IMG/VR virus record: IMGVR_UViG_3300006947_002434
Location: 1-57,172 of that record
DNA from: a virus
Strand: one strand, 5' to 3'
Length of the DNA: 57,172 nucleotides
Below the pieces are notes generated by a model, which was not told where the DNA came from, did no database searches, and was given only the letters and a program-made list of their open reading frames with translations. Positions 1-57,172 of the stretch are shown piece by piece. Each line of letters opens with the position of its first letter. Position 1 is the first letter of the stretch. Both the position numbers and the translations under genes were made by a program.

Positions 1-55
1 TAAAGCCTCCTAGTTTACTGAGTATCTTTGTTAGTCTATCCCTTTTCTTCTTCAT
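1..55 (-). CDS. Partial small basic protein, cut by window edge
   Basis: An ATG at 53-55 opens a frame that runs off the left edge. The visible N-terminus is highly basic (MKKKRDRLTKILSKLGG). It starts 3 nt after the stop of the 52-aa gene at 59..217, so it is probably the next gene of that operon. Function cannot be judged from 18 residues. Confidence 0.5.
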   Translation of the reverse strand, partial: MKKKRDRLTKILSKLGGF

Positions 56-58
56 ATA

Positions 59-217
59 CTAGCTATTATAGTAGTTATCTACGTTAGTCACCCTATGAAT
101 CACTAGAGATAACCTCTCTATGGTATCTTTAAGGCGAGAAGATGGTCTACTCTCATGTATACCCTCTAGATTTAGAAGGATTGGCATTAGATCTTGGTAC
201 ATTTTGTCTTTATCCAT
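59..217 (-). CDS. Small hypothetical protein (52 aa)
   Basis: A short frame starts MDKDKMYQDL and ends DNYYNS. It is first after the promoter at 312..342, and its leader contains the AAAGGTTAT box found before other early-type genes here. No domain is recognised. The sequence looks helical, mixed-charge and soluble. Support comes from the promoter, the leader box and the tight coupling to the following gene. Confidence 0.6.
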   Translation of the reverse strand: MDKDKMYQDLMPILLNLEGIHESRPSSRLKDTIERLSLVIHRVTNVDNYYNS

Positions 218-311
218 AATTAATAACCTTTATTTAATAAAAAACACTTGTTCAACATTTATAGTTGTGAGAACTTAGTGAGAAAACTGTAACTTACCTC
301 TTATTTATACT

Positions 312-342
312 TAAATATACGAAATATTACGCATATATCCAA
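312..342 (-). promoter_or_regulatory. Promoter AGTTG-N20-TATATTTA
   Basis: Read on the minus strand, TTG of the AGTTG box lies at 342-340, followed by a 20-nt spacer and TATATTTA at 319-312. It continues as AGTATAAA, identical to the promoters at 5755, 7728 and 17991. It faces the small gene at 59..217. Confidence 0.8.
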
Positions 343-955
343 CTAAATCACCGTTTATTTACCCTTTACCCCCTCTTATTCCGGTATCCTTACCTTTATC
401 CTTGGTTAGGTCCATTCATCGTTACCAACTATTCTTATAGTTATTTTAACCTTATTACATTATCCGGAAGGATCCCCTATATTCCTTACATTCTTTTATA
501 CGGTGCCTATATGACCGGGTCCGGATATCACATTTTAAGGTTTGCTATATAGAAAAAAATGAACAGAGGGGCATGCAGGCCTGTATCTACCTATCTTTCT
601 ACCCTACGCTCTACCGTGTATCTTATATACAACCTATATATCTCTCTATATTTATATGTGTATATCTCTATATCAATATATACTTATATCTTACTACATA
701 TACGCTATGGTAATACACATGGTTAAGACCCTCTCTCCATAGGTTTAAATAGTAGCTGCTGCACTAACTACTAGTGTCTTATATCCACTATTAGCCTCAG
801 TCATCCATTCATTAGATACGTTCTTATTTATAGAAGAGATTGATTATATTGGCCTATATTGTAGTAGGTTTTGTTGTGTTAGAGTGGACTATTCATCAAT
901 ATTGCGCGTGGCGACCTTCGGTCGGTGAGAGAGAAACGCCCCCACCCCTCCCTCA
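343..955. other. 613-bp gene-poor region
   Basis: This is the longest stretch without a convincing gene. Minus-strand frames are under about 20 codons. The plus strand is pyrimidine-rich, with pyrimidine runs near 360-540 and TATA/CTCTC tracts near 640-700. The end next to 956 holds the GC-rich repeat copy at 902..947. It could be regulatory or origin-like, but there is no direct sign of that. A plus-strand frame crossing 840..1118 looks like a shadow of the oxygenase gene. Confidence 0.5.
902..947. repeat. GC-rich repeated element, copy 1 (with extra hairpin)
   Basis: Plus strand: TTGCGCGTGG, then a 5-bp hairpin CGACC-TTC-GGTCG, then GAGAGAGAAACGCC and CCCACCC. The same outer parts recur at 46038..46070 without the hairpin. 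GCGT and ACGC at the flanks can pair. It lies directly 3' of the stop codon of the 2OG oxygenase gene and is far richer in GC than its surroundings. Confidence 0.6.
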
Positions 956-1462
956 TCATATTATCGTCCTGCTCACCCCCATCATATCTTTTGTCAACCA
1001 CATTATAAGACATATTCTTTCTCCACTCTCTATCGCTCTAGCCTCATGCATTAGATTAGAAGGAAACATTATACAATTATATTTACTTTTATTTGCCTCT
1101 ATAGACGTATCATTATAATATACTCTTAATTGACCTCCTGTGTATTCTTCTGGAGTACTTAGTTGTATTACTAACGTTTTGAATCTCTCTTGATATTGCT
1201 CTCCGGTGTCTTTATGCTTATCAAACTTATCACCTTCACGATATCTTATTACTTTACAAAAAGAAGGAAGGCTCTTTATTCCTAATGGTTTAAGTTTATC
1301 AAGAAGAAAAGAATCATTTGTTAATGGTATTGTTATATCTTGAGACTTTCTTTTATCATTATAGTTGGTATTAACTACCCTACTATTCTTCCACTCGCCA
1401 CCTCTCTCTATTAGATTTAATATTTCATTATCATCTAATTGTAACTGCCTTTGTATTATCAT
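956..1462 (-). CDS. 2OG-Fe(II) oxygenase (prolyl-4-hydroxylase type)
   Basis: A 168-aa jelly-roll dioxygenase. The metal triad is visible as H83-K-D85 in FDKHKDT and distal H139 in SNLMHEARAI. R149 is in the place of the 2-oxoglutarate-binding basic residue. YTGGQL (about 107-112) matches the GGxL/F strand of P4Hc proteins. Such enzymes hydroxylate or demethylate proteins or nucleic-acid bases; the substrate is not evident. Possible targets include phage DNA bases or host proteins. It is one of three members of the superfamily in the window, alongside 2252..2728 and 20376..21038. Confidence 0.85.
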   Translation of the reverse strand: MIIQRQLQLDDNEILNLIERGGEWKNSRVVNTNYNDKRKSQDITIPLTNDSFLLDKLKPLGIKSLPSFCKVIRYREGDKFDKHKDTGEQYQERFKTLVIQLSTPEEYTGGQLRVYYNDTSIEANKSKYNCIMFPSNLMHEARAIESGERICLIMWLTKDMMGVSRTII

Positions 1463-1505
1463 CTATCAATACGCTTTATCCCTCCCACCTCTTCTCTGTT
1501 CATTG

Positions 1506-1931
1506 TCATAATTTGTATTTTAATCGAAATCTAAAAGTGTTTGAAGTATCCCACCCCACTCGGTACGTATACTCTTTATATGGATAATCAATTGCAATGG
1601 CACCATTCTTATTTGAATTATACCAAAATTCTTTTTGTATCCATAATTTGAATTTAGGAAACGTATATACTAACCTTGGTTCTAATGTAGGTTCGTTCTT
1701 TTCTATCTTATAATGTAAAGGTACACTTAGGTAGAGTTTAGAAGAGTCTTTCCACAGGTTATGTCTATAGGTGAATCTATTTTCTGAGTCATCACTTCTA
1801 TGTCTAAGTTCAAATCCTTTTAAAGTCACAGCGATGTATGACCTATTATTTGTTCTCATTTCGTATCCTACCGATTGTGGCAGTACCGTTTGAGTAACTA
1901 GTATTAATAGTACTATGAGTAAATGTTTCAT
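1506..1931 (-). CDS. Secreted beta-rich protein, outer-membrane-like
   Basis: 141 aa with a clear N-terminal signal peptide (MKHLLIVLLILVTQTVLPQS). The mature part is rich in alternating aromatic/polar strands (for example FRFRLKYKL at the C-terminus), as in small outer-membrane barrels or periplasmic beta proteins. No family is recognised. The start overlaps the stop of the upstream membrane-protein gene by one base (TAATG), so the two are probably co-translated. A role in envelope alteration or exclusion is only a guess. Confidence 0.65.
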   Translation of the reverse strand: MKHLLIVLLILVTQTVLPQSVGYEMRTNNRSYIAVTLKGFELRHRSDDSENRFTYRHNLWKDSSKLYLSVPLHYKIEKNEPTLEPRLVYTFPKFKLWIQKEFWYNSNKNGAIAIDYPYKEYTYRVGWDTSNTFRFRLKYKL

Positions 1932-2245
1932 TATGCTAAATACTGTGATATTAGATATGCTAATTTATAACCAATAAATGCTCCTATTGCTGTCGGTATT
2001 GGAAATAGAATAAACTTAGCCAACGATGTAACATACTTAGGTCGATTAATTACCCTACTAATAAAGAAGAAATGGAATAAGTAACATATTAGTACTGCAA
2101 TATCTATCCTCATCGCTATAAACGGGACAATAACAGCTCCAGTGAACCCAAATATAAAATTATCTCTTATAGCACTATTAACTTCTCCAGGGGTTGCTTC
2201 CCTATACTCTTGTTTAATAGTCTTTTTTATCTGTTTATTACTCAT
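1931..2245 (-). CDS. Small integral membrane protein (104 aa)
   Basis: A charged N-terminus of about 25 residues is followed by two to three hydrophobic segments (about 28-45, 47-62 and 78-100). It has no signal peptide and no recognised family. It is sandwiched in an operon between a 2OG oxygenase and a secreted beta protein and shares TAATG with the latter. It might serve the envelope together with that neighbour. It is not an obvious holin. Confidence 0.6.
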   Translation of the reverse strand: MSNKQIKKTIKQEYREATPGEVNSAIRDNFIFGFTGAVIVPFIAMRIDIAVLICYLFHFFFISRVINRPKYVTSLAKFILFPIPTAIGAFIGYKLAYLISQYLA

Positions 2246-2251
2246 ATTTCT

Positions 2252-2728
2252 TTATATTAGCTTTCTTGCTCTACTAGGATATTGTATCTCGGCTGGTCTA
2301 TCTCCTAATGCGGTAAATGCCCATCTATACCCTACACATGGTCTAATTCTATGATGCTCATTATTATCAAAGTATAGAAGTCCTCCTCTAGTCGGCTTTA
2401 TGGTTAGTCCATTCTCGAACTCTATCTCTCCTCCTAGGTAATCATCATTGAGGTATATTATGTAGTTATATATGTTTCTATGGCCGTGGTAAGTATCTAC
2501 CTGCCCTAAAGATTCATGATTGTATTGAAGTCTTATCTTACTAAACTCTTTATTATTAAAACCTCCATTGTGTATTGTTTTTATGTCTGAGTCAGTTAGT
2601 TCCATCCATCTCATGGCTACTGCTCTATCGCTATGGTGTTGATTGCTTATCGATTGTTTCTCATCCCATAGGTTTAAAATCTCTTTACACTCTTTATCAC
2701 TAAACATATTATGTTGGTAGCTTATCAT
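2252..2728 (-). CDS. 2OG-Fe(II) oxygenase-like protein with HGH in place of HxD
   Basis: 158 aa with the hallmark IIYLNDDYLGGEIEF block (about 90-104) of phage and P4H-type oxygenases, distal H125/H126 and R135. The proximal motif that should read HxD/E reads H81-G-H83. That would give an altered metal-binding set or an inactive protein; some relatives do use HxH-type sites. The start overlaps the stop of the 112-aa gene at 2725..3063 by ATGA. The substrate is unknown. Confidence 0.75.
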   Translation of the reverse strand: MISYQHNMFSDKECKEILNLWDEKQSISNQHHSDRAVAMRWMELTDSDIKTIHNGGFNNKEFSKIRLQYNHESLGQVDTYHGHRNIYNYIIYLNDDYLGGEIEFENGLTIKPTRGGLLYFDNNEHHRIRPCVGYRWAFTALGDRPAEIQYPSRARKLI

Positions 2729-3063
2729 CCTTGGTCACTTAGTTTTTTGTTTCTACTAAATAAGTCTAATAATATCTTAACTTCGCTCTGCTTATAGAAT
2801 CTTATATTAGTATAATCGGAAAACTCCACATACCACCCAGCTCCATCTACATCCGGTAAATCAAATGCATCGCTAGGACAAGTTACAAGCTCTAATGCTT
2901 CTTTATCTACTTGCTCTTGATATCTATTCTCTATTACTACTTCATCTAACGTATGAGCAAAGAAGAAATAAGGAGTGTCTTCAAAGAACCCCTCATTATC
3001 TAATTGCTCTTGATTATACTCTATCTTCTCGAAGCCTAATTGATATAGTTCATTTTGTGTCAT
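2725..3063 (-). CDS. Hypothetical acidic protein (112 aa)
   Basis: No family is recognised. The protein is acidic and aromatic-rich, with no signal peptide or membrane segment. It has 4-nt overlaps on both sides: with the methyltransferase gene upstream and the oxygenase gene downstream. That supports a real translated gene in this operon. Confidence 0.6.
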   Translation of the reverse strand: MTQNELYQLGFEKIEYNQEQLDNEGFFEDTPYFFFAHTLDEVVIENRYQEQVDKEALELVTCPSDAFDLPDVDGAGWYVEFSDYTNIRFYKQSEVKILLDLFSRNKKLSDQG

Positions 3064-3692
3064 TCCTTTACAATCTTAAATGAATAGAATATCCACGGCT
3101 TACCGTTATCATCTCTCCTACTATGGTCTATATTCTGTACTTCTAAATATAGGGGTGTATCATCTGGAAAGAATTCCATGAGAGCTTTATCAACTCCAAA
3201 CTTCTTTTTTTGATCAAATATAGATAAGTCATCTCCCATTAGTATACCACCCTTCTTAAGTTTAGGCCAGTATGCTTTTAGATCTCTCATTACACCTTCA
3301 TAGGTATGGTCTCCATCTATATATATCCAATCCTTACTCTCATCGTCTAACGTTGTAGATCCTTGGACTGAGTCAGCTTTAGTAACAGTTATATTTTTAC
3401 CAGCAGACCATTCTAATACTTTTTCATATTGTGTTGTAGTCTTCTCCTTAGTACCAAAGTAGTAGTACTTCAAGTCTTGAGAGTCCCAATGGTCAATCAA
3501 AGTAAGATGTTTTGGTTTAGCAAACTCATATAAGTATGATGCATGTTTACCTCCGGCAACTCCAACCTCTACTCCAACAGTGTTGACTGGAATGTTATCT
3601 TTGATGAATTGTTGTCTGGGTTCTCCTCTGTTTAGGTCCTTGAGTGGTGAGTAGAAACTGTATAGTATGTCTCTGTAATTAATTAACCTCAT
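3060..3692 (-). CDS. Class I SAM methyltransferase (Methyltransf_24-like)
   Basis: 210 aa. Motif I is GVEVGVAGGKHASYLYEF, followed by an acidic strand end (LTLIDHW), then YIDGDHTYEGVMRDL, typical of the Methyltransf_24/TylF-like group often encoded beside glycosyltransferases. KGGILMGDD matches the motif after that. It probably methylates a sugar or small molecule, using SAM that the phage MetK at 48922 could supply. ATGA overlaps join it to both neighbours. Confidence 0.85.
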   Translation of the reverse strand: MRLINYRDILYSFYSPLKDLNRGEPRQQFIKDNIPVNTVGVEVGVAGGKHASYLYEFAKPKHLTLIDHWDSQDLKYYYFGTKEKTTTQYEKVLEWSAGKNITVTKADSVQGSTTLDDESKDWIYIDGDHTYEGVMRDLKAYWPKLKKGGILMGDDLSIFDQKKKFGVDKALMEFFPDDTPLYLEVQNIDHSRRDDNGKPWIFYSFKIVKE

Positions 3693-3871
3693 TTTACAAC
3701 TAATAAGTTACCTCGGCTTTTTATTAAGCCTCGTAGTTCTATAATATACATATCATCACTGAATTGGTTTTCTAATTGATCAACGAATTTAATGGCTGAA
3801 AGTATATGGTCGTAATTAGTACAACTCTCCACCACTTTTAATGCTTTGGTATAAATCTCTAGTTCTTTCAT
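3689..3871 (-). CDS. Small hypothetical protein (60 aa)
   Basis: A soluble, helical-looking protein without a recognised domain. The start shares one base (TAATG) with the stop of the methyltransferase-operon partner, and neighbours overlap at both ends, indicating translational coupling. No function is inferred. Confidence 0.55.
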   Translation of the reverse strand: MKELEIYTKALKVVESCTNYDHILSAIKFVDQLENQFSDDMYIIELRGLIKSRGNLLVVK

Positions 3872-4092
3872 TATTTAGTAATTGAATATATCTTATGTTT
3901 CTTTTTCCACTTCTTTATAAATACAGCTCCCATTCCCATCTCTAAAATCTCTACTCCTCTAGGAATATGATTTGTTCTCTCATTGTTAACCTTATCTATA
4001 TGAGTTCCTTTAAATACTTTCATTTGCTTCTTAGCATTGGCTCTAGCAGATAGTTTGTATACTACTACTACTGGAAGGTTTGGTTGTATCAT
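3871..4092 (-). CDS. Small basic hypothetical protein (73 aa)
   Basis: A lysine-rich protein with a beta-rich centre (GVEILEMGMGAVFIKKW), no recognised family and no membrane segment. It overlaps the small membrane-protein gene at 4089..4226 by ATGA. Confidence 0.6.
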   Translation of the reverse strand: MIQPNLPVVVVYKLSARANAKKQMKVFKGTHIDKVNNERTNHIPRGVEILEMGMGAVFIKKWKKKHKIYSITK

Positions 4093-4226
4093 ATATTTGA
4101 TTCAATGATTAAAGCGATTACACATATAACCAACCCTATAATAGACCAAAAGGCTATTTTATAGTTACTCTCTAATTGCTCTGGTGATCTCCCTTGTGTG
4201 CTTCTGTACTGTCTTTGTTTTTTCAT
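4089..4226 (-). CDS. Small single-pass membrane protein (45 aa)
   Basis: The frame reads MKKQRQYRSTQGRSPEQLES, then one transmembrane segment of about 20 residues (IAFWSIIGLVICVIALII). It overlaps the next gene by ATGA. Basic N-terminus plus C-terminal anchor suggests an N-in single-pass protein. Function unknown. Confidence 0.6.
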   Translation of the reverse strand: MKKQRQYRSTQGRSPEQLESNYKIAFWSIIGLVICVIALIIESNI

Positions 4227-4247
4227 ATCTTATTTGAATTTACCAAA

Positions 4248-4451
4248 TTATTTTTGATTTATTATTTCCACGTCAGTCCAAGCTGCTAAATGTACTACTT
4301 CACCACTATCTCTAGTACAGTAACTATACATCCCATCTACACTTCTAAAATTTAACTCTTCACCTTCTGTGATTTGAGGTGCACCTGGTGGTACTTTATC
4401 CTCTACTATTACTTTAATTCTACTATTCCTTGGTACGTTATATAATTTCAT
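4248..4451 (-). CDS. Small hypothetical protein (67 aa)
   Basis: A beta-rich small protein starting MKLYNVPRNSRIKVIVED, reminiscent of phage proteins with an SH3-like fold, but not assignable. It lies 21 nt from the small membrane-protein gene and 19 nt from the 168-aa gene. Confidence 0.55.
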   Translation of the reverse strand: MKLYNVPRNSRIKVIVEDKVPPGAPQITEGEELNFRSVDGMYSYCTRDSGEVVHLAAWTDVEIINQK

Positions 4452-4470
4452 TATTGATTATTTATTTATT

Positions 4471-4977
4471 TTATTTATAAAATCTAGTTTTCTTACCATA
4501 CTTATCTTCTATTTCATAGTAGAAGTCTATAAGGTCTTTAGCTGAAGTATTATCTACTTCTTTTACGTAATCTTCTTTAGTCATTCTAAACTCATAGATG
4601 AATAACCTCTTAACATCTGCTAACTTACTGGCTTCATCTTTAGTAAAGTCTTCAAGTAATTTCTTCTTACGAGCTCTATCTATACTCGTCTCATTATGAT
4701 ACTTACCATGATCGAAGTTTCCTATTACAGTATGATTCTCTCTCCATTTCTTATTCATCGTATGATGAACTAACTCTACTTCTAGTAGATAAGGTCCTTG
4801 CTCGAAGTCTCCATTTATAATTCTATCTCTAAAAGAAGATGTACTCCCTAGAGGTTGATTCTTTAAACAATAACTTCTCCACCAGAAGAATCTATTATAA
4901 CTCATCTTATTATAAGTCTTTCTAAGCCTTCTACCTATAGTTGCTTCTGAGTATTTAGGTTCAAATGGTTGCTGCAT
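4471..4977 (-). CDS. Hypothetical protein (168 aa), basic and aromatic
   Basis: No family is recognised. There is a basic N-terminal region with an aromatic cluster (RFFWWRSY, about 29-36) and a charged helical C-terminal half. No signal peptide is seen. It is directly followed in the operon by the 67-aa gene and preceded by a 77-aa gene one base away. Confidence 0.6.
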   Translation of the reverse strand: MQQPFEPKYSEATIGRRLRKTYNKMSYNRFFWWRSYCLKNQPLGSTSSFRDRIINGDFEQGPYLLEVELVHHTMNKKWRENHTVIGNFDHGKYHNETSIDRARKKKLLEDFTKDEASKLADVKRLFIYEFRMTKEDYVKEVDNTSAKDLIDFYYEIEDKYGKKTRFYK

Positions 4978-4978
4978 A

Positions 4979-5212
4979 TTAAAACGGTAAAGGTTTATCT
5001 ATCGATTTATCTCTCGGCTTACTAATATCCTCTAACTTTTTATAAGACATACTAGCAAAAGGTTGAGATCCTATCTCTTTAACTGCAGAATCTTGCACAT
5101 TAATTATAGCATTTATCTTATCGTTAGCATTATGAGCTCTTCTACGAGCCATATAATCATTAGGAGCATATACGTATGCTTCAAACGTAACTACATATCT
5201 ATTATCTTTCAT
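4979..5212 (-). CDS. Small hypothetical protein (77 aa)
   Basis: The first half resembles the short phage modules that start with a beta strand followed by YAPNDYMARRRAH. No firm assignment is possible. It sits between the papain-like protein gene and the 168-aa gene with 1-nt gaps, so it belongs to the operon driven from 5755..5785. Confidence 0.55.
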   Translation of the reverse strand: MKDNRYVVTFEAYVYAPNDYMARRRAHNANDKINAIINVQDSAVKEIGSQPFASMSYKKLEDISKPRDKSIDKPLPF

Positions 5213-5213
5213 A

Positions 5214-5729
5214 TTAAAATAATTTTAATTGTTCTACAGGAGGGTTTTGAGACATATTATTTATCTTAAAAGCACTCGTTACTTTCCTAGTAGGTCTAAA
5301 CTCCTCACCTATGTTATCAATTAACACACCATCCTTAACAGTAAATGCATGCTTGCTAACTCCTAAGATGAATGTACCATTAGGGTTATCTTTAATAAAA
5401 GATTTAACAGTCTTCTGACGTCTAATGATATCACCGTGAAGTTTATATCTATTAGTTACTCTTTCATTACTAAGTACTTGAAAAGCAAACATCTTATCGT
5501 CTAATTCCATACCATTTTTTGCAATACTATCTAACTTAGTAGAATTAAATATTACTCCTTTCTTATTTATACGTCCAAATACTTCTTTAGAGTAAGTATG
5601 AGCAGTATCATAATGAACATCTGTAGCAGCTGCAAGAGCTCTTACGAAACAATCATTCTTTTCACTTGAAGCTATTTTTGAATCTGTATAGCCTTTAACA
5701 GTACTGGTTGAATTTTTGTAATTTGTCAT
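5214..5729 (-). CDS. Papain-fold (NlpC/C39-like) phage cysteine protein
   Basis: 171 aa. NDCFVRALAAAT (C27 at the start of a helix), GVSKHAFTVKDG (H127) and LIDN (D138) match the Cys-His-Asp layout of papain-fold peptidases and transglutaminase-like proteins seen in many phages. It could act as a protease or amidase; the target is unknown. It is the first gene after the promoter at 5755..5785, with the AAAGG box right before GTTATG, so it is likely expressed early and strongly. Confidence 0.7.
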   Translation of the reverse strand: MTNYKNSTSTVKGYTDSKIASSEKNDCFVRALAAATDVHYDTAHTYSKEVFGRINKKGVIFNSTKLDSIAKNGMELDDKMFAFQVLSNERVTNRYKLHGDIIRRQKTVKSFIKDNPNGTFILGVSKHAFTVKDGVLIDNIGEEFRPTRKVTSAFKINNMSQNPPVEQLKLF

Positions 5730-5754
5730 AACCTTTATTATTTATATTTATACT

Positions 5755-5785
5755 TAAATATACGAACTTTCCGGCATATAAGCAA
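5755..5785 (-). promoter_or_regulatory. Promoter AGTTG-N20-TATATTTA
   Basis: TTG at 5785-5783, 20-nt spacer, TATATTTA at 5762-5755, continuing AGTATAAATATAAA. The AAAGGTTATG leader follows and the papain-like gene starts at 5729. Confidence 0.85.
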
Positions 5786-5808
5786 CTATTTCCACAGTTA
5801 TTTCTAGG

Positions 5809-5988
5809 TTAGTCTGCCGTACCAAACTCTATTATAACAGTCACAAAGCCTAGCATTAAATGTACTGTTGTGTATGTATATTCTTTATTATCTGGGATGA
5901 TGTGCCATCCTATCATAAAACCTTCGTGAGGCCATTTGAAATTTAAAGATACTTCCCAAAAACTATTATCATCAAAATTTAAATTCAT
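5809..5988 (-). CDS. Small hypothetical protein (59 aa)
   Basis: The frame starts MNLNFDDNSFWEVSLNF and ends VIIEFGTAD, with a beta-rich, aromatic composition. The ATG overlaps the TGA of the SWIM-finger gene by ATGA, which fixes the start. The promoter of the next operon lies just beyond its stop. No family recognised. Confidence 0.6.
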   Translation of the reverse strand: MNLNFDDNSFWEVSLNFKWPHEGFMIGWHIIPDNKEYTYTTVHLMLGFVTVIIEFGTAD

Positions 5989-6311
5989 GCTTCCTTCTTT
6001 TTTATTACTGATTTAATATGTTTACAATTCTTATGAGAGATATAGCCCCAACAGCTACAACTTAGCTCTCCTCTAATATTATACCTAACGATATATTCTT
6101 CACCAGATCTCTCTGAAATAAATTTCCAGCTCTCTTCTTTCTTCTCTTCAAACAACTCTTCAAATGGTTTCTTTTCCATGATTAAGTCTTCAAATGTTGT
6201 ACTCTCTTCCACAACTGTCCAAGATGGAACGTGATACCGTACGCCGGAAAGAGTGGTTATGAATCCTCCTAAGCCGACGTTTGATGTTGGTATCTTATAA
6301 GTATTACTCAA
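5985..6311 (-). CDS. SWIM zinc-finger protein
   Basis: 108 aa ending in a SWIM signature: C85-S-C87, then C96-K-H98 (CxCx8CxH). SWIM fingers bind zinc and mediate nucleic-acid or protein contacts. The N-terminal part (strand-rich, then an EEL/EEKKEE acidic helix) has no recognised domain. It overlaps the 298-aa gene upstream by 8 nt and the 59-aa gene downstream by ATGA, so the three form one unit. Confidence 0.75.
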   Translation of the reverse strand: MSNTYKIPTSNVGLGGFITTLSGVRYHVPSWTVVEESTTFEDLIMEKKPFEELFEEKKEESWKFISERSGEEYIVRYNIRGELSCSCWGYISHKNCKHIKSVIKKKEA

Positions 6312-7200
6312 CAGTCCAAGTTATATCTGGATAAGTAATGAAAGATTCAAATAGTTTTTCAACTCTAACATTCTTTAATTGTTGATCTAAAGTACCGGGA
6401 ACGAAAGTCAGTAGTTTATCATCCCATATGTTATGTACACAGGTTACATCTAAGTCAACTGATTTACCTGAGTAGGATGTTCTGGTTATCTTTGCTTTTA
6501 TAATAGACTTAACAAACCAGTCAAATCTTACCTGTACTTCAGCTTTAGTATCTGAATTAATTGTTAATCCTTTTTTAAGATCTTTTATTAGGGATTGTTG
6601 TTTATGTTCTTTTCTATCTTTTTTTACAATATCAAGAGATCTATCTAGGTCATGCATCAATTCAAATGGAGTGGCAATTAGTTCAGTATACTCATTGTAG
6701 ATCTGATTAATCTCTGCTAATATGTCATCTCGAAAATCTTGAATTACCATAGCTACTTGTCCTAGAATCTGGTATCTTCCTAATTGTAAGTCAGAGAGAT
6801 GATCACTTGATGAATGAGAACTTAAACCAACTGCTGAGTATTCATACTTATTTTGAGAAACACTGTCACTAAATGAACCATATTTTTGTTTTAATTCAAT
6901 AGTTCCTAATCTCTCTTTTATAAAGAAAGTCTTTTCTATATACTCATCTTGATCTTTGTCGTATTTTTCTCTAGTAACTGATTCGCCATCACAGCTGAAT
7001 TCAATATAGTTAGCACTTGAATCTTCAAACCTAAAGTTAGGTAAGTCAGTTTCTACGCCACCGAAGTATTTTACTACAGTACTATTAATTTTAAGATCTC
7101 TTTCTATTTCTAATTGTGTTTTGGTAGATCTTGCTTCACTAATTTCTTTTGTTAAAGATTCTTCTTTCTCTTTAAACATTTCAAACATTGAATTTTTCAT
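6304..7200 (-). CDS. Hypothetical coiled-coil protein (298 aa)
   Basis: No family is recognised. Residues 1-40 form a charged coiled coil and 150-210 look helical. The C-terminal 80 residues are beta-rich. The AAAGG box sits directly before its GTTATG start. As partner of the SWIM protein in a three-gene unit, it may act in an early nucleic-acid-related step, but that is only context. Confidence 0.65.
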   Translation of the reverse strand: MKNSMFEMFKEKEESLTKEISEARSTKTQLEIERDLKINSTVVKYFGGVETDLPNFRFEDSSANYIEFSCDGESVTREKYDKDQDEYIEKTFFIKERLGTIELKQKYGSFSDSVSQNKYEYSAVGLSSHSSSDHLSDLQLGRYQILGQVAMVIQDFRDDILAEINQIYNEYTELIATPFELMHDLDRSLDIVKKDRKEHKQQSLIKDLKKGLTINSDTKAEVQVRFDWFVKSIIKAKITRTSYSGKSVDLDVTCVHNIWDDKLLTFVPGTLDQQLKNVRVEKLFESFITYPDITWTVE

Positions 7201-7251
7201 AACCTTTATTTGTTTTTAATTATCTTATAGTTATCTTTAAGAGAGTTGGAA

Positions 7252-7485
7252 CTAAGCATGAGTGGCATATTGTTCTAAGTTCCACTTAATAAGATCGTCT
7301 AAGTCGTACGAATCAGGACTCTCTCCTTCTATATCAAAGAGTATACTGTCAGCTATTGCTTCCAAGTCTCCTTCTTCTTTTAGTTCGATTGATTGGCCGT
7401 TTAGTTTATGTAGCAGTAATAAATCTGCTATCTCAATCATTATGTCTTGTTTAAATTTTGTTGATGTTCTCTGTAATTTTTTCAT
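7252..7485 (-). CDS. Small hypothetical protein (77 aa)
   Basis: Basic N-terminus, then an acidic helical stretch (LLLLHKLNGQSIELKEEG). No family recognised. The leader has the AAAGGTTATG box. Confidence 0.55.
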   Translation of the reverse strand: MKKLQRTSTKFKQDIMIEIADLLLLHKLNGQSIELKEEGDLEAIADSILFDIEGESPDSYDLDDLIKWNLEQYATHA

Positions 7486-7503
7486 AACCTTTATTTTTTA
7501 ATA

Positions 7504-7698
7504 TTAAATATAATCGTATTGTGATGCTTCTAAATCGTAATGTTCGTGCTCCATATCTGATTCCCAATCCATTTCAACCTTATTGTCTACAACGACAGTA
7601 TAGGTATTTGTAACTAGATCTAACATGTCACCACATTCTCTATCTGTGATTAACCCATTTGCATACCCTTCAAATAACTCTTTTATAACTATATCCAT
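7504..7698 (-). CDS. Small acidic hypothetical protein (64 aa)
   Basis: A strongly acidic protein with a C-terminal DMEHEHYDLEASQYDY tail. It follows the promoter at 7728..7758 and carries AAAGGTTATG at its start. Small acidic early phage proteins are often inhibitors or DNA mimics, but nothing here shows that directly. Confidence 0.6.
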   Translation of the reverse strand: MDIVIKELFEGYANGLITDRECGDMLDLVTNTYTVVVDNKVEMDWESDMEHEHYDLEASQYDYI

Positions 7699-7727
7699 AA
7701 CCTTTATTGTTTATTAACTATTATACT

Positions 7728-7758
7728 TAAATATACGAAGAATAACGCAGGGAGGCAA
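7728..7758 (-). promoter_or_regulatory. Promoter AGTTG-N20-TATATTTA
   Basis: TTG at 7758-7756, 20-nt spacer, TATATTTA at 7735-7728, continuing AGTATAATAG. It drives the acidic 64-aa gene at 7504..7698. Confidence 0.85.
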
Positions 7759-7780
7759 CTATTCCCCTAGTTATTTTTAA

Positions 7781-7999
7781 TTATTTTAATGAAGACTGGA
7801 GAGTGTTAGAAGATTCAAATATAAAATGAACTACATTTTCTATGTCTACTTCTTCAGGGCTATCGCATTCACTAAAATATTCTTTAGTTTCCAGTATTAG
7901 TAACTCAATTTGACCTGGAGTTAACCAGTCAACTATATTTTGTTTTAAGATGTCTTTAACCTCATCTCTAATCCATGTATTGAAATTTATATTCCTCAT
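7781..7999 (-). CDS. Small hypothetical protein (72 aa)
   Basis: An acidic, helical protein (MRNINFNTWIRDEVKDIL at the N-terminus). It overlaps the upstream 64-aa gene by ATGA and shares its promoter at 8219..8249. No family recognised. Its length and charge resemble the other small early-type products here. Confidence 0.55.
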   Translation of the reverse strand: MRNINFNTWIRDEVKDILKQNIVDWLTPGQIELLILETKEYFSECDSPEEVDIENVVHFIFESSNTLQSSLK

Positions 8000-8190
8000 A
8001 CTCTTTTTTTTATTGATAATAAGTCTAAAGCGTTTAATGAATCCGAAAAGTCTACTCCGGCGATGATATTATCGGATGGAGTAGGTGGATGTAATAGAGA
8101 CCAAATATCTTCTACGAAGTATTCGTCAACGTGACCTTGTTCTAAAAGAGTTTGTAATTTAGATTTAATTTTCTTGAATGAATTGCTCAT
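7996..8190 (-). CDS. Small hypothetical protein (64 aa)
   Basis: First gene after the promoter at 8219..8249, with an AAAAAAAAGGTTATG-type leader. Helical N-terminus (SFKKIKSKLQTLLEQG). No family recognised. Confidence 0.55.
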   Translation of the reverse strand: MSNSFKKIKSKLQTLLEQGHVDEYFVEDIWSLLHPPTPSDNIIAGVDFSDSLNALDLLSIKKRV

Positions 8191-8218
8191 AACCTTTTTT
8201 TTAATTAACTATTATACC

Positions 8219-8249
8219 TAAATATAAGAAGAAAAATGTTCATAAGCAA
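8219..8249 (-). promoter_or_regulatory. Promoter AGTTG-N20-TATATTTA
   Basis: TTG at 8249-8247, 20-nt spacer, TATATTTA at 8226-8219, continuing GGTATAATAG. It lies back-to-back with the upstream region of the plus-strand gene at 8391. Confidence 0.8.
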
Positions 8250-8282
8250 CTATCTCCCATGTTATTTTTAGACTATTTCTAA

Positions 8283-8291
8283 CTATTTATA
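8283..8291 (+). promoter_or_regulatory. CTATTTATA box upstream of the lone plus-strand gene
   Basis: CTATTTATA reads in the sense direction about 100 nt before the plus-strand ATG. The same sense-oriented box precedes several minus-strand genes (see 16970). No AGTTG-N20 promoter is seen for this gene, so this is the best candidate, but its long distance from the start weakens it. Confidence 0.3.
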
Positions 8292-8390
8292 ATACACAGC
8301 GACACCTCCGATAGACCTCGCTATTCTATCACACAGTTTCCCTTAACCTCGATCGGTAGTTATACTTAACTAACATTTAAATTTTATTTT

Positions 8391-8627
8391 ATGGATTTTA
8401 TTAAGAAGGTTGGCTCTTGGGCCAATGCATTAACTGAAATAGGTATCTCTATTGTTGCTCTTGGAGTAGTTTTAGAAGTCCTTTTCAAAGGAGCAACAAT
8501 TCCTTTCTGGCCTGATGTATCTGTAGTAGCTAATATTATGGATATCCTTGGATCATTAAGTAACGAAGGCCTATTAGGCTTAGTTGGAGCATTCATGCTT
8601 TACCACATCCTTAAGAACAAAGGGTAG
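8391..8627 (+). CDS. Small hydrophobic membrane protein, only plus-strand gene
   Basis: 78 aa with two hydrophobic stretches: about 12-32 (ALTEIGISIVALGVVLEVLF) and about 57-73 (EGLLGLVGAFMLYHILK). The start follows an A/T-rich leader. The gene is a self-contained unit ending in a strong terminator at 8645..8675, against the direction of every neighbour. The composition resembles small hydrophobic proteins known from marine T4-like phages (possible virion or holin-like protein), but I cannot assign it. The antisense frame over the same region looks like a shadow. Confidence 0.75.
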   Translation: MDFIKKVGSWANALTEIGISIVALGVVLEVLFKGATIPFWPDVSVVANIMDILGSLSNEGLLGLVGAFMLYHILKNKG

Positions 8628-8644
8628 TGTTTTTAATAGTAACT

Positions 8645-8675
8645 AAAGAGAGGCCTTAATGGGCCTCTTTTTTTA
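8645..8675 (+). terminator. Intrinsic terminator (mainly plus strand)
   Basis: GAGGCC (8650-8655), a 6-nt loop and GGCCTC (8662-8667) form a hairpin, extended by A/T pairs and followed by seven T on the plus strand. It ends the plus-strand gene. The A-rich 5' side also allows weaker termination of the minus-strand operon that ends at 8673. Confidence 0.85.
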
Positions 8676-9404
8676 TCCAAATATCTCAACTCTAATATCT
8701 TCTTTCATCTTATACCCATTAGTGTCCAACCAGTATCTAGCTTCTTCTATCATTATATTCCAGCCACATAGGTAAAATAAAGGCTTATCTTCTCTTCCTT
8801 CTATGAGTTTTAAGTAGACATCATGAACATATCCATGATCGTATCCATCTACTTCTTCTCTAGATAATACTGGTAAGTATTCAAAATTAGCATTGTCTTT
8901 CTCTAATTGTCTGAGTTCTTCATAATATAAAGTATCTTCTTTTACTCTAGTGCCAAAGATAAGTTTAATCTTCTTAGTCTTTATATTGTTCTTAGTTATC
9001 CAATTGATCATTGACCTAAAAGGGCTAATACCTGATCCAGTACATACAAAGTATATGTCTCTATCTATCTTTTCCGGAAGAGTAAATACTCCCATCGGTC
9101 CTCTATACTCTACTTCATCTCCTATCTTAGCTTTGTTGAAAAGATAATCGCACATCCTTCCTCCTTCTAAGTTAGTAATAATAAGTTCAAAAGTATTAGA
9201 ACCGTCAGGCCATGAAGCTATAGAATAACTTCTTGTAAATTGAGTCATTGCTCCTGGTTCTCTAATTGTAAGGGTGATTAGTTGTCCTGGTGTGTATTTA
9301 ATCTCATCGTATAGTGGTGATTCAAATATAAATCTCCATTGGTTATGAGTCTCTTTAATAATGTCTGTTAGTAATCCTAATTCATTCATTTTTAAATACT
9401 TCAT
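8673..9404 (-). CDS. Ferredoxin-NADP(+) reductase family flavoprotein
   Basis: 243 aa. The FAD-binding domain has RSYSIAS (FAD isoalloxazine/phosphate motif) and GGRMCDYL. The NAD(P)-binding domain has CTGSGISPFRSM and LFYLCGW. The length fits FNR-type reductases without a fused [2Fe-2S] domain. It would transfer electrons from NAD(P)H to a ferredoxin or flavodoxin; no such partner is in the window. A link to the Fe(II) oxygenases or to nucleotide reduction is conceivable but unproven. It overlaps the upstream membrane-protein gene by 23 nt. Confidence 0.88.
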   Translation of the reverse strand: MKYLKMNELGLLTDIIKETHNQWRFIFESPLYDEIKYTPGQLITLTIREPGAMTQFTRSYSIASWPDGSNTFELIITNLEGGRMCDYLFNKAKIGDEVEYRGPMGVFTLPEKIDRDIYFVCTGSGISPFRSMINWITKNNIKTKKIKLIFGTRVKEDTLYYEELRQLEKDNANFEYLPVLSREEVDGYDHGYVHDVYLKLIEGREDKPLFYLCGWNIMIEEARYWLDTNGYKMKEDIRVEIFG

Positions 9405-9579
9405 TTATCCAAGTTATTATAAAAGTAATGAAAGCTGTTGGCCACATTACGAGTTGGTATAATCTTTCAAAATTATTCCAAGGACCTCCTATTTTATGTT
9501 TGGTTGTAAAGTATTCTATCCATCCTGACCATATTATTCCAAGTAGGAAATAAAGAGAAAAGTACTGAATTATTGTCAT
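9382..9579 (-). CDS. Small membrane protein (65 aa)
   Basis: Two hydrophobic segments (about 5-20 and 44-58) around a loop with KHKIGGPWNNFERLYQ. It overlaps the flavoreductase start and could be its membrane partner, although only the context suggests that. It lies one base from the 52-aa gene at 9581. Confidence 0.6.
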   Translation of the reverse strand: MTIIQYFSLYFLLGIIWSGWIEYFTTKHKIGGPWNNFERLYQLVMWPTAFITFIITWINEVFKNE

Positions 9580-9580
9580 T

Positions 9581-9739
9581 TTATCTAGGTTTTGGTACTA
9601 ATCTAAAAGTACAACCTGGTTTGCCGTTAATTATTGGCATTCCGAACTCATCATAATCGATTGATTTTACTTTAACTCTTTTATTTTTAAATCGACCTAC
9701 CATAACAGTATCCCCGATTTTAACATTTATCTTAATCAT
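9581..9739 (-). CDS. Small SH3-like hypothetical protein (52 aa)
   Basis: The frame starts MIKINVKIGDTVMVGRFKNK and ends FRLVPKPR. The GD(T/K)V(M)V(G)RFKN(K)..VK pattern is that of short KOW/SH3-like phage proteins. ATGA overlap with the methyltransferase-like gene fixes the start. Confidence 0.65.
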   Translation of the reverse strand: MIKINVKIGDTVMVGRFKNKRVKVKSIDYDEFGMPIINGKPGCTFRLVPKPR

Positions 9740-10359
9740 TGTCTAAAATTTTTATTTACTCTCCACACCCACCTGTCTTTGTCTTCTCCTATAAAAAGCT
9801 GATCGTCATAGTTATCATTAGTTTCTAATAAAGATCTGTAAAACTGTTTTGTGCGTTTTCTGCCATCAATCCAGTATGCTGGTCTTACTTTAAACTTCTC
9901 TACAATATCATATAAGTTTAAAGTTGTATCTACTCCTAATTTATTAACGTTAGGACCGTCTAATAAAACAAAGTCTGTCTTTTCATACCCGTCATAATCA
10001 TGAATGTACCTACACCCTTTCTTTCCGTTAACTTCTTCAAAGCCTAAATCAACTAAGTGTACTCTATTGTTTATGTCAACTCCTCCTACCTTAAGTTTAT
10101 TATACCAGTGCTCACAGTCCTCAAATGAAATAAATTCTGCTCCATAATCTAATTTAGTAATTAATTTGTCGATAAGGTATGTACTAATACCACTACCGTA
10201 TTCTACAATAAATTTAGGTTTGAAAAGTTCAATATATTCTAAAAAACCACTGTAGTCGTATTGATCTGTACCGACTATATAGGATAGTTCAAGATTAGAT
10301 TCAGTCCATCTTTCGATACATTGTTTATTTAGGTCTGATATTATTTTTTCGTAATTCAT
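9736..10359 (-). CDS. Class I methyltransferase-like protein
   Basis: 207 aa. IVEYGSGISTYLID is a motif I-like glycine loop (E..G.G), ISFEDCEHWY fits motif II, and DFVLLDGP resembles motif IV. This pattern is common to small SAM-dependent methyltransferases near sugar-biosynthesis genes. The substrate is unknown, and loss of activity cannot be excluded because the glycine loop is imperfect. Overlaps of 4 nt on both sides. Confidence 0.65.
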   Translation of the reverse strand: MNYEKIISDLNKQCIERWTESNLELSYIVGTDQYDYSGFLEYIELFKPKFIVEYGSGISTYLIDKLITKLDYGAEFISFEDCEHWYNKLKVGGVDINNRVHLVDLGFEEVNGKKGCRYIHDYDGYEKTDFVLLDGPNVNKLGVDTTLNLYDIVEKFKVRPAYWIDGRKRTKQFYRSLLETNDNYDDQLFIGEDKDRWVWRVNKNFRQ

Positions 10360-11192
10360 AATAATTTAGTGTAGTTAGTTAAGTTGATATCCTTATGATA
10401 TCTCTGTATATGGTTCTGTTCTAGTAGGATAGGATCAGTTTGTATACCCCATAACTCTTTTTTTTCTAAGTTAATATAGAACCTATACGTAAACTTGTTA
10501 TCAAATAGAGCAGGAGGCATTTGAAAGCACCATTCAGTCTTTGGACCTTTCCCACCCTCAGGAACTTGTATAAAAATAGACATTTGTTCTTTCTTAGCTA
10601 AATGTGCTGCAAACAATGAATGTGCAGAACCTAAGAAGAAGTTATAAGGTCTGTCTATTAGTGGAGCTCCTAACTGTCCATACTTTTTAAAAGACCAGTA
10701 TTGTTGAAGGTAAAATTGATCGTTCCAAGCTTTTACTTTAAATTGCTCATTTTCATACTCTGGATGAGTTTTAGGTAATGTATCTTGGATAGTTTCCGGG
10801 TATTTCTTGTTGTATTCTTGTATTTTATCAAATAGCTTTTGGTTTGTCCATTCTTCTTGATCTAATTCTTTAATAGCTTCTTTAATAGCTTCATAATTAA
10901 AATAACCATGAGGTGTTCCTCTAATATTCTCTATAAAAAAACTAATAGGAAAGTTTAAATATACTAAGTCAGAACTTAAAGGAGTATTCCTAACCTGAGA
11001 TTGCATTTGGTAATTTATCTTAGGTTCGTTTTTATTACTTAAAACGTATGTTTCTCTATTATTCTTTGGATTAATATCGATATGTACATTATCAAATAGA
11101 GATGTAATATGTTTCATACATTCATACTCTACTAGTACGTATTTACTAGCTCTTACTCTGTCAAAATTAATATTGAAAAATTTGTCTATCAT
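10356..11192 (-). CDS. Hypothetical protein (278 aa)
   Basis: Not recognised. A mid-region helix (about 95-135) is followed by a GSAHSLFAAHLAKKE segment (about 188-202) that faintly recalls ParB-like nuclease folds. The C-terminus is rich in aromatic strands. No signal or membrane segment. It is part of a coupled run between a methyltransferase-like gene and a 51-aa coiled-coil gene. Confidence 0.6.
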   Translation of the reverse strand: MIDKFFNINFDRVRASKYVLVEYECMKHITSLFDNVHIDINPKNNRETYVLSNKNEPKINYQMQSQVRNTPLSSDLVYLNFPISFFIENIRGTPHGYFNYEAIKEAIKELDQEEWTNQKLFDKIQEYNKKYPETIQDTLPKTHPEYENEQFKVKAWNDQFYLQQYWSFKKYGQLGAPLIDRPYNFFLGSAHSLFAAHLAKKEQMSIFIQVPEGGKGPKTEWCFQMPPALFDNKFTYRFYINLEKKELWGIQTDPILLEQNHIQRYHKDINLTNYTKLL

Positions 11193-11344
11193 TCTTTTAA
11201 TCTATTCTCAACTTCTTGAAGTTCTTGTTGAAGTTTCTGAATCTCTAATTTACTATCTTTAGTTTTATCGTACTTTAATTCGATAATTTTATTAATAATT
11301 TCATCAAATCTTCTTTCATCTAGGTACTCTTCAAATGTATTCAT
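11189..11344 (-). CDS. Small coiled-coil protein (51 aa)
   Basis: The frame starts MNTFEEYLDERRFDEIINKI and ends EVENRLKE. It is strongly heptad-like and charged from about residue 20 on. It overlaps the 278-aa gene by ATGA and starts one base after the cupin gene's stop. Confidence 0.6.
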   Translation of the reverse strand: MNTFEEYLDERRFDEIINKIIELKYDKTKDSKLEIQKLQQELQEVENRLKE

Positions 11345-11345
11345 T

Positions 11346-11828
11346 TTAATTTCGGTTATAGTCGTCTTCTATTCTAGTTATATCATCTTCATCGAAAGAA
11401 CTACCTGTTTGTATTTCAATAAATATTAATTCGTTATCAAAGCTTGGATTTGTAACTCTATGCTGTTGTTCTTTCTTAATACTGACAGTTTCTCCATAGG
11501 ATTTCCATATCTCTTTGTTATTTATTTCTATCTTAGCTTCACCTTTAACTATCATCCATAGTTCATCTCTATATTGATGGTACTGAGAGGATAATCTCTT
11601 CTGAGGATTGACTGTTATTTGTTTAACTTTACAATTATTATCATCTAAAAGAATTCGATAGTTACCCCATGGTTTATTTTTTGATTGACCACAGTTACCA
11701 CATTCAATTCTATAACCTCCGTTTGATGCTCCGCAGCCACAAGTCCATACACTGTCTACTGATCTTAACTTGTTTTCCAAAATGCTTGAATTGTTATTAG
11801 TACAAAACATAGAGCTAAACTTACCCAT
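11346..11828 (-). CDS. Zinc-ribbon + mannose-6-phosphate-isomerase-type cupin fusion
   Basis: 160 aa. The N-terminal RanBP2-like zinc ribbon has C30-G-C32 and C43-G-N-C46. A cupin of the MannoseP_isomer (type II) family follows: WGNYRILL, ITVNPQKRLSSQYH (H84), DELWMIVKGEAKI, H123. The isolated cupin usually isomerises mannose-6-phosphate/fructose-6-phosphate as the C-terminal part of GMP-type enzymes. Here it is not fused to a nucleotidyltransferase but to a zinc finger. Its first 64 nt overlap the membrane-protein gene, so a slightly later start is possible. Confidence 0.8.
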   Translation of the reverse strand: MGKFSSMFCTNNNSSILENKLRSVDSVWTCGCGASNGGYRIECGNCGQSKNKPWGNYRILLDDNNCKVKQITVNPQKRLSSQYHQYRDELWMIVKGEAKIEINNKEIWKSYGETVSIKKEQQHRVTNPSFDNELIFIEIQTGSSFDEDDITRIEDDYNRN

Positions 11829-12127
11829 GTCTTTAATGTTATTGATTCACTAAAATAATAATTAACAAAAATAGCATATTGAGATATACCTAGGGCAAAT
11901 CCTACAAATCTAGCTGGCCATAACAGGCCTCCCATTGCATCTACTGTAAACTTAGTACCCCATATAAAAAAGAATGATATAATAAATCCTGCTAAGGCTA
12001 CTAACCATTCGTTTTCCCTAAATGATTTCCATAAAAACTGACCATTAAGTTGATACCAGACCATAATATGACCAGTTAAAAAACAAGCCATTCCTAACAA
12101 AAGACCTTTGTAACTTGTTACTATCAT
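11765..12127 (-). CDS. Four-helix membrane protein (120 aa)
   Basis: Hydrophobic segments at about 6-24, 40-56, 66-88 and 98-116. No signal peptide, no family recognised. The 3' end overlaps the cupin gene by 64 nt. It follows the 64-aa gene directly, with no gap. Function unknown; not obviously a holin. Confidence 0.6.
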   Translation of the reverse strand: MIVTSYKGLLLGMACFLTGHIMVWYQLNGQFLWKSFRENEWLVALAGFIISFFFIWGTKFTVDAMGGLLWPARFVGFALGISQYAIFVNYYFSESITLKTWVSLALCFVLITIQAFWKTS

Positions 12128-12322
12128 TTAGTTATATATTACCCAACGTTCTGTCTGATTACTATTAAGTAAATTGTGTTTTATGCTTCTTCCTTGAGGT
12201 CTTTTGGATACTCTTTCGAAAACATATCCTCCTAGGTTAATATGAAAACCATCTACTACAGTTTCTGCTATTCGGTATGTCATCTTTGCCTTAGGCACAT
12301 AAAATATATTGTCTAATTTCAT
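12128..12322 (-). CDS. Small basic hypothetical protein (64 aa)
   Basis: First gene after the promoter at 12340..12370. It is basic, beta-rich in its first half (MKLDNIFYVPKAKMTYRIAE) and unrecognised. Confidence 0.55.
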   Translation of the reverse strand: MKLDNIFYVPKAKMTYRIAETVVDGFHINLGGYVFERVSKRPQGRSIKHNLLNSNQTERWVIYN

Positions 12323-12339
12323 AACTTATTGTCTTTATT

Positions 12340-12370
12340 ATAATATAAGGAATTTCTTGCAGGATTCCAA
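12340..12370 (-). promoter_or_regulatory. Promoter AGTTG-N20-TATATTAT
   Basis: TTG at 12370-12368, 20-nt spacer, TATATTAT at 12347-12340. It sits immediately after the stop of the SET-domain gene and 17 nt before the ATG at 12322. Confidence 0.8.
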
Positions 12371-12371
12371 C

Positions 12372-12809
12372 TTAAATCATCTTAATTTGTGAGCTTAGGG
12401 TATAATTACCTGTTAACTCCTGATTCTTTCTTATATTCTTTAATGCTATTCCTGTTTCGCTATCTACGTTACCTTGTTCGAAGGCTGTGTTCAGCAATGC
12501 TAGTGGTTCACTAAATAGAAAGTTAGTATCTTTAACTAATCTAAATTTAACTAGAGCATATGAAGTGGAAAGATCATTAACGTATGAACGTAATATATAA
12601 GCCCCTACTTCTTTGGGTAGCTTGGTAAACTGTATTACTGATAATGAATACCAGTCTGTATCTCCTTCCCATACTGGGAATACATTTTCATCTTTTTTTA
12701 TATCTACTAATGCAAATAATCCTATACCTCTTATCGTGCTCTTACGTAAATAGCTTTTGACGGATGTGTTAAGAAAGTTAAATGGCGACATATGGTGTTT
12801 TTTTAACAA
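12372..12809 (-). CDS. SET-domain protein (putative lysine methyltransferase)
   Basis: 145 aa, the size of minimal viral SET proteins. RGIGLFALVDIKKDENV (about 28-44) is the N-terminal SET signature (RGxGxFA...I..GE.V). ALLNTAFEQGN (about 103-113) corresponds to the NHxxxxN region, with the usual histidine replaced. ELTGNY (about 130-135) matches the catalytic ELxxxY. SET enzymes transfer methyl groups from SAM to protein lysines. It overlaps the methyltransferase gene upstream by 32 nt; starts at residue 1 or 7 are both possible. Confidence 0.75.
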   Translation of the reverse strand: MLKKHHMSPFNFLNTSVKSYLRKSTIRGIGLFALVDIKKDENVFPVWEGDTDWYSLSVIQFTKLPKEVGAYILRSYVNDLSTSYALVKFRLVKDTNFLFSEPLALLNTAFEQGNVDSETGIALKNIRKNQELTGNYTLSSQIKMI

Positions 12810-13368
12810 AATTACCTTTTCTAAAATAAGACCAATGTACTGTGTGACCTTGTTCTATCTTTTTAGGATAGTTTTCTCTATGTGTTGAATTTATAGTGAA
12901 ATAATGAGAATTTAGCTCTTTTACATCTCTTATAAGGAAGTAACTAAACACAGAAAGAACACAGTTTGGAGCTGCAATTAATTTTGCATACTCTTCGAAC
13001 TTTTCATAATTAGGATCATCGTACGTATCCATAAAAATTCCATCAAACTTTTCAGCTATGTGTGGAATTATATCAATCCAATCTCCATATAGTATATTAA
13101 CATTTTCCTTACCTTTAGCCCACTTCAGAGCTTTTAAATAGATTTGGTAGTTACATTCTATACAGGTATAGTTCTGTGTCTTACTGTATATAGCATTAGC
13201 GCTATAGCCTAAGCCAAATCCTACATCTAATATTCTACCGTTATCTTGAGTTACTATAGATGAATAGAACTCCATAAGTTCTTTGGAGACTACATCCATT
13301 ACTATCTTTTCCTGATCACTAGTGTACTGTATTCTAGTATCAGAAATTATAACCTTTTTGTCCATCAT
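12778..13368 (-). CDS. Class I SAM methyltransferase, guanidinoacetate/PRMT-like
   Basis: 196 aa. Motif I ILDVGFGLGYSANAIY (about 45-60), acidic motif II in TCIECN and motif IV IFMDTYDD (about 111-118). The aromatic/acidic MDTYDD motif and HTVHWSYFRKGNF end resemble the guanidinoacetate/arginine N-methyltransferase group. A small-molecule or protein substrate is possible. The protein precedes the SET protein in a two-gene unit. Confidence 0.8.
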   Translation of the reverse strand: MMDKKVIISDTRIQYTSDQEKIVMDVVSKELMEFYSSIVTQDNGRILDVGFGLGYSANAIYSKTQNYTCIECNYQIYLKALKWAKGKENVNILYGDWIDIIPHIAEKFDGIFMDTYDDPNYEKFEEYAKLIAAPNCVLSVFSYFLIRDVKELNSHYFTINSTHRENYPKKIEQGHTVHWSYFRKGNFVKKTPYVAI

Positions 13369-13404
13369 ATCAGTTTTACTAATACTTAAATTATATTCTT
13401 TACC

Positions 13405-14025
13405 TTAGTCTAATAAATACCCATAAGGAGTTGAAAATATATCTAATCCTATTGGAAAGTTTTCTAACCTTAATGATACTGTCATTGCCGAATTAACGTA
13501 AGGATTGTAAAATTCTCCTTCTACTGTTAAACAGATTAGTCCCGAATGTGGACCTCCTAATTGACCTGCATCTAATACTTCAACTTTATTCCATATTACA
13601 TAATCATCTGGTCCTGGTATCTCTACTCCAGCATATTTATTGTCTGGGTTCTCCCAAGTATATGTTCCTACATCTAATAATTCACCATCATCGTTTGCAT
13701 CTGTATCTAGTACGTACATGGCAAAATGTTGACTTGTCAATCTTGGATCACCATCTTCTATTTGAACGTATAGTATGAAAATCTTTCTTAATTTACCATC
13801 TACCCATTTAGAGCCACCGAAGGTATTAATTAATGAGTATTTTTCATATGGATCAAACGACTCTCCGTTTAAACTAATTTCAAATAAAGGTACTAGTTCT
13901 TCTACAACTTCATCTTTACTACACGAAGTAAGGAGTATTGTTAAAATTATAAAAACCCAAAAATACTGTTCCCAATAAGTTTTATAACACATTTCTACTT
14001 TAAAGAAGTTATATATATCTTTCAT
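13405..14025 (-). CDS. Predicted surface lipoprotein with flavobacterial export signal
   Basis: 206 aa from the ATG at 14023-14025, placed 1 nt after the previous stop. A longer in-frame start would sit inside the upstream gene. After about 14 residues comes a hydrophobic helix (YFWVFIILTILLTSC) with lipobox LTSC. The mature N-terminus reads C-S-K-D-E-V-V-E-E, close to the lipoprotein export signal known from flavobacteria (K followed by two acidic residues). The rest is beta-rich with a Ca-site-like DTDANDDGE stretch. It may act on the host surface, for instance in exclusion, or as a late envelope protein. Confidence 0.75.
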   Translation of the reverse strand: MKDIYNFFKVEMCYKTYWEQYFWVFIILTILLTSCSKDEVVEELVPLFEISLNGESFDPYEKYSLINTFGGSKWVDGKLRKIFILYVQIEDGDPRLTSQHFAMYVLDTDANDDGELLDVGTYTWENPDNKYAGVEIPGPDDYVIWNKVEVLDAGQLGGPHSGLICLTVEGEFYNPYVNSAMTVSLRLENFPIGLDIFSTPYGYLLD

Positions 14026-14026
14026 A

Positions 14027-14512
14027 TTAATTTGCGTCTCTATTAAATCTTCCAAGACATACTCCACTTGCGAAGTAATTGTTGTTATCGTTAACGTCAT
14101 ATGTGCCTCCTCCAAAGTCGATATGAACTAACTCATGATCATCACATGTTGCGATTGCAGTTACTTCTATGTAAGTGCCTTCGTTAGTTAAAACTTTGTT
14201 ACCTACTACAAGCTGTGTACTGGTCGAATTAGTGATTGATGGATCGTGACAAGCCCATGTTCCACCTTCTACGTAAAAGATTTGATTAGTTGAACACTTT
14301 ACTCTTCTGTCTGCAAAGTCAACGTTAACCGTTGGCATTGTTTCTAAAGTAATTCCAGTGATTTCTCTTTCGGATATCGAATTACTATGTTCAAATGAAT
14401 GATATGCGATCCAGTTTTCTGCTACTAAATCTTCAGATTTTGTCTGACCATTATTTCCTACTGGAACGCCTCTTGTGACTTGGTAAATGTTATGTTGTTT
14501 TCCTACTGCCAT
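14027..14512 (-). CDS. Degenerate Hint-fold protein (161 aa)
   Basis: Residues about 61-154 align by eye with the first intact Hint module of the 751-aa protein (14701..16956). TVNVDFADRRVKC parallels VVQLSFSNNSEVTC, followed by a W after a Gly-rich turn, VVGNKVL parallels AIGDKCL, and DNNNYFASG parallels DNNNFFAGG. The catalytic features are gone: TxxH is replaced by S-T-N-Q, and the final H-N reads C-L-G. There is no N-terminal Cys block. It is thus probably a non-cleaving structural paralogue, not an active intein. Confidence 0.7.
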   Translation of the reverse strand: MAVGKQHNIYQVTRGVPVGNNGQTKSEDLVAENWIAYHSFEHSNSISEREITGITLETMPTVNVDFADRRVKCSTNQIFYVEGGTWACHDPSITNSTSTQLVVGNKVLTNEGTYIEVTAIATCDDHELVHIDFGGGTYDVNDNNNYFASGVCLGRFNRDAN

Positions 14513-14542
14513 AATAAATTATTTAATTTTGTTAATATGTAA

Positions 14543-14686
14543 CTAGCTATGTTTAGCTTTAAAGTAAGTTAAGAAATTGTTTACAGTCGTGTTGATTGTT
14601 GCTTTTTGAGCATCTGTAACTGCGTAGACAGTTCTACTGTTTACTTCTGTATTAGCTACTTTCTTAAAAAATGTTGGTTTACTCAT
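14543..14686 (-). CDS. Small protein between the two Hint genes (47 aa)
   Basis: The frame starts MSKPTFFKKVANTEVNSRTV and ends LTYFKAKHS. It lies between the 751-aa Hint protein gene and the degenerate Hint gene, 14 nt from the former. A CTATTTATA box ends 4 nt before its ATG. No family recognised. A minor virion or chaperone role is suggested by place only. Confidence 0.6.
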   Translation of the reverse strand: MSKPTFFKKVANTEVNSRTVYAVTDAQKATINTTVNNFLTYFKAKHS

Positions 14687-14690
14687 ATAC

Positions 14691-14699
14691 TATAAATAG
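14691..14699 (-). promoter_or_regulatory. CTATTTATA box
   Basis: Sense-oriented CTATTTATA, 4 nt before the ATG of the 47-aa gene. One of a recurring set (see 16970). Confidence 0.4.
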
Positions 14700-14700
14700 G

Positions 14701-16956
14701 TTACTTATTATGAACTACAATGCCGTTGGCAATATAGTTATGATGTTCAGATACTGTAAAATTGTATACTTTTGTTTCTGGTGTTGTATCTACTGTTGTA
14801 ATAGTTTTGATTTCTTTCCATTCCTTACAACAATTAATAGAATCTCCTACTTGTAATTCTCCAGTTAACAGGTCTAATGGTTCTATTGCTTTCCAACCTT
14901 TCTGGGTTAGGAATGGATGCTCTGGTGTAAATTCTATGTTGCAGATTCCATCTCCTTTTATGGTATATAATTCTCTATCACCTACGACTGTTGGTTCTAA
15001 AGCTAGTACAGATCTAGATACTATTCCTTCCTCAGTCCAAGTTTCAACTATATCCCCTACTACTATGTTTTCTATGTTCTTAACATCTCCATTTCCTAAA
15101 GTTATCTCTGTTCCTTCTACAAAACAACAAGGTGCTGCTCTATTATGTACTAAGAATCCTCCTGCAAAGAAGTTATTATTGTCTGCTATTTCATCTAAAT
15201 TATATACTGTGGAGGTATCTTCATTTTCGTCCATTGCTGAAATTGTATAATATTCTCCGTTTTTATGTAAACACTTATCTCCAATAGCTAAAGCTCTGTC
15301 TGTATGCTCACTTAGTGATGGCGTATAGGCTGACCAGCTGCTTCCGCTTACAAAGAATGGATGATCATAAGTACAAGTTACTTCTGAATTGTTTGAAAAT
15401 GATAGCTGTACTACGTCTTGGTTTTCTTTAGTTTGTATTTTAGTTACTCCTTTATATTCCTGTGCTTCATTATCTAGGTTGTAAGAAAGTACCTGTTCAC
15501 CTAATTTTAATGATTCAATAGGTCTCTGTACTAAGTCTCCTTCTCCGGTTCTAATAGTTACAATTGTTCCTTCAACAAAGCATGGAGCATTGTGAACTAT
15601 CACATTTGAACCAGATAATTGATAAGCATCTTCATCTTCCACATTAATCTGTTCATATTGTACATCTGCTACTGTTACTCCTGTATTTCCCTCTGCGATG
15701 GATGTAAAACCACTTCCGGAAACCCAAACTGAATGACTGGTTGGGTATAGGTTAAGAGCATATTCCCATTCTATAACATCTTTTATTTCATTACGAACTA
15801 AAAATGCTTCATTTGGAGAAGTGTAAACTGTGTCTCCAGTTGAGAGTATAATCTCTGTTAGTAAATTATTACTAGAAGAAACTGGGAAAGTTGATATAAC
15901 AGTAGAGCCTGTTGCATGTGAACCACCCGGTAGGGATGTTCCAGCATAACTCCAATCATACCAATTGTCATTATCTTGAGGTGAGCCACTTACGAAATAA
16001 GAGAGTACTTCGTTTGATGCTGATACATCTGCTGCAGCTATAAAGGTTCCTGAGCTGCTTATCAAAGATTCAAAGTGACTTACCCCATATGTGGCTTCTG
16101 CAATGTGGTTAGTAGCAAAACAATACTTGTAGTAAGTACCCATCATATTATTAATACGATGATCATAATTATCGTTTAGTGTTGTCGGTAAATCAAAGTA
16201 TGTTGCTGCTTTATAACAACCTAAACTTACTTGCTCTAAATCAGATCCATATACATAAGTAAACTGCCTAATAGAAGTAATCTTACTATCTTCTAATTCA
16301 TCTGCATTATAGTAATACTGCTGTATCATTGAGTCTTCAGTCTTAACAGTATTAATAAAATTATCCCACCTATCAGCTGATGATGAAGCTGGATGGCCTA
16401 TTTTATACATTCTCATAGTCTGATGAGCTTCAGTAGCTTTTTTAGTTACTGCATCAATAACATTATTAGGTGAGAAATTTGTCTTGTCTATGTTATCTAT
16501 TACTCCTGTTGCTGAAGATGAATAGTAGAACTCTACTACGCTGTCTGCATTAGACTGATCATTGAATAAATTCAATAAATTAAACTTACCTTTAGCATAT
16601 GTAGAATCTAATATAGCATTTTCATCGTAAGCTAATCTTATTATAAACTTATTTGCGGCATCGGTAGGGACTGTAGGGTATATACTGTCTATTTGTTCTG
16701 CTATAGCTGTAAAGGAGTGACTATGTGCTGTAGCTACAGATTGTGAAAGGTATTCTACAAAATTAGCATGGTGGGCATCTTTATATACAACATACACAGA
16801 ATCTATACTTCCTGTCATCATGTTAATTATAGGAGCTACATTTACTTCACTACCTAATGTAGTTGTAATAAAGGCTGTATCGGTGTTAATCTCTAATAAC
16901 CTAACATTATTTGATTCATCAATACAAAAATCTGATGAGAATATGGTTCCTTTCAT
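14701..16956 (-). CDS. Putative virion protein with tandem C-terminal Hint modules
   Basis: 751 aa. Residues 1 to about 350 start with a RLLEINTDTAF segment, reminiscent of ATP-grasp-like or phage structural proteins, followed by a Ser/Asp/Tyr-rich region with no recognised domain. Then come a degenerate Hint-like module (about 360-456; TSPNEAF at the block-B position lacks His, yet it ends H455-N456) and two intact Hint modules. These span C459-N605 (block B T529-Y-D-H532, end H604-N605) and C611-N750 (T677-P-E-H680, end H749-N750). Both begin CFVEGT. Residues after the terminal Asn are A, R and K, none a splicing nucleophile, so cleavage is more likely than protein splicing. One lysine follows the last HN. 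Confidence 0.8.
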   Translation of the reverse strand: MKGTIFSSDFCIDESNNVRLLEINTDTAFITTTLGSEVNVAPIINMMTGSIDSVYVVYKDAHHANFVEYLSQSVATAHSHSFTAIAEQIDSIYPTVPTDAANKFIIRLAYDENAILDSTYAKGKFNLLNLFNDQSNADSVVEFYYSSSATGVIDNIDKTNFSPNNVIDAVTKKATEAHQTMRMYKIGHPASSSADRWDNFINTVKTEDSMIQQYYYNADELEDSKITSIRQFTYVYGSDLEQVSLGCYKAATYFDLPTTLNDNYDHRINNMMGTYYKYCFATNHIAEATYGVSHFESLISSSGTFIAAADVSASNEVLSYFVSGSPQDNDNWYDWSYAGTSLPGGSHATGSTVISTFPVSSSNNLLTEIILSTGDTVYTSPNEAFLVRNEIKDVIEWEYALNLYPTSHSVWVSGSGFTSIAEGNTGVTVADVQYEQINVEDEDAYQLSGSNVIVHNAPCFVEGTIVTIRTGEGDLVQRPIESLKLGEQVLSYNLDNEAQEYKGVTKIQTKENQDVVQLSFSNNSEVTCTYDHPFFVSGSSWSAYTPSLSEHTDRALAIGDKCLHKNGEYYTISAMDENEDTSTVYNLDEIADNNNFFAGGFLVHNRAAPCCFVEGTEITLGNGDVKNIENIVVGDIVETWTEEGIVSRSVLALEPTVVGDRELYTIKGDGICNIEFTPEHPFLTQKGWKAIEPLDLLTGELQVGDSINCCKEWKEIKTITTVDTTPETKVYNFTVSEHHNYIANGIVVHNK

Positions 16957-16969
16957 TGGTAAATTTTAA

Positions 16970-16978
16970 TATAAATAG
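16970..16978 (-). promoter_or_regulatory. CTATTTATA box upstream of the Hint protein gene
   Basis: Sense-oriented CTATTTATA with context ACTATTTATATTAAAAT, 13 nt before the ATG at 16956. The same 17-nt context occurs before 21500..21877 (at 21888). The box recurs before 14543..14686, 43787..44011 and 37262..37474, with a one-base variant before 19115..19273. None of these has an AGTTG-N20 promoter. It is a candidate for a second (late?) promoter class or a leader element. Confidence 0.45.
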
Positions 16979-17021
16979 TAAAAAGTACTAGATTAATGCA
17001 AATATTTACATTAAAAGATAC

Positions 17022-17111
17022 TTATACTCTTTTCTTTTTTGTATAAGCTATAACGGCACCTACTATTAAAGTAGCTGCCGTCACTTCTATTATTCCTCCA
17101 CAAACACACAT
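17022..17111 (-). CDS. Tiny membrane peptide (29 aa)
   Basis: The frame starts MCVCGGIIEV, then a hydrophobic segment (TAATLIVGAVIAY) and a KKKR tail. The ATG shares a base with the stop of the DUF932 gene (TAATG), which supports coupling. CxCGG at the N-terminus is unusual. The sequence also contains an inverted repeat (CTTATAC..GTATAAG) at its 3' end. Confidence 0.45.
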   Translation of the reverse strand: MCVCGGIIEVTAATLIVGAVIAYTKKKRV

Positions 17112-17956
17112 TATACTAATGCTGTTGCTAGTTTGAATAGATCTTGATTAATTTTAAGATCTTTTTCAAATGATTTGATTTTTCTTACCTTACGTACTTT
17201 AGCTCCATTAAGTGCTGCTTTAAATCCTCCTTGAGTAATCTTCTCTTGAATAGTATTAAATACTTTCCAAAGATCATCTCCTTCGTCTTCTTTTCTAGTA
17301 GCATCTAATATATCATCTATAGTTTCTTGATCGTAGTTAAATTTAGATGCTGTAGGTGAGTTAGGTTTAATACCAGCTCTAATTAACATGGCGTCTAATG
17401 CTAGTTTTTCTTTCTCTACCTTAGTTAGTATCTTAGCTTTCATTTTATTAAGAACTTCTACTCTACTAGGTAAATCTTTTACTGCCTGTCCTACAACGTT
17501 TCTAAGCTCTCCAAATGTATACCCTTTATGACGTATTTTAAAGTCAGAGAACTCTTCATCAGCTATTACTAAACCATTGGAGCATACAAGTCTATATATA
17601 CCTACCTTAAAAGAAAATGCATTAAATCCATCATGTGAGTTTGTCATAATAATTCTAGGGTAAGAATCATCTCCTTCAGAACCTTTAATCATAATATCTG
17701 GGTTCTGAAAGGATATCATATGTTTAGAAAATATAGTATCTTCACCTTTAGATTTTCTCATTTGAGCTGTAACTGGCTTCCACCCTAACTTATCTAAGTC
17801 ATCGATAATAGTCTCAGTATTAACATGAAGGTATTTATCACTTACGTCTGGATTGGAAGGTGTAGTACTAAATGCTACTGGGCATTGTTCTTGAATCTGT
17901 GCTTTTGTAAGGTAAGCGTTTAAACCTTTTTCGAATTTGTTGATAATGTCTGTCAT
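17111..17956 (-). CDS. DUF932 phage/plasmid-like protein
   Basis: 281 aa. The DUF932 core is visible as MISFQNPD (about 61-68), IIMTNSHDG..AFSFKVGIYRLVCSNGLV (about 83-111) and the helical C-terminal part. DUF932 proteins are common in phages and plasmids but have no firm function; links to DNA mobilisation or recombination have been proposed. The strong promoter at 17991 and AAAGG leader suggest early expression. Confidence 0.85.
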   Translation of the reverse strand: MTDIINKFEKGLNAYLTKAQIQEQCPVAFSTTPSNPDVSDKYLHVNTETIIDDLDKLGWKPVTAQMRKSKGEDTIFSKHMISFQNPDIMIKGSEGDDSYPRIIMTNSHDGFNAFSFKVGIYRLVCSNGLVIADEEFSDFKIRHKGYTFGELRNVVGQAVKDLPSRVEVLNKMKAKILTKVEKEKLALDAMLIRAGIKPNSPTASKFNYDQETIDDILDATRKEDEGDDLWKVFNTIQEKITQGGFKAALNGAKVRKVRKIKSFEKDLKINQDLFKLATALV

Positions 17957-17990
17957 AATTTATAACCTTTTTTTACTAATTATTTATACT

Positions 17991-18021
17991 TAAATATACG
18001 AAAAATAACTCGGGTAGGCAA
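17991..18021 (-). promoter_or_regulatory. Promoter AGTTG-N20-TATATTTA
   Basis: TTG at 18021-18019, 20-nt spacer, TATATTTA at 17998-17991, continuing AGTATAAATAATTAG, then the AAAAAAAGGTTAT leader of the DUF932 gene. Confidence 0.85.
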
Positions 18022-18327
18022 CTATTTTATGTAAAACTTTTCAATATTATCAATTAATTTCCAAGTATCAATACATTGATCATCTGTTCCGTTACTTTCA
18101 TAGTAGGTTAACACAGTCTCTAGAGCTTTAGGCCATTCCTTTCTAGGTAATGAAATTTCAAAAGCTACTTCACTATCTTGAAAGTTTATAGAGAAGATCT
18201 TAGCTGTCTTCTTACTAAATAGATAAGCTTCATTTATGGCTTTGTGAATTCCATGTACTATCTTCTTATCTTTATAAGAAAATAGATTTTCGAATTGATC
18301 TACAGAACTAAAATTAAGATATTCCAT
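18022..18327 (-). CDS. Hypothetical protein (101 aa)
   Basis: No family recognised. Alpha/beta, soluble. The ATG shares a base with the stop of the 51-aa gene upstream (TAATG). Its stop abuts the promoter for the DUF932 gene. Confidence 0.55.
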   Translation of the reverse strand: MEYLNFSSVDQFENLFSYKDKKIVHGIHKAINEAYLFSKKTAKIFSINFQDSEVAFEISLPRKEWPKALETVLTYYESNGTDDQCIDTWKLIDNIEKFYIK

Positions 18328-18482
18328 TACTTGTTCTTTAAAAGTTTTTGCAAAGCTTTTTCATAGATTAGATCTAGGGGCATGTATTGATCTTTTGCTT
18401 TAAGTTTTGTTACTTCCTTAAATAATTCGTCCCTCACTCCATGTTTAATCGCAATGTATACTATATCTTCTAAGTTACTCAT
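18327..18482 (-). CDS. Small helical protein (51 aa), leaderless start
   Basis: The frame starts MSNLEDIVYIAIKHG and ends EKALQKLLKNK. The -7 box of the promoter at 18486 ends only 3 nt before the ATG, so the message is probably leaderless. No family recognised. Confidence 0.6.
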   Translation of the reverse strand: MSNLEDIVYIAIKHGVRDELFKEVTKLKAKDQYMPLDLIYEKALQKLLKNK

Positions 18483-18485
18483 ACA

Positions 18486-18516
18486 CAAAGATAAGAACTA
18501 TTTTTTAATATTCCAA
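18486..18516 (-). promoter_or_regulatory. Promoter AGTTG-N20-TATCTTTG (leaderless)
   Basis: TTG at 18516-18514 overlaps the last codons of the transglycosylase gene. After a 20-nt spacer comes TATCTTTG at 18493-18486, a perfect match to the Bacteroidota TAnnTTTG box. Confidence 0.85.
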
Positions 18517-19092
18517 CTTATATCCATTAAAAGTTTGGATATAATCTACTATACTTGTTCCATAAGCATCTTTAAATTCTCTACCGTTCCTAAGAAACTT
18601 CCTTACGCTTCCTGCTCCTCCTAAATGTGCTGCTGCTATTAATCCTGATTCAGTTATTAGTACTCCATTCACTATTTTACCATCATATTTTTTTATATGA
18701 CGGTTTAAAGACTTTTTATTCTTTCGCATGAGTGCAATCATTGCTTGTTCCTGTAGTAAAGTATCTTTCAAGAAAGCTTTTGGTGTGGTCTTAATTCCTA
18801 TCCATTTTAAAGTCTTTTGGCCAAACTGGTACTTACCTAAGTACCCGTAACTGTTAACTATCTTGTAGTTACCGGAAGATTCTCTCTGACCTATACTGTG
18901 TAGGAAGGCTACTTGGTCCATTACTACTATTTTTTTAATTGGAGTAATTGAGAATTGTGGTGCTATTAAGACAATAGGTTTTGGTTCTAATACTAGTGGA
19001 ACATTTAAAGGTCTTATTACATTTGCGACTGTCATGGCCATTAGAAAAAGCGTAGACAACAGACATGCTAATATTATTATATGTTTTTTCAT
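18505..19092 (-). CDS. Membrane-anchored lytic transglycosylase-like protein
   Basis: 195 aa with an uncleaved-looking signal anchor (about 5-25). The lysozyme-fold core carries SIGQRESSGNYKIVN with catalytic-type E71, YGYLGKYQFG (about 82-91) and AAAHLGGAG (about 163-171). These match SLT/goose-lysozyme-like transglycosylases that cleave peptidoglycan. It may serve lysis or entry. It is not adjacent to the spanin region at 40-41 kb, where a second cell-wall enzyme is found. Confidence 0.8.
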   Translation of the reverse strand: MKKHIIILACLLSTLFLMAMTVANVIRPLNVPLVLEPKPIVLIAPQFSITPIKKIVVMDQVAFLHSIGQRESSGNYKIVNSYGYLGKYQFGQKTLKWIGIKTTPKAFLKDTLLQEQAMIALMRKNKKSLNRHIKKYDGKIVNGVLITESGLIAAAHLGGAGSVRKFLRNGREFKDAYGTSIVDYIQTFNGYKLEY

Positions 19093-19114
19093 GTGGAAAT
19101 TTTAGTGGTTTGAC

Positions 19115-19273
19115 TTAGAAGAGATCGAAGAACTTTGTATCGATCGATTTTTCGCGTAACTTCTCATTGCGCTCTGATTGCTTTACAAGATTGTCTGCAA
19201 CTTGTCTTTCAAGTGGTTTCTTTTTCTTGAAAGTAGAAAACTTTTTTAGTTTGTTTAAGTCTTTGGTTTTCAT
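19115..19273 (-). CDS. Small basic protein (52 aa)
   Basis: The frame starts MKTKDLNKLKKFSTFKKKK and ends DTKFFDLF. Lysine-rich N-terminus, helical. A CTATTTATC variant box ends 4 nt upstream of the ATG (19278..19286). No family recognised. Confidence 0.6.
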   Translation of the reverse strand: MKTKDLNKLKKFSTFKKKKPLERQVADNLVKQSERNEKLREKSIDTKFFDLF

Positions 19274-19287
19274 ATTAGATAAATAGT

Positions 19288-19923
19288 TTATAATTTAGAA
19301 ATATATTCATCACCTGGTTCACTTTCTTCATCCATTAACCCAAGCTCCTTAAGGTGTTCAATATGATGTTCATCCATTTCCCATTTGAAATCTTCTCCAT
19401 GTTTATCAACATAATCTTCCATCTTTATCACTTGTTGATCCGTTATAGGACTAACTCCATAGAGAAAGGAACAATTATAACATAATAACTCTATATTATC
19501 TAAGGAAAAGTCTTTCTTATCTTTATTTTTATGATGAAGTACTAAAGGTATTCTATTATCAAGCACTCTTCTCTCTACGAATGTACATCGATTACATTTC
19601 TCTTCTATTACTGCTTCAAAGATAAGTCTTTCTTTTATCTTCTGAGGATCGAAGTGAGTAGATGATACTCTTCCTTCTATAAGATCCATCAGAGGTGGTA
19701 TTTTACCTTTTCCGGAAAGAAACTTAGGTATACCTTTGCCGGACTGGTTTAGATGTTTTTCTAATAACGTTTTACCAGTTTCGTCATCCTTATATAACTT
19801 AGCATACTTCTTATAGTGATTATAAGAAACATGAAGATAACGTGAGGCTGCTCTATTCGATCGAGTTTGCCCCATTGCTCTTAGTAAATCTTCTTTAGTT
19901 AGTATTTTGGATGGTCTTCCCAT
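19288..19923 (-). CDS. HNH endonuclease with N-terminal helix-turn-helix
   Basis: 211 aa. Residues 1-45 resemble a recruiter helix-turn-helix (TKEDLLRAMGQTRSNRAASRYLHV). The HNH core has CNRCTF, LVLHHKNKDKKDFSLDNIELLCYNC (about 125-150): the two CxxC zinc pairs and the HH...N...H-type motif region. Free-standing HNH enzymes in phages act as homing nucleases or in packaging. The gene shares TAATG with the zinc-ribbon gene upstream. Confidence 0.85.
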   Translation of the reverse strand: MGRPSKILTKEDLLRAMGQTRSNRAASRYLHVSYNHYKKYAKLYKDDETGKTLLEKHLNQSGKGIPKFLSGKGKIPPLMDLIEGRVSSTHFDPQKIKERLIFEAVIEEKCNRCTFVERRVLDNRIPLVLHHKNKDKKDFSLDNIELLCYNCSFLYGVSPITDQQVIKMEDYVDKHGEDFKWEMDEHHIEHLKELGLMDEESEPGDEYISKL

Positions 19924-20267
19924 TATTTCTCAGTAGGGTTCATAGAGTTGTAAACATTCTCTTTAGTTTGCTGCTGGGTGGCATGATCATCTTTGTCGTA
20001 ATTTGTATATTCAACAGAGAGGTTTTCTGTTACACCCGATGGATTATCTATTTCTTCTAATCTACGAGCTTCATCTGGGTCCATAATTTGTATTCCAGTC
20101 ATGATTTCTTCTCCAGTCCCGGTTGTGTGAAATCTTGCTACTTTACTTTCTACTGTCGAGCAGTCTACACAGAAACTGTAACCATATTTAGTTTTCCTAA
20201 GCTCAGGCATAGGTTCAGTACACTTCACACATGGTATCATTTTTAATTTCATTGTTTCTTTTATCAT
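19923..20267 (-). CDS. Zinc-ribbon (DksA/TraR-like) protein (114 aa)
   Basis: CVKC (13-16) and CVDC (33-36) form a four-cysteine ribbon near the N-terminus. The rest is acidic and probably disordered. Small DksA/TraR-like proteins can touch RNA polymerase, but the helical hairpin typical of DksA is not seen, so only a zinc ribbon is claimed. Leader with AAAGGTTATAATT. Confidence 0.65.
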   Translation of the reverse strand: MIKETMKLKMIPCVKCTEPMPELRKTKYGYSFCVDCSTVESKVARFHTTGTGEEIMTGIQIMDPDEARRLEEIDNPSGVTENLSVEYTNYDKDDHATQQQTKENVYNSMNPTEK

Positions 20268-20298
20268 ATAATTATAACCTTTATTTGTTAAACATTAT

Positions 20299-20329
20299 TA
20301 AATATACGAACTTTCGTTCAGAATTCCAA
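20299..20329 (-). promoter_or_regulatory. Promoter AGTTG-N20-TATATTTA with dyad over the -33 box
   Basis: TTG at 20329-20327, 20-nt spacer, TATATTTA at 20306-20299. A perfect 6-bp inverted repeat, TCCAAC-TTTT-GTTGGA (20325-20340), overlaps the AGTTG box and could be an operator or hairpin. It drives the zinc-ribbon and HNH genes. Confidence 0.8.
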
Positions 20330-20375
20330 CTTTTGTTGGAGTTATTTTCTAGTAAATATTATGGGTGGTAGTTAT

Positions 20376-21038
20376 TTATAGGTCACTTTTACCAGCATAC
20401 TTCCAATAAGGGTTGGTATAGTCTTCATCTACTTCTAATTTATCTAATAATTTTTGAGTAGCATCCACATTACCTGAAATAGATACTCTAGTATACCTAC
20501 TACAGTTAGCTGGAGTGTGATGCCATATATCTGAGTTAAATATTAAACACATTCCTCTTTTAGGTGTTACTGTAACCTGTGTCATTGCAGTATTAACTTG
20601 AGTTTGAAATATAAGCTTTCCAGAGTTAGTAGGGTAATTCGGATAGTAAGCAAAAGATAAACTAACTGTTTCTTTTAGAAAACCTCCACAGTGATTATGT
20701 ATTGTAGTTTGTTGACCAGGTTCTACTACATGCCCCCAAAGGTCTCTATCATCCATCTTCCAGTAACCTACATCTCCAAATACATCTACTAACTCTCCAT
20801 ACACAGCATTTGAGACTGCTTTAATAGTATGTTTGTATATATTTGTATCTTCACTAAAGGTATGATTCTTAGGGTACAGTTGATAATGATCTGTATCTCC
20901 GCATAGGTAAACACCGTTTTCATCTCTTTCAACAACATCATCCTTAACCTTAGCCATTATAACTTCTGATAGAATCTTATCATGATCAAGAGCTAACATA
21001 TGCTCTGAGTAATATAACCCGTTAAGTAATTTAAACAT
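20376..21038 (-). CDS. 2OG-Fe(II) oxygenase-like protein (HxH type)
   Basis: 220 aa. TTIHNHCGGFLKE (H114-N-H116), SGKLIF (about 139-144), GMCLIFNSDIWHHTPANCSRYTRVSISGN (H173/H174, R184) match the putative 2OG oxygenase family (TIGR02466-like) common in marine phages, whose proximal motif is HxH. The residue-level function is unknown. Roles in nucleotide or protein modification are proposed for the family. Confidence 0.8.
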   Translation of the reverse strand: MFKLLNGLYYSEHMLALDHDKILSEVIMAKVKDDVVERDENGVYLCGDTDHYQLYPKNHTFSEDTNIYKHTIKAVSNAVYGELVDVFGDVGYWKMDDRDLWGHVVEPGQQTTIHNHCGGFLKETVSLSFAYYPNYPTNSGKLIFQTQVNTAMTQVTVTPKRGMCLIFNSDIWHHTPANCSRYTRVSISGNVDATQKLLDKLEVDEDYTNPYWKYAGKSDL

Positions 21039-21440
21039 TTATAGTTCTTTTATAACATTCCATACATCCTCTGATGTTAGGAATTTTACTCTTTCTTCTT
21101 TTTTATCTCTTTTAAGCATGATTGTACCGTCCCATCCTTTATCTGGTAGTAGTTCATATAGATACAGTTGGATCATTTCCATTTGGCTGGTATTGAATGT
21201 AAGTTTTAATAATGATTCAATAACTTGAAAGAATTTATCTTCATAACCAGTTACATCTATTCCTATCTCTTCAGCCATATAGTCTTTTCTGTCCTCGATC
21301 TCTTGCATCAGGTTAATCATAGTAGTAAAAGCGTGTTTCTTATGTATGCTTTTTTCTACAGGGATTATACTAATTCGGTACTTTATATTTGTCTTAGATG
21401 CTTGTATAGCAGTACGTATTCTTTCTCTAGTAGTTTTCAT
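21039..21440 (-). CDS. Hypothetical protein (133 aa)
   Basis: No family recognised. Basic helical N-terminus (MKTTRERIRTAIQASKTN), then mixed. The promoter at 21446 ends 5 nt before its ATG, which predicts a leaderless message. It directly precedes the 2OG oxygenase gene, with no gap. Confidence 0.6.
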   Translation of the reverse strand: MKTTRERIRTAIQASKTNIKYRISIIPVEKSIHKKHAFTTMINLMQEIEDRKDYMAEEIGIDVTGYEDKFFQVIESLLKLTFNTSQMEMIQLYLYELLPDKGWDGTIMLKRDKKEERVKFLTSEDVWNVIKEL

Positions 21441-21445
21441 ATGCT

Positions 21446-21476
21446 ATAATATACGGAATTCTTTACAGAATAACAA
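21446..21476 (-). promoter_or_regulatory. Promoter AGTTG-N20-TATATTAT (leaderless)
   Basis: TTG at 21476-21474, 20-nt spacer, TATATTAT at 21453-21446. The ATG is at 21440. Confidence 0.8.
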
Positions 21477-21499
21477 CTTTTTTACGTAATCATTTCTTT

Positions 21500-21877
21500 T
21501 TATGCTGGGGGAGGTAGTGCAGGTTCAGCTGCGTCTCCTGGGTTGGTCATTTTAAGAGCTGCTCTTACCATTCTATCAAAATACTCTATATAGATAAAGA
21601 AGCCGATAATAGTCTTATCTTTTAAGTTCCTATCTCTTTCTACCTTAAAGTCGTGAGATGCCAATCCCTTCTCTAATCGTTGCTCTAATTCGATAGCGAT
21701 ATCATTCTGTTCAGTTTTTGTAATTGTGCCAAACTCAGTTGGTAGAAATTGTATTTTAACTCCTTTCTTTTGAGGATCTTCATTTACATCTACTTTCAAC
21801 ATAAATTGATGTCCTGCAAAATTTACTTTTGCATTTTCATTTATTACTTCTCTTACTATATCTTTTAACTTACTCAT
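21500..21877 (-). CDS. Hypothetical protein (125 aa), possible virion protein
   Basis: The N-terminus SKLKDIVREVINE resembles the start of many structural proteins in marine T4-like phages. The C-terminus is Pro/Ala-rich (EPALPPPA). A CTATTTATA box lies 10 nt upstream of the ATG with the same 17-nt context as that of the Hint virion-type gene, which hints at shared late timing. Confidence 0.6.
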   Translation of the reverse strand: MSKLKDIVREVINENAKVNFAGHQFMLKVDVNEDPQKKGVKIQFLPTEFGTITKTEQNDIAIELEQRLEKGLASHDFKVERDRNLKDKTIIGFFIYIEYFDRMVRAALKMTNPGDAAEPALPPPA

Positions 21878-21887
21878 GATATTTTAA

Positions 21888-21896
21888 TATAAATAG
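21888..21896 (-). promoter_or_regulatory. CTATTTATA box
   Basis: Context ACTATTTATATTAAAAT, 10 nt before the ATG at 21877. The context is identical to that at 16970. Confidence 0.45.
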
Positions 21897-21907
21897 TTAC
21901 TAATTCC

Positions 21908-22735
21908 TTATATGACTGCTCTACCAATCATTTTTTCCCAATCTTTATTTTCTCTTACTGCTTCGTTTGTTTCTAATGCTGATGTTATTACATTATTAAC
22001 TGTGCCAAGCTCTTTTGATAACTGTGTTAAAGCTCTTAAGTCTTTAGGGAAGCAATGTCCTCCAAAACCAAAGTCGCCATCTGGTCCAGGAACACTCCAA
22101 TGTGACTTACCTAACCTTCTGTCTATCGTAGCATATTCTATAACCTTATCATAATCTGCTCCTACTCTTCCACATATTTGATATATCTCATTTGCGAATG
22201 ATACTTTAGTAGCCAAGAATGCATTTGTTGTATATTTAACCATTTCAGCATAAGTAGAATTGGTCTTAATTATAGATGCTTCCGGAAATACTCTAGAATA
22301 TATTTGCTTTAATTTAGTTGAACCAGGTCTAGGACCTCCTAAAATAATTCTATCTTGCTTCTCGAAGTCTTCTACTGCATTTGCTTCTGTTAAGAATTCT
22401 GGGTTGAATATAATGTTAATATTTTCAAATAACTTATTCCATTTTTCAGTACTACCTGGTGGTACAGTTGATTTTAGAACTACTATAGCTTTAGTTTCTT
22501 TATTTAATTTTTCTAATGTTTCTAAAACTATACCTGTATGACAAGAACCGTCTCTCTCCATGGGTGTTGGTAAACATACATATATTATAGTACACTTATC
22601 TATAACATCATCAAGAGAGGCATTACATAGGGAGCTATGAAGATCGTACGTCAGTACAGTGTAGTATTTTTTAAACTTTTGATAGATAGCATTACCCACA
22701 AAACCTTGTCCAATAATTCCTATTATATTAACCAT
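21908..22735 (-). CDS. UDP-glucose/GDP-mannose dehydrogenase-like, lacking C-domain
   Basis: 275 aa from the MVNIIG start (an upstream ATG at 22747 is also in frame). The Rossmann domain has GIIGQGFVG; the middle domain has the catalytic-Cys motif FGFGGHCFPKDLRAL (about 230-244). Members normally have about 400-450 residues and a third UDP-binding domain, which is missing here. It would oxidise a nucleotide sugar to a uronate if active. It is the last gene of the sugar operon that extends up to 37.3 kb. Confidence 0.85.
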   Translation of the reverse strand: MVNIIGIIGQGFVGNAIYQKFKKYYTVLTYDLHSSLCNASLDDVIDKCTIIYVCLPTPMERDGSCHTGIVLETLEKLNKETKAIVVLKSTVPPGSTEKWNKLFENINIIFNPEFLTEANAVEDFEKQDRIILGGPRPGSTKLKQIYSRVFPEASIIKTNSTYAEMVKYTTNAFLATKVSFANEIYQICGRVGADYDKVIEYATIDRRLGKSHWSVPGPDGDFGFGGHCFPKDLRALTQLSKELGTVNNVITSALETNEAVRENKDWEKMIGRAVI

Positions 22736-22895
22736 CTGTTTCTTCATTATTAATTAATTCCATTGTTAGTGGTCCTCTGTTTCGAGAGTATTGTTCGATG
22801 GTCCATTCTACTGTTTTATCTGTTATGAACTCTTTGAATTCATGAGTTTGTGATTGTTCTCCTTCTGTTTTTATTTGAAATGTTAATTTTCTCAT
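22728..22895 (-). CDS. Small hypothetical protein (55 aa)
   Basis: The frame starts MRKLTFQIKTEGEQSQTHEF and ends LINNEETDG. It overlaps the dehydrogenase start by 8-20 nt and shares TAATG with the stop of the 223-aa gene. No family recognised; beta strand followed by helix. Confidence 0.6.
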   Translation of the reverse strand: MRKLTFQIKTEGEQSQTHEFKEFITDKTVEWTIEQYSRNRGPLTMELINNEETDG

Positions 22896-23566
22896 TATTT
22901 AAAATTTATCCAGTGTTTGCTTTGTTTGATTTGTTTCCATATAAACTCTCTACAGTTAATATTGTCTACTCTACTCAGTAAGAGATCTCCTGGGTTCATA
23001 TGGTAGTTTTTTTGAGCTTTTAAACGTTCTAGTATGTAAGGTTTTACCATAGTATCAGTTCTAAAGTGGTATTTCGGAATTATAAAATCTATTCCTGTGT
23101 GTTGAGGTAGATGTGATGACATATAGTTTATATCAAAATAATATATTTGCATTCCTTTCCAATTACCGTTACCAAATACTTCTTTTAAGAATAACTCTCC
23201 TATATCATTAGAGAAATGATCTGGGTGTTTTTGGAATGAAAGTGGAGAAAATGAATTTGATTGGAGGTCTTTTATTATTGTATCAATAATCTCCGGTATT
23301 AAAACATCTTCTGTAATTTTAATATACCTACTCTGAAGAATGTCAGATACTGTTTCTAGTACAATGCTCTCATGTCTTTCCCATTCGTCTCTTACTGGAA
23401 TGTATACTTTAATCTCAGGATCATTTTTATCTAATGATCTAAAGAATTTATCTTCTATTACTTCCCAGCCTTTATTATTGTATTTGATTTGTTTAATTGC
23501 TTGGCTAGCATTTTTAAACAATCCCATTATGTACGTCTTATCCTTACCTGCTAATCTTGATGACAT
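22895..23566 (-). CDS. Hypothetical protein of the sugar operon (223 aa)
   Basis: No secure family. VYIPVRDEWERHESIVLETV (about 54-73) and WKGMQIYYFDI (about 135-145) are compatible with an alpha/beta enzyme such as a sulfotransferase or glycan-modifying protein, but no PAPS loop can be read. It lies 2 nt from a GT2 gene in the operon. Confidence 0.5.
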   Translation of the reverse strand: MSSRLAGKDKTYIMGLFKNASQAIKQIKYNNKGWEVIEDKFFRSLDKNDPEIKVYIPVRDEWERHESIVLETVSDILQSRYIKITEDVLIPEIIDTIIKDLQSNSFSPLSFQKHPDHFSNDIGELFLKEVFGNGNWKGMQIYYFDINYMSSHLPQHTGIDFIIPKYHFRTDTMVKPYILERLKAQKNYHMNPGDLLLSRVDNINCREFIWKQIKQSKHWINFK

Positions 23567-23568
23567 CT

Positions 23569-24360
23569 TTATAGTTTTATCCCTTTAATTATTTCCCCTG
23601 TTTTAGGATTGTGTGAATTATTAGCATATAGTTTAGGCCTTATACCCCATTTATATTCAAATAGATCTGCTGCTGGTCCTTCTGTTGCTTTAAACATTGC
23701 TCCGTCTTTCCCATTCTTTGTAGCTGTACTTCCGAAATGGTAGAAGTGACCTTTACTGGTCCTACTAAAAGTCTTTCCAGTTAACTCTAACTTCAAAAAG
23801 AAGTCCCAGTCACATATAAAAGGAGATTGGTACATTGTATCGAAACCTCCTACTGTCATATAATCTTGCTTACTCATTGCGAAGGGAAATATTCCTCCAT
23901 CCACTGTTAGCCTTGAATGTCTTATAGTAGGTTCATATTCTAGATACTCATCGTACTTAAATTCAGAGGGTTGACCAAAATCTTTTACCGGGAAGTTAAA
24001 CATTCCTGGTCCTGTAGGCTCTATTTGATTAATAGTTAGTACATTACCAGGGTGTAAATCTTCTTCAATTATCTTATCCCAATCTTTACAGAGAACGTTA
24101 TCATCATTAATAATACAAATTGTCTCATTACTAGCATTCATTACTCCAAAGTTCAATGCTGTTTGCATTCCTTTGTTATTCTTAAAAGTTAAGATCGTTA
24201 TTTGATCTGTATACTTTTTTAGAATATGTGATGATTCTTCTGCGAATCCATCGACTACAACTATGATCTCATTCTTTTTAGATTGATTCTCTGTAGCGGA
24301 TTTCAAGCATATGTCTAGTATCTCTGGACTTCTATATGTTGGTATTACTAAACTAATCAT
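23569..24360 (-). CDS. Family 2 glycosyltransferase (GT-A)
   Basis: 263 aa. It begins SLVIPTYRSPEILDICLKSA, has ETICIINDDNVLCKDWDK (nucleotide-sugar/metal-binding DD site) and DWDFFLKLELTG at the acceptor side, as in GT2 enzymes. Acceptor and donor unknown. It overlaps the epimerase gene by one base. Confidence 0.85.
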   Translation of the reverse strand: MISLVIPTYRSPEILDICLKSATENQSKKNEIIVVVDGFAEESSHILKKYTDQITILTFKNNKGMQTALNFGVMNASNETICIINDDNVLCKDWDKIIEEDLHPGNVLTINQIEPTGPGMFNFPVKDFGQPSEFKYDEYLEYEPTIRHSRLTVDGGIFPFAMSKQDYMTVGGFDTMYQSPFICDWDFFLKLELTGKTFSRTSKGHFYHFGSTATKNGKDGAMFKATEGPAADLFEYKWGIRPKLYANNSHNPKTGEIIKGIKL

Positions 24361-25406
24361 TATTTATTCTTCCAAAAACTATATATTCCTTTTTCAAGTT
24401 CATATTTTTTCCATACGAACCTTTCTTTCATTGGCTGGTATTTAGCCCAATCCCACATTTTAGTAAGGCCTTCTTCAATATCTATCTTATGTTCAAAGCC
24501 TAAGATCTTCTGTGATTTAGTCCAGGTTGGATACGCATCCTTAACTTCATGTCTTGATTCCTTATAGGCTACTGGTACTTCAGTTAATCTTTTAACATCT
24601 ATTTCTGATCCTTGTCCTATAACTTTTCTTAACACTGCACAAGCTTCATTAATAGTGGTAAATTTAATACCTCCTAAGTTTATAATTTCTTTAGATGCTT
24701 CTGGTAGATGTGCTGCTTTCCAAAATGGCTCTAAAGCATCGTCTACATAACTCCAAGCTCTAGTTTGTTCACCATCACCGAAGATAGTCATAGGTTCAGC
24801 TGCCATATATTGATACATCCAAATACCTAGAACGTTTCTATATTTATCCCATATGTTCTGTTTACGTCCGTATACATTATGGGGTCTAATAATACAGTAA
24901 TCTAAACCGTGCTGTGTTCCTGCACATTTAATATCCATCTCACAAGCATATTTAGCAATACCATAAGGGTCAATAGGTTGAGGTTGATCATCTTCGTGGA
25001 ATGGTCTCTTGCCTTCCCATCCGTGACCGTATACAGCCATAGTAGAAGTAAATACTAACCTAGTAACATCGTTTTTAATACATTCATTAACAACTATAGA
25101 AGTTACTGTTAAGTTATTATTGTAATTAAATGATCTTACAAAAGGAGATAGACCTTCTGCTGCATATGCTGCAAAGTGGTATACATAATCTGGTTGTTCT
25201 TTCTTAAAGATGTCTTCTAACTTACCATCAGTAATATTTGTCTTATAAAATGTTACATCTTTAGGAACGTTATCAATATAACCTCCGCTTAAATCATCTA
25301 CACCCACCACTCTGGTGTTTGGTTTGGTTTCAATGATATACTCTGCTAGACGAGAACCTAGAAGTCCAGCTACTCCTGTAATAAGAATTGTTTCTTGTTT
25401 ATTCAT
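24360..25406 (-). CDS. NAD-dependent sugar epimerase/dehydratase (extended SDR)
   Basis: 348 aa. N-terminal TGVAGLLGSRLAEYI (GxxGxxG), VDDLSGG after beta-2, catalytic Thr/Ser region VFTSTMAVYG and YGIAKYACE (Y..K; about 156-164). Fits UDP-glucose 4-epimerase-like or nucleotide-sugar dehydratases. It supplies a precursor for the surrounding glycosyltransferases. Confidence 0.9.
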   Translation of the reverse strand: MNKQETILITGVAGLLGSRLAEYIIETKPNTRVVGVDDLSGGYIDNVPKDVTFYKTNITDGKLEDIFKKEQPDYVYHFAAYAAEGLSPFVRSFNYNNNLTVTSIVVNECIKNDVTRLVFTSTMAVYGHGWEGKRPFHEDDQPQPIDPYGIAKYACEMDIKCAGTQHGLDYCIIRPHNVYGRKQNIWDKYRNVLGIWMYQYMAAEPMTIFGDGEQTRAWSYVDDALEPFWKAAHLPEASKEIINLGGIKFTTINEACAVLRKVIGQGSEIDVKRLTEVPVAYKESRHEVKDAYPTWTKSQKILGFEHKIDIEEGLTKMWDWAKYQPMKERFVWKKYELEKGIYSFWKNK

Positions 25407-26092
25407 AATTTATTCCAATTTATTAATGGTGACAGCCAAGCTGTTTCACCGTGAGTTGAGTACCCTGGTATAGGAGTGACCAACAGTTTATTTATTTTTC
25501 CTAGTTCTAAAAACATTTGGAAGTCGTTAGGATGGCTTCCATCTGTATGCTTACGAAGAATACTTTCAGTTTCTTTTAACGTCTCTACTGTAGCAGCAAA
25601 TGTCATAGTAGTGCTGTTAGTAATCTTCCAATGTGTGCTCTCTGATAAATATACCCTAGTTGCTTCTGCTCCTCCTTCACAATGTGGATTACCTCCTTTA
25701 GAAGGATCTAAATACTTATCAGGATGATCATATAAAGATACGAACTTTGCTCCTAAATTCAAACCTTCTTCTAATATTATTCTGCTTTCTGGTCTGTGAA
25801 GGTAATCATTTTCTATAAAATATACTGTATCATTATCAGGTAATGTTAATGCTTCATCTAAAGCTAAATTAAAAGTAGCAGCTCCATTTCCTTTAGAAGC
25901 ATATAGTATATTGTTCCTACTAACATACTTCTGTATCATATTATTAGTTTCTTCAGATACATTATCTGCTATAACTAACCATTCACAATCATCAAATACT
26001 TTAACTGCATTAGCTAAACATTTTTCATTATCTATATAATCTGGTTTATCTTTTTTATAACCAGCATCTGATATTCTGTATATTATTTTCAT
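25403..26092 (-). CDS. Glycosyltransferase-like protein (GT-A fold)
   Basis: 229 aa. A short Rossmann-like N-terminus (MKIIYRISDAGYKK), DTVYFIENDYLHRPES with an E-N-D in the DxD place (about 90-105) and a C-terminal acceptor region with HPNDFQMFLELG. Most likely a glycosyltransferase related to GT2. The substrate is unknown. It overlaps both neighbours by ATGA. Confidence 0.65.
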   Translation of the reverse strand: MKIIYRISDAGYKKDKPDYIDNEKCLANAVKVFDDCEWLVIADNVSEETNNMIQKYVSRNNILYASKGNGAATFNLALDEALTLPDNDTVYFIENDYLHRPESRIILEEGLNLGAKFVSLYDHPDKYLDPSKGGNPHCEGGAEATRVYLSESTHWKITNSTTMTFAATVETLKETESILRKHTDGSHPNDFQMFLELGKINKLLVTPIPGYSTHGETAWLSPLINWNKL

Positions 26093-26913
26093 CTATATAA
26101 TCTATGTTTTAATAGTTCATTGAATTCTATATTATTATTCTTTAAATGTATCCAGAGTAATTCTTCCCAACACATTCTTTGGTAGGGATGAGTGTCCATT
26201 ATATCTTGCCAAGTATTAATTAGATTACAGTATACATCCATATTCTTTGATGTACTAAAACCAAAACTATCAGCTATTCCTTTTGGGTGAGGGCAGCCTG
26301 TTGGGACTGTAATTTTATCTAAATCGAATTGATTAAAATGAATTGGGCTAAATAGTTTAATATCTGTTCTTGATCTTACTACAACATCATATTTAAATCC
26401 TTTCTCATCTTCGTAATCAGATTTTAATTTATTAGCTCTATACATTGAAGTCAACATACTCTCTCCAAAATCGCTTCTAATACCAGGTGCTGTTCTGTTT
26501 GGGTACATACCATAACAAAATATCTTTTGAGGTTCTATTAGACTTCTAAAAGGTTTATATAATTCAAAGTACTCCTTAAATGAATCAGTAGGTATATTAT
26601 CCATTAGATGTTTTTTCTGCATTAGTGCTTCCCATCGAGTAGGGGTTTTTGTCATATTTGGATTACCTCCTCCATTCAGCCAACGTGTACCGTATTCCCA
26701 AGGTTCTATATCCCATGAGTGAATAAATACATCTAAGTCATATCTAGGGCCTCCTCCTTTATTATCATCACCTATAAGAAACATATTAAGAGATTCATCA
26801 TAACCCTTTTTGACGAATCTAGATTGCCCTGACATACATAATGCTACTTTGAATTTCTTTATTGGTTCTAAGTCTTCTTGCATCTTTTGTGATTCTGTGC
26901 TTACTTCTATCAT
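26089..26913 (-). CDS. Glycosyltransferase-like protein, paralogue of 29726..30607
   Basis: 274 aa. It contains VALCMSGQSRFVKKGYD, LDVFIHSWD, YDVVVRSRTDIKLFSP and FGFSTSKNMDVYCNL. The second gene at 29726..30607 has the same order: LLGGQLRHWD, FFLSTWDDG, YDCIVATRPDIYFDL, FIIGSSNSINIYCNL. This is a phage/algal-virus type of putative sugar transferase. Exact activity unknown. Confidence 0.65.
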   Translation of the reverse strand: MIEVSTESQKMQEDLEPIKKFKVALCMSGQSRFVKKGYDESLNMFLIGDDNKGGGPRYDLDVFIHSWDIEPWEYGTRWLNGGGNPNMTKTPTRWEALMQKKHLMDNIPTDSFKEYFELYKPFRSLIEPQKIFCYGMYPNRTAPGIRSDFGESMLTSMYRANKLKSDYEDEKGFKYDVVVRSRTDIKLFSPIHFNQFDLDKITVPTGCPHPKGIADSFGFSTSKNMDVYCNLINTWQDIMDTHPYQRMCWEELLWIHLKNNNIEFNELLKHRLYR

Positions 26914-27359
26914 CTGTAGTTTTTAATTACATCGCTACATATACCTAAGCAGTTACTCAAATCTTGAGTTGGAACGGTTTCAGGGAGTACTGCTATACTA
27001 TTAGAAGATAGGGACTTTCCAGGGAACGTCCAAATATATCCACGAGAAGTTATAGTAAAATCATCCTCTTGATGCCAGAAGTAGTTTAAATGTGCTCCGA
27101 TTGGATCTATCTCTTTTAGCTTTAATAAAGCTTCTGCATTTTTACAATGAATCCATAACTTAGTTCCATAGTCTTCTAATAAAGAAAGAGGTATGTTATA
27201 CTCAGGATCATCATGACCTAATCTAAACTTACCTTCCATGAACCAGAAATCTACTTCAACATTATAACCTTGCCTAACAGCCTCTAGTATATAATCAGGT
27301 GAGTTTTCTCTTTCTGGGTTGGGTCCGTTAATATTTCCTCTATGAGAAATTAGTATCAT
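26910..27359 (-). CDS. Glycerophosphodiester phosphodiesterase-like (short)
   Basis: 149 aa. SHRGN (4-8), PERENSPDYI (about 14-23), EVDFWF (about 36-41) and LGHDD (about 49-53) are GDPD barrel motifs. Full-length GDPDs have about 240 residues, so this is a short form. It may cleave or transfer glycerophosphate on a glycan. Context: glycosyltransferase operon. Confidence 0.7.
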   Translation of the reverse strand: MILISHRGNINGPNPERENSPDYILEAVRQGYNVEVDFWFMEGKFRLGHDDPEYNIPLSLLEDYGTKLWIHCKNAEALLKLKEIDPIGAHLNYFWHQEDDFTITSRGYIWTFPGKSLSSNSIAVLPETVPTQDLSNCLGICSDVIKNYR

Positions 27360-27709
27360 ATTTCTTCTATACGTTTTGATTTATCATCTATAACTAAATC
27401 GAAATGTGGTTTAGTTGGATGGCAAAAAGGGCCATCTCTGTAACCTACTATTACATCACTAAATCTACAACCCCAATCCTTTAGTTGATTCTTTGTAAAT
27501 TCGTAATGATCTACCATTGATACTGATCCTCTAGCTGTCCAGTATGTGATAAGCCAACCTTCGTCGTGCATCTTATTTATTTTTGCAATATTTTCCTGTA
27601 TAGGTTCAGCTAAGTCATAACGTCTTCCCCCAGGGAAAATTGCGATGGTTTCATCTATATCTACTAATGCTTTCTTTTGTCCGTCTGAAAATGCTTTACT
27701 TGATTTCAT
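27356..27709 (-). CDS. HAD-family phosphatase (small)
   Basis: 117 aa. DIDETIAIFPGG (motif I, D17/D19-type), TYWTARGS (motif II), DLVIDDKS (motif IV); it lacks a cap domain. Similar to phage and KdsC/HAD-IIIC-like small phosphatases that may act on sugar phosphates. Its start lies after the only 53-nt gap in the 15-kb operon. Confidence 0.8.
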   Translation of the reverse strand: MKSSKAFSDGQKKALVDIDETIAIFPGGRRYDLAEPIQENIAKINKMHDEGWLITYWTARGSVSMVDHYEFTKNQLKDWGCRFSDVIVGYRDGPFCHPTKPHFDLVIDDKSKRIEEI

Positions 27710-27762
27710 ATTAGGCCTTTTGGGTCTGATTGTCTAAGTCTCTTTTTTTGTATGTAGTTCCT

Positions 27763-28644
27763 TTATACGAGTTTATAGATTTCTCTTATTACTTGTTTGT
27801 CTGTTAAGAATGGATCTAAAGTAACATGACCTGCATCTGGGAAGTAGTATTTAGGTCCTAATTTAGGATCTTCCATCTTTCTTATTACTCCATTGGGACC
27901 ATATAGCTGGTGAACAAAGTCTCCAGTTATAATTGTCTTAGTCCCTACTCCTGCAGCTAAGTTAGCAAGTCCTCCTTCTGCTCCTACAAAAGCATCACAA
28001 TATTTCATTACCGATGCTTCGAACAGAATTGATTTTGGATCATCATCTCTTATCTCTGTTGTATTAGCTTGAGACTTTCCAGGCATTCCTAATTGTAATA
28101 TAGTATACCTTTCTGATAGAGCTTTAACGATACCATGGGTATCTCTATTAGCGCCACCGTAGCCTTTGTTAGGAACATCTATTCCAGCTGCATATTGCTT
28201 TTTATTAAATAGAAATGTTCTTTCTTGCCAGTTACCCATTACACCAATTACCTTTTTACCTTTAGGTAGAGACATAAATAACTCTCTAGCTTTAAGATCT
28301 AAACCATCATTGGTGTATAGTTTATAAGAAGGATCTGAGTTTTTAAAGTTCTTTCTTGCTTTATACTCTGTTACCGGTGGTACTTCGAAACCTAAAGGAC
28401 CTAACTTAATCGTCCTATTGTATTTCATTACCTTGGGTAACATTTCCGGTCTTGTTATAGGACCGTTTGGTCTAGATACATGAACTGTCCTAATGAAAGG
28501 ATTGTTCTTAACTAGTGATTTCATTTGAGGAAATCCTATTAAATAATCGACTTGGTCGAACTCTTTAGATAATTCCTCTGCTAATCCAGTGGCAAATGCT
28601 ATATCGCCAAAGAATCCATGTGTTGCTACTAATACTTTACTCAT
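27763..28644 (-). CDS. Family 9-like (heptosyltransferase) glycosyltransferase
   Basis: 293 aa. HGFFGDIAFATGLAEEL near the N-terminus, VIGVMGNWQERTFLF at the second domain start, then EASVMKYCDAFVGAEGGLANLAAGVGTKTII (about 225-255), the ADP-heptose-type GT9 donor site. Probably acts in glycan assembly. Confidence 0.8.
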   Translation of the reverse strand: MSKVLVATHGFFGDIAFATGLAEELSKEFDQVDYLIGFPQMKSLVKNNPFIRTVHVSRPNGPITRPEMLPKVMKYNRTIKLGPLGFEVPPVTEYKARKNFKNSDPSYKLYTNDGLDLKARELFMSLPKGKKVIGVMGNWQERTFLFNKKQYAAGIDVPNKGYGGANRDTHGIVKALSERYTILQLGMPGKSQANTTEIRDDDPKSILFEASVMKYCDAFVGAEGGLANLAAGVGTKTIITGDFVHQLYGPNGVIRKMEDPKLGPKYYFPDAGHVTLDPFLTDKQVIREIYKLV

Positions 28645-29023
28645 AACTTTTGTAAGATTTTTCTTCTACCAGCATTGAACCAGTAAGTTTGTTAATTTGT
28701 TTTTTTATAGCAGCCCTTTTATCGTTCTCAATGTATACCGATCTTGCTATTGTAATGAACTCATCATTGAATTTCTTTGATTGTTCACAGGCTCTTATTG
28801 CATCTTCCATAAACCATAATTCTTGATTTACTTCTGATAGTTTTAGGAACAGATCCTTTAATGGATGTCCAAATTCTTCTATTAATTCTATATAACTAGG
28901 ATTTAGTGTTTCTAGCTCTTTTGTTATATTATCTAATTTATCTACCTCTTCTATACGTAAACTTTTAATTTCCAATATAGATAACTTATCTAATAATTCT
29001 CCTATTGATACTTCTACTTTCAT
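28637..29023 (-). CDS. DUF6165-like helical protein
   Basis: 128 aa, all-helical: VEVSIGELLDKLSILEIK, then heptads and ENDKRAAIKKQINKLTG. This pattern is found in small proteins beside glycosyltransferases in bacteria and phages (DUF6165). Function unknown. It overlaps both neighbours by 4-8 nt. Confidence 0.75.
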   Translation of the reverse strand: MKVEVSIGELLDKLSILEIKSLRIEEVDKLDNITKELETLNPSYIELIEEFGHPLKDLFLKLSEVNQELWFMEDAIRACEQSKKFNDEFITIARSVYIENDKRAAIKKQINKLTGSMLVEEKSYKSYE

Positions 29024-29733
29024 ACTTTAAAATTATTAATTTTTAACCATGTAACTTTCTCCCATCCTGCTTCTTTAAATTCAAATGTTTTAACATCAGC
29101 TGAAAGATCTAGATAACCTATTTGAGGGAAGGTTTTATTATACTGCTCTAAGAGTTGATGATTGTTAATAAAGTCTTTATCGTCTCTTGGTGGGCAATTA
29201 TCTTTATGATCTAATGCATAGAATAACCCTTTCTCCTGCCTAAAACATTGTAGATTTTTATTTGCTAATCTTAATCTAGTTTCTTCTTCTTCTTTCCCCC
29301 ATCCAATATAAAGAGGGTTGAAACCGTTTATAGCTTCCATATGTGATCTTGAAAGCATAAATACTCCACCCCAGTGGTTGCCTACATCTTGATAAAAATT
29401 CTTATAACCATCAGGAATATCACCTAGTCTTTTAGGTTTATTATGTTCATCTAAGAATAATACTCTCTTAACCGGGTAAGTAGGTGAGTTATTTATTAAT
29501 TCATACTTTACATCATCACTTGGTACGTAGTCCACATCATGAAATATTATAACATCTCCTTTTGTATACTTAAATCCTATATTATAAAGAGAAGAAAGTC
29601 TAAACTTCTCAGTATCGTCTTGCTCTGCCACAATTATTTCATAATCCTTACCTTCAAATTTCTTATGCAGGGAAGGCATTAGTAATTCTATATGATCTTT
29701 ACGATCCCTGTATGGAATTATTATACTATACAT
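29020..29733 (-). CDS. Galactosyltransferase-like (GT7-type) glycosyltransferase
   Basis: 237 aa. YSIIIPYRDRKDHIELLM (N), IIFHDVDYVP (DxD-like, about 63-72) and HWGGVFMLSRSHMEAINGF followed by YIGWGKEEEETRLRL (about 127-165) match the beta-1,4-galactosyltransferase signature (WGxEDDD). Probably transfers galactose or N-acetylgalactosamine. Confidence 0.85.
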   Translation of the reverse strand: MYSIIIPYRDRKDHIELLMPSLHKKFEGKDYEIIVAEQDDTEKFRLSSLYNIGFKYTKGDVIIFHDVDYVPSDDVKYELINNSPTYPVKRVLFLDEHNKPKRLGDIPDGYKNFYQDVGNHWGGVFMLSRSHMEAINGFNPLYIGWGKEEEETRLRLANKNLQCFRQEKGLFYALDHKDNCPPRDDKDFINNHQLLEQYNKTFPQIGYLDLSADVKTFEFKEAGWEKVTWLKINNFKV

Positions 29734-30607
29734 TTTGGAAAGGAAATTTTAAATGTTTTTGTTTTCCACTTTTCACAAATGAGCGATTTAATTCAAAGAA
29801 CTTATTGGTGAATTTTTTACGAAAATCATCGGTTAATCTATTGTATATATTATCTAATTCACCACTTTTGTATAAATCACTAATCCAATCAACATGAGTT
29901 GCTCTTGTAATAGTACCGGTGTTCAGTCCATTTTGTGGACCTGGTGAGATACATAGATTGATAATCATTTGTTTTACGAGATACGTGGCATGTGTAACGT
30001 GTCCAAGTACTCGGTTATTAGATAGTGTATAATCCATAATAGTATCATGTAAATTACAATATATATTTATAGAATTTGAACTACCTATTATAAATTTATC
30101 ATCCGAATAATAACACTCTTCCGGTTCACCATTTATCATTTTTACGTAAGGTAATGTTCCAGTTTCAGTATATACACCCATTGATGGAATCAATTGATGA
30201 GATTTTTTTCCAATAATAAGTTCGTTAATCGAATCTAATAATCCCAAATCAAAATAAATATCAGGCCGTGTTGCAACGATACAGTCATATTTTACATTAG
30301 TTTCAGTTACATAATCATTCTTAAGTTTATTTACTTGTTTTAATAAATAATAATATGATGAAACACTACATTTATTGAGTTTAGGGCTGTATTGTACGAA
30401 TTCATATTTTGTTAGGAATGGGTATGAACTCATATCGTAATCAATCCTATCAAATCCATCATCCCACGTTGATAAGAAAAAATCATATTGTACATCTGGG
30501 TATATACTGTTGTATAATTCAAACATTTTAGATGTAATATCCCAATGTCTTAATTGTCCTCCAAGTAATATGGCTATTCTTATTTTCTTTTCTGTAAATG
30601 ATTTCAT
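29726..30607 (-). CDS. Glycosyltransferase-like protein, paralogue of 26089..26913
   Basis: 293 aa. Motif order as in 26089..26913 (see there): GGQLRHWD, STWDDG, RPDIYFD, DDKFIIGSSNS. Overlaps both neighbours by 4-8 nt. Its role in glycan assembly is by context. Confidence 0.65.
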   Translation of the reverse strand: MKSFTEKKIRIAILLGGQLRHWDITSKMFELYNSIYPDVQYDFFLSTWDDGFDRIDYDMSSYPFLTKYEFVQYSPKLNKCSVSSYYYLLKQVNKLKNDYVTETNVKYDCIVATRPDIYFDLGLLDSINELIIGKKSHQLIPSMGVYTETGTLPYVKMINGEPEECYYSDDKFIIGSSNSINIYCNLHDTIMDYTLSNNRVLGHVTHATYLVKQMIINLCISPGPQNGLNTGTITRATHVDWISDLYKSGELDNIYNRLTDDFRKKFTNKFFELNRSFVKSGKQKHLKFPFQNV

Positions 30608-31449
30608 TTATTTACGTTTAATTCTGGTATTCTATCATATTGGTGTACAAAAATGTATTTCTTTCCATCATGAGTGTAGACTTCTTTATCTTTTATATAG
30701 GGTTCTGGTTCGTTTAATTGTTTAATATTTTCTGGTTTAGTTTTATCCATAAAGGTTCCACAATGTATAGCTAATCCTTCTTCTGATTTAGCTTTTTTAA
30801 CTTTATCGAACCATACTGTCTTTAACATCAGATTCATCCCTACTTGATCCGCTACTTGATGCCCTATTCCTAATAGGTAATTGAATAAAGCAAAGTCTTT
30901 AAGTGCTTCTGCATATCCTCCTACTACTCCTACATTGTAGATAGTTTCGTTGGCTACCTCCCTATAAAAGTAGGGTCCAAAATTCTTTAAGAATGTATCT
31001 TTCCCCCAAGGTTCATTTTCAAATGTAAGTCCTTCAGATGCAAAGACTAGTAACTTATCTCCTAAGTTGGTATCAAGCCATTTAATAGGGTCTCCCTGTA
31101 AATAAACGTCTCTAACATCAGTTAAGAAGACGTACTTGTACTTACCTATGCTGTCAGCTATTAACTGGTAGGTATGAAAGAACCTAGAATTATGTACTAG
31201 TGTGTAACTATCAGTTACACTGACTTGTCCTGTATTAGGATTAAATTTTTCTACCTGTTTGCCAAAATGGTCATGTTTTATAGTATAAGATACAATACCT
31301 TGATCTTTAATATACTGTTTTACTTCGTCAGTGCTTCCATAATCAAGTAATATGATAACTCCTTTGAAGTGTTCCTTAGTAGATTCAATCCATTTATCTA
31401 TCTGGTTAATATTTAAATCGCAAATTGCTCCTAATATTAGATTAGTCAT
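30604..31449 (-). CDS. Glycosyltransferase-like protein (GT-A, DVRD)
   Basis: 281 aa. A strand-turn N-terminus (LILGAICDLNINQIDKWI), VFLTDVRDVYLQGDP (DxRD as DxD equivalent, about 108-122) and NVGVVGGYAEALKDF (about 172-186), typical for the family of putative galactosyl-/glycosyltransferases in marine phages. Donor unknown. Confidence 0.75.
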   Translation of the reverse strand: MTNLILGAICDLNINQIDKWIESTKEHFKGVIILLDYGSTDEVKQYIKDQGIVSYTIKHDHFGKQVEKFNPNTGQVSVTDSYTLVHNSRFFHTYQLIADSIGKYKYVFLTDVRDVYLQGDPIKWLDTNLGDKLLVFASEGLTFENEPWGKDTFLKNFGPYFYREVANETIYNVGVVGGYAEALKDFALFNYLLGIGHQVADQVGMNLMLKTVWFDKVKKAKSEEGLAIHCGTFMDKTKPENIKQLNEPEPYIKDKEVYTHDGKKYIFVHQYDRIPELNVNK

Positions 31450-31982
31450 TATATACCGAATTGTGTTAATTTATCTTTAAATGATTCAAATCCAATCTTA
31501 GCATACTTAAGCCATTGGTCTTGACTGCCATCATCACTTACCCATTTATATGAATATACGATAATTCCTGCAGAAAAACAACTTTCTGCAATAGAATATA
31601 GTTCCATATCTACTATATCACATTCTTTTATTTTATCTTTGTAACTATCTAAATGATTATCAGATGGATCATACATATGATCTGTAGTTAAGCATTTGAC
31701 TTCACCGCCAGGTAAGTACAATTCTTCCGGAATATAAAAACCTTTTGTGTCGATATCGTTTATAACTGTAGATACTTCTAATACTTCTCCTAATTCAAAA
31801 TCTTTAAGGTTGCCGCAGGATCCAAAGTTAATTACTATATCTGGTCGGTGTTCTAAAATTAGTCTTGTTGTATTAATTGCAGCATTAATTTTACCGATTC
31901 CAGTAAGGTGTATTGGTACTCCTCTTATTTCTTTACTGTTGTGTTCATAATCTGTAGCTGATAGTAACAGTATTTTATCCAT
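31449..31982 (-). CDS. MTA/SAH nucleosidase-like nucleoside phosphorylase
   Basis: 177 aa (typical MTAN about 230). GIGKINAA (about 28-35), INFGSCG (about 51-57), VDMELYSIA (about 123-131; the catalytic glutamate region), VSDD (about 148-151; catalytic Asp). It would hydrolyse methylthioadenosine or S-adenosylhomocysteine to adenine. It overlaps the APRT gene by 8 nt, so the two can convert by-products of SAM use to AMP. MetK is also encoded (48922). Confidence 0.8.
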   Translation of the reverse strand: MDKILLLSATDYEHNSKEIRGVPIHLTGIGKINAAINTTRLILEHRPDIVINFGSCGNLKDFELGEVLEVSTVINDIDTKGFYIPEELYLPGGEVKCLTTDHMYDPSDNHLDSYKDKIKECDIVDMELYSIAESCFSAGIIVYSYKWVSDDGSQDQWLKYAKIGFESFKDKLTQFGI

Positions 31983-32460
31983 AATGTACTACTGATTTTA
32001 CGTTGCTCTCCTTAATTCCTATGTCTATAAAGCATATACTATCAAGATGAGTATACCCTGCTTTAGATACTATCTCTTCCGCTGCTGACATGGTGCCACC
32101 AGAAGCGTACACATCATCTACAATCACTACAGAGCCTGTTCCTTTCTGTATTTGCATCATATCTACTCCATACTCTAACTTATAACTGGCAGTAACTAAA
32201 TCTACTTGAGGCAACTTACCCCATTTACGTATTAGTTTAATTCCTCCTCCGAACCTAATTGATAATGCTGTAGCAAAGATAAAACCTCTTGCTTCGATTG
32301 CTACCCAGTAATCAGGTACGGAAGTTAGGCATCTCATACTAGTAATAGCACTATCAAATACTACTTGGTTTGCTAAGAGTGGTTGAATATCTCTAAACAG
32401 TATTCCTTCTTCAGGATGATCTTTTACGTTATTAATGTATTTTTTATAGTTGGGTCTCAT
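31975..32460 (-). CDS. apt: Adenine phosphoribosyltransferase
   Basis: 161 aa. HPEEGILFRDIQPLL (adenine-site start, about 15-29), AIEARGFIFATALS (about 54-67), SVVIVDDVYASGGTM (PRPP loop, about 109-123). It converts adenine and PRPP to AMP. It sits in the middle of the sugar operon right before the nucleosidase gene; in function the pair is salvage, not sugar chemistry. Confidence 0.9.
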   Translation of the reverse strand: MRPNYKKYINNVKDHPEEGILFRDIQPLLANQVVFDSAITSMRCLTSVPDYWVAIEARGFIFATALSIRFGGGIKLIRKWGKLPQVDLVTASYKLEYGVDMMQIQKGTGSVVIVDDVYASGGTMSAAEEIVSKAGYTHLDSICFIDIGIKESNVKSVVHYG

Positions 32461-33113
32461 GTTATATACTTCTTATTTATGTATACAAAATCTTCTTGAA
32501 TCGGTTTATAATTCTTCATATTACTGTTCTTAAAGAATTGATTTGACTGCCCAACCTTAAGACCTTTCTGATATCCGATTTTAGTCATGTACTTGTCTAC
32601 TTCTATAGCTTTTGGAGCTCCAATATTATAATCCACATAAGACATCTCTAATATCACCATTACAGCTTTATCGAGTAACTTAGTACCGCCTCTCATTATA
32701 TCAATTTCTGATCCTTGAGTATCCATTTTAATTAAGTCAAAACCTCCTTCATCTCCAAACATAGTATTTAAAGTAGTAGTAGTTCGTTCTTCTATAATAA
32801 CGTTTCCATCTGCGAAATGTTCTGTATTCTCCCTATATATTGAATTACCTGTACTAGTATCTTCGTTTTTCTGTTTATAGAATTTTACGTCTTTTATACT
32901 GTCACTTAGTAATGTAATTACATATTTATGTTGTAGTTTCTTTAAATGCTTTTCACATTGTTGAGTTCCTTCTATACAAAACATATCTGAGTTTGGCCAT
33001 ACATCTTTGCATTCAGTAGCAAATTCTCCTATTTGTGCTCCAATATCTAGAATAGTTCTTGGTTCAAAGGTATAAAACTCTTGTATGTTTTTTAGTTGAA
33101 TCCCTGTAGCCAT
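32457..33113 (-). CDS. FkbM-family methyltransferase
   Basis: 218 aa. TILDIGAQIGEFATEC (motif I, about 20-35), MFCIEGT (about 45-51), DLIKMDTQGSEIDIMRGG (about 126-143) is the FkbM signature. Usually O-methylates sugars or hydroxyls. SAM-dependent; belongs to the glycan operon. Confidence 0.9.
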   Translation of the reverse strand: MATGIQLKNIQEFYTFEPRTILDIGAQIGEFATECKDVWPNSDMFCIEGTQQCEKHLKKLQHKYVITLLSDSIKDVKFYKQKNEDTSTGNSIYRENTEHFADGNVIIEERTTTTLNTMFGDEGGFDLIKMDTQGSEIDIMRGGTKLLDKAVMVILEMSYVDYNIGAPKAIEVDKYMTKIGYQKGLKVGQSNQFFKNSNMKNYKPIQEDFVYINKKYIT

Positions 33114-33445
33114 TATTGTTTGTAAGCTGAGATTAGATTAATTGCCCCAGAATCATCAAATTCTATAACGTCTATAACTTTTAAAGGTTTTTGGTTGTCA
33201 ATATCAATTTCTATCATACAGTAGAATGTTTTATTATCATCTGTACTAGTATGTCTTCGAGTTACATCTATAACTGATATGTTATTAAATATATTATGAA
33301 ATGATGTTACAACTGCTTCAATTCCGTCTGCATTTATCTCCCAATCTGTTAAGGTGATAGAGGGTGAGAACATCTTCTGTAGTCCATCTAAGTCTTTGTT
33401 TGAAAATAATTTAAAGTATTTTTCGATTGAATCTAAGTTTTTCAT
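33113..33445 (-). CDS. SnoaL/NTF2-like protein
   Basis: 110 aa. Helix-helix-beta order with YFKLFSNKDLDGLQKMFSP (about 10-28) and a conserved curved sheet, as in SnoaL-like polyketide cyclase/NTF2 folds. No catalytic role can be read. The gene overlaps FkbM and GT2 genes. Confidence 0.75.
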   Translation of the reverse strand: MKNLDSIEKYFKLFSNKDLDGLQKMFSPSITLTDWEINADGIEAVVTSFHNIFNNISVIDVTRRHTSTDDNKTFYCMIEIDIDNQKPLKVIDVIEFDDSGAINLISAYKQ

Positions 33446-34065
33446 AATGTATTATAATAATTATTTTGTTTTTCTTGTTTTTTAATTCCTTTTGGGTGGA
33501 ATAATGCGGATGCTTCTTCCGTTGGTAGAGGTGCAAAAGTTTTATAACCTTCTAATTTTTCATGTACTTTTTTTGTCCATTTGATCTCTGGTTTATTCTT
33601 CCAAATTCTCCATTGATAATCAGGCCAGTTAACCCAACCTTTTTCGTTTACTTTCCAGTTCCATTGATCAATATGTTGAGGCGTTAGACCTTCTACTGTA
33701 TTTACTCTTGGTACTCTAAATGCTTCTATATCTGGGTTTCCTTCTATAATGCGAGGTAGGTTTTTTATTAATATTTCATTAGGAATTTCATCTGCATCTA
33801 TTTGAAATATATAATCTCCATTACATAATAAAGTTAATTGGTTTTTCCAATCTGCAAAATGACCTTTAAATTCTCCTTTATGCCATGCAAACTCACTATT
33901 AACTGATTTTGCTCTAAGGAATTCTTCTACTCCTTTATCACCATTTATACTATCGTACAGAATGACTACTTCATCTTCTACTCTTTTATTCTCTAATAGA
34001 AAATAAACTAGCTTTTGAATTTCAATGAACTCATTACAAACTGTTATAGCATATGATAACTTCAT
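33442..34065 (-). CDS. Family 2 glycosyltransferase
   Basis: 207 aa. SYAITVCNEFIEIQKLV (N), DYIFQIDADEIPNE (DADE as DxD, about 83-97), KWTKKVHEKLEG (acceptor region, about 164-175). Similar to short GT2 enzymes that act in glycan decoration. Confidence 0.85.
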   Translation of the reverse strand: MKLSYAITVCNEFIEIQKLVYFLLENKRVEDEVVILYDSINGDKGVEEFLRAKSVNSEFAWHKGEFKGHFADWKNQLTLLCNGDYIFQIDADEIPNEILIKNLPRIIEGNPDIEAFRVPRVNTVEGLTPQHIDQWNWKVNEKGWVNWPDYQWRIWKNKPEIKWTKKVHEKLEGYKTFAPLPTEEASALFHPKGIKKQEKQNNYYNTL

Positions 34066-34547
34066 TTAGATTCTTCTTTATCTTCAGCTGCGAATGGAAT
34101 TTGAAAGAAGCCAATGTACTCTAAAGCATCCATAAATCCTCTGTCTTTATTAAAACCTTTCATGTTCTTCATATCCATCTTAAAAGTTTGGTCAGCAGGA
34201 AACTTACCAGATTTTATTTCTGTTTCTGTTAATGTTTTTGATAGTATAGCAGACCATTTCCAATTATCTTTATCTGTTCCATCTGCAAATACCATTCCTT
34301 GCCCTGGTAATGTTAAAGTTGCTGGAAACCATACGTTTTTATCATCAGTTACTGTTTTTATATCTGAGTATAGCGTTGGTGATGTTTCAAGGGTATCTGC
34401 TACTAGTTGGGAATCTTCTGTCATTAACGTTGATGATGTATAACCACAGCCCATACACATCCAAGTTGTTGTGTTTTCGTCAACTATTGTTTCATAACAA
34501 GCGTTACTTTGACACCTTTTACAGGTAATTAAATTATCTCTATTCAT
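34062..34547 (-). CDS. Zinc-ribbon protein (161 aa)
   Basis: The N-terminus has CKRCQSNAC and CMGC (about 9-35), a ribbon like that of transcription-factor or phage late proteins. The rest (about 60-155) has VWFPATLTLPGQGMVF and a helical centre, not recognised. It is inside the glycan operon by 4- and 8-nt overlaps. Confidence 0.65.
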   Translation of the reverse strand: MNRDNLITCKRCQSNACYETIVDENTTTWMCMGCGYTSSTLMTEDSQLVADTLETSPTLYSDIKTVTDDKNVWFPATLTLPGQGMVFADGTDKDNWKWSAILSKTLTETEIKSGKFPADQTFKMDMKNMKGFNKDRGFMDALEYIGFFQIPFAAEDKEESK

Positions 34548-35826
34548 TTTTTGTTAATTTAGGTATTTCTAAAATCGGTAACTTTAATTCTAATTCCTTA
34601 GGAGGTTCTTTAACATACTCTTTTAAATATCCTTCTAGAATTTCTTGCATCTTATCGAAGCAGAAATCAGTTCTATTTCTGAACTTTAGCTTTTTAGCTC
34701 TAATTACCCACTCTTTATAATGTTTTATTATTTGTTTGTAAGCATGATTAGTTTGAGCGTCGTTAGGCATAAACCAGCTTGACTCCGGTATTAGTATGTC
34801 TTTCTGAACTGATGATTTATCTAACTTCTTTAACTCTCCTCCAATCAATATAGTTAACTTTTTATCTAAAAAATCTACTTGGCCAGACCATCCTGAAGCT
34901 ATTATAGGTTTGCCTATTAAACTAAATTCTAACAAAGGTCTTCCGAAGCCTTCTCCTCTAGTATGACTCACCATAGCTTTTACTTTTTGATGATTGTATA
35001 AATCATTTACTTCAGAGTCAGCCATTTCTCCATGAAGTAAGTAAATATTAGGTAACTTACCTTTTACTTGTGATCGTATTGCTTCAATTTTTTTAAGAAT
35101 ACTATTTCTATCCATTATAGATGAACCTACTTCTTGTATCTTTAAAATCAGACCTGGTGTATTTTTTCTAGAGTTTTTAAATGTCTCTAGAAAAGATTTA
35201 ATAGTGTATCCAATATTTTTTCTATCATGTCCTAAGTTTCCTTGCATCCAATGGCCGCATACTAGGAAATTAAATGATTCTTTAATACTATCTAGCTCGT
35301 CTACAACACTTCCCTTAGTTACTTTCTTTGGGAAATATTTATCTAGGTTACCTCCTTCCAATAAGACTTCTAAAGGTTTTAGAAGTGCAATCTTCTCATG
35401 TACCTTTTTGGTTCGTTCATCTACCTTCTCGTAATTAGCTTCTCGGAATACTTTTGCACTATGCTTTGATGATACTAAATTTAAGTCCATTCTGTTTAGA
35501 CCTTGTATCCATGTTGCATGACATAGTGTTGTTTCTATTCCAGCTGTAACTCCTATGTTATAGTGACCTACTGGTTGGAATTCATTAGGTACGGTAATTT
35601 GAAACCAAATATCAGGTTTTGAAGCTACTTGACCAATAATCATACTCTCCATTAAATCTTCGTCATGGTCAGATAAATAACCTGCTCTACAGTTACCCCA
35701 CTTTTGAGCTAGAATCTCTATATCGTACTTATCTAGATTTATTAAAGCTTGTACAAAATCTCTTGATCTTGCTCCGTAACCACTATATGTGTCTATTGGA
35801 CAACTTACTACTACATTTTGTCTCAT
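34540..35826 (-). CDS. Family 4-type glycosyltransferase (GT-B)
   Basis: 428 aa. It has GYGARSRDFVQALI (N-domain), a VCGHWMQGNLGHDRKNIGY start of the second domain and SHTRGEGFGRPLLEFSLIGKPIIASGWSG (about 286-314), the GT4 E-x7-E donor site. Probably a retaining hexosyltransferase. Confidence 0.9.
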   Translation of the reverse strand: MRQNVVVSCPIDTYSGYGARSRDFVQALINLDKYDIEILAQKWGNCRAGYLSDHDEDLMESMIIGQVASKPDIWFQITVPNEFQPVGHYNIGVTAGIETTLCHATWIQGLNRMDLNLVSSKHSAKVFREANYEKVDERTKKVHEKIALLKPLEVLLEGGNLDKYFPKKVTKGSVVDELDSIKESFNFLVCGHWMQGNLGHDRKNIGYTIKSFLETFKNSRKNTPGLILKIQEVGSSIMDRNSILKKIEAIRSQVKGKLPNIYLLHGEMADSEVNDLYNHQKVKAMVSHTRGEGFGRPLLEFSLIGKPIIASGWSGQVDFLDKKLTILIGGELKKLDKSSVQKDILIPESSWFMPNDAQTNHAYKQIIKHYKEWVIRAKKLKFRNRTDFCFDKMQEILEGYLKEYVKEPPKELELKLPILEIPKLTKNE

Positions 35827-35829
35827 ATT

Positions 35830-37269
35830 CTAATAACCAGTTAATTTATGTTCTATATACTTTCTTTTTGGTGTTTCAACTAAAGTTAAATCAAAAGCTT
35901 TTCTAGGTGTGAATATTTCAAAAGCTTCGTCACATGCTTTCATAACGTTCTTAGCCATATTTTCTGAGCTCATCATTGCTTCATCACTCATAGCGAAATG
36001 CCTACCTTTTAATCCTCTTTTGTTTCTTTCTTCTTTCCCTAATTTATATAACTTATAAATTGCTTTTGCAATATCCTCTGGATCGCATCGGTCATCATAT
36101 ATGTAAGGGGTCTTTGGTGAACCAGCTAATGAAATATTAGATGGGTATATTGGTTCAGCCCATATTCCATGTTTCTTGTAAGTACCTCTATGATTAGAAG
36201 GTACATCCAGGGAAGGAGTAAACCATTCTTCTTTTTCATCTACAAATCTCATTTGATCTTGCATACCTCCTGTTGTATTAGCGATTACCATAGTACCTGC
36301 CATCATTGACTCAGTTATAGATAATCCCCATCCTTCATTAGAGGATGGTAAAACTGTTACATCTGCTAGATTATAGAGAGTATTCAACTGTGGTGTTGTT
36401 AATTTAGCTTGTGAAAACATTACATTAACGTAGTCTGGGTCACATAGTGCTTCCTTAACTGCAAGTAAGTCTGTTCCGTTATTGTCTACTACTTTTGTGT
36501 GCATAATCATAGCACATTTTTTAGCTTCTTCTTTTGTTAACATATCAGCAAATAATCTATATGCTAATACTAAATCATGTGGATGTTTTCTTTGTATATT
36601 TCTTGAATTAAAAAATACTGTAAAGTCTATATTCTTTCCTTTATAGGTTTCTTTCTTAAATTCTTCGAATTTTTCTTCTTGACCTTCAATAGGAAAGAAT
36701 GCTTTATGCTCTATACCATGAGGTATGTACTTAATAAGCCTATTCTCTTTGTCTTCCCCTAATACTAACTCATTTACTAATTTAGTCTGTTTAGATATAG
36801 CCATTAGTAAATCTACTGAGCTGTAATAATCTTTATTATATAATGGTATAGGAAGATCATCCCAAATGTTTAAAAAGAAAATTGGAATTTCAGCCCTTAT
36901 TTCTCTTTCCATTTCAAATAACCAAATCCAATACCTAGGATCAGTAAATAAGAAGATTGCATCTGGTTTTTCACTTCTGATGAGATTCCTAACTATTTGT
37001 TGATTACCATATCCATTGTGAGACATTATCTTTACTTCAGCATCATCTATCTTTAGTTTGTCGTTAATTTCTTTTGATACATCAAATACCTTACCTGAAT
37101 CTGGATGATCTAGGGCTGCTCCTAATTGGAAATAGTTATAGTGGTGTGCTGTATTAGAAACTATTTCTCTTGCCATTGTAGCAACACCCGAATGTAATCT
37201 TATATCATCGCAAAGTAAAAAGATTTTTTTCCTTTCTGCTTTTGGGATATAACCTTTAATTTTATTCAT
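35830..37269 (-). CDS. Family 4-type glycosyltransferase (GT-B, 479 aa)
   Basis: KIFLLCDDIRLHSGVATMARE (N-domain Gly loop), HGIEHKAFFP (about 184-193), LPSSNEGWGLSITESMMAGTMVIANTTGG (GT4 donor motif, about 309-337). Start shares an 8-nt overlap with the small RHH-like gene. First large gene of the long glycan operon. Confidence 0.9.
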   Translation of the reverse strand: MNKIKGYIPKAERKKIFLLCDDIRLHSGVATMAREIVSNTAHHYNYFQLGAALDHPDSGKVFDVSKEINDKLKIDDAEVKIMSHNGYGNQQIVRNLIRSEKPDAIFLFTDPRYWIWLFEMEREIRAEIPIFFLNIWDDLPIPLYNKDYYSSVDLLMAISKQTKLVNELVLGEDKENRLIKYIPHGIEHKAFFPIEGQEEKFEEFKKETYKGKNIDFTVFFNSRNIQRKHPHDLVLAYRLFADMLTKEEAKKCAMIMHTKVVDNNGTDLLAVKEALCDPDYVNVMFSQAKLTTPQLNTLYNLADVTVLPSSNEGWGLSITESMMAGTMVIANTTGGMQDQMRFVDEKEEWFTPSLDVPSNHRGTYKKHGIWAEPIYPSNISLAGSPKTPYIYDDRCDPEDIAKAIYKLYKLGKEERNKRGLKGRHFAMSDEAMMSSENMAKNVMKACDEAFEIFTPRKAFDLTLVETPKRKYIEHKLTGY

Positions 37270-37474
37270 AAATGCTTTTAGTTTTTATTTTTAACCTTGT
37301 ATTATTCTGTTGCTGTATAACACCTCTAAACTTCTTATCAGTAAGATAAAGAAAAATGGCACGGGAGGCAAGCTTTTGGAAGGAAAATTTATCCTGAACG
37401 CAACGGAATTTAAACTCTTGAAACAACTCATCTTCTAAGCGGACTGTTGTTAATCTTTTTTCAGTACTTTTCAT
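37262..37474 (-). CDS. Small ribbon-helix-helix-like protein
   Basis: 70 aa. RLTTVRLEDELFQEFKFRCV followed by a second helix (SFQKLASRAIFLYL) fits a MetJ/Arc-type DNA-binding fold. It is the first gene of the glycan operon, so it may regulate it. A CTATTTATA box lies 25 nt upstream. Confidence 0.65.
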   Translation of the reverse strand: MKSTEKRLTTVRLEDELFQEFKFRCVQDKFSFQKLASRAIFLYLTDKKFRGVIQQQNNTRLKIKTKSIYE

Positions 37475-37499
37475 AACTATATATCTTTATATATTTATA

Positions 37500-37508
37500 T
37501 ATAAATAG
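37500..37508 (-). promoter_or_regulatory. CTATTTATA box
   Basis: CTATTTATATATAAATATAT context upstream of the RHH-like gene and the glycan operon; the box ends 25 nt before the ATG at 37474. Confidence 0.4.
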
Positions 37509-37512
37509 GCAT

Positions 37513-38439
37513 TTAATCTAAAATACCGTTATAAATTTTAGAACAAAAGAAACATGGTTTTTGGTTAGTACACTTGTACTTCTTATCTAAAAACTTACCA
37601 TCTTCATCTAGTGTGTCTTCTATAAACTTATTCATATAAGAGATAGCCTTACCTCTTTTTAATTTACCAGATGCAGGAATAAACTCTTGGACTCTTTTCT
37701 GCATAGATGCAAAGTCTGCTTCTACTGGTACTTGTCTCTTTACAATGAAGTATGCTATTTTTACTTTATCAACATCAACATTAAACTGTTTAGAGAAAAA
37801 CTCTTTATATAATAGTAACTGGGCTGTCTTTTTATCATCTTCTTTAGCCCATTTATTCCATCCTTTAGTAGAAGTTTTAATATCAACTAAAGTATAAGTA
37901 TCATCTCTTTCATCCCAGAACACTAAATCAATTAACCCTTTAAAAAATATACCTGGTGATAGCTCTTGGTAAAGTAATGTCTCTATGCCGGCTAAGTGTA
38001 CTCCTTTTCTTTGACTTTGAAAGTATGTTCCTCTATTCTTTTTTATGTAATCTAGTATATGTTTACCGTCTAGGTAAAATAGGTTTAGCTGGTCAGCAGT
38101 TGTGTAGTGTTCATGTCCATTTTGAGCCCTGGTTCTTCTATAGTTCTTGATCATTTGATCGTATAGATAAGTATCTATATCTATATCATTAGCTGCTTTA
38201 ACACTATCGTTATACATTACATCTAAGTAGTTCTGTAATGTTTCATGAAAGGCAGAGCCGAACGTCATATGTATAGACGGATCGAATGGTGCTATTTTTC
38301 TTAAATATTGAAGTTCCCATAATCTTGGGCAGTTAAGATAAGTATTAAGCTGACTATAAGAAATATGTATATTCTTTCTAGATTGCTTTATGTAACTTTC
38401 CTTAACAAGTTTAACTTGTTTTGGAATTTTTTTTGACAT
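37513..38439 (-). CDS. PD-(D/E)XK nuclease (Cas4/RecB-like)
   Basis: 308 aa. ISYSQLNTYLNCPRLWELQYL (about 26-46; Cys/helical entry), FGSAFHETLQNYL (His motif), FKGLIDLVFWDE and TLVDIKTSTKGW (D...D-x-K catalytic core, about 170-205), CFFC near the C-terminus. The flanking cysteines resemble the iron-sulfur cluster of Cas4/AddB. Probable DNA-recombination or DNA-degradation exonuclease. Confidence 0.85.
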   Translation of the reverse strand: MSKKIPKQVKLVKESYIKQSRKNIHISYSQLNTYLNCPRLWELQYLRKIAPFDPSIHMTFGSAFHETLQNYLDVMYNDSVKAANDIDIDTYLYDQMIKNYRRTRAQNGHEHYTTADQLNLFYLDGKHILDYIKKNRGTYFQSQRKGVHLAGIETLLYQELSPGIFFKGLIDLVFWDERDDTYTLVDIKTSTKGWNKWAKEDDKKTAQLLLYKEFFSKQFNVDVDKVKIAYFIVKRQVPVEADFASMQKRVQEFIPASGKLKRGKAISYMNKFIEDTLDEDGKFLDKKYKCTNQKPCFFCSKIYNGILD

Positions 38440-38442
38440 ATA

Positions 38443-38811
38443 CTATTTTTTCCACTTTCCATTATGTACCAACTGAGCTATAATACCGTAGTTGGTAATA
38501 TCTTGGAATGTATCAATTAAAGTTTCGTTTTCTGCTTTTCGGCTAGTAAGTATCATATTCTTCCATCTGTTAATCTTATCAGATAGTCTATACCACAAAC
38601 CTGTCATAGCAAAATCTACCTCTTCATCATTAACAAGCTGCGTTCCGGCTGATACATTCCCCATGCCGTAATCTAGATGCTTTTTAGCAAACAATTCAAA
38701 TTGCTCATCGATAACATCTTTATATGCATTATATATTAAGGGGTATTCTTTTTCTAATGTCTGCAAAGCAGTTGGTGGACGTTTAGAATCCATTATCTCT
38801 CTATCACTCAT
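38443..38811 (-). CDS. DUF1599 (Nmad1-type) protein
   Basis: 122 aa. FELFAKKHLDYGMGNV (about 37-52) and TGLWYRLSDKINRWKNMI (about 71-88) match DUF1599, the nucleotide-modification-associated domain 1. The family often accompanies modified-DNA phages, in keeping with the QueF/DpdA genes at 52-56 kb. Confidence 0.8.
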   Translation of the reverse strand: MSDREIMDSKRPPTALQTLEKEYPLIYNAYKDVIDEQFELFAKKHLDYGMGNVSAGTQLVNDEEVDFAMTGLWYRLSDKINRWKNMILTSRKAENETLIDTFQDITNYGIIAQLVHNGKWKK

Positions 38812-38829
38812 AACTTGACTTTTTTTAGT

Positions 38830-39069
38830 TTAGTCGTTTAATATTTTTGAAGGATTTTCATCCGGAAAGTAACGTTCTAAAGTATCTAACTTATCATCTG
38901 CATCTACTAAAGTACCTAAACTCTCTGCTGCATCTTTTAAAAAATCTTCAGCTGTATGGTCTCCTATACCGACTGCTTTATCAGTTAGTAACTCTAATGC
39001 CATTAAGGCTTTCTCTTTATCTGCTTTTGCTTGGGCTTTTAATGCTTTAATCACTCTGTATTGTGCCAT
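38830..39069 (-). CDS. Small helical protein (79 aa)
   Basis: From MAQYRVIKALK the protein is helical and charged. An upstream in-frame ATG would lie in the promoter at 39087..39117 and is rejected. No family recognised. The C-terminal part is acidic (LVDADDKLDTLERYFPDE). Confidence 0.6.
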   Translation of the reverse strand: MAQYRVIKALKAQAKADKEKALMALELLTDKAVGIGDHTAEDFLKDAAESLGTLVDADDKLDTLERYFPDENPSKILND

Positions 39070-39086
39070 TGTATTTAATTTATATA

Positions 39087-39117
39087 TAAATATAAGAAAT
39101 ATTTGGGTGAATTCCAA
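39087..39117 (-). promoter_or_regulatory. Promoter AGTTG-N20-TATATTTA
   Basis: TTG at 39117-39115, 20-nt spacer, TATATTTA at 39094-39087; ATG at 39069. Confidence 0.85.
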
Positions 39118-39137
39118 CTAAAACCCACTTAGATTGA

Positions 39138-40241
39138 TTATAAATAAGTAATTGTATTATCGTTTTTATCTACCCATTTTTCTTCTCCTTCTTCTGTAAG
39201 GACTCTGTTTTTATTAGGTCCTTTCTGTAATATTCTACTTACCTTAGTGACTTTGATTGGAGGCTGTTCTTTACTTTCTACTGGTTCTAAATTTTCTTGC
39301 ATTGATTGTGAATATGTCTTGCTCATCTCTGCCTGCTCTAATTCTTTAATCTTGTCTTCAAAGGAAGGTAGTGGGGGAGTGACTTTTTCAGCTACTACTT
39401 CTATATCTTCTAATAAGGGGTTTTTCTCTTTAGTTGGATTTGCTCTTAAAAATGCGAAGTTGGCTGCTATGACTAAGGATACAGCTAGTGGATCAAACAC
39501 AAATATGATAATTAGTAGTAACCAGTTAATTATCTTATTCATTGGAGTATTAGTAAGACCTGATAGGAACTGTAATGGGCCTAATTCACCTGAAATTTCA
39601 GAATTGTTCTGTAAATCTAGTATCTGTAATTGGAATTTTTGTAAGCTGTCTGAAGCTATCACTCTTTTAGCTTGAGTATTTTTACGGTTTGTTTCTTCTA
39701 CTTTAATACGGCTTTGAGCCATTCTAAGCTCTGTTGTGGAGATGGTTGATCTAAACCCTGTTGCTACTAATGTATCTTGTACTTGTATGTTTGAAACTTT
39801 GGCATTAGATAGGTTACTAATATTACTAGATATTCTTTCGATTTCCTTTTCATAACGTACTACATCAGTTTCATAGAAATTAGCTTTGTTTTCTAAGAAG
39901 GATATTTTATTTTCTGTTATAGACAGTTTAGAGTAAGTCTCTTGATATGCTGCACTTAAAAATCCGTATATGCCCATACTAGTAATTAATACTAATACTA
40001 CTGTAGCCACAGCGAGATAGGCTCTTAACACCTTATTAATAGTGTTCCAATACTGATATAGTAGTGAAGCGATTACTAATTTAGCTACTTCTAATGAACC
40101 AGCCATTACTATTACTTCAAAGGTTGCTCCTGCGAAGAGTTTTGATAATCCGCTTACTGAATAAAATGCTGCTGAAGCACTTACAGATAAAGCTGATAAC
40201 GCAATTAATCCAGGGAATAGATTTCTTTTAATTTTTTCCAT
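39138..40241 (-). CDS. Membrane protein with coiled coil (367 aa)
   Basis: Membrane segments at about 9-30, 38-62, 75-97 and 240-262 frame a coiled-coil region (about 105-220). The C-terminal tail is cytosolic-like and charged. VAKLVIASLLYQYWNT and ITSMGIYGFLSAAY occur in membrane proteins of many marine phages. Function unknown. The start shares one base with the stop of the SP/TM spanin-like gene. Confidence 0.75.
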   Translation of the reverse strand: MEKIKRNLFPGLIALSALSVSASAAFYSVSGLSKLFAGATFEVIVMAGSLEVAKLVIASLLYQYWNTINKVLRAYLAVATVVLVLITSMGIYGFLSAAYQETYSKLSITENKISFLENKANFYETDVVRYEKEIERISSNISNLSNAKVSNIQVQDTLVATGFRSTISTTELRMAQSRIKVEETNRKNTQAKRVIASDSLQKFQLQILDLQNNSEISGELGPLQFLSGLTNTPMNKIINWLLLIIIFVFDPLAVSLVIAANFAFLRANPTKEKNPLLEDIEVVAEKVTPPLPSFEDKIKELEQAEMSKTYSQSMQENLEPVESKEQPPIKVTKVSRILQKGPNKNRVLTEEGEEKWVDKNDNTITYL

Positions 40242-40648
40242 TATTGTACAATTAATATACCTACTGCGACTGCTCCTACTATAGAACCAATCTTATAAAG
40301 CTTTTTTTGTCGATTTGCTTTTTTAAGAGCTTGTTGTAATTCCTTTGATAATTTTTGAGATGTATCGAACTTATCGTTTTCTAATTGAAAAGCTTTCCGG
40401 AAGTTATCTAGCTGTAGATTTAGACTCAGTATAATTGTATCTTGTTTAGTAATCTGAACAGTCTTCATTTTGATTACATCACTTAGTACTACTGCTTCAC
40501 GTTCACTAGCATCACCTTTAATGAGGTCTTTAATTACTAGTTTTACTACTGGTTCCGCTAATCGAATCGAGGTGGTATCTATAACGGTCTGCGAAAAACT
40601 TGTATAACTCAGAGTTATTAAGAGTGTCGATAGAATTAAGTTTTTCAT
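40241..40648 (-). CDS. Spanin-like partner with signal peptide and C-terminal TM
   Basis: 135 aa from the MKNLILSTLL start. It has a signal peptide (about 1-21; ends SYTSFSQ, no lipobox Cys), a coiled-coil middle (about 70-115) and a hydrophobic end (IGSIVGAVAVGILIV). The gene starts inside the frame of the 130-aa TM/coiled-coil gene, the overlapping layout of Rz/Rz1. A normal o-spanin would be a small lipoprotein; this one instead has a C-terminal TM. Confidence 0.6.
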   Translation of the reverse strand: MKNLILSTLLITLSYTSFSQTVIDTTSIRLAEPVVKLVIKDLIKGDASEREAVVLSDVIKMKTVQITKQDTIILSLNLQLDNFRKAFQLENDKFDTSQKLSKELQQALKKANRQKKLYKIGSIVGAVAVGILIVQ

Positions 40649-40922
40649 CTGTTTCCTTTTTAATTGTCCAAATACGTCCATTAAGTTGCTTTATTTTCTT
40701 ATTAGCATTCTCAACATCATTCTCTAATAAATAGATTTGATCTGCTAATTTATGGTTGTGGTGGAGAGTAGAGTCAATACGAACTTGTAAACTGTCTATA
40801 GTTGTTGTGTACTTGTGTACATCTACGGTTGTTTTTTCACGGCCAAAGATGACCCAGGCGACTAAACCACCTAAAATTATAAAAAATAAATACGTTTGTA
40901 GGTTTCTCGTGTCTATTACCAT
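40530..40922 (-). CDS. Inner-membrane spanin-like protein (Rz-type)
   Basis: 130 aa. One N-terminal membrane segment (about 11-28, FFIILGGLVAWVIFG) and a long periplasmic coiled coil (about 35-100) with a short tail. The 3' third overlaps the signal-peptide gene in another frame. This is a typical i-spanin layout, although no conserved family exists to prove it. Leaderless start after 40927..40957. Confidence 0.65.
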   Translation of the reverse strand: MVIDTRNLQTYLFFIILGGLVAWVIFGREKTTVDVHKYTTTIDSLQVRIDSTLHHNHKLADQIYLLENDVENANKKIKQLNGRIWTIKKETDEKLNSIDTLNNSELYKFFADRYRYHLDSISGTSSKTSN

Positions 40923-40926
40923 TATT

Positions 40927-40957
40927 ATAATATAAGGAATTTTATTGGAACAGGCAA
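40927..40957 (-). promoter_or_regulatory. Promoter AGTTG-N20-TATATTAT (leaderless)
   Basis: TTG at 40957-40955, 20-nt spacer, TATATTAT at 40934-40927. The ATG of the spanin-like gene is at 40922, 4 nt beyond. Confidence 0.8.
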
Positions 40958-40964
40958 CTTATTT

Positions 40965-41585
40965 CTAAGTTTTTATGTCACAAGACTCAATTAAGGTATA
41001 AGTAAATGAATTTCCATGTATGACCTTAGCTTGATTAACGATTGACATAAAATGGGCAAAGTCTTCTGATGCTGCTATTACTTGACAGCCTGCTGACCAT
41101 TTATCTACTCTTTTAGATTCACCATTAATTCTTGCTGTAGCTCTATGGATGTTAATACCAAAGATTCCTTTTTCTTCATTTTCTTCTATATGATCGTAAG
41201 TATTATCTTTATTAGCATCTCTCCATACAGTTATAGCTTTCTTCTGTCTTAGAGCTTCATATTTACCTTGGTGTAATCCTATTTTATGTGAACCTCTATA
41301 TTGTCCTGGAACTACTATGGCTACTCCTTTAGAATTCATTAAGTTTTCAGTCCAGTAAGTACCTGGATCTGTAGTACAGTTATAACATCCGATTTTCCAG
41401 TCACCATCGAAGTCTCTATAACTAATAGTCATATGGTCATCAAATCTATTTGTTACTCTGTTATTAGTCTCTGAGTTTCTTACTCCGACTATGTTAACAT
41501 CGTATCCTTTTATTGCTGTATCGTTAAACCATTTGTACCCTTTTGATCTAACAGCGTATTGTATTTGTTCGTAAGTGTAACTCAT
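40965..41585 (-). CDS. YkuD-like (L,D-transpeptidase) cell-wall enzyme
   Basis: 206 aa from MSYTYEQ; an upstream frame extension overlaps the 70-aa gene and is rejected. GINIHRA (H147) and WSAGCQV (C167) give the HxxG-like/(S/T)xGC catalytic layout of YkuD enzymes at a spacing of 20. No signal peptide. Probably a peptidoglycan-active lysis protein; a cell-wall hydrolase activity would differ from the usual transpeptidase. Confidence 0.7.
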   Translation of the reverse strand: MSYTYEQIQYAVRSKGYKWFNDTAIKGYDVNIVGVRNSETNNRVTNRFDDHMTISYRDFDGDWKIGCYNCTTDPGTYWTENLMNSKGVAIVVPGQYRGSHKIGLHQGKYEALRQKKAITVWRDANKDNTYDHIEENEEKGIFGINIHRATARINGESKRVDKWSAGCQVIAASEDFAHFMSIVNQAKVIHGNSFTYTLIESCDIKT

Positions 41586-41592
41586 AATTTTT

Positions 41593-41805
41593 TTATTTTT
41601 TCTTTGATGTATCCCATGATACTCCTCTTCTTGTAAGTTCCTTTTCAATAACATTACGCTTCTTTGGCGTACTTTTTCGTAAATTTAATAATTCTTCGGT
41701 TTTTGTACCACCAACGGTATAGTGATTCCATTTCCATTTCTGAGTCATTCTGCCGTTTGCATCTTTAATGTATTGTTTGGAACTTGGTTTTAATTTTATA
41801 GGCAT
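41593..41805 (-). CDS. Small basic hypothetical protein (70 aa)
   Basis: Lysine-rich and soluble: MPIKLKPSSKQYIKDANGRM, then KWKWNHYTVGGTKTEELLNL. Similar small proteins occur beside lysis genes in marine phages, but there is no known function. Confidence 0.6.
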   Translation of the reverse strand: MPIKLKPSSKQYIKDANGRMTQKWKWNHYTVGGTKTEELLNLRKSTPKKRNVIEKELTRRGVSWDTSKKK

Positions 41806-41817
41806 TGTATTTTCTTT

Positions 41818-42225
41818 TTAAAACTTATTTGCAGTCTTAATATCATCTATAGATTCCTGTAATTCTGATAAATCAACAGGACATAATAAATCTAAACTTG
41901 CTTTAAAAATATCTTCTTTGACTCCTTTATTAAATACAATTAAAGTTGGTGCCATTCTTATACGGAATTCTTTCTTTAATTTAAGTGCTGTTGATACATC
42001 GACTCTGAAGTATTTTGCTCCTTTAACCTTGTCCCATTCCTGAAAGGCATTTGCTTGATTGAATTCAGCCCAAAACTCAACTATTACAACATTTTGATCA
42101 TTATCTCCAAAAGCATGTCTTTCGTTTATTTTTGCATGGAATTCTGCTTCTGTGATAAATTCTTGTCCGAAACATAAAGTAGATGTTGTAATAATCAACA
42201 GTAGACTAAAGAGTGTGTTTTTCAT
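41818..42225 (-). CDS. Secreted thioredoxin-fold protein lacking CxxC
   Basis: 135 aa with a signal peptide (about 1-20). A thioredoxin fold is suggested by VVIVEFWAEFNQANAFQEWD (about 46-65) and RMAPTLIVFNKG (cis-Pro loop). The active-site WCxxC is replaced by W-A-E-F-N-Q-A-N, so it cannot act as a disulfide redox enzyme. A role as chaperone or scaffold in the periplasm is possible. Confidence 0.75.
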   Translation of the reverse strand: MKNTLFSLLLIITTSTLCFGQEFITEAEFHAKINERHAFGDNDQNVVIVEFWAEFNQANAFQEWDKVKGAKYFRVDVSTALKLKKEFRIRMAPTLIVFNKGVKEDIFKASLDLLCPVDLSELQESIDDIKTANKF

Positions 42226-42240
42226 AACTGTTATAATCTA

Positions 42241-42558
42241 TTATTGTCTTTTTTGTATTTCGTAGATACGTTCATCTAGTTTTTCTAACTTGTCTAAGAT
42301 ATCCTCTACGTCATCTTGTGTATCCATTATCGTTTGACGGATAAGTTCATCCTTTAAGTCGTATTCAATTCTCTCTATAGACGGTTTAGGTAATTCTTTT
42401 GCTTCTTGTATATCACCTTGTAATGTAAACCACATTCCTATAATTGTTGAAATAAAAACAATTACCATTCCTATAGTCTTAAGATCTAAAGAAAAATCTG
42501 GTTTTCCATCTCCATCTATATCTACTCCAACTTCAACTTTGTCTACCTTCCTTGCCAT
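42241..42558 (-). CDS. TM + coiled-coil protein (105 aa)
   Basis: VEVGVDIDGDGKPDFSL (Ca-site-like DxDGDGxxD, about 10-22), one membrane segment (about 30-45) and a coiled-coil C-terminus. The domain order (acidic loop, TM, coiled coil) suits a small membrane or spanin-like protein. Unknown. Confidence 0.6.
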   Translation of the reverse strand: MARKVDKVEVGVDIDGDGKPDFSLDLKTIGMVIVFISTIIGMWFTLQGDIQEAKELPKPSIERIEYDLKDELIRQTIMDTQDDVEDILDKLEKLDERIYEIQKRQ

Positions 42559-42567
42559 ATTTTTATT

Positions 42568-43767
42568 TTATTTGAAAGTATAATTTAAACCAAATGTAGT
42601 TTGGAATAACCTACTCTCCCACATTTTAGAATATTCACCTTCAGCAAATACTCCTAAGTTTTTTCCTACTTTCCATCCAAATGCAACTCCCATTGAGAAA
42701 TCTGACCATTGTTCTGGTTCAGCTCCTTCTATTAATCCACCTGGTCCCCAATTGCCTCTATTTAAGTATGTAAAATCTCCATCTCCTTTGATGTATTTGT
42801 GTTGAGGAAGTATTATGTTTCCGAATGAATGTAACCAAAAATTGTTTTTGTAGTGATAGAAATCAAATCCTACTATTGGTGCTAATTCTACAAATGGGTC
42901 TACTAAATCCCATGCTTCTCTATTATACCTATTAATAATACTTGGAAATACTTCTTCTCTAAATTCTAAATCTGTATTAGCTACTATATTACCATCTTCA
43001 TCTTTCCAAATCCAATCATTTGTTGTATTTCCACCTGTTGTAGATGTTGTATAATGGTCTGAATAACCATATTGGAATCCTAATGTGTACCAAGGATTAG
43101 TGTAGTATGGAGTTCCGTTTGAATCTGGAGCCATTTCATTTAACCATATTTCAAAAGGATTATATCCATATGCTCTATCATGTCCTCTAGCTACAACACC
43201 TGCTGATATAGAGAATTTCTTACCTATTGGTAATCTTGCTCTTAGTTCTGCTGATTTATAATTAAGATTGATTTTAGATACCTCTCTACTCTCTGCTTTG
43301 AAGATGTGGTATTTACCTGTATGTTTTAAAAATACTCTATGGTTTTTGAAATTTCTACCGTTCCATCTTTCATTTTCGAAATGAATTTGATACTCTAAAC
43401 CTTGTATTGCCGATGAAGGTGCTGCATATACTAATTGGCTTTCGTTACCATCGTAAAAGTTTTTAGGTTTTCTTTCGTAATCGAATCTAGCTAACTTTCT
43501 TATACCAATACTATATCGGTAATCAAATGGAAATCTATCAGTAACATCTTCTATATCTGGTATAGAATAAATACTCCCATCTTGGTTTGTTCGTAATACG
43601 TATGTTGGTTCTTGTGCTTCTACTGCATTTGAGATGTCTCCAGCTGCATAAACTGTACCATACTTTAAGAAGTCTTTGTATAGGTTCTCAAAGAAGTTGG
43701 TTTTCTTTTCCTGTCCTAATGCGGATGTAGAAATTATTAAACTTAGGATTATTAATAAGTGTTTCAT
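42568..43767 (-). CDS. Outer-membrane beta-barrel-like protein (399 aa)
   Basis: Signal peptide (about 1-18), then strand-rich aromatic sequence with many amphipathic beta segments and a C-terminal FGLNYTFK, the kind of strand that ends outer-membrane barrels. No porin family is recognised. Phage-encoded OM proteins are unusual. A function in masking a receptor or altering uptake is possible. Confidence 0.7.
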   Translation of the reverse strand: MKHLLIILSLIISTSALGQEKKTNFFENLYKDFLKYGTVYAAGDISNAVEAQEPTYVLRTNQDGSIYSIPDIEDVTDRFPFDYRYSIGIRKLARFDYERKPKNFYDGNESQLVYAAPSSAIQGLEYQIHFENERWNGRNFKNHRVFLKHTGKYHIFKAESREVSKINLNYKSAELRARLPIGKKFSISAGVVARGHDRAYGYNPFEIWLNEMAPDSNGTPYYTNPWYTLGFQYGYSDHYTTSTTGGNTTNDWIWKDEDGNIVANTDLEFREEVFPSIINRYNREAWDLVDPFVELAPIVGFDFYHYKNNFWLHSFGNIILPQHKYIKGDGDFTYLNRGNWGPGGLIEGAEPEQWSDFSMGVAFGWKVGKNLGVFAEGEYSKMWESRLFQTTFGLNYTFK

Positions 43768-43786
43768 GTCTTAATATATTTACTGA

Positions 43787-44011
43787 TTATTTATTTCCAA
43801 ATGCTTTTCCTGCTTCGGCGATACCGAAACACCCTAAGGTTACTATCACAAAAGAGTTGTATATAATATCATTGATAATTAAGTCTTTACCAATAAATCC
43901 CATTGCTAAGTCTGCTATGGCAAATATTACCATAATAGAGAACGAGACAAATCCTATTATGGATTTTTCGTTAATGTCGTTGTCGTTTTTAAATAAATCC
44001 TTAAAGGCCAT
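43787..44011 (-). CDS. Two-helix membrane protein, holin-like
   Basis: 74 aa with membrane segments at about 19-38 and 48-66 around a GKDLIIND loop; charged N-terminus. This fits a class II holin layout but no family is recognised. A CTATTTATA box lies upstream, directly behind the terminator at 44050..44083. Confidence 0.6.
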   Translation of the reverse strand: MAFKDLFKNDNDINEKSIIGFVSFSIMVIFAIADLAMGFIGKDLIINDIIYNSFVIVTLGCFGIAEAGKAFGNK

Positions 44012-44036
44012 TTTATAAGTTGTAATATTATTCTCT

Positions 44037-44045
44037 TATAAATAG
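44037..44045 (-). promoter_or_regulatory. CTATTTATA box behind a terminator
   Basis: Located between the terminator and the ATG at 44011, so a new transcript probably begins around here. Confidence 0.45.
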
Positions 44046-44049
44046 CACT

Positions 44050-44083
44050 AAAAAAAAGAGAATAGACGTTATATCTACTCTCT
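44050..44083 (-). terminator. Strong intrinsic terminator
   Basis: Minus-strand stem AGAGAGTAGA / TCTATTCTCT (10 bp, one G-T pair), loop of 7 nt, then a run of eight T. It lies 53 nt after the stop of the zinc-ribbon gene and ends that operon. Confidence 0.9.
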
Positions 44084-44136
44084 AATTTAATTTTTAGTCT
44101 TCGTATATCTGATCCTGTAGACCATGATATATTACT

Positions 44137-44361
44137 CTACTCAGCTCCTGTAGACTCTTTGGGGAGGAATTCTGGGTTAACATTTCCGCATTCTTTGCAA
44201 GCAAAGACGGGGATTGGTATGTAACTTGGTTTTCCGGTTCCTGTAAGGAGACCTGAAGCTTTTCGGAGGTGAACGACTTGTTCGAAATAGATTCCATTGC
44301 AATTTTCACATTTGACTGCAACAGTTTGGCTGTAATCTAAGTTTTGGGTTGGGTTTTGCAT
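44137..44361 (-). CDS. Zinc-ribbon protein (74 aa)
   Basis: CENC (18-21) and CKEC (54-57) with YFEQVVHLRKASGLLTGTG between. The same kind of ribbon with an LTGTG loop is found in many marine T4-like phages; function unknown. The frame at 44094..44321 overlaps this one and is rejected. Confidence 0.75.
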   Translation of the reverse strand: MQNPTQNLDYSQTVAVKCENCNGIYFEQVVHLRKASGLLTGTGKPSYIPIPVFACKECGNVNPEFLPKESTGAE

Positions 44362-44379
44362 TCTTTTAATAACAGACTT

Positions 44380-44685
44380 CTACTTATTTTTTTTTCTTCC
44401 TCTACGAGGTTTTCCTTTTGTAGCAGCTACTATGTCTTTTGTTTGCTCGACGACATTTTTTAGAGCTCCTTTGACATCGGAAAGCTCTTCCTTAACTCTT
44501 TTCACTCTTCTTTTTGTTTCGGCTACTGTATCGTCGATATCTTCTTTGATATCTGAGATTTTGTCTTCTACTGAATCTGGAATAAGGTCTTGGTCTCTAT
44601 CTGCGATAGATCCTTTGCTCCAAAAATAATAATAAACTCCTGCTCCAATGGCTAGAATTGCTAAGATAATTAAAACTGTTTGCAT
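44380..44685 (-). CDS. TM-anchored coiled-coil protein with Ca-like loop (101 aa)
   Basis: N-terminal membrane helix (about 3-19), then DRDQDLIPDSVED (thrombospondin-type-3-like Ca loop, about 29-41), then a long coiled coil and a basic tail. Could be a periplasmic scaffold or spanin-like protein. Unknown. Confidence 0.65.
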   Translation of the reverse strand: MQTVLIILAILAIGAGVYYYFWSKGSIADRDQDLIPDSVEDKISDIKEDIDDTVAETKRRVKRVKEELSDVKGALKNVVEQTKDIVAATKGKPRRGRKKNK

Positions 44686-44715
44686 AATTAATAAATTTGT
44701 TGTTGTTAGTATATA

Positions 44716-44746
44716 TAAATATACGGTTTTTAAAGTTCCGTGTTAA
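44716..44746 (-). promoter_or_regulatory. Variant promoter (GTTTA-N20-TATATTTA)
   Basis: TATATTTA at 44723-44716 with good context. At the -33 position the box reads GTTTA; AGTTT occurs with one extra base of spacing. Probably weaker. It lies within the bS21 gene end and faces 44380..44685. Confidence 0.6.
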
Positions 44747-44918
44747 ACTTTTTGGCATAAATTGCTGTTTGTTTTTGCTTACGCTTAACAGCACTAGGTT
44801 TTATAAAGGCCTGTCTCTTCCGTAACTCTTTGAGCAAGCCAGTATTCTTAACTTTTTTTTTGAATCTCTTGAGTGCTTGGTTGATATTTTCTTTTTTTCC
44901 TAGCTTTATTATTAACAT
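44730..44918 (-). CDS. rpsU: Ribosomal protein bS21
   Basis: 62 aa: MLIIKLGKKENINQALKRFK then TGLLKELRKRQAFIKPS and a basic tail, the signature of bS21 (RRRQ(A/F)(F/Y)xKP). bS21 binds 16S rRNA close to the anti-Shine-Dalgarno region at initiation. Phage copies of bS21 are known from marine and gut phages and presumably favour phage mRNAs. The promoter at 44924 leaves only 5 nt before its ATG. Confidence 0.9.
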   Translation of the reverse strand: MLIIKLGKKENINQALKRFKKKVKNTGLLKELRKRQAFIKPSAVKRKQKQTAIYAKKFNTEL

Positions 44919-44923
44919 ATAAT

Positions 44924-44954
44924 ATAATATAAGAATAAATATTCAATTAAACAA
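44924..44954 (-). promoter_or_regulatory. Promoter AGTTG-N20-TATATTAT (leaderless) of bS21
   Basis: TTG at 44954-44952, 20-nt spacer, TATATTAT at 44931-44924; ATG at 44918. Confidence 0.85.
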
Positions 44955-44966
44955 CTTTAATAGGTG

Positions 44967-45428
44967 TTAAAATTTTTTAAATCCTACTTTTTCAAACATT
45001 TTTTGAGCTCTTATGTTCCAATCATCACAATGTAGGTATATTGTTTTGATGGATTGTTCTAAGTTATGGCAAGCCTCTCTAACAAATCTGACAGTATGTC
45101 CATCTTGTCTATCTTTGACCATAAACATATTGTATAGGTAATCTCCATCAAACCAGACATAACCTAAAGGTCTTTCTGTTCTATCTCCTATTCGTTGGTA
45201 AACGAACATTACTTGGTCTTGTTTAAAACGGTTAAGTGCTTCTTCTAAGTCCCACATATCTTTCCACTGTACTTGTGAATTGAATGAGCTAATACAAGAC
45301 TTAATTAACTTATGCCACTTATGTGCATTTCCTCCAGTAAGTTTTAAAGCAAAGAAACCGTGCGGTACTATATCACTTGCTATATTTTCTAGATCTGCTG
45401 AGTAGTATATTTTAGAGGATTTCATCAC
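44967..45428 (-). CDS. GNAT-family acetyltransferase
   Basis: 153 aa. RPLGYVWFDGDYLYNMFMVKD (beta-4/beta-5 region), TVRFVREACHNLEQS (CoA-binding helix) and NIRAQKMFEKVGFKKF (C-terminal GNAT signature). Substrate unknown; might modify host proteins. Overlaps the 77-aa gene by 17 nt. Confidence 0.8.
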   Translation of the reverse strand: MMKSSKIYYSADLENIASDIVPHGFFALKLTGGNAHKWHKLIKSCISSFNSQVQWKDMWDLEEALNRFKQDQVMFVYQRIGDRTERPLGYVWFDGDYLYNMFMVKDRQDGHTVRFVREACHNLEQSIKTIYLHCDDWNIRAQKMFEKVGFKKF

Positions 45429-45645
45429 AAGCTATCTGTAACCCTAACAATAAGGAAGCTGAATTATATTCTTTCTGCACCTCAGCCGCTCGAGTTTGAA
45501 CCTGTACAATCTTATTTGCTTTTGTAGCTTTAGCTAACAATTCCAGGATTTGATCACTTCTTCTTTCATCAGGGGATTTATCAAGGCCGAACATTTCATC
45601 TTTTTCCGCCATATTTTCATAATACTTGGTAACTGAGTCTGACAT
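45412..45645 (-). CDS. Hypothetical helical protein (77 aa)
   Basis: Charged, helical throughout (DERRSDQILELLAKATKANK). No family recognised. It is the middle of a five-gene unit behind the promoter at 45938..45968. Confidence 0.55.
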   Translation of the reverse strand: MSDSVTKYYENMAEKDEMFGLDKSPDERRSDQILELLAKATKANKIVQVQTRAAEVQKEYNSASLLLGLQIACDEIL

Positions 45646-45648
45646 AAC

Positions 45649-45762
45649 TTATTGTTTTTTATTTTTTTTGTTTAATATGACGCGATTTAATTCACGGAAT
45701 AGTAAAGACGTTGGGTTATGAGCTATATGTCGCATTTTACTTTTAGTTCCTAGTGCTTTCAT
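45649..45762 (-). CDS. Very small basic protein (37 aa)
   Basis: The frame starts MKALGTKSKMRHIAHNPTSL and ends RVILNKKNKKQ. ATGA overlap with the preceding gene supports translation. Arg/Lys-rich; RNA- or DNA-binding possible. Confidence 0.5.
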   Translation of the reverse strand: MKALGTKSKMRHIAHNPTSLLFRELNRVILNKKNKKQ

Positions 45763-45929
45763 ATTGCTTGATCCGGATAAAAATTATCGAAATCGTCTTT
45801 ATTATGTTTTTGTTTTCTTTTATATTTAGACTTATCTTCGTGATCTTTCTGTACCATTCGACGTCTCGATAGTTGAGCTAACTCCCCTACCGTGTACTTT
45901 TCTTGGCCGATTATATCTCGATTTTTCAT
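45759..45929 (-). CDS. Small basic protein (56 aa)
   Basis: The frame starts MKNRDIIGQEKYTVGELAQL, then SRRRMVQKDHEDKSKYKRKQ and an acidic end (DDFDNFYPDQAI). First gene after the promoter at 45938..45968. No family recognised. Confidence 0.6.
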   Translation of the reverse strand: MKNRDIIGQEKYTVGELAQLSRRRMVQKDHEDKSKYKRKQKHNKDDFDNFYPDQAI

Positions 45930-45937
45930 CTTATATA

Positions 45938-45968
45938 TAAATATACGAAAAAAATAGATTAGAACCTA
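45938..45968 (-). promoter_or_regulatory. Variant promoter (ACTAG-N20-TATATTTA)
   Basis: TATATTTA at 45945-45938; 20 nt upstream the -33 box reads ACTAG instead of AGTTG, exactly as at 54906. Confidence 0.65.
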
Positions 45969-46037
45969 GTATTAATGGTTTTATCTTCCAAGTCTGCCCT
46001 ATATAATGCCCGGTGGCTGTCGGAAGGTTCGTAGAAT

Positions 46038-46070
46038 TTGCGCGTGGTAGAGAGAAAAACGCCCTCGCCC
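46038..46070. repeat. GC-rich repeated element, copy 2
   Basis: Plus strand TTGCGCGTGG, T, AGAGAGAAAAACGCC and CTCGCCC; the same outer parts as the copy at 902..947, without the inserted hairpin. It lies in a 217-nt gene-free gap between the terminator at 46091 and the promoter at 45938. Confidence 0.6.
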
Positions 46071-46090
46071 GTGATTTTGTCGTAAAATAG

Positions 46091-46126
46091 AAAAAGATCT
46101 TACCGTTTTTATTGATAAGATCCTTT
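46091..46126 (-). terminator. Intrinsic terminator after the chaperonin/histone unit
   Basis: Minus-strand stem GATCTTA / TAAGATC (7 bp; extended by A-T/G-T pairs to 11) with a 13-nt loop and a T run (TTTTT, then CTATTTT). It closes the groS-groL-histone unit. Confidence 0.75.
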
Positions 46127-46146
46127 ACTTTATTAACTACTTGTTT

Positions 46147-46317
46147 TTAACTCTTATCTTCGTTCACTGAAGCTTTTCTGTAATCTGTGCATAATTTTTT
46201 AACTGCTCCAATTGCTGCTCTTGCTCTTCGTTGAGAAACTTTAGTTGATCCGTTGTGTTCAGTTTCAAATTCTCCAAAGTGTTCTACGATTTGTTCAAAT
46301 AATTCTTGTTTAGTCAT
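46147..46317 (-). CDS. Histone H1-like small basic protein
   Basis: 56 aa. VSQRRARAAIGAVKKLCTDYRKASV (about 27-51) resembles the RARKA...EIKKL...YRK(A/V)S repeat of short Hc1/histone-like proteins in Bacteroidota and marine phages. Probably DNA-binding. It follows groEL directly, with a 19-nt gap. Confidence 0.7.
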   Translation of the reverse strand: MTKQELFEQIVEHFGEFETEHNGSTKVSQRRARAAIGAVKKLCTDYRKASVNEDKS

Positions 46318-46336
46318 AATCTTAATTTTAATTTAA

Positions 46337-47995
46337 TTATTGCATCATCATACTAGGATCTATTCCTGGCATACTTGGTGCGTTGTTTTCTTCTTTAATA
46401 TTAGTTATTAGTGCTTCAGTGGTTAACATTGTACCAGCGACACTAGCTGCATTTTCTAAAGCTAATCTAGTTACTTTAGTAGGATCTATCACTCCCTCGT
46501 CAAACATATTTACATACTGACCTGTTCTAGTATTATATCCATGCCATTCATCTTTACTGGTGGTAACTATTTTGGAAATCTCTACAACCTTATCTCTTGC
46601 AATTCCTGCATTAGTTAAGATGGTGCAAAATGGTGTACCACAAGCTTCAAGTAATGTAGTAAAGCCTAGTGCTTCGCTTTCATTATCTGTATAACTCCAT
46701 AATTCCGGATCGTCATATAGCTCTTTACTCGCTCTTAGTAATGCTACTCCTCCTCCAGGTAAGAAACCTTCTTCTAAGGCTGCTTTTGTTGCGTGAAGAG
46801 CGTCGTCTACACGATCCTTTTTTTCTTTCATTTCAACTTCAGTCATTCCACCTACATATACGATAGCTACTCCTCCTACGAATTTTGCTAATCTATCTTG
46901 TAAAGTTTCTTTCTCGTATGGTGATTTAGTTTCATCTACTTGAGTCTGTATCTCTGATACTCTTTGTTCGATTGATGCTTGGTCTCCATTAGCGTCAATA
47001 ATAGTTGTGTTATCTTTACCAACAGTTACTTTCTTAGCGGAACCTAACCACTCAGGTTTATATTTATCTAATCTCATTCCTTTCTCTCCTGAGATTACTG
47101 TACCTCCTGTTAATGTAGCGATATCTTCTAGCATAGCTTTCTTTCTGTCTCCAAATTCAGGAGATTTAACTGCTACACACCCTAAGATACCTCTCATTTT
47201 ATTTACTACTAGAGTAGAAAGTGCTTCACCGTCTATATCATCTGCAATAATCAGTAATGATTTATTCTTATTAGAGCATCCTTCTAATATAGGAAGTAAT
47301 TCTTTTACTTGCGTAAGTTTCTTATCTGTGATTAGTATTAACGGATTTTGAAGGACAGCTTGCATAGAACTATTATCAGTAACAAAATATGGAGACTTAT
47401 AACCTCTGTTGAATTGCATTCCTTCAACTGTTTCTAAATACGTATCTCCTGTTTTCGACTCTTCAATCGTAACGACACCGTCACGACCTACTTTATCCAT
47501 GGCTGTGGAAATCAGTTCCCCTACTTCGGAATCATTATTAGCTGAAATGGTAGCTATTTGTTTAAGCTGCCCTTCATCCGTAATTTCTTTAGATTGAAGC
47601 TCTAATGCATCAATTACTTTAACAGTTGCTTTATCAATACCTCTTTTAAGGTCTACTAAATTAACTGTATTGTCTTTAGATGCTTCTAATCCTTGTTGGT
47701 AAATTGATGCTGCTAACAAGGTAGATGTTGTTGTACCATCTCCTGCTGCGTCTGCTGTTTTAATCGAAGCCTGTTTAACTAACTGTGCTCCGATATTTTC
47801 TTCAATATCTTCTAATTCGATACCTTTGGCTACTGTAACTCCATCCTTAGATGATATAGGAAAGCCTTGCTTTTGCTCTATAATTACATTACGGCCTGAT
47901 GGCCCTAAAGTGGCTGTTACTGCCTTTGATAACTTTTCTACTCCGGTTACTAGTTTTAATCTAGCTTCATCGGAAAATAAAATTTTATTGCTCAT
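46337..47995 (-). CDS. groL: Chaperonin GroEL
   Basis: 552 aa, full length for Gro[15 protein letters not shown] (apical/equatorial N-part), [16 protein letters not shown] (ATP site), [12 protein letters not shown] (GGG motif). The C-terminus ends [10 protein letters not shown] without a long GGM tail. With the phage GroES it would fold large phage proteins. Only 1 nt separates it from groES. Confidence 0.95.
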
Positions 47996-47996
47996 A

Positions 47997-48302
47997 TTAC
48001 TCTTTTGATTTTTTAATTACTGCTAAAATTTCTCTATCTTGTGCTATTAGGTACTCTTCTCCTTCGAAGTCAATTCGCATAGAACCTATTTTAGGAATTA
48101 GTACTACATCTCCTACTTTACAAGACCTAACGGAAATTAATTTGCCGTAATCGGATATTCGGCCTGGGCCTATAGCTACTACTGTGCCCATTTCTGGTTT
48201 TTCTTTTCCCATATCAGGTACTACGATTGAACCGTACATTTGTTCTCCATCGTCGATAGATTTTATTATAATTCTATCATTACAAGGATTTAATTTTTTC
48301 AT
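47997..48302 (-). CDS. groS: Co-chaperonin GroES
   Basis: 101 aa: NPCNDRIIIKSIDDGEQ start, a mobile loop (YGSIVVPDMGKEKPEMGTVV) and VGDVVLIPKIGSMRIDFEGEEYLIAQDRE, the GroES beta-barrel. It caps the co-encoded GroEL. The promoter at 48324 lies 21 nt upstream. Confidence 0.93.
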   Translation of the reverse strand: MKKLNPCNDRIIIKSIDDGEQMYGSIVVPDMGKEKPEMGTVVAIGPGRISDYGKLISVRSCKVGDVVLIPKIGSMRIDFEGEEYLIAQDREILAVIKKSKE

Positions 48303-48323
48303 ATTTAGATAACGTTTATTTAA

Positions 48324-48354
48324 TTAATATAGTAAAAATAAATGAGGGATCCAA
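48324..48354 (-). promoter_or_regulatory. Promoter AGTTG-N20-TATATTAA of groES-groEL
   Basis: TTG at 48354-48352, 20-nt spacer, TATATTAA at 48331-48324; ATG at 48302. Confidence 0.8.
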
Positions 48355-48370
48355 CTCCAAATGGATTTAT

Positions 48371-48808
48371 TTAGCTAATTTTCAAAGTTCTTGGCTCTGA
48401 TCCTTTAGCAAAAGGGATTATAACTTGTAATAGGCCGTTTTTGAAGTCGGCTGTTGCTTTTGAAAGATTAAATCTACTATCAATCTTCCAACCTAAGTTG
48501 AATGATCGTTTAGCAATACCTTTATGTATGTACTCAGGTGATTTACACTCACAGTCTGAGTTACATTGACAATCGGAACTGTTTTTGTCGTAATTAACTC
48601 TAATTATGTTACCTTCAATCTCTATTTCAATATCTTCTTTTGGAATTCCGGTACAGGCAATGTCTAAGCCTAAGCCGTTTTCTTTTTCGTAAATATCTAC
48701 TGGGTGAGGTAATTTGGATTCTGCTAACGGTTGGTAATGGTTAGCTGTTTGCAAAAAATTGCGGACTAAAATATCGAACGGATTACGTTCTAAAAATAAT
48801 GTACTCAT
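48371..48808 (-). CDS. Small heat-shock protein (Hsp20) with cysteine-rich insert
   Basis: 145 aa. The alpha-crystallin domain has PVDIYEKENGLGLDIACTGI (about 36-55), the beta-strand pairs, FNLSKATADFKNGLLQVIIP (about 114-133) and a short C-tail. In place of a loop there is a cysteine-rich segment, SSDCQCNSDCECKSPEY (about 77-93), with four Cys in CxC pairs, which could bind metal or respond to redox. Binds unfolding proteins alongside GroEL/ES. Confidence 0.88.
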   Translation of the reverse strand: MSTLFLERNPFDILVRNFLQTANHYQPLAESKLPHPVDIYEKENGLGLDIACTGIPKEDIEIEIEGNIIRVNYDKNSSDCQCNSDCECKSPEYIHKGIAKRSFNLGWKIDSRFNLSKATADFKNGLLQVIIPFAKGSEPRTLKIS

Positions 48809-48820
48809 ATCATTAAAAAT

Positions 48821-48886
48821 TTATGATGCCCTAAGGTCATCGGTTAAAAAAAATTGTGAATAATCTCTCTGGAGTAGATCCTTCAT
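48821..48886 (-). CDS. Possible 21-aa leader peptide upstream of hsp20
   Basis: The frame MKDLLQRDYSQFFLTDDLRA(S) starts 4 nt behind the -7 box of the promoter at 48891, as in the other leaderless genes, and ends 12 nt before the hsp20 start. It may be a real small gene or a leader controlling hsp20. Weak evidence. Confidence 0.35.
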   Translation of the reverse strand: MKDLLQRDYSQFFLTDDLRAS

Positions 48887-48890
48887 ATTA

Positions 48891-48921
48891 TAAATATACG
48901 AAGAAAATACTTCTTAGGCAA
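48891..48921 (-). promoter_or_regulatory. Promoter AGTTG-N20-TATATTTA of hsp20
   Basis: TTG at 48921-48919, 20-nt spacer, TATATTTA at 48898-48891. The distance to the hsp20 ATG is 82 nt. Confidence 0.85.
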
Positions 48922-49872
48922 CTATCCCCAAGAAAAGTTCTGTCCCATGTGTCCCCATTGTGCTGTTTTTGCGAATTTAGGTGTTTTTAAATCTAATAAT
49001 TTTACTATTCCATTTGGAGATAGATCATAATCTTCTATAAACATCTCTCTTCCATCTACAAATGCTGTTGCCTGTAAAGGTTCATTATGTCCAATTGCAT
49101 AAGCTAATGTTACATATACTTCTTTAGCATTATATTTCTTAAGATAGTCTACTGCTACTCTTCTTGCTGCATATGCTCCTGATCTATCTACTTTAGAACT
49201 ATCCTTTCCGGAAAATGCTCCTCCTCCTAATGGTATACGAGGTCCGTAATTATCTACTGCTAATTTTCTACCAGTTAATCCTGTATCTGCTGCAAAGCCT
49301 CCTATTGACCACTCCCCAGCTGGATTAATATGTAATGCTTCAATGTGGTACTGAGGATATCTACTGAAGAATCCTCTAACAAATCCATCTAACATTTCAG
49401 TTGGTGCATTTTGGAATGAACAAACAACTCTAAGTGAGTTGCCATCCATCGTAACTTGGGTTTTACCATCGTATGGATACATCGCGTACATAGCCTTACA
49501 TAAATTTCTAGCTAAGTAATATTCTTGAGGAACCAATTCCTCGTTTTCGTTACAGGCATATCCTATCATAATACCTTGATCTCCAGCTCCTCCAGTATCT
49601 ACTCCTTGAGATATTTCAGGACTCTGTCTGACTATGTTAGTCTGTATTCCTATTTCCTCTCCGTATACCTGTCTTACAATAGTTGGGATTTCAACATATG
49701 CTGTTGTTGTTAACTCTCCTGTTACAGAAATAATTCCATGTCCTCCCATTGTTTCTACTGCTACTCTTGCATTTGGGTCTTGTTCCAAGCATGCATCTAA
49801 TATTGCATCTGAAATCCTATCACATATTTTATCCGGGTGATTCGGTGTAATGCACTCTGCTGTTCTAATCAT
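48922..49872 (-). CDS. metK: S-adenosylmethionine synthetase, compact
   Basis: 316 aa versus about 380-400 in bacteria. NHPDKICDRISDAILDACLE (ATP/Met site), GAGDQGIMIGYA (about 95-106) and GGGAFSGKDSSKVDRSGAYAAR (about 217-238) are all present. Makes SAM from methionine and ATP. It can feed the phage methyltransferases (3060, 12778, 32457, SET at 12372). The promoter of hsp20 overlaps its 3' end. Confidence 0.93.
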   Translation of the reverse strand: MIRTAECITPNHPDKICDRISDAILDACLEQDPNARVAVETMGGHGIISVTGELTTTAYVEIPTIVRQVYGEEIGIQTNIVRQSPEISQGVDTGGAGDQGIMIGYACNENEELVPQEYYLARNLCKAMYAMYPYDGKTQVTMDGNSLRVVCSFQNAPTEMLDGFVRGFFSRYPQYHIEALHINPAGEWSIGGFAADTGLTGRKLAVDNYGPRIPLGGGAFSGKDSSKVDRSGAYAARRVAVDYLKKYNAKEVYVTLAYAIGHNEPLQATAFVDGREMFIEDYDLSPNGIVKLLDLKTPKFAKTAQWGHMGQNFSWG

Positions 49873-49880
49873 ACTTTTTT

Positions 49881-50204
49881 TTATTTAATTCTTCCATACT
49901 TAATAGAAGATTTTATTGGTGTTTTATCTATATTCAAAAGAGGAATATATTTACGTATTAATTCTCCTTCTCTTGTTTCAATTTCTCTTAAATCACAATC
50001 ATATGGTTTAATTATCCAAAAGAATTTCCAATCTTTTCCTACCTGACTTAGTTTATTTCTAAAGTTAGTACCAATGTAATTCTTCTGTTTCCAATTTCTA
50101 TGATTATACTCTAATATATGTAAAGGAAGAGTTGAAGAACCAATATACATTAACAATTTCATCTCATTTAATACTCCATACACGCCTCGTTGTTTAATAT
50201 CCAT
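49881..50204 (-). CDS. GIY-YIG endonuclease
   Basis: 107 aa. GVYGVLNEMKLLMYIGSST (GVY...MYIGSS, about 7-25), helix-borne catalytic E (EGELIRKYIPLLN, about 79-91). Free-standing homing-type nuclease between metK and the DNA polymerase gene; it may have entered as a mobile gene. Confidence 0.8.
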   Translation of the reverse strand: MDIKQRGVYGVLNEMKLLMYIGSSTLPLHILEYNHRNWKQKNYIGTNFRNKLSQVGKDWKFFWIIKPYDCDLREIETREGELIRKYIPLLNIDKTPIKSSIKYGRIK

Positions 50205-50215
50205 CTTTTTAGCTA

Positions 50216-52555
50216 TTAATGGCCTTCTTGCCAGTTATTCGCTATTTCTGGTGGTGCTTTTAAGGTTACACCTTCTAATTCAGTAGTCGTTTCCATAAGC
50301 TCTTGTACATAGGGTGCAAATCTATCTGCATCTTCTTCTGCAATATTAATAATCAATTGATCATGAACCTGTGCTTGAACAATTGCATCTATCCCTAGTT
50401 CTTTAGCCTTTAAGTTAATCTTGACTGCAGCTCTATTTACCACTGATGCTGCTAATGACTGAAGTTGAAAGTTTAAACAGTTATTAAGTCCGTTTCTAAA
50501 GTCTCTATATACCTGTAATACTTGAGCTCTACCATATTGAGGTTCTAAGTTCTTTCTAAATCTCCAATCTAAGAATTGATCTTGATACTTAGTGTAGATC
50601 TTCTGCACTTTAGGTAAATGCCTTACTCTACCAACAGAATTTTTAATATAACCATGAGCTTTAACTTGAAGTCTAGAATTTTCTCTCCATTCAGCTAAGC
50701 CTGGGAATCCTTCTAAGTAACCTTTTATAAGTCCTTCAGCAGTCTTTTGGTCTACTCCTAATGTCATCTTAAGAGCAAATGCTTCCATTCCGTATGCTAC
50801 CCCTAATGAATAGGCTTTAGCTTTATTACGTGCTGTTACATCTAGTTTCTTAAGGTAGTTATCTGCTTTCTTATCTGCTGATACTCCGTTAGGAAATCTT
50901 TTTCTTTGTTCGTTTAGTTTTTCAGTTTGAATAGCAACATAAGAATAAAAATCCCATCCGTTGTTAAAGATTTCTTGTAATTTTTTGTCTCCTGATACTG
51001 ATGCAAAGCAATGTGGTTCTAAAGATTCGTAATCACAATCGATTACTTTACGTCCTTTTCCAGCAATTAGAAATGCTCTTACTATATTATTATACCTAAT
51101 GATAATTGGAGCATCTTCTCCTTCTTCTTTAGTTTTAGGTAATTGTTGAGCATCTGATCCATACCTACCTGATACAGTACCGTTCTGCTTAAAGTAAAAG
51201 TAGTATCTGCCATCTTCAGACCTATCTATAAACCTATCTACATAAGTAGATTTAATCTTTAGTAGTTTATTATAGATACGTAGATTCTCTGCCCAAGCAT
51301 AAGTCTTTGATAATACCTCCAACATGCTCATATCGAATTGATCTTGTCCTTTTCTTGTTTGAGACTTAGCTTTAATACCCATATACTTAAAACAGATTTC
51401 TCCTAAATGTTTTTTGGATTGAATATTAATATGGTCTCCGTCATTAGATTCTTTCCACATCGACATAGAAATACGAGCTACTTCTAAACTATCTAATAAT
51501 TCAATATCTCCAGTCTTTAAGAACTCTTTAACAGGTCCGTCATCTAAAGCTTCTACATGTTTTGATGTAATAGAAAACTTACCAGTCTTTTCACTCTTAG
51601 GTAAAGATAGAGAATACCTTATAGCTAGTTGTTGTGCCCAATTACCTTTATGAGAGGGGGGGTAAGTAGACATAGATGTATCTACAACCCATTTCTTAGC
51701 TTCTGAAGTATCTAGTAGGCTCTTCATTACTATTTTTTTATTCTTCGCTAAATCTACTGTGATGTTTTTATGAGTTTCATGAAGTAGGTCCATATCTAGG
51801 TCTACTCCAGTAGCTTCCATAGGTACAGTAACTTCACGATACACAGGCATTACCTCTTCTTCAAAGAAGAATTTTTCCAAGCCTTCATCTCTAAGTTTAC
51901 CCAAATATAAATTACAAATACGAAGGGTAAGGTCAGTATCAGCAGCAGCGTACTTAGAAAGTATGTCAAGATCTGCTTTATATATTTCATACTTAAGTTT
52001 AGTAGTTTCTCCACCATTTTTCTTTATTGATTCTTTTAGTTCTATTTGCTCTTGGTTGGCTGCTTCTTCTACGTTCAGGCCTAGAGCTTCCTGATTCATA
52101 ATAGCGATTGATTTTAGGCCAAATGGATTTCCGAATCCAAAGGCTCCTTCTTCATAGACAGTATGAACAAGTAAACCAGTATCAACCCATATATCTTCTA
52201 TAAGGTCAACTCCGAAGTAATTTTTTATGAACTGAACATCAAAGGAAGCATTATGAAATACTAGTTTCTTTCCTTTAAGTAGTTTAAGTAGGTTTTTGGA
52301 GATTACTTCTGTAGATTGTCCATCTATCGTCTGTACTTGAAGTTCATCGGCTTCAAAATTATATACTAAAGTGGGTAAGTAAAACCCTACACCTTCATCT
52401 CCGGAAACAGACCATCCTACGATTTTATTCTTTCGAGGATTTAGCCCAGTCGTCTCAGTATCGACTGCTATTACATCTGAGTCAGTAATGTGTTTGTATA
52501 ATAGATTTAAAGTCTCTTTATCTTGGACTGTGTAATATTTTTTTTCTAACTCCAT
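50216..52555 (-). CDS. polA: DNA polymerase I (family A) with 3'-5' exonuclease
   Basis: 779 aa from MELEKKYY. A 19-aa upstream extension would encode the promoter at 52582..52612 and is rejected. Exonuclease motif VDTETTGL (D32, E34) and HNASFDVQFI. Polymerase motif A DCDYESLEPH, motif B RNKAKAYSLGVAYG, motif C QVHDQL. It is the phage replicative polymerase. No 5'-3' exonuclease domain. Motif C uses Q where E is usual. Confidence 0.93.
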   Translation of the reverse strand: MELEKKYYTVQDKETLNLLYKHITDSDVIAVDTETTGLNPRKNKIVGWSVSGDEGVGFYLPTLVYNFEADELQVQTIDGQSTEVISKNLLKLLKGKKLVFHNASFDVQFIKNYFGVDLIEDIWVDTGLLVHTVYEEGAFGFGNPFGLKSIAIMNQEALGLNVEEAANQEQIELKESIKKNGGETTKLKYEIYKADLDILSKYAAADTDLTLRICNLYLGKLRDEGLEKFFFEEEVMPVYREVTVPMEATGVDLDMDLLHETHKNITVDLAKNKKIVMKSLLDTSEAKKWVVDTSMSTYPPSHKGNWAQQLAIRYSLSLPKSEKTGKFSITSKHVEALDDGPVKEFLKTGDIELLDSLEVARISMSMWKESNDGDHINIQSKKHLGEICFKYMGIKAKSQTRKGQDQFDMSMLEVLSKTYAWAENLRIYNKLLKIKSTYVDRFIDRSEDGRYYFYFKQNGTVSGRYGSDAQQLPKTKEEGEDAPIIIRYNNIVRAFLIAGKGRKVIDCDYESLEPHCFASVSGDKKLQEIFNNGWDFYSYVAIQTEKLNEQRKRFPNGVSADKKADNYLKKLDVTARNKAKAYSLGVAYGMEAFALKMTLGVDQKTAEGLIKGYLEGFPGLAEWRENSRLQVKAHGYIKNSVGRVRHLPKVQKIYTKYQDQFLDWRFRKNLEPQYGRAQVLQVYRDFRNGLNNCLNFQLQSLAASVVNRAAVKINLKAKELGIDAIVQAQVHDQLIINIAEEDADRFAPYVQELMETTTELEGVTLKAPPEIANNWQEGH

Positions 52556-52581
52556 AACCGTTTTATCAATTTTATATACTA

Positions 52582-52612
52582 TAAATATACGAAAAATATT
52601 GCAGGAAAACAA
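52582..52612 (-). promoter_or_regulatory. Promoter AGTTG-N20-TATATTTA of DNA polymerase
   Basis: TTG at 52612-52610, 20-nt spacer, TATATTTA at 52589-52582; ATG at 52555. Confidence 0.85.
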
Positions 52613-52620
52613 CTGTACTC

Positions 52621-52878
52621 TTAGATTTCTCCGTAAAGATCAAACTTTTCTACTTCTGGTTCTTTAACGATAATTTCCTGTTCTTTGATAGCATATAACT
52701 TTCCTTTTAGAGGAGATAATTTGTAATCTCCTTTAAATTTAGTTTTTCGAAGATAAGCTGTTAATGTAGGAACTAATCCTTCTATAATCTCTTCCTTATC
52801 TATTTCTAACTCCCAATTATCTCCTGGTGGGATCCTTTCTGCTATAAGAATATACTCTTCTTTAATTTTTATATCCAT
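52621..52878 (-). CDS. Small hypothetical protein (85 aa)
   Basis: Acidic/lysine-rich, alpha/beta small protein. It shares one base with the start of the queF-containing unit (stop/start TAATG). No family recognised. Confidence 0.6.
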   Translation of the reverse strand: MDIKIKEEYILIAERIPPGDNWELEIDKEEIIEGLVPTLTAYLRKTKFKGDYKLSPLKGKLYAIKEQEIIVKEPEVEKFDLYGEI

Positions 52879-53786
52879 TACTGTCTCAGTGTTTTTTGAA
52901 TTATAAATTCCGGGTTAGTAAAGAATTCGGGTATTAGGTAGGTATGGGTTGCTCTAATTGGATTAATATCTAAACCTCCTCTTCGGGTATAAAGACATGC
53001 TACCATTAAATTCTCAGGTTCAAATGCATCAGAAAGGTGTTTATACACCATTTCACATATCTCTTCGTGAAAATGACTTACAGTTCTGTGGCTAACAATA
53101 TATTTAGCAATAGATGCTGGTGTTGGTAGGTTTTTGCCTTTTATTCTAATGTAAATATCTCCCCAGTCGGGTTGGTTTGTAACTCTACAGTTAGACCTTA
53201 ATAAGTTAGAAGTCCATTTGATCTCTGATGTTTGATTATGTTCTTCTACGTCTAATTGATTTGAATCTGATTCGAATGCTGTAAAATCTATAGTATCTAA
53301 ATCTGTCAATTCAGCAATATCTTCATAACTATCAAATGACATTGGTTCTGTTTCTAAATCAGAACCATAAAATGTTACTGTAGTTGTAGTGTCTAGTAGT
53401 TCATCTAAATCTCTCTTTACTCTTGCTTCAATACCTGTAATACAGTCTGCTGCTGTATCGCCGATACGAGTCATATTAAATGAGTTTAGGTATAGTTTTA
53501 TAGACTTAGATTCTACGTGAAATTCAGATGAGGCATTACATACAATCTTCAACATACCTGCCACAGGTTGTCCTTTAGTTGTGATTGCCGATACTTCGTA
53601 AGCATTCCAAGTATCTACCCCTACAAATTCAGATCCAGTTAATCCATAACCTTGTCTATTTAAATTTCTAGGTATTTTCACTAGTAGTTCAGGAGAGTAG
53701 GTATCCTTATATCCAGATCCTCCTACCTTTCCTAAATGTTTTGATGCAATATCTATTACTTCTTGATAATTTTTTACTTTGCTCAT
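52878..53786 (-). CDS. queF: NADPH-dependent preQ0 reductase QueF (long form)
   Basis: 302 aa, bimodular type. VESKSIKLYLNSF (QueF substrate motif, about 91-103), LLRSNCRVTNQPDWG (C200 nucleophile, D207), HFHEEICEMVYKHL (H240/E241) and YTRRGGLDINPIR (about 266-278). It reduces 7-cyano-7-deazaguanine (preQ0) to preQ1 with NADPH. In phages this feeds DNA 7-deazaguanine modification. PreQ0 must come from the host or from genes outside the window. Confidence 0.95.
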   Translation of the reverse strand: MSKVKNYQEVIDIASKHLGKVGGSGYKDTYSPELLVKIPRNLNRQGYGLTGSEFVGVDTWNAYEVSAITTKGQPVAGMLKIVCNASSEFHVESKSIKLYLNSFNMTRIGDTAADCITGIEARVKRDLDELLDTTTTVTFYGSDLETEPMSFDSYEDIAELTDLDTIDFTAFESDSNQLDVEEHNQTSEIKWTSNLLRSNCRVTNQPDWGDIYIRIKGKNLPTPASIAKYIVSHRTVSHFHEEICEMVYKHLSDAFEPENLMVACLYTRRGGLDINPIRATHTYLIPEFFTNPEFIIQKTLRQ

Positions 53787-53790
53787 TTTA

Positions 53791-54366
53791 TTATTTTATT
53801 ATATAATCTATCCACTTTGTTCCTTTAGTATCTATATTAGGAAATTCAAACACTCTCTCTGTATTCCCAATAGTAATAGTTTTTCTGAATCCTGATGGGA
53901 CTGTTGCACCAGTTGGTAATACTTCTAACTCACCTTCAAATAGAACGTCTACTCTTACCTTAACTTCTTCACCAAAAAAGTTTGAAGCATCTCTTTCAAA
54001 AGTTTCTAATCTACTCCATTGACCTCTATTTAATCCCTCATGCTGTAAAGCTGAGTTTAGGTATGAGAATGTTTTAAGTAACATCTCTTTATTACAACTA
54101 AAGGCTGCTGCTGGTGCTAGATGACCTTTATCGTATATATTGCCTTTATAATCATCATCATCAGAAGTTCTAATACCTTCTGGTTCCCAAAAATCCATTC
54201 CTACTCTTGATGCTTTTCCGTTAGGACACTGTACTACATATTCAACCCATAATGGCTGTTCTTTGAATTGACTATACTCTACCCTAAATATATCTGTTTC
54301 AACTATTTGACTTATCCCACTAGTAGATGAAAATAGTAGTATTAATATTAATGTTAGGTTTTTCAT
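53791..54366 (-). CDS. Secreted DNA/RNA non-specific endonuclease (NUC1)
   Basis: 191 aa with a signal peptide (about 1-19). YDKGHLAPAAAFSCNKEMLL (about 78-97; DRGH-type H), TFSYLNSALQHEGLNRGQWSRLE (about 99-121; N for Mg) match the beta-beta-alpha-metal NucA/EndoG fold. Periplasmic or external DNA degradation. It lies between QueF and a P-loop kinase; it may kill incoming competitor DNA or scavenge nucleotides. Confidence 0.88.
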   Translation of the reverse strand: MKNLTLILILLFSSTSGISQIVETDIFRVEYSQFKEQPLWVEYVVQCPNGKASRVGMDFWEPEGIRTSDDDDYKGNIYDKGHLAPAAAFSCNKEMLLKTFSYLNSALQHEGLNRGQWSRLETFERDASNFFGEEVKVRVDVLFEGELEVLPTGATVPSGFRKTITIGNTERVFEFPNIDTKGTKWIDYIIK

Positions 54367-54371
54367 ATTAT

Positions 54372-54890
54372 TTAATTTATAAATTTTAGTATTTGCTCTA
54401 CCCTTTGCATAGGAGAGCCCGTTACCGTCAAATAGGGCTGACGTATACCTTTTAATACCTCCACAAATTTAGTATCTATTTTCTTTCTCCACTTTTCATC
54501 TACACTCCTAGTGCCATCATCTACTGAATCAAATTCAATAGGAGAGTATATGTAATGGGTATATTCGTTTTTTATTCTATTCCAAGTATCTTCTATATAT
54601 CGATAAGTTATATCTTCTATATCTGCCATATAAGCAGAATAAACTACAACATCCATAAAACATCTATCTAATACTTGATTATGAGATTGAAGTAAAGCTT
54701 CTAAATGAAAACAACTGATAGCTAATTGAGTAGCATCTGTTCCTTTTTCATTAATAGGAAATCCATAATTACCTACAGTTCTAGTAGATTCATTTACGAA
54801 TTCGTATTTAGGTAACCTACCTTTTAATAACTCATATACAGTAGTTTTACCAGTACTGCTTGCTCCAACTAATGCTATTCTTTTTATCAC
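54372..54890 (-). CDS. P-loop kinase (NadR/AAA_28-like)
   Basis: 172 aa. GASSTGKTT (Walker A), LDRCFMDVVVYSAYM (Walker B-type, about 77-91) and basic lid residues (DEKWRKKID). Similar to NadR/AAA_28 kinases that act on nicotinamide riboside or deoxynucleosides. Substrate unknown. Behind the variant promoter at 54906. Confidence 0.75.
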   Translation of the reverse strand: MIKRIALVGASSTGKTTVYELLKGRLPKYEFVNESTRTVGNYGFPINEKGTDATQLAISCFHLEALLQSHNQVLDRCFMDVVVYSAYMADIEDITYRYIEDTWNRIKNEYTHYIYSPIEFDSVDDGTRSVDEKWRKKIDTKFVEVLKGIRQPYLTVTGSPMQRVEQILKFIN

Positions 54891-54905
54891 TATATAACTT
54901 TTATT

Positions 54906-54936
54906 TTAATATACGAAAATTATTTGTGAATACCTA
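54906..54936 (-). promoter_or_regulatory. Variant promoter (ACTAG-N20-TATATTAA)
   Basis: TATATTAA at 54913-54906 with ACTAG at the -33 place, the same variant as at 45938. It lies across the 3' end of the formyltransferase gene and faces 54890. Confidence 0.6.
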
Positions 54937-55468
54937 GTAATTTAGTTAAAAATTCATCCCAGAGATATAAAGATCTATCTTTTAAAGTTTTCCACATATC
55001 TTCTTCTGTAATTCTCCAAGCATTAAAATATATTTCTTTTAGTACTTTTCCTTCATCTACCCCAGCAGTAACTTTATGTATAACACAACCCATTACCTTA
55101 TGTTTAGCTTTAAATGCTCTCATTTGAGGATCTTTACCTTTAAGTTCTGGGTATTTAGTAATTAATCCTGGGTGGCCATTATATATCTCATGGGTAATGC
55201 ATACTTCTTTAGGTATTATTCTTAACCAACCATGCAGAGTAATAAAAGCTTGTGGTATATACTGTAATACTTCTAAATAATCATCTTCTGTAGGGTTATT
55301 ATTAAATGTAAAATAACCTTTCTCTTCTATTCTAGGGTCTATAGTTCTAAGGTGATCAGGTCTATCATTAGTAATAATTCTATCAGGCCATCTGCCAAGT
55401 CTTTCTGCTATGTCTGCTATTTCTGCTCCTGTCTGGCTAAAGAATGCTATCCAAAATTTAGTTTCCAT
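54920..55468 (-). CDS. dpdN: Formyltransferase, DpdN-like
   Basis: 182 aa. The formyl_trans_N core has LHGWLRIIPKEV (about 78-89), IYNGHPGLI (N97, H99) and GVDEGKVL (D138), the Asn-His-Asp triad of PurN-type 10-formyl-THF formyltransferases. It overlaps the dpdA gene by 11 nt. In phages, a formyltransferase of this type was proposed (DpdN) to turn dPreQ1 in DNA into the N-formyl form. The alternative, ordinary PurN purine synthesis, is less likely given the neighbours. Confidence 0.85.
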   Translation of the reverse strand: METKFWIAFFSQTGAEIADIAERLGRWPDRIITNDRPDHLRTIDPRIEEKGYFTFNNNPTEDDYLEVLQYIPQAFITLHGWLRIIPKEVCITHEIYNGHPGLITKYPELKGKDPQMRAFKAKHKVMGCVIHKVTAGVDEGKVLKEIYFNAWRITEEDMWKTLKDRSLYLWDEFLTKLLGIHK

Positions 55469-56252
55469 TAGTAAACCATTTAAATTTCTGTAAATTAGTC
55501 ATTATCTTATTACAATCTTCAACTTTATAATTTATTAATTCAAATAACTTTTGAGATTCCTTATCCCAAAGTCCTTCAGAACCATATTCAATTCCCTTTA
55601 TGCCGTGTACTATTGGATTGGAAGTATCTAAAGAATATATCCAATCATAATTAGAATTCTTATAGAAGCTAAATTCTTGAGGTAATCCACAACCTAGAAG
55701 GTGATGAGGTTTGTCAGTATTTATAATACCGTCTCTGAGTAGATCTCCTAGTAGCTTAACACGTCCTAACATCCAACTAACATACTTGTTAGGATGAGGA
55801 CAAGACTCTATGTAATACGAATAATCAAAAGATATTGCTATCATATCTACATTTGCAGATCTATCCATATACTTATAACAGTTTACTATTTCATCATATG
55901 TTTTACCTTGTACTACTCCAATCATCTTCCCAGGCAAACCCTTGTGATCAAATAACCAAGAATGCATTTGAGTTTGAGTCTTTTCACTATTTTCCAATGC
56001 ATCTGGGACTATGTACCAAGTAGGTTTTAAATGTTTAATCCATTTAGCAAACTCTTCAGCATCAAATGCTTCTTCTAATTCGAATATTGAATTATCTAAA
56101 ATAACTTCACGTCCATTCGAAATTGCAGTTTTGAATTGCTGCAAGTATTCTTTATCTTCTTCAAACAAATGTACTAAAGCATAATCATAATCAGTATACT
56201 GTTGAACTTTATTAAATATACTTTTAGGACTTTCGTGTGCTATTTTTATCAT
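55458..56252 (-). CDS. dpdA: DNA guanine transglycosylase DpdA-like (TGT family)
   Basis: 264 aa, shorter than tRNA TGT (about 380). ILDNSIFELEEAF (D53), VPDAL (D84), GVVQGKT (Q115), HHLLGCG (about 183-189) and YSLDTS (D209, in the nucleophile position) follow the TGT barrel order. No zinc-binding CxC..H is seen at the C-terminus, as in phage DpdA forms. It would exchange guanine in phage DNA for a 7-deazaguanine base such as preQ1. Confidence 0.88.
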   Translation of the reverse strand: MIKIAHESPKSIFNKVQQYTDYDYALVHLFEEDKEYLQQFKTAISNGREVILDNSIFELEEAFDAEEFAKWIKHLKPTWYIVPDALENSEKTQTQMHSWLFDHKGLPGKMIGVVQGKTYDEIVNCYKYMDRSANVDMIAISFDYSYYIESCPHPNKYVSWMLGRVKLLGDLLRDGIINTDKPHHLLGCGLPQEFSFYKNSNYDWIYSLDTSNPIVHGIKGIEYGSEGLWDKESQKLFELINYKVEDCNKIMTNLQKFKWFTNGN

Positions 56253-56464
56253 AACTTATTTAGGTTCCCAAGTTCTTTTGTTAAGTCATTTAACGCAGTA
56301 AATATTTCGGTCTCTGCTTTCTGGACTGTATTAGTAATATTATCTAATGCAGGTTGTTGCTCTGCAACTGTCTCTACTAAATATTGTTTAACTACACTAT
56401 AAGGAATCATATCAGTTTTCATTGATTCTATATAAACTACGTGTTCTTCTAATTTAAGGCTCAT
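56249..56464 (-). CDS. Small coiled-coil protein (71 aa)
   Basis: Helical, heptad-like, starts MSLKLEEHVVYIESMKTDMI. ATGA overlap with dpdA and a one-base overlap with the MazG-like gene. Unknown. Confidence 0.6.
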   Translation of the reverse strand: MSLKLEEHVVYIESMKTDMIPYSVVKQYLVETVAEQQPALDNITNTVQKAETEIFTALNDLTKELGNLNKL

Positions 56465-57030
56465 TATATAATTGCTTCAGGTTGGTGAAATTTCTTTAAC
56501 TCATCAGTTGTAAAGAATTGAGTAAGGTCTGGTCTATAGTAGTTGATACTTTTCATTACTTTTCTGTCTCTTGTTCTATAGACAATATACCTTCCTTCCT
56601 CAACTTTCTCAAAATGACAGGCCTCACTTTGCTCCTGACTTCTTTCGCTGACGGTCTGTATGGCTTCTTTTTTAGTTTTACAAGCTTTACTAAGATTACT
56701 TCCTTGTACTTCTTGATAGGCTGGCCATATCTTGTCTTTAAGGCCATGTAACATAGTACCGTTCCCAAGGGAAACATAAGCAATATCGCACAAAGCGTCC
56801 AGAATTTCCACAATGTCGCCTCGTTCGCAAGCTTCTCTATATTCTTCAAGTTCTTCGAGGATAAAGTCGTATACGAATTGCCATTCTTTTTTAATCGGAA
56901 TAGTGGGCTCATAATTGTTAGGTTTATTAAATACGTCGTTAAATTTTTCTACTTCTGATACGAATGGAACGTAATCGTTAACCCATACGTGATCTGCTTC
57001 ATCTGGAAATAATTTTAATTGTTTACTCAT
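56464..57030 (-). CDS. MazG/PRA-PH-like nucleotide pyrophosphohydrolase
   Basis: 188 aa. WQFVYDFILEELEEYREACE (about 50-69) and EILDALCDIAYVSLG (about 75-89) give the E-x-x-E and E-x-x-D metal motifs of the all-alpha NTP pyrophosphatase fold. QGSNLSKACKTKKEA is the typical continuation in phage enzymes. The C-terminal arm (KVEEGRYIVYRTRDRKVM) is a second small module. May clean or adjust nucleotide pools near replication and DNA-modification genes. Confidence 0.82.
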   Translation of the reverse strand: MSKQLKLFPDEADHVWVNDYVPFVSEVEKFNDVFNKPNNYEPTIPIKKEWQFVYDFILEELEEYREACERGDIVEILDALCDIAYVSLGNGTMLHGLKDKIWPAYQEVQGSNLSKACKTKKEAIQTVSERSQEQSEACHFEKVEEGRYIVYRTRDRKVMKSINYYRPDLTQFFTTDELKKFHQPEAII

Positions 57031-57139
57031 TATTTTTAATTTTTTCTAATACTATATCAATTTTCTTTTCTATTACTTGTAATCTTTTATTTATTTTATA
57101 TGATTGATTAATTACAGCAATTTGTCTTTTTATATTCAT
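57023..57139 (-). CDS. Very small coiled-coil protein (38 aa)
   Basis: The frame starts MNIKRQIAVINQSYKINKRL and ends KIDIVLEKIKNNE, overlapping the MazG-like gene by 8 nt. Basic and helical. Unknown. Confidence 0.5.
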   Translation of the reverse strand: MNIKRQIAVINQSYKINKRLQVIEKKIDIVLEKIKNNE

Positions 57140-57172
57140 TATTTTTAATTTTTATACTTATATGCTAATTTA

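What the first reader, a model, noticed from the sequence alone, without database searches (positions are those of the whole stretch)
52878..56252. QueF-DpdN-DpdA cassette predicts N-formylated preQ1 in the phage DNA
The sequence shows a long-form QueF, a small formyltransferase with the NxH...D triad, and a TGT-like DpdA. The last two overlap by 11 nt. The published phage pathway has QueF giving preQ1, DpdA inserting it, and DpdN (dPreQ1 formyltransferase) making 7-(formylamino)methyl-7-deazaguanine. The whole end of that pathway is here, with a NUC1 nuclease and a P-loop kinase between the parts.
Basis: partly seen in the sequence, partly recalled or inferred. Interest (0 to 1): 0.85.

Follow-up and report, generated by a model that had tools for sequence, protein, structure and literature searches.

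The report
Phage cassette for N-formylated 7-deazaguanine DNA
This stretch of a Bacteroidota-type phage carries the last genes of a known pathway that swaps guanine in DNA for a decorated 7-deazaguanine, here predicted to end in a formyl group; in related phages the formyl-adding gene is replaced by other amine-acylating enzymes, which suggests the phages can change the tag.

Summary
On the minus strand lie a TGT-fold DpdA (55458-56252), a PurN-like formyltransferase (54920-55468, 11 nt overlap), a deoxynucleoside-kinase-fold protein (54372-54890), a NUC1 nuclease (53791-54366) and long-form QueF (52878-53786). The window breaks off inside folE; a 99.3% identical contig carries FolE, QueE, QueD and QueC just upstream. 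Closest named phage: Flavobacterium phage immuto_2-6A, same order. The formyltransferase keeps the catalytic N/H/D triad but has lost the GAR-binding residues of PurN in essentially all of 66 members, forms its own clade, and sits between DpdA and QueF. Among 113 distinct DpdA loci with room, QueF is present in 113, the formyltransferase in 108. The nuclease is variable and not part of the pathway; the kinase is a frequent partner, found beside DpdA even in Campylobacter phages without QueF/DpdN. New here: 7 loci lack DpdN; 5 (three separate designs) carry a GNAT-type acyltransferase beside DpdA (one with FkbH) versus 0 of 82 DpdN-bearing contigs. The slot looks like an interchangeable amine-acylation step. 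No chemistry was tested.

The parts
55458..56252 (-). dpdA: 264 aa TGT-fold DNA-guanine transglycosylase
   Evidence: 75% identical to the annotated DpdA of Flavobacterium phage immuto; AlphaFold model matches TGT and DpdA 7ui4; D53, D84, Q115, D209 kept in 57-58 of 58 relatives
54920..55468 (-). dpdN-like N-formyltransferase, 182 aa, N97-x-H99...D138 triad
   Evidence: Formyl_trans_N; triad invariant; PurN GAR-contact residues lost; own clade 100/100; directly follows DpdA in 79/79 loci where both neighbours can be read
54372..54890 (-). P-loop kinase (AAA_28), deoxynucleoside-kinase fold, conserved DpdA partner of unknown role
   Evidence: Foldseek best hits deoxyadenosine, deoxyguanosine and deoxycytidine kinases, thymidylate kinase, NadR; present in 97/113 DpdA loci and next to DpdA in Campylobacter phages
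53791..54366 (-). NUC1-type DNA/RNA non-specific endonuclease with a hydrophobic, signal-peptide-like N-terminus; variable passenger
   Evidence: Endonuclease_NS 1.9e-22; replaced by a TNase, moved, or absent in relatives
52878..53786 (-). queF, long form, preQ0 reductase, 302 aa
   Evidence: QueF_N and QueF domains; solved QueF 3bp1 E 7.6e-43; catalytic and NADPH residues in 54/54 relatives
56464..57030 (-). MazG-like nucleotide pyrophosphohydrolase upstream of dpdA
   Evidence: PRA-PH 8e-10, PHROG nucleotide pyrophosphohydrolase; within 2.5 kb upstream of DpdA in 60/97 loci
57145..57172 (-). last codons of folE, cut by the window end
   Evidence: window 44924-57172 aligns at 99.3% to L003, where FolE spans 7614-8324; GTP_cyclohydroI 6.5e-43

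Best explanation
The cassette is the distal half of a phage 7-deazaguanine DNA-modification pathway. FolE, QueD, QueE and QueC (just beyond the window) make preQ0 from GTP; QueF reduces preQ0 to preQ1; DpdA exchanges guanine for preQ1; and the DpdN-type enzyme transfers a formyl group from 10-formyl-THF to the aminomethyl group, giving 7-(formylamino)methyl-7-deazaguanine. The likely benefit is resistance to host restriction. Shown by sequence and structure: the family of each enzyme, the catalytic residues, and the gene linkage. Inferred: the acceptor, the order of formylation and insertion, and that the final base sits in phage DNA.
For: QueF present in 113/113 and DpdN in 108/113 distinct DpdA loci with 3 kb or more downstream; no DpdN-bearing locus with room lacked QueF, the enzyme that makes the amine. 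DpdN keeps N106/H108/D144 of PurN (66/66) but has N13->E (66/66), A86->H (66/66) and E173->S (61/66); own clade; no member found in bacterial genomes with the patterns used. DpdA has the fold of TGT and of the DNA preQ0 insertase with its acidic residues kept. QueF residues complete. FolE, QueD, QueE and QueC all in a 99.3% identical contig. Isolated relative with the same order. In DpdN-less relatives the missing enzyme is mostly replaced by other acyltransferases, as expected if the slot acylates an amine. Published: phages with QueF and DpdA carry dPreQ1 (PMC6884629; PMC12028318, 15% of dG).
Against: No chemistry. NCBIfam QueF score is below its curated cut-off (239 against 293), and phage QueF may be hard to tell from QueF-L (PMC6884629). 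DpdA lacks the CxCxxC zinc motif of TGT and is short, so its substrate could be something other than polymer DNA. DpdA and DpdN are not basic (median net charge -10 and -3), which gives no support for DNA as the direct substrate. The source paper for DpdN could not be read; its content rests on memory.
Confidence: 0.72

Rival explanations
1. The swap is made at the nucleotide level, before replication: a MazG-like enzyme turns dGTP into dGMP, the compact DpdA exchanges the base of a free deoxynucleotide or deoxynucleoside, the deoxynucleoside-kinase-fold protein rephosphorylates it, and the phage family A polymerase incorporates it, in analogy to the Z-genome pathway.
For: The kinase fold is closest to deoxynucleoside and thymidylate kinases and is present in 97/113 DpdA loci, fused to the acyltransferase in two, and beside DpdA in Campylobacter phages that lack QueF/DpdN next to it. 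MazG-like gene upstream in 60/97, PolA downstream. DpdA is acidic and compact. PMC6884629 itself mentions a modified dGTP as a possibility for Campylobacter phages.
Against: Kinase absent from 15 DpdN-bearing loci and from L297. The same kinase family occurs in Streptomyces phages where no dpdA is annotated nearby. MazG and kinases are common phage genes. DpdA resembles enzymes that act on polymers.
Confidence: 0.15
2. The formyltransferase is a phage PurN (GAR formyltransferase) that boosts purine synthesis, unrelated to the base modification.
For: Best curated family is PurN (43 bits); immuto homologue annotated as phosphoribosylglycinamide formyltransferase; cyanophages carry PurN homologues.
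Against: Far below the PurN cut-off (43 against 150 bits); GAR-contact residues lost in the whole family; separate clade; DpdA-DpdN-(kinase)-QueF neighbourhood.
Confidence: 0.06
3. The enzymes modify tRNA (queuosine-type) rather than phage DNA, and DpdA is a divergent TGT.
For: Fold equally close to TGT; some phages carry 7-deazaguanine genes that may only boost host tRNA queuosine (PMC6884629).
Against: Also matches DNA-specific DpdA 7ui4; 75% identical to a protein annotated as DNA guanine transglycosylase; a formylated preQ1 would be expected to block later queuosine steps (inference).
Confidence: 0.05

Closest known systems
Flavobacterium phage vB_FspM_immuto_2-6A (Immutovirus) 7-deazaguanine cluster
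   Same: Same gene order DpdA - formyltransferase - kinase - QueF - PolA - GroES/GroEL, with FolE, QueE, QueD, QueC upstream; DpdA 75%, QueF 62%, formyltransferase 50% identical
   Different: No NUC1 nuclease between kinase and QueF; small ORF between DpdA and the formyltransferase; carries tRNA genes; SAM synthetase not detected in the stretch compared
DpdN / fdPreQ1 pathway (Cui et al. 2023, NAR gkad657; cited in PMC12783734, text not held)
   Same: Formyltransferase beside DpdA and QueF, predicted product 7-(formylamino)methyl-7-deazaguanine (recalled from the abstract)
   Different: No difference established; kinase linkage and slot replacement are not something I know from that paper, and I could not check
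PurN (GAR formyltransferase)
   Same: Formyl_trans_N domain, catalytic Asn/His/Asp
   Different: Phosphate-loop Asn13 is Glu, Glu173 is Ser, Ala86 is His; separate clade
Campylobacter Firehammervirus DpdA (CP220 group)
   Same: DpdA 42-44% identical, kinase homologue directly downstream, QueC elsewhere in the genome
   Different: No QueF hit in the collection search and no DpdN hit; HD-domain/P-loop gene upstream

Membership tests
DpdN (dPreQ1 formyltransferase) | Formyl_trans_N domain with N-x-H...D catalytic triad | tested here: met
   Pfam 45 bits; N97, H99, D138 invariant in 53 relatives
DpdN (dPreQ1 formyltransferase) | Genomic linkage to DpdA and to the enzyme that makes the amine (QueF) | tested here: met
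DpdN (dPreQ1 formyltransferase) | Formylates preQ1 or dPreQ1; product in DNA | not testable with these tools
   needs enzyme assay and LC-MS
PurN | Curated family score | tested here: not met
   TIGR00639 43.3 bits, cut-off 150.1
PurN | GAR-contact residues (N13, E173 in E. coli numbering; role from own knowledge) | tested here: not met
   N13->E 66/66, E173->S 61/66; both invariant in 8 PurN references
DpdA / TGT superfamily | TGT (beta/alpha) barrel fold | tested here: met
   2ash E 8.7e-8, 7ui4 (DpdA) E 1.2e-6
DpdA / TGT superfamily | Catalytic and base-binding acidic residues | tested here: inconclusive
   Conserved D53, D84, Q115, D209 sit where the TGT residues are expected; mapping from a weak profile alignment, not from superposed coordinates
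DpdA / TGT superfamily | CxCxxC...H zinc site of TGT | tested here: not met
   absent from the 264 aa sequence; whether solved DpdA needs it was not checked
DpdA3 or another DpdA subfamily | Placement in the published subfamily tree | not tested
   source paper not held
QueF (nitrile reductase, long form) | QueF_N + QueF domains, Cys190/Asp197/His229/Glu230 and NADPH motif | tested here: met
   (54/54)
QueF (nitrile reductase, long form) | NCBIfam equivalog cut-off (a curated threshold, not a mechanistic feature) | tested here: not met
   TIGR03138 239.1 bits, cut-off 293.45

The most novel reading that the evidence does not exclude
The gene slot held by DpdN is an interchangeable amine-acylation position. 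In relatives that lack DpdN it is filled by a kinase-GNAT fusion (L145, L146), a separate GNAT (L214), an FkbH-GNAT protein plus a methylmalonyl-CoA-epimerase-like protein (L319, L399), or possibly an amidoligase-like protein plus a weak GNAT (L400). These phages would carry N-acyl-preQ1 bases other than formyl (acetyl, glyceryl or other), modifications I know of in no published list, and the deoxynucleoside-kinase-fold partner would be a further, unrecognised component of the system.
Probability: 0.45. Interest if true: 0.78.

Novelty: new member of a known kind. Interest (0 to 1): 0.58.

Why it matters
It extends a rare DNA modification from one isolated phage genus to a large, diverse set of uncultured phages, and gives sequence criteria (Glu for Asn13, Ser for Glu173, His for Ala86) that separate DpdN from PurN, with which it is misannotated. 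The replacement of DpdN by other acyltransferases suggests that phages change the outermost group on preQ1 while keeping the rest of the pathway, as would be expected in an arms race with modification-dependent restriction. It names concrete contigs and predicted masses to look for, and a kinase whose role is open.

Tried and rejected
Nuclease as pathway member: rejected, because the slot holds NUC1, a TNase or nothing, and NUC1 can lie elsewhere. PurN: rejected. Acetyl reading from the kinase-GNAT fusion alone: at first weakened because kinase+GNAT pairs also occur with no DpdA, QueF or preQ0-pathway gene found on their short contigs (L164, L165, L268, L269); restored by the separate GNAT of L214, the FkbH-GNAT of L319/L399 and the control of 82 DpdN-bearing contigs. 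The amidoligase of L400 is below cut-off (13.4 against 22 bits) and its GNAT too (17.9 against 23.6): not counted. L297 has neither DpdN nor a replacement. A first neighbourhood count missed overlapping DpdN frames; corrected. hhalign of DpdA with E. coli TGT alone was weak (5% probability); the fold search was decisive. Literature: the DpdN paper and the 2024 review are not held; searches for DpdN, fdPreQ1 and formylamino found nothing usable. The genome-contig scan for DpdN found no relative.
Full report
OBSERVATION. The window is a 57,172-base virus fragment from IMG/VR. On its minus strand, in transcription order, lie a MazG-like gene (56464-57030), a 71-codon ORF, dpdA (55458-56252), the formyltransferase (54920-55468), a P-loop kinase (54372-54890), a NUC1-type nuclease (53791-54366), queF (52878-53786), an 85-codon ORF, a family A DNA polymerase, SAM synthetase, an Hsp20-like ORF and GroES (the last two read from their sequences), and GroEL.

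THE WINDOW IS CUT, THE PATHWAY IS NOT. Contig L003 aligns to window 44924-57172 at 99.3% identity and continues: the window ends inside the last codons of folE, and L003 carries FolE, QueE, QueD and QueC upstream. FolE, QueD and QueC have significant Pfam hits; QueE is read from a weak Radical_SAM hit and 78% identity to the annotated QueE of immuto. A near-identical phage therefore encodes preQ0 synthesis itself, and the window's phage most likely does too. The closest named phage is Flavobacterium phage vB_FspM_immuto_2-6A with the same order.

EACH ENZYME. QueF: both domains, best solved match QueF 3bp1; Cys190, Asp197, His229, Glu230 and the NADPH motif are kept in 54 of 54 non-redundant relatives, which argues for a reductase rather than a QueF-L type enzyme. 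DpdA: invisible to Pfam and NCBIfam, but an AlphaFold model from 58 sequences (pLDDT 94.6) matches tRNA-guanine transglycosylases and the solved DNA preQ0 insertase DpdA, 7ui4. Formyltransferase: Formyl_trans_N; against eight PurN references the catalytic N106/H108/D144 are kept in all 66 family members, while N13 is Glu in 66, A86 is His in 66 and E173 is Ser in 61. That N13 and E173 contact GAR in E. coli PurN is from own knowledge of the published structures. The family is one clade with full support, though only 11 reference sequences were used.

GENE LINKAGE. DpdN was searched for first; then DpdA, independently of DpdN, in four further scans. Of 145 distinct DpdA loci, 113 have at least 3 kb downstream: QueF is near DpdA in 113, DpdN in 108, the kinase in 97. 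Each scan kept only the best 80 loci, so rarer arrangements may be under-sampled. In the loci of the DpdN scan the order DpdA-DpdN-kinase holds in 79 of 79 where both neighbours are readable; in a more distant group the kinase is missing. That DpdN never appears without the amine-making enzyme is what the proposed chemistry requires. The nuclease is not conserved in place.

THE KINASE. Its model (pLDDT 91.7) is closest to deoxyadenosine, deoxyguanosine and deoxycytidine kinases, thymidylate kinase and NadR. A homologue sits directly after DpdA in Campylobacter phage CP220 and relatives. CP220 carries QueC, and no QueF or DpdN was found in these phages by the collection searches. Relatives of the kinase also occur in Streptomyces phages where no dpdA is annotated nearby. 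Its role is open; a nucleotide-level base swap resembling the Z-genome logic is a rival explanation at about 0.15.

THE SLOT IS SWAPPED. Seven loci have DpdA but no DpdN, and no Formyl_trans domain anywhere on their (partial) contigs; QueF is present in six, and L399 ends before the place where QueF would lie. L145 and L146: the kinase is fused to a GNAT acetyltransferase domain (over the Pfam cut-off in L145; the 77% identical L146 is below it). L214: a separate GNAT gene overlaps the start of dpdA (25.9 bits, cut-off 23.6). L319 and L399 (nearly identical slot proteins, 503 of 508 residues): an FkbH-domain protein with a GNAT domain (FkbH 151.2, cut-off 146.65; GNAT 44.1, cut-off 20.7) followed by a methylmalonyl-CoA-epimerase-like protein (below its NCBIfam cut-off, over that of Glyoxalase_4), then the kinase and, in L319, QueF. 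L400: an amidoligase-like and a GNAT-like ORF, both below cut-off. L297: DpdA directly followed by QueF, no replacement. As a control, 47 DpdN-bearing contigs searched with two GNAT models and 35 more with one had no GNAT within 10 kb of DpdA; distances were worked out by hand from the contig coordinates. Five of seven against none of 82 would be p about 5e-7 if loci were independent; they are not: the five represent three separate designs. The first three loci (L145, L146, L214) prompted the test, so the later scans, which added L319/L399 as positive, L400 as unclear and L297 as negative, are the fairer check.

HOW IT WORKS, AND HOW SURE. Most likely: GTP to preQ0 (FolE, QueD, QueE, QueC), preQ0 to preQ1 (QueF), preQ1 into DNA (DpdA), amine formylated by DpdN using 10-formyl-THF. 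Shown: gene families, residues, linkage. Inferred: acceptor, order of steps, DNA as the final place, protection from restriction. Published data on related systems support the first part: phages with QueF-type genes and DpdA have dPreQ1 (PMC6884629; PMC12028318, 15% of dG), and a dpdA deletion in phage CAjan restores restriction (PMC6884629). The name DpdN and the product fdPreQ1 are from Cui et al. 2023 as I recall its abstract; the paper exists (reference 13 in PMC12783734) but was not readable here.

VERDICT. The part that goes beyond the known is in the relatives: an acylation slot that appears to be exchanged, and a deoxynucleoside-kinase-fold partner.

Noticed in passing
window 46337-49872: The phage encodes GroEL, GroES, an Hsp20-like protein and an S-adenosylmethionine synthetase next to its DNA polymerase; GroEL recurs in most relatives, SAM synthetase in few.
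   Followed up: partly
L199:6001-7657: Two dpdA genes in tandem; the second has lost the presumed catalytic residues (D53N, Q115H, D209I), perhaps a non-catalytic partner.
   Followed up: no
L164, L165, L268, L269: Kinase plus small GNAT gene pairs in other phage contigs without DpdA, QueF or preQ0-pathway genes detected in the stretch held.
   Followed up: partly
L244:4862-7355 (Campylobacter phage CP220): DpdA flanked by an HD-domain/P-loop gene upstream and the kinase homologue downstream, all annotated as hypothetical.
   Followed up: partly
window 53791-54366; L004:11081-11452: Two unrelated nucleases (NUC1, staphylococcal-nuclease type) occupy the same slot between kinase and QueF in different relatives.
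   Followed up: partly
L001:20951-21478 and 22007-22927; PHROG 5949: Likely misannotations in public records: the formyltransferase as PurN, and QueF as GTP cyclohydrolase in RefSeq and PHROGs.
   Followed up: yes
L003:7149-7589: A phosphoribosyltransferase-like gene beside FolE in most relatives, a possible extra pathway or salvage gene.
   Followed up: no
L399:2841-3848: A radical SAM protein inserted directly upstream of the small ORF and DpdA in one FkbH-type locus.
   Followed up: no
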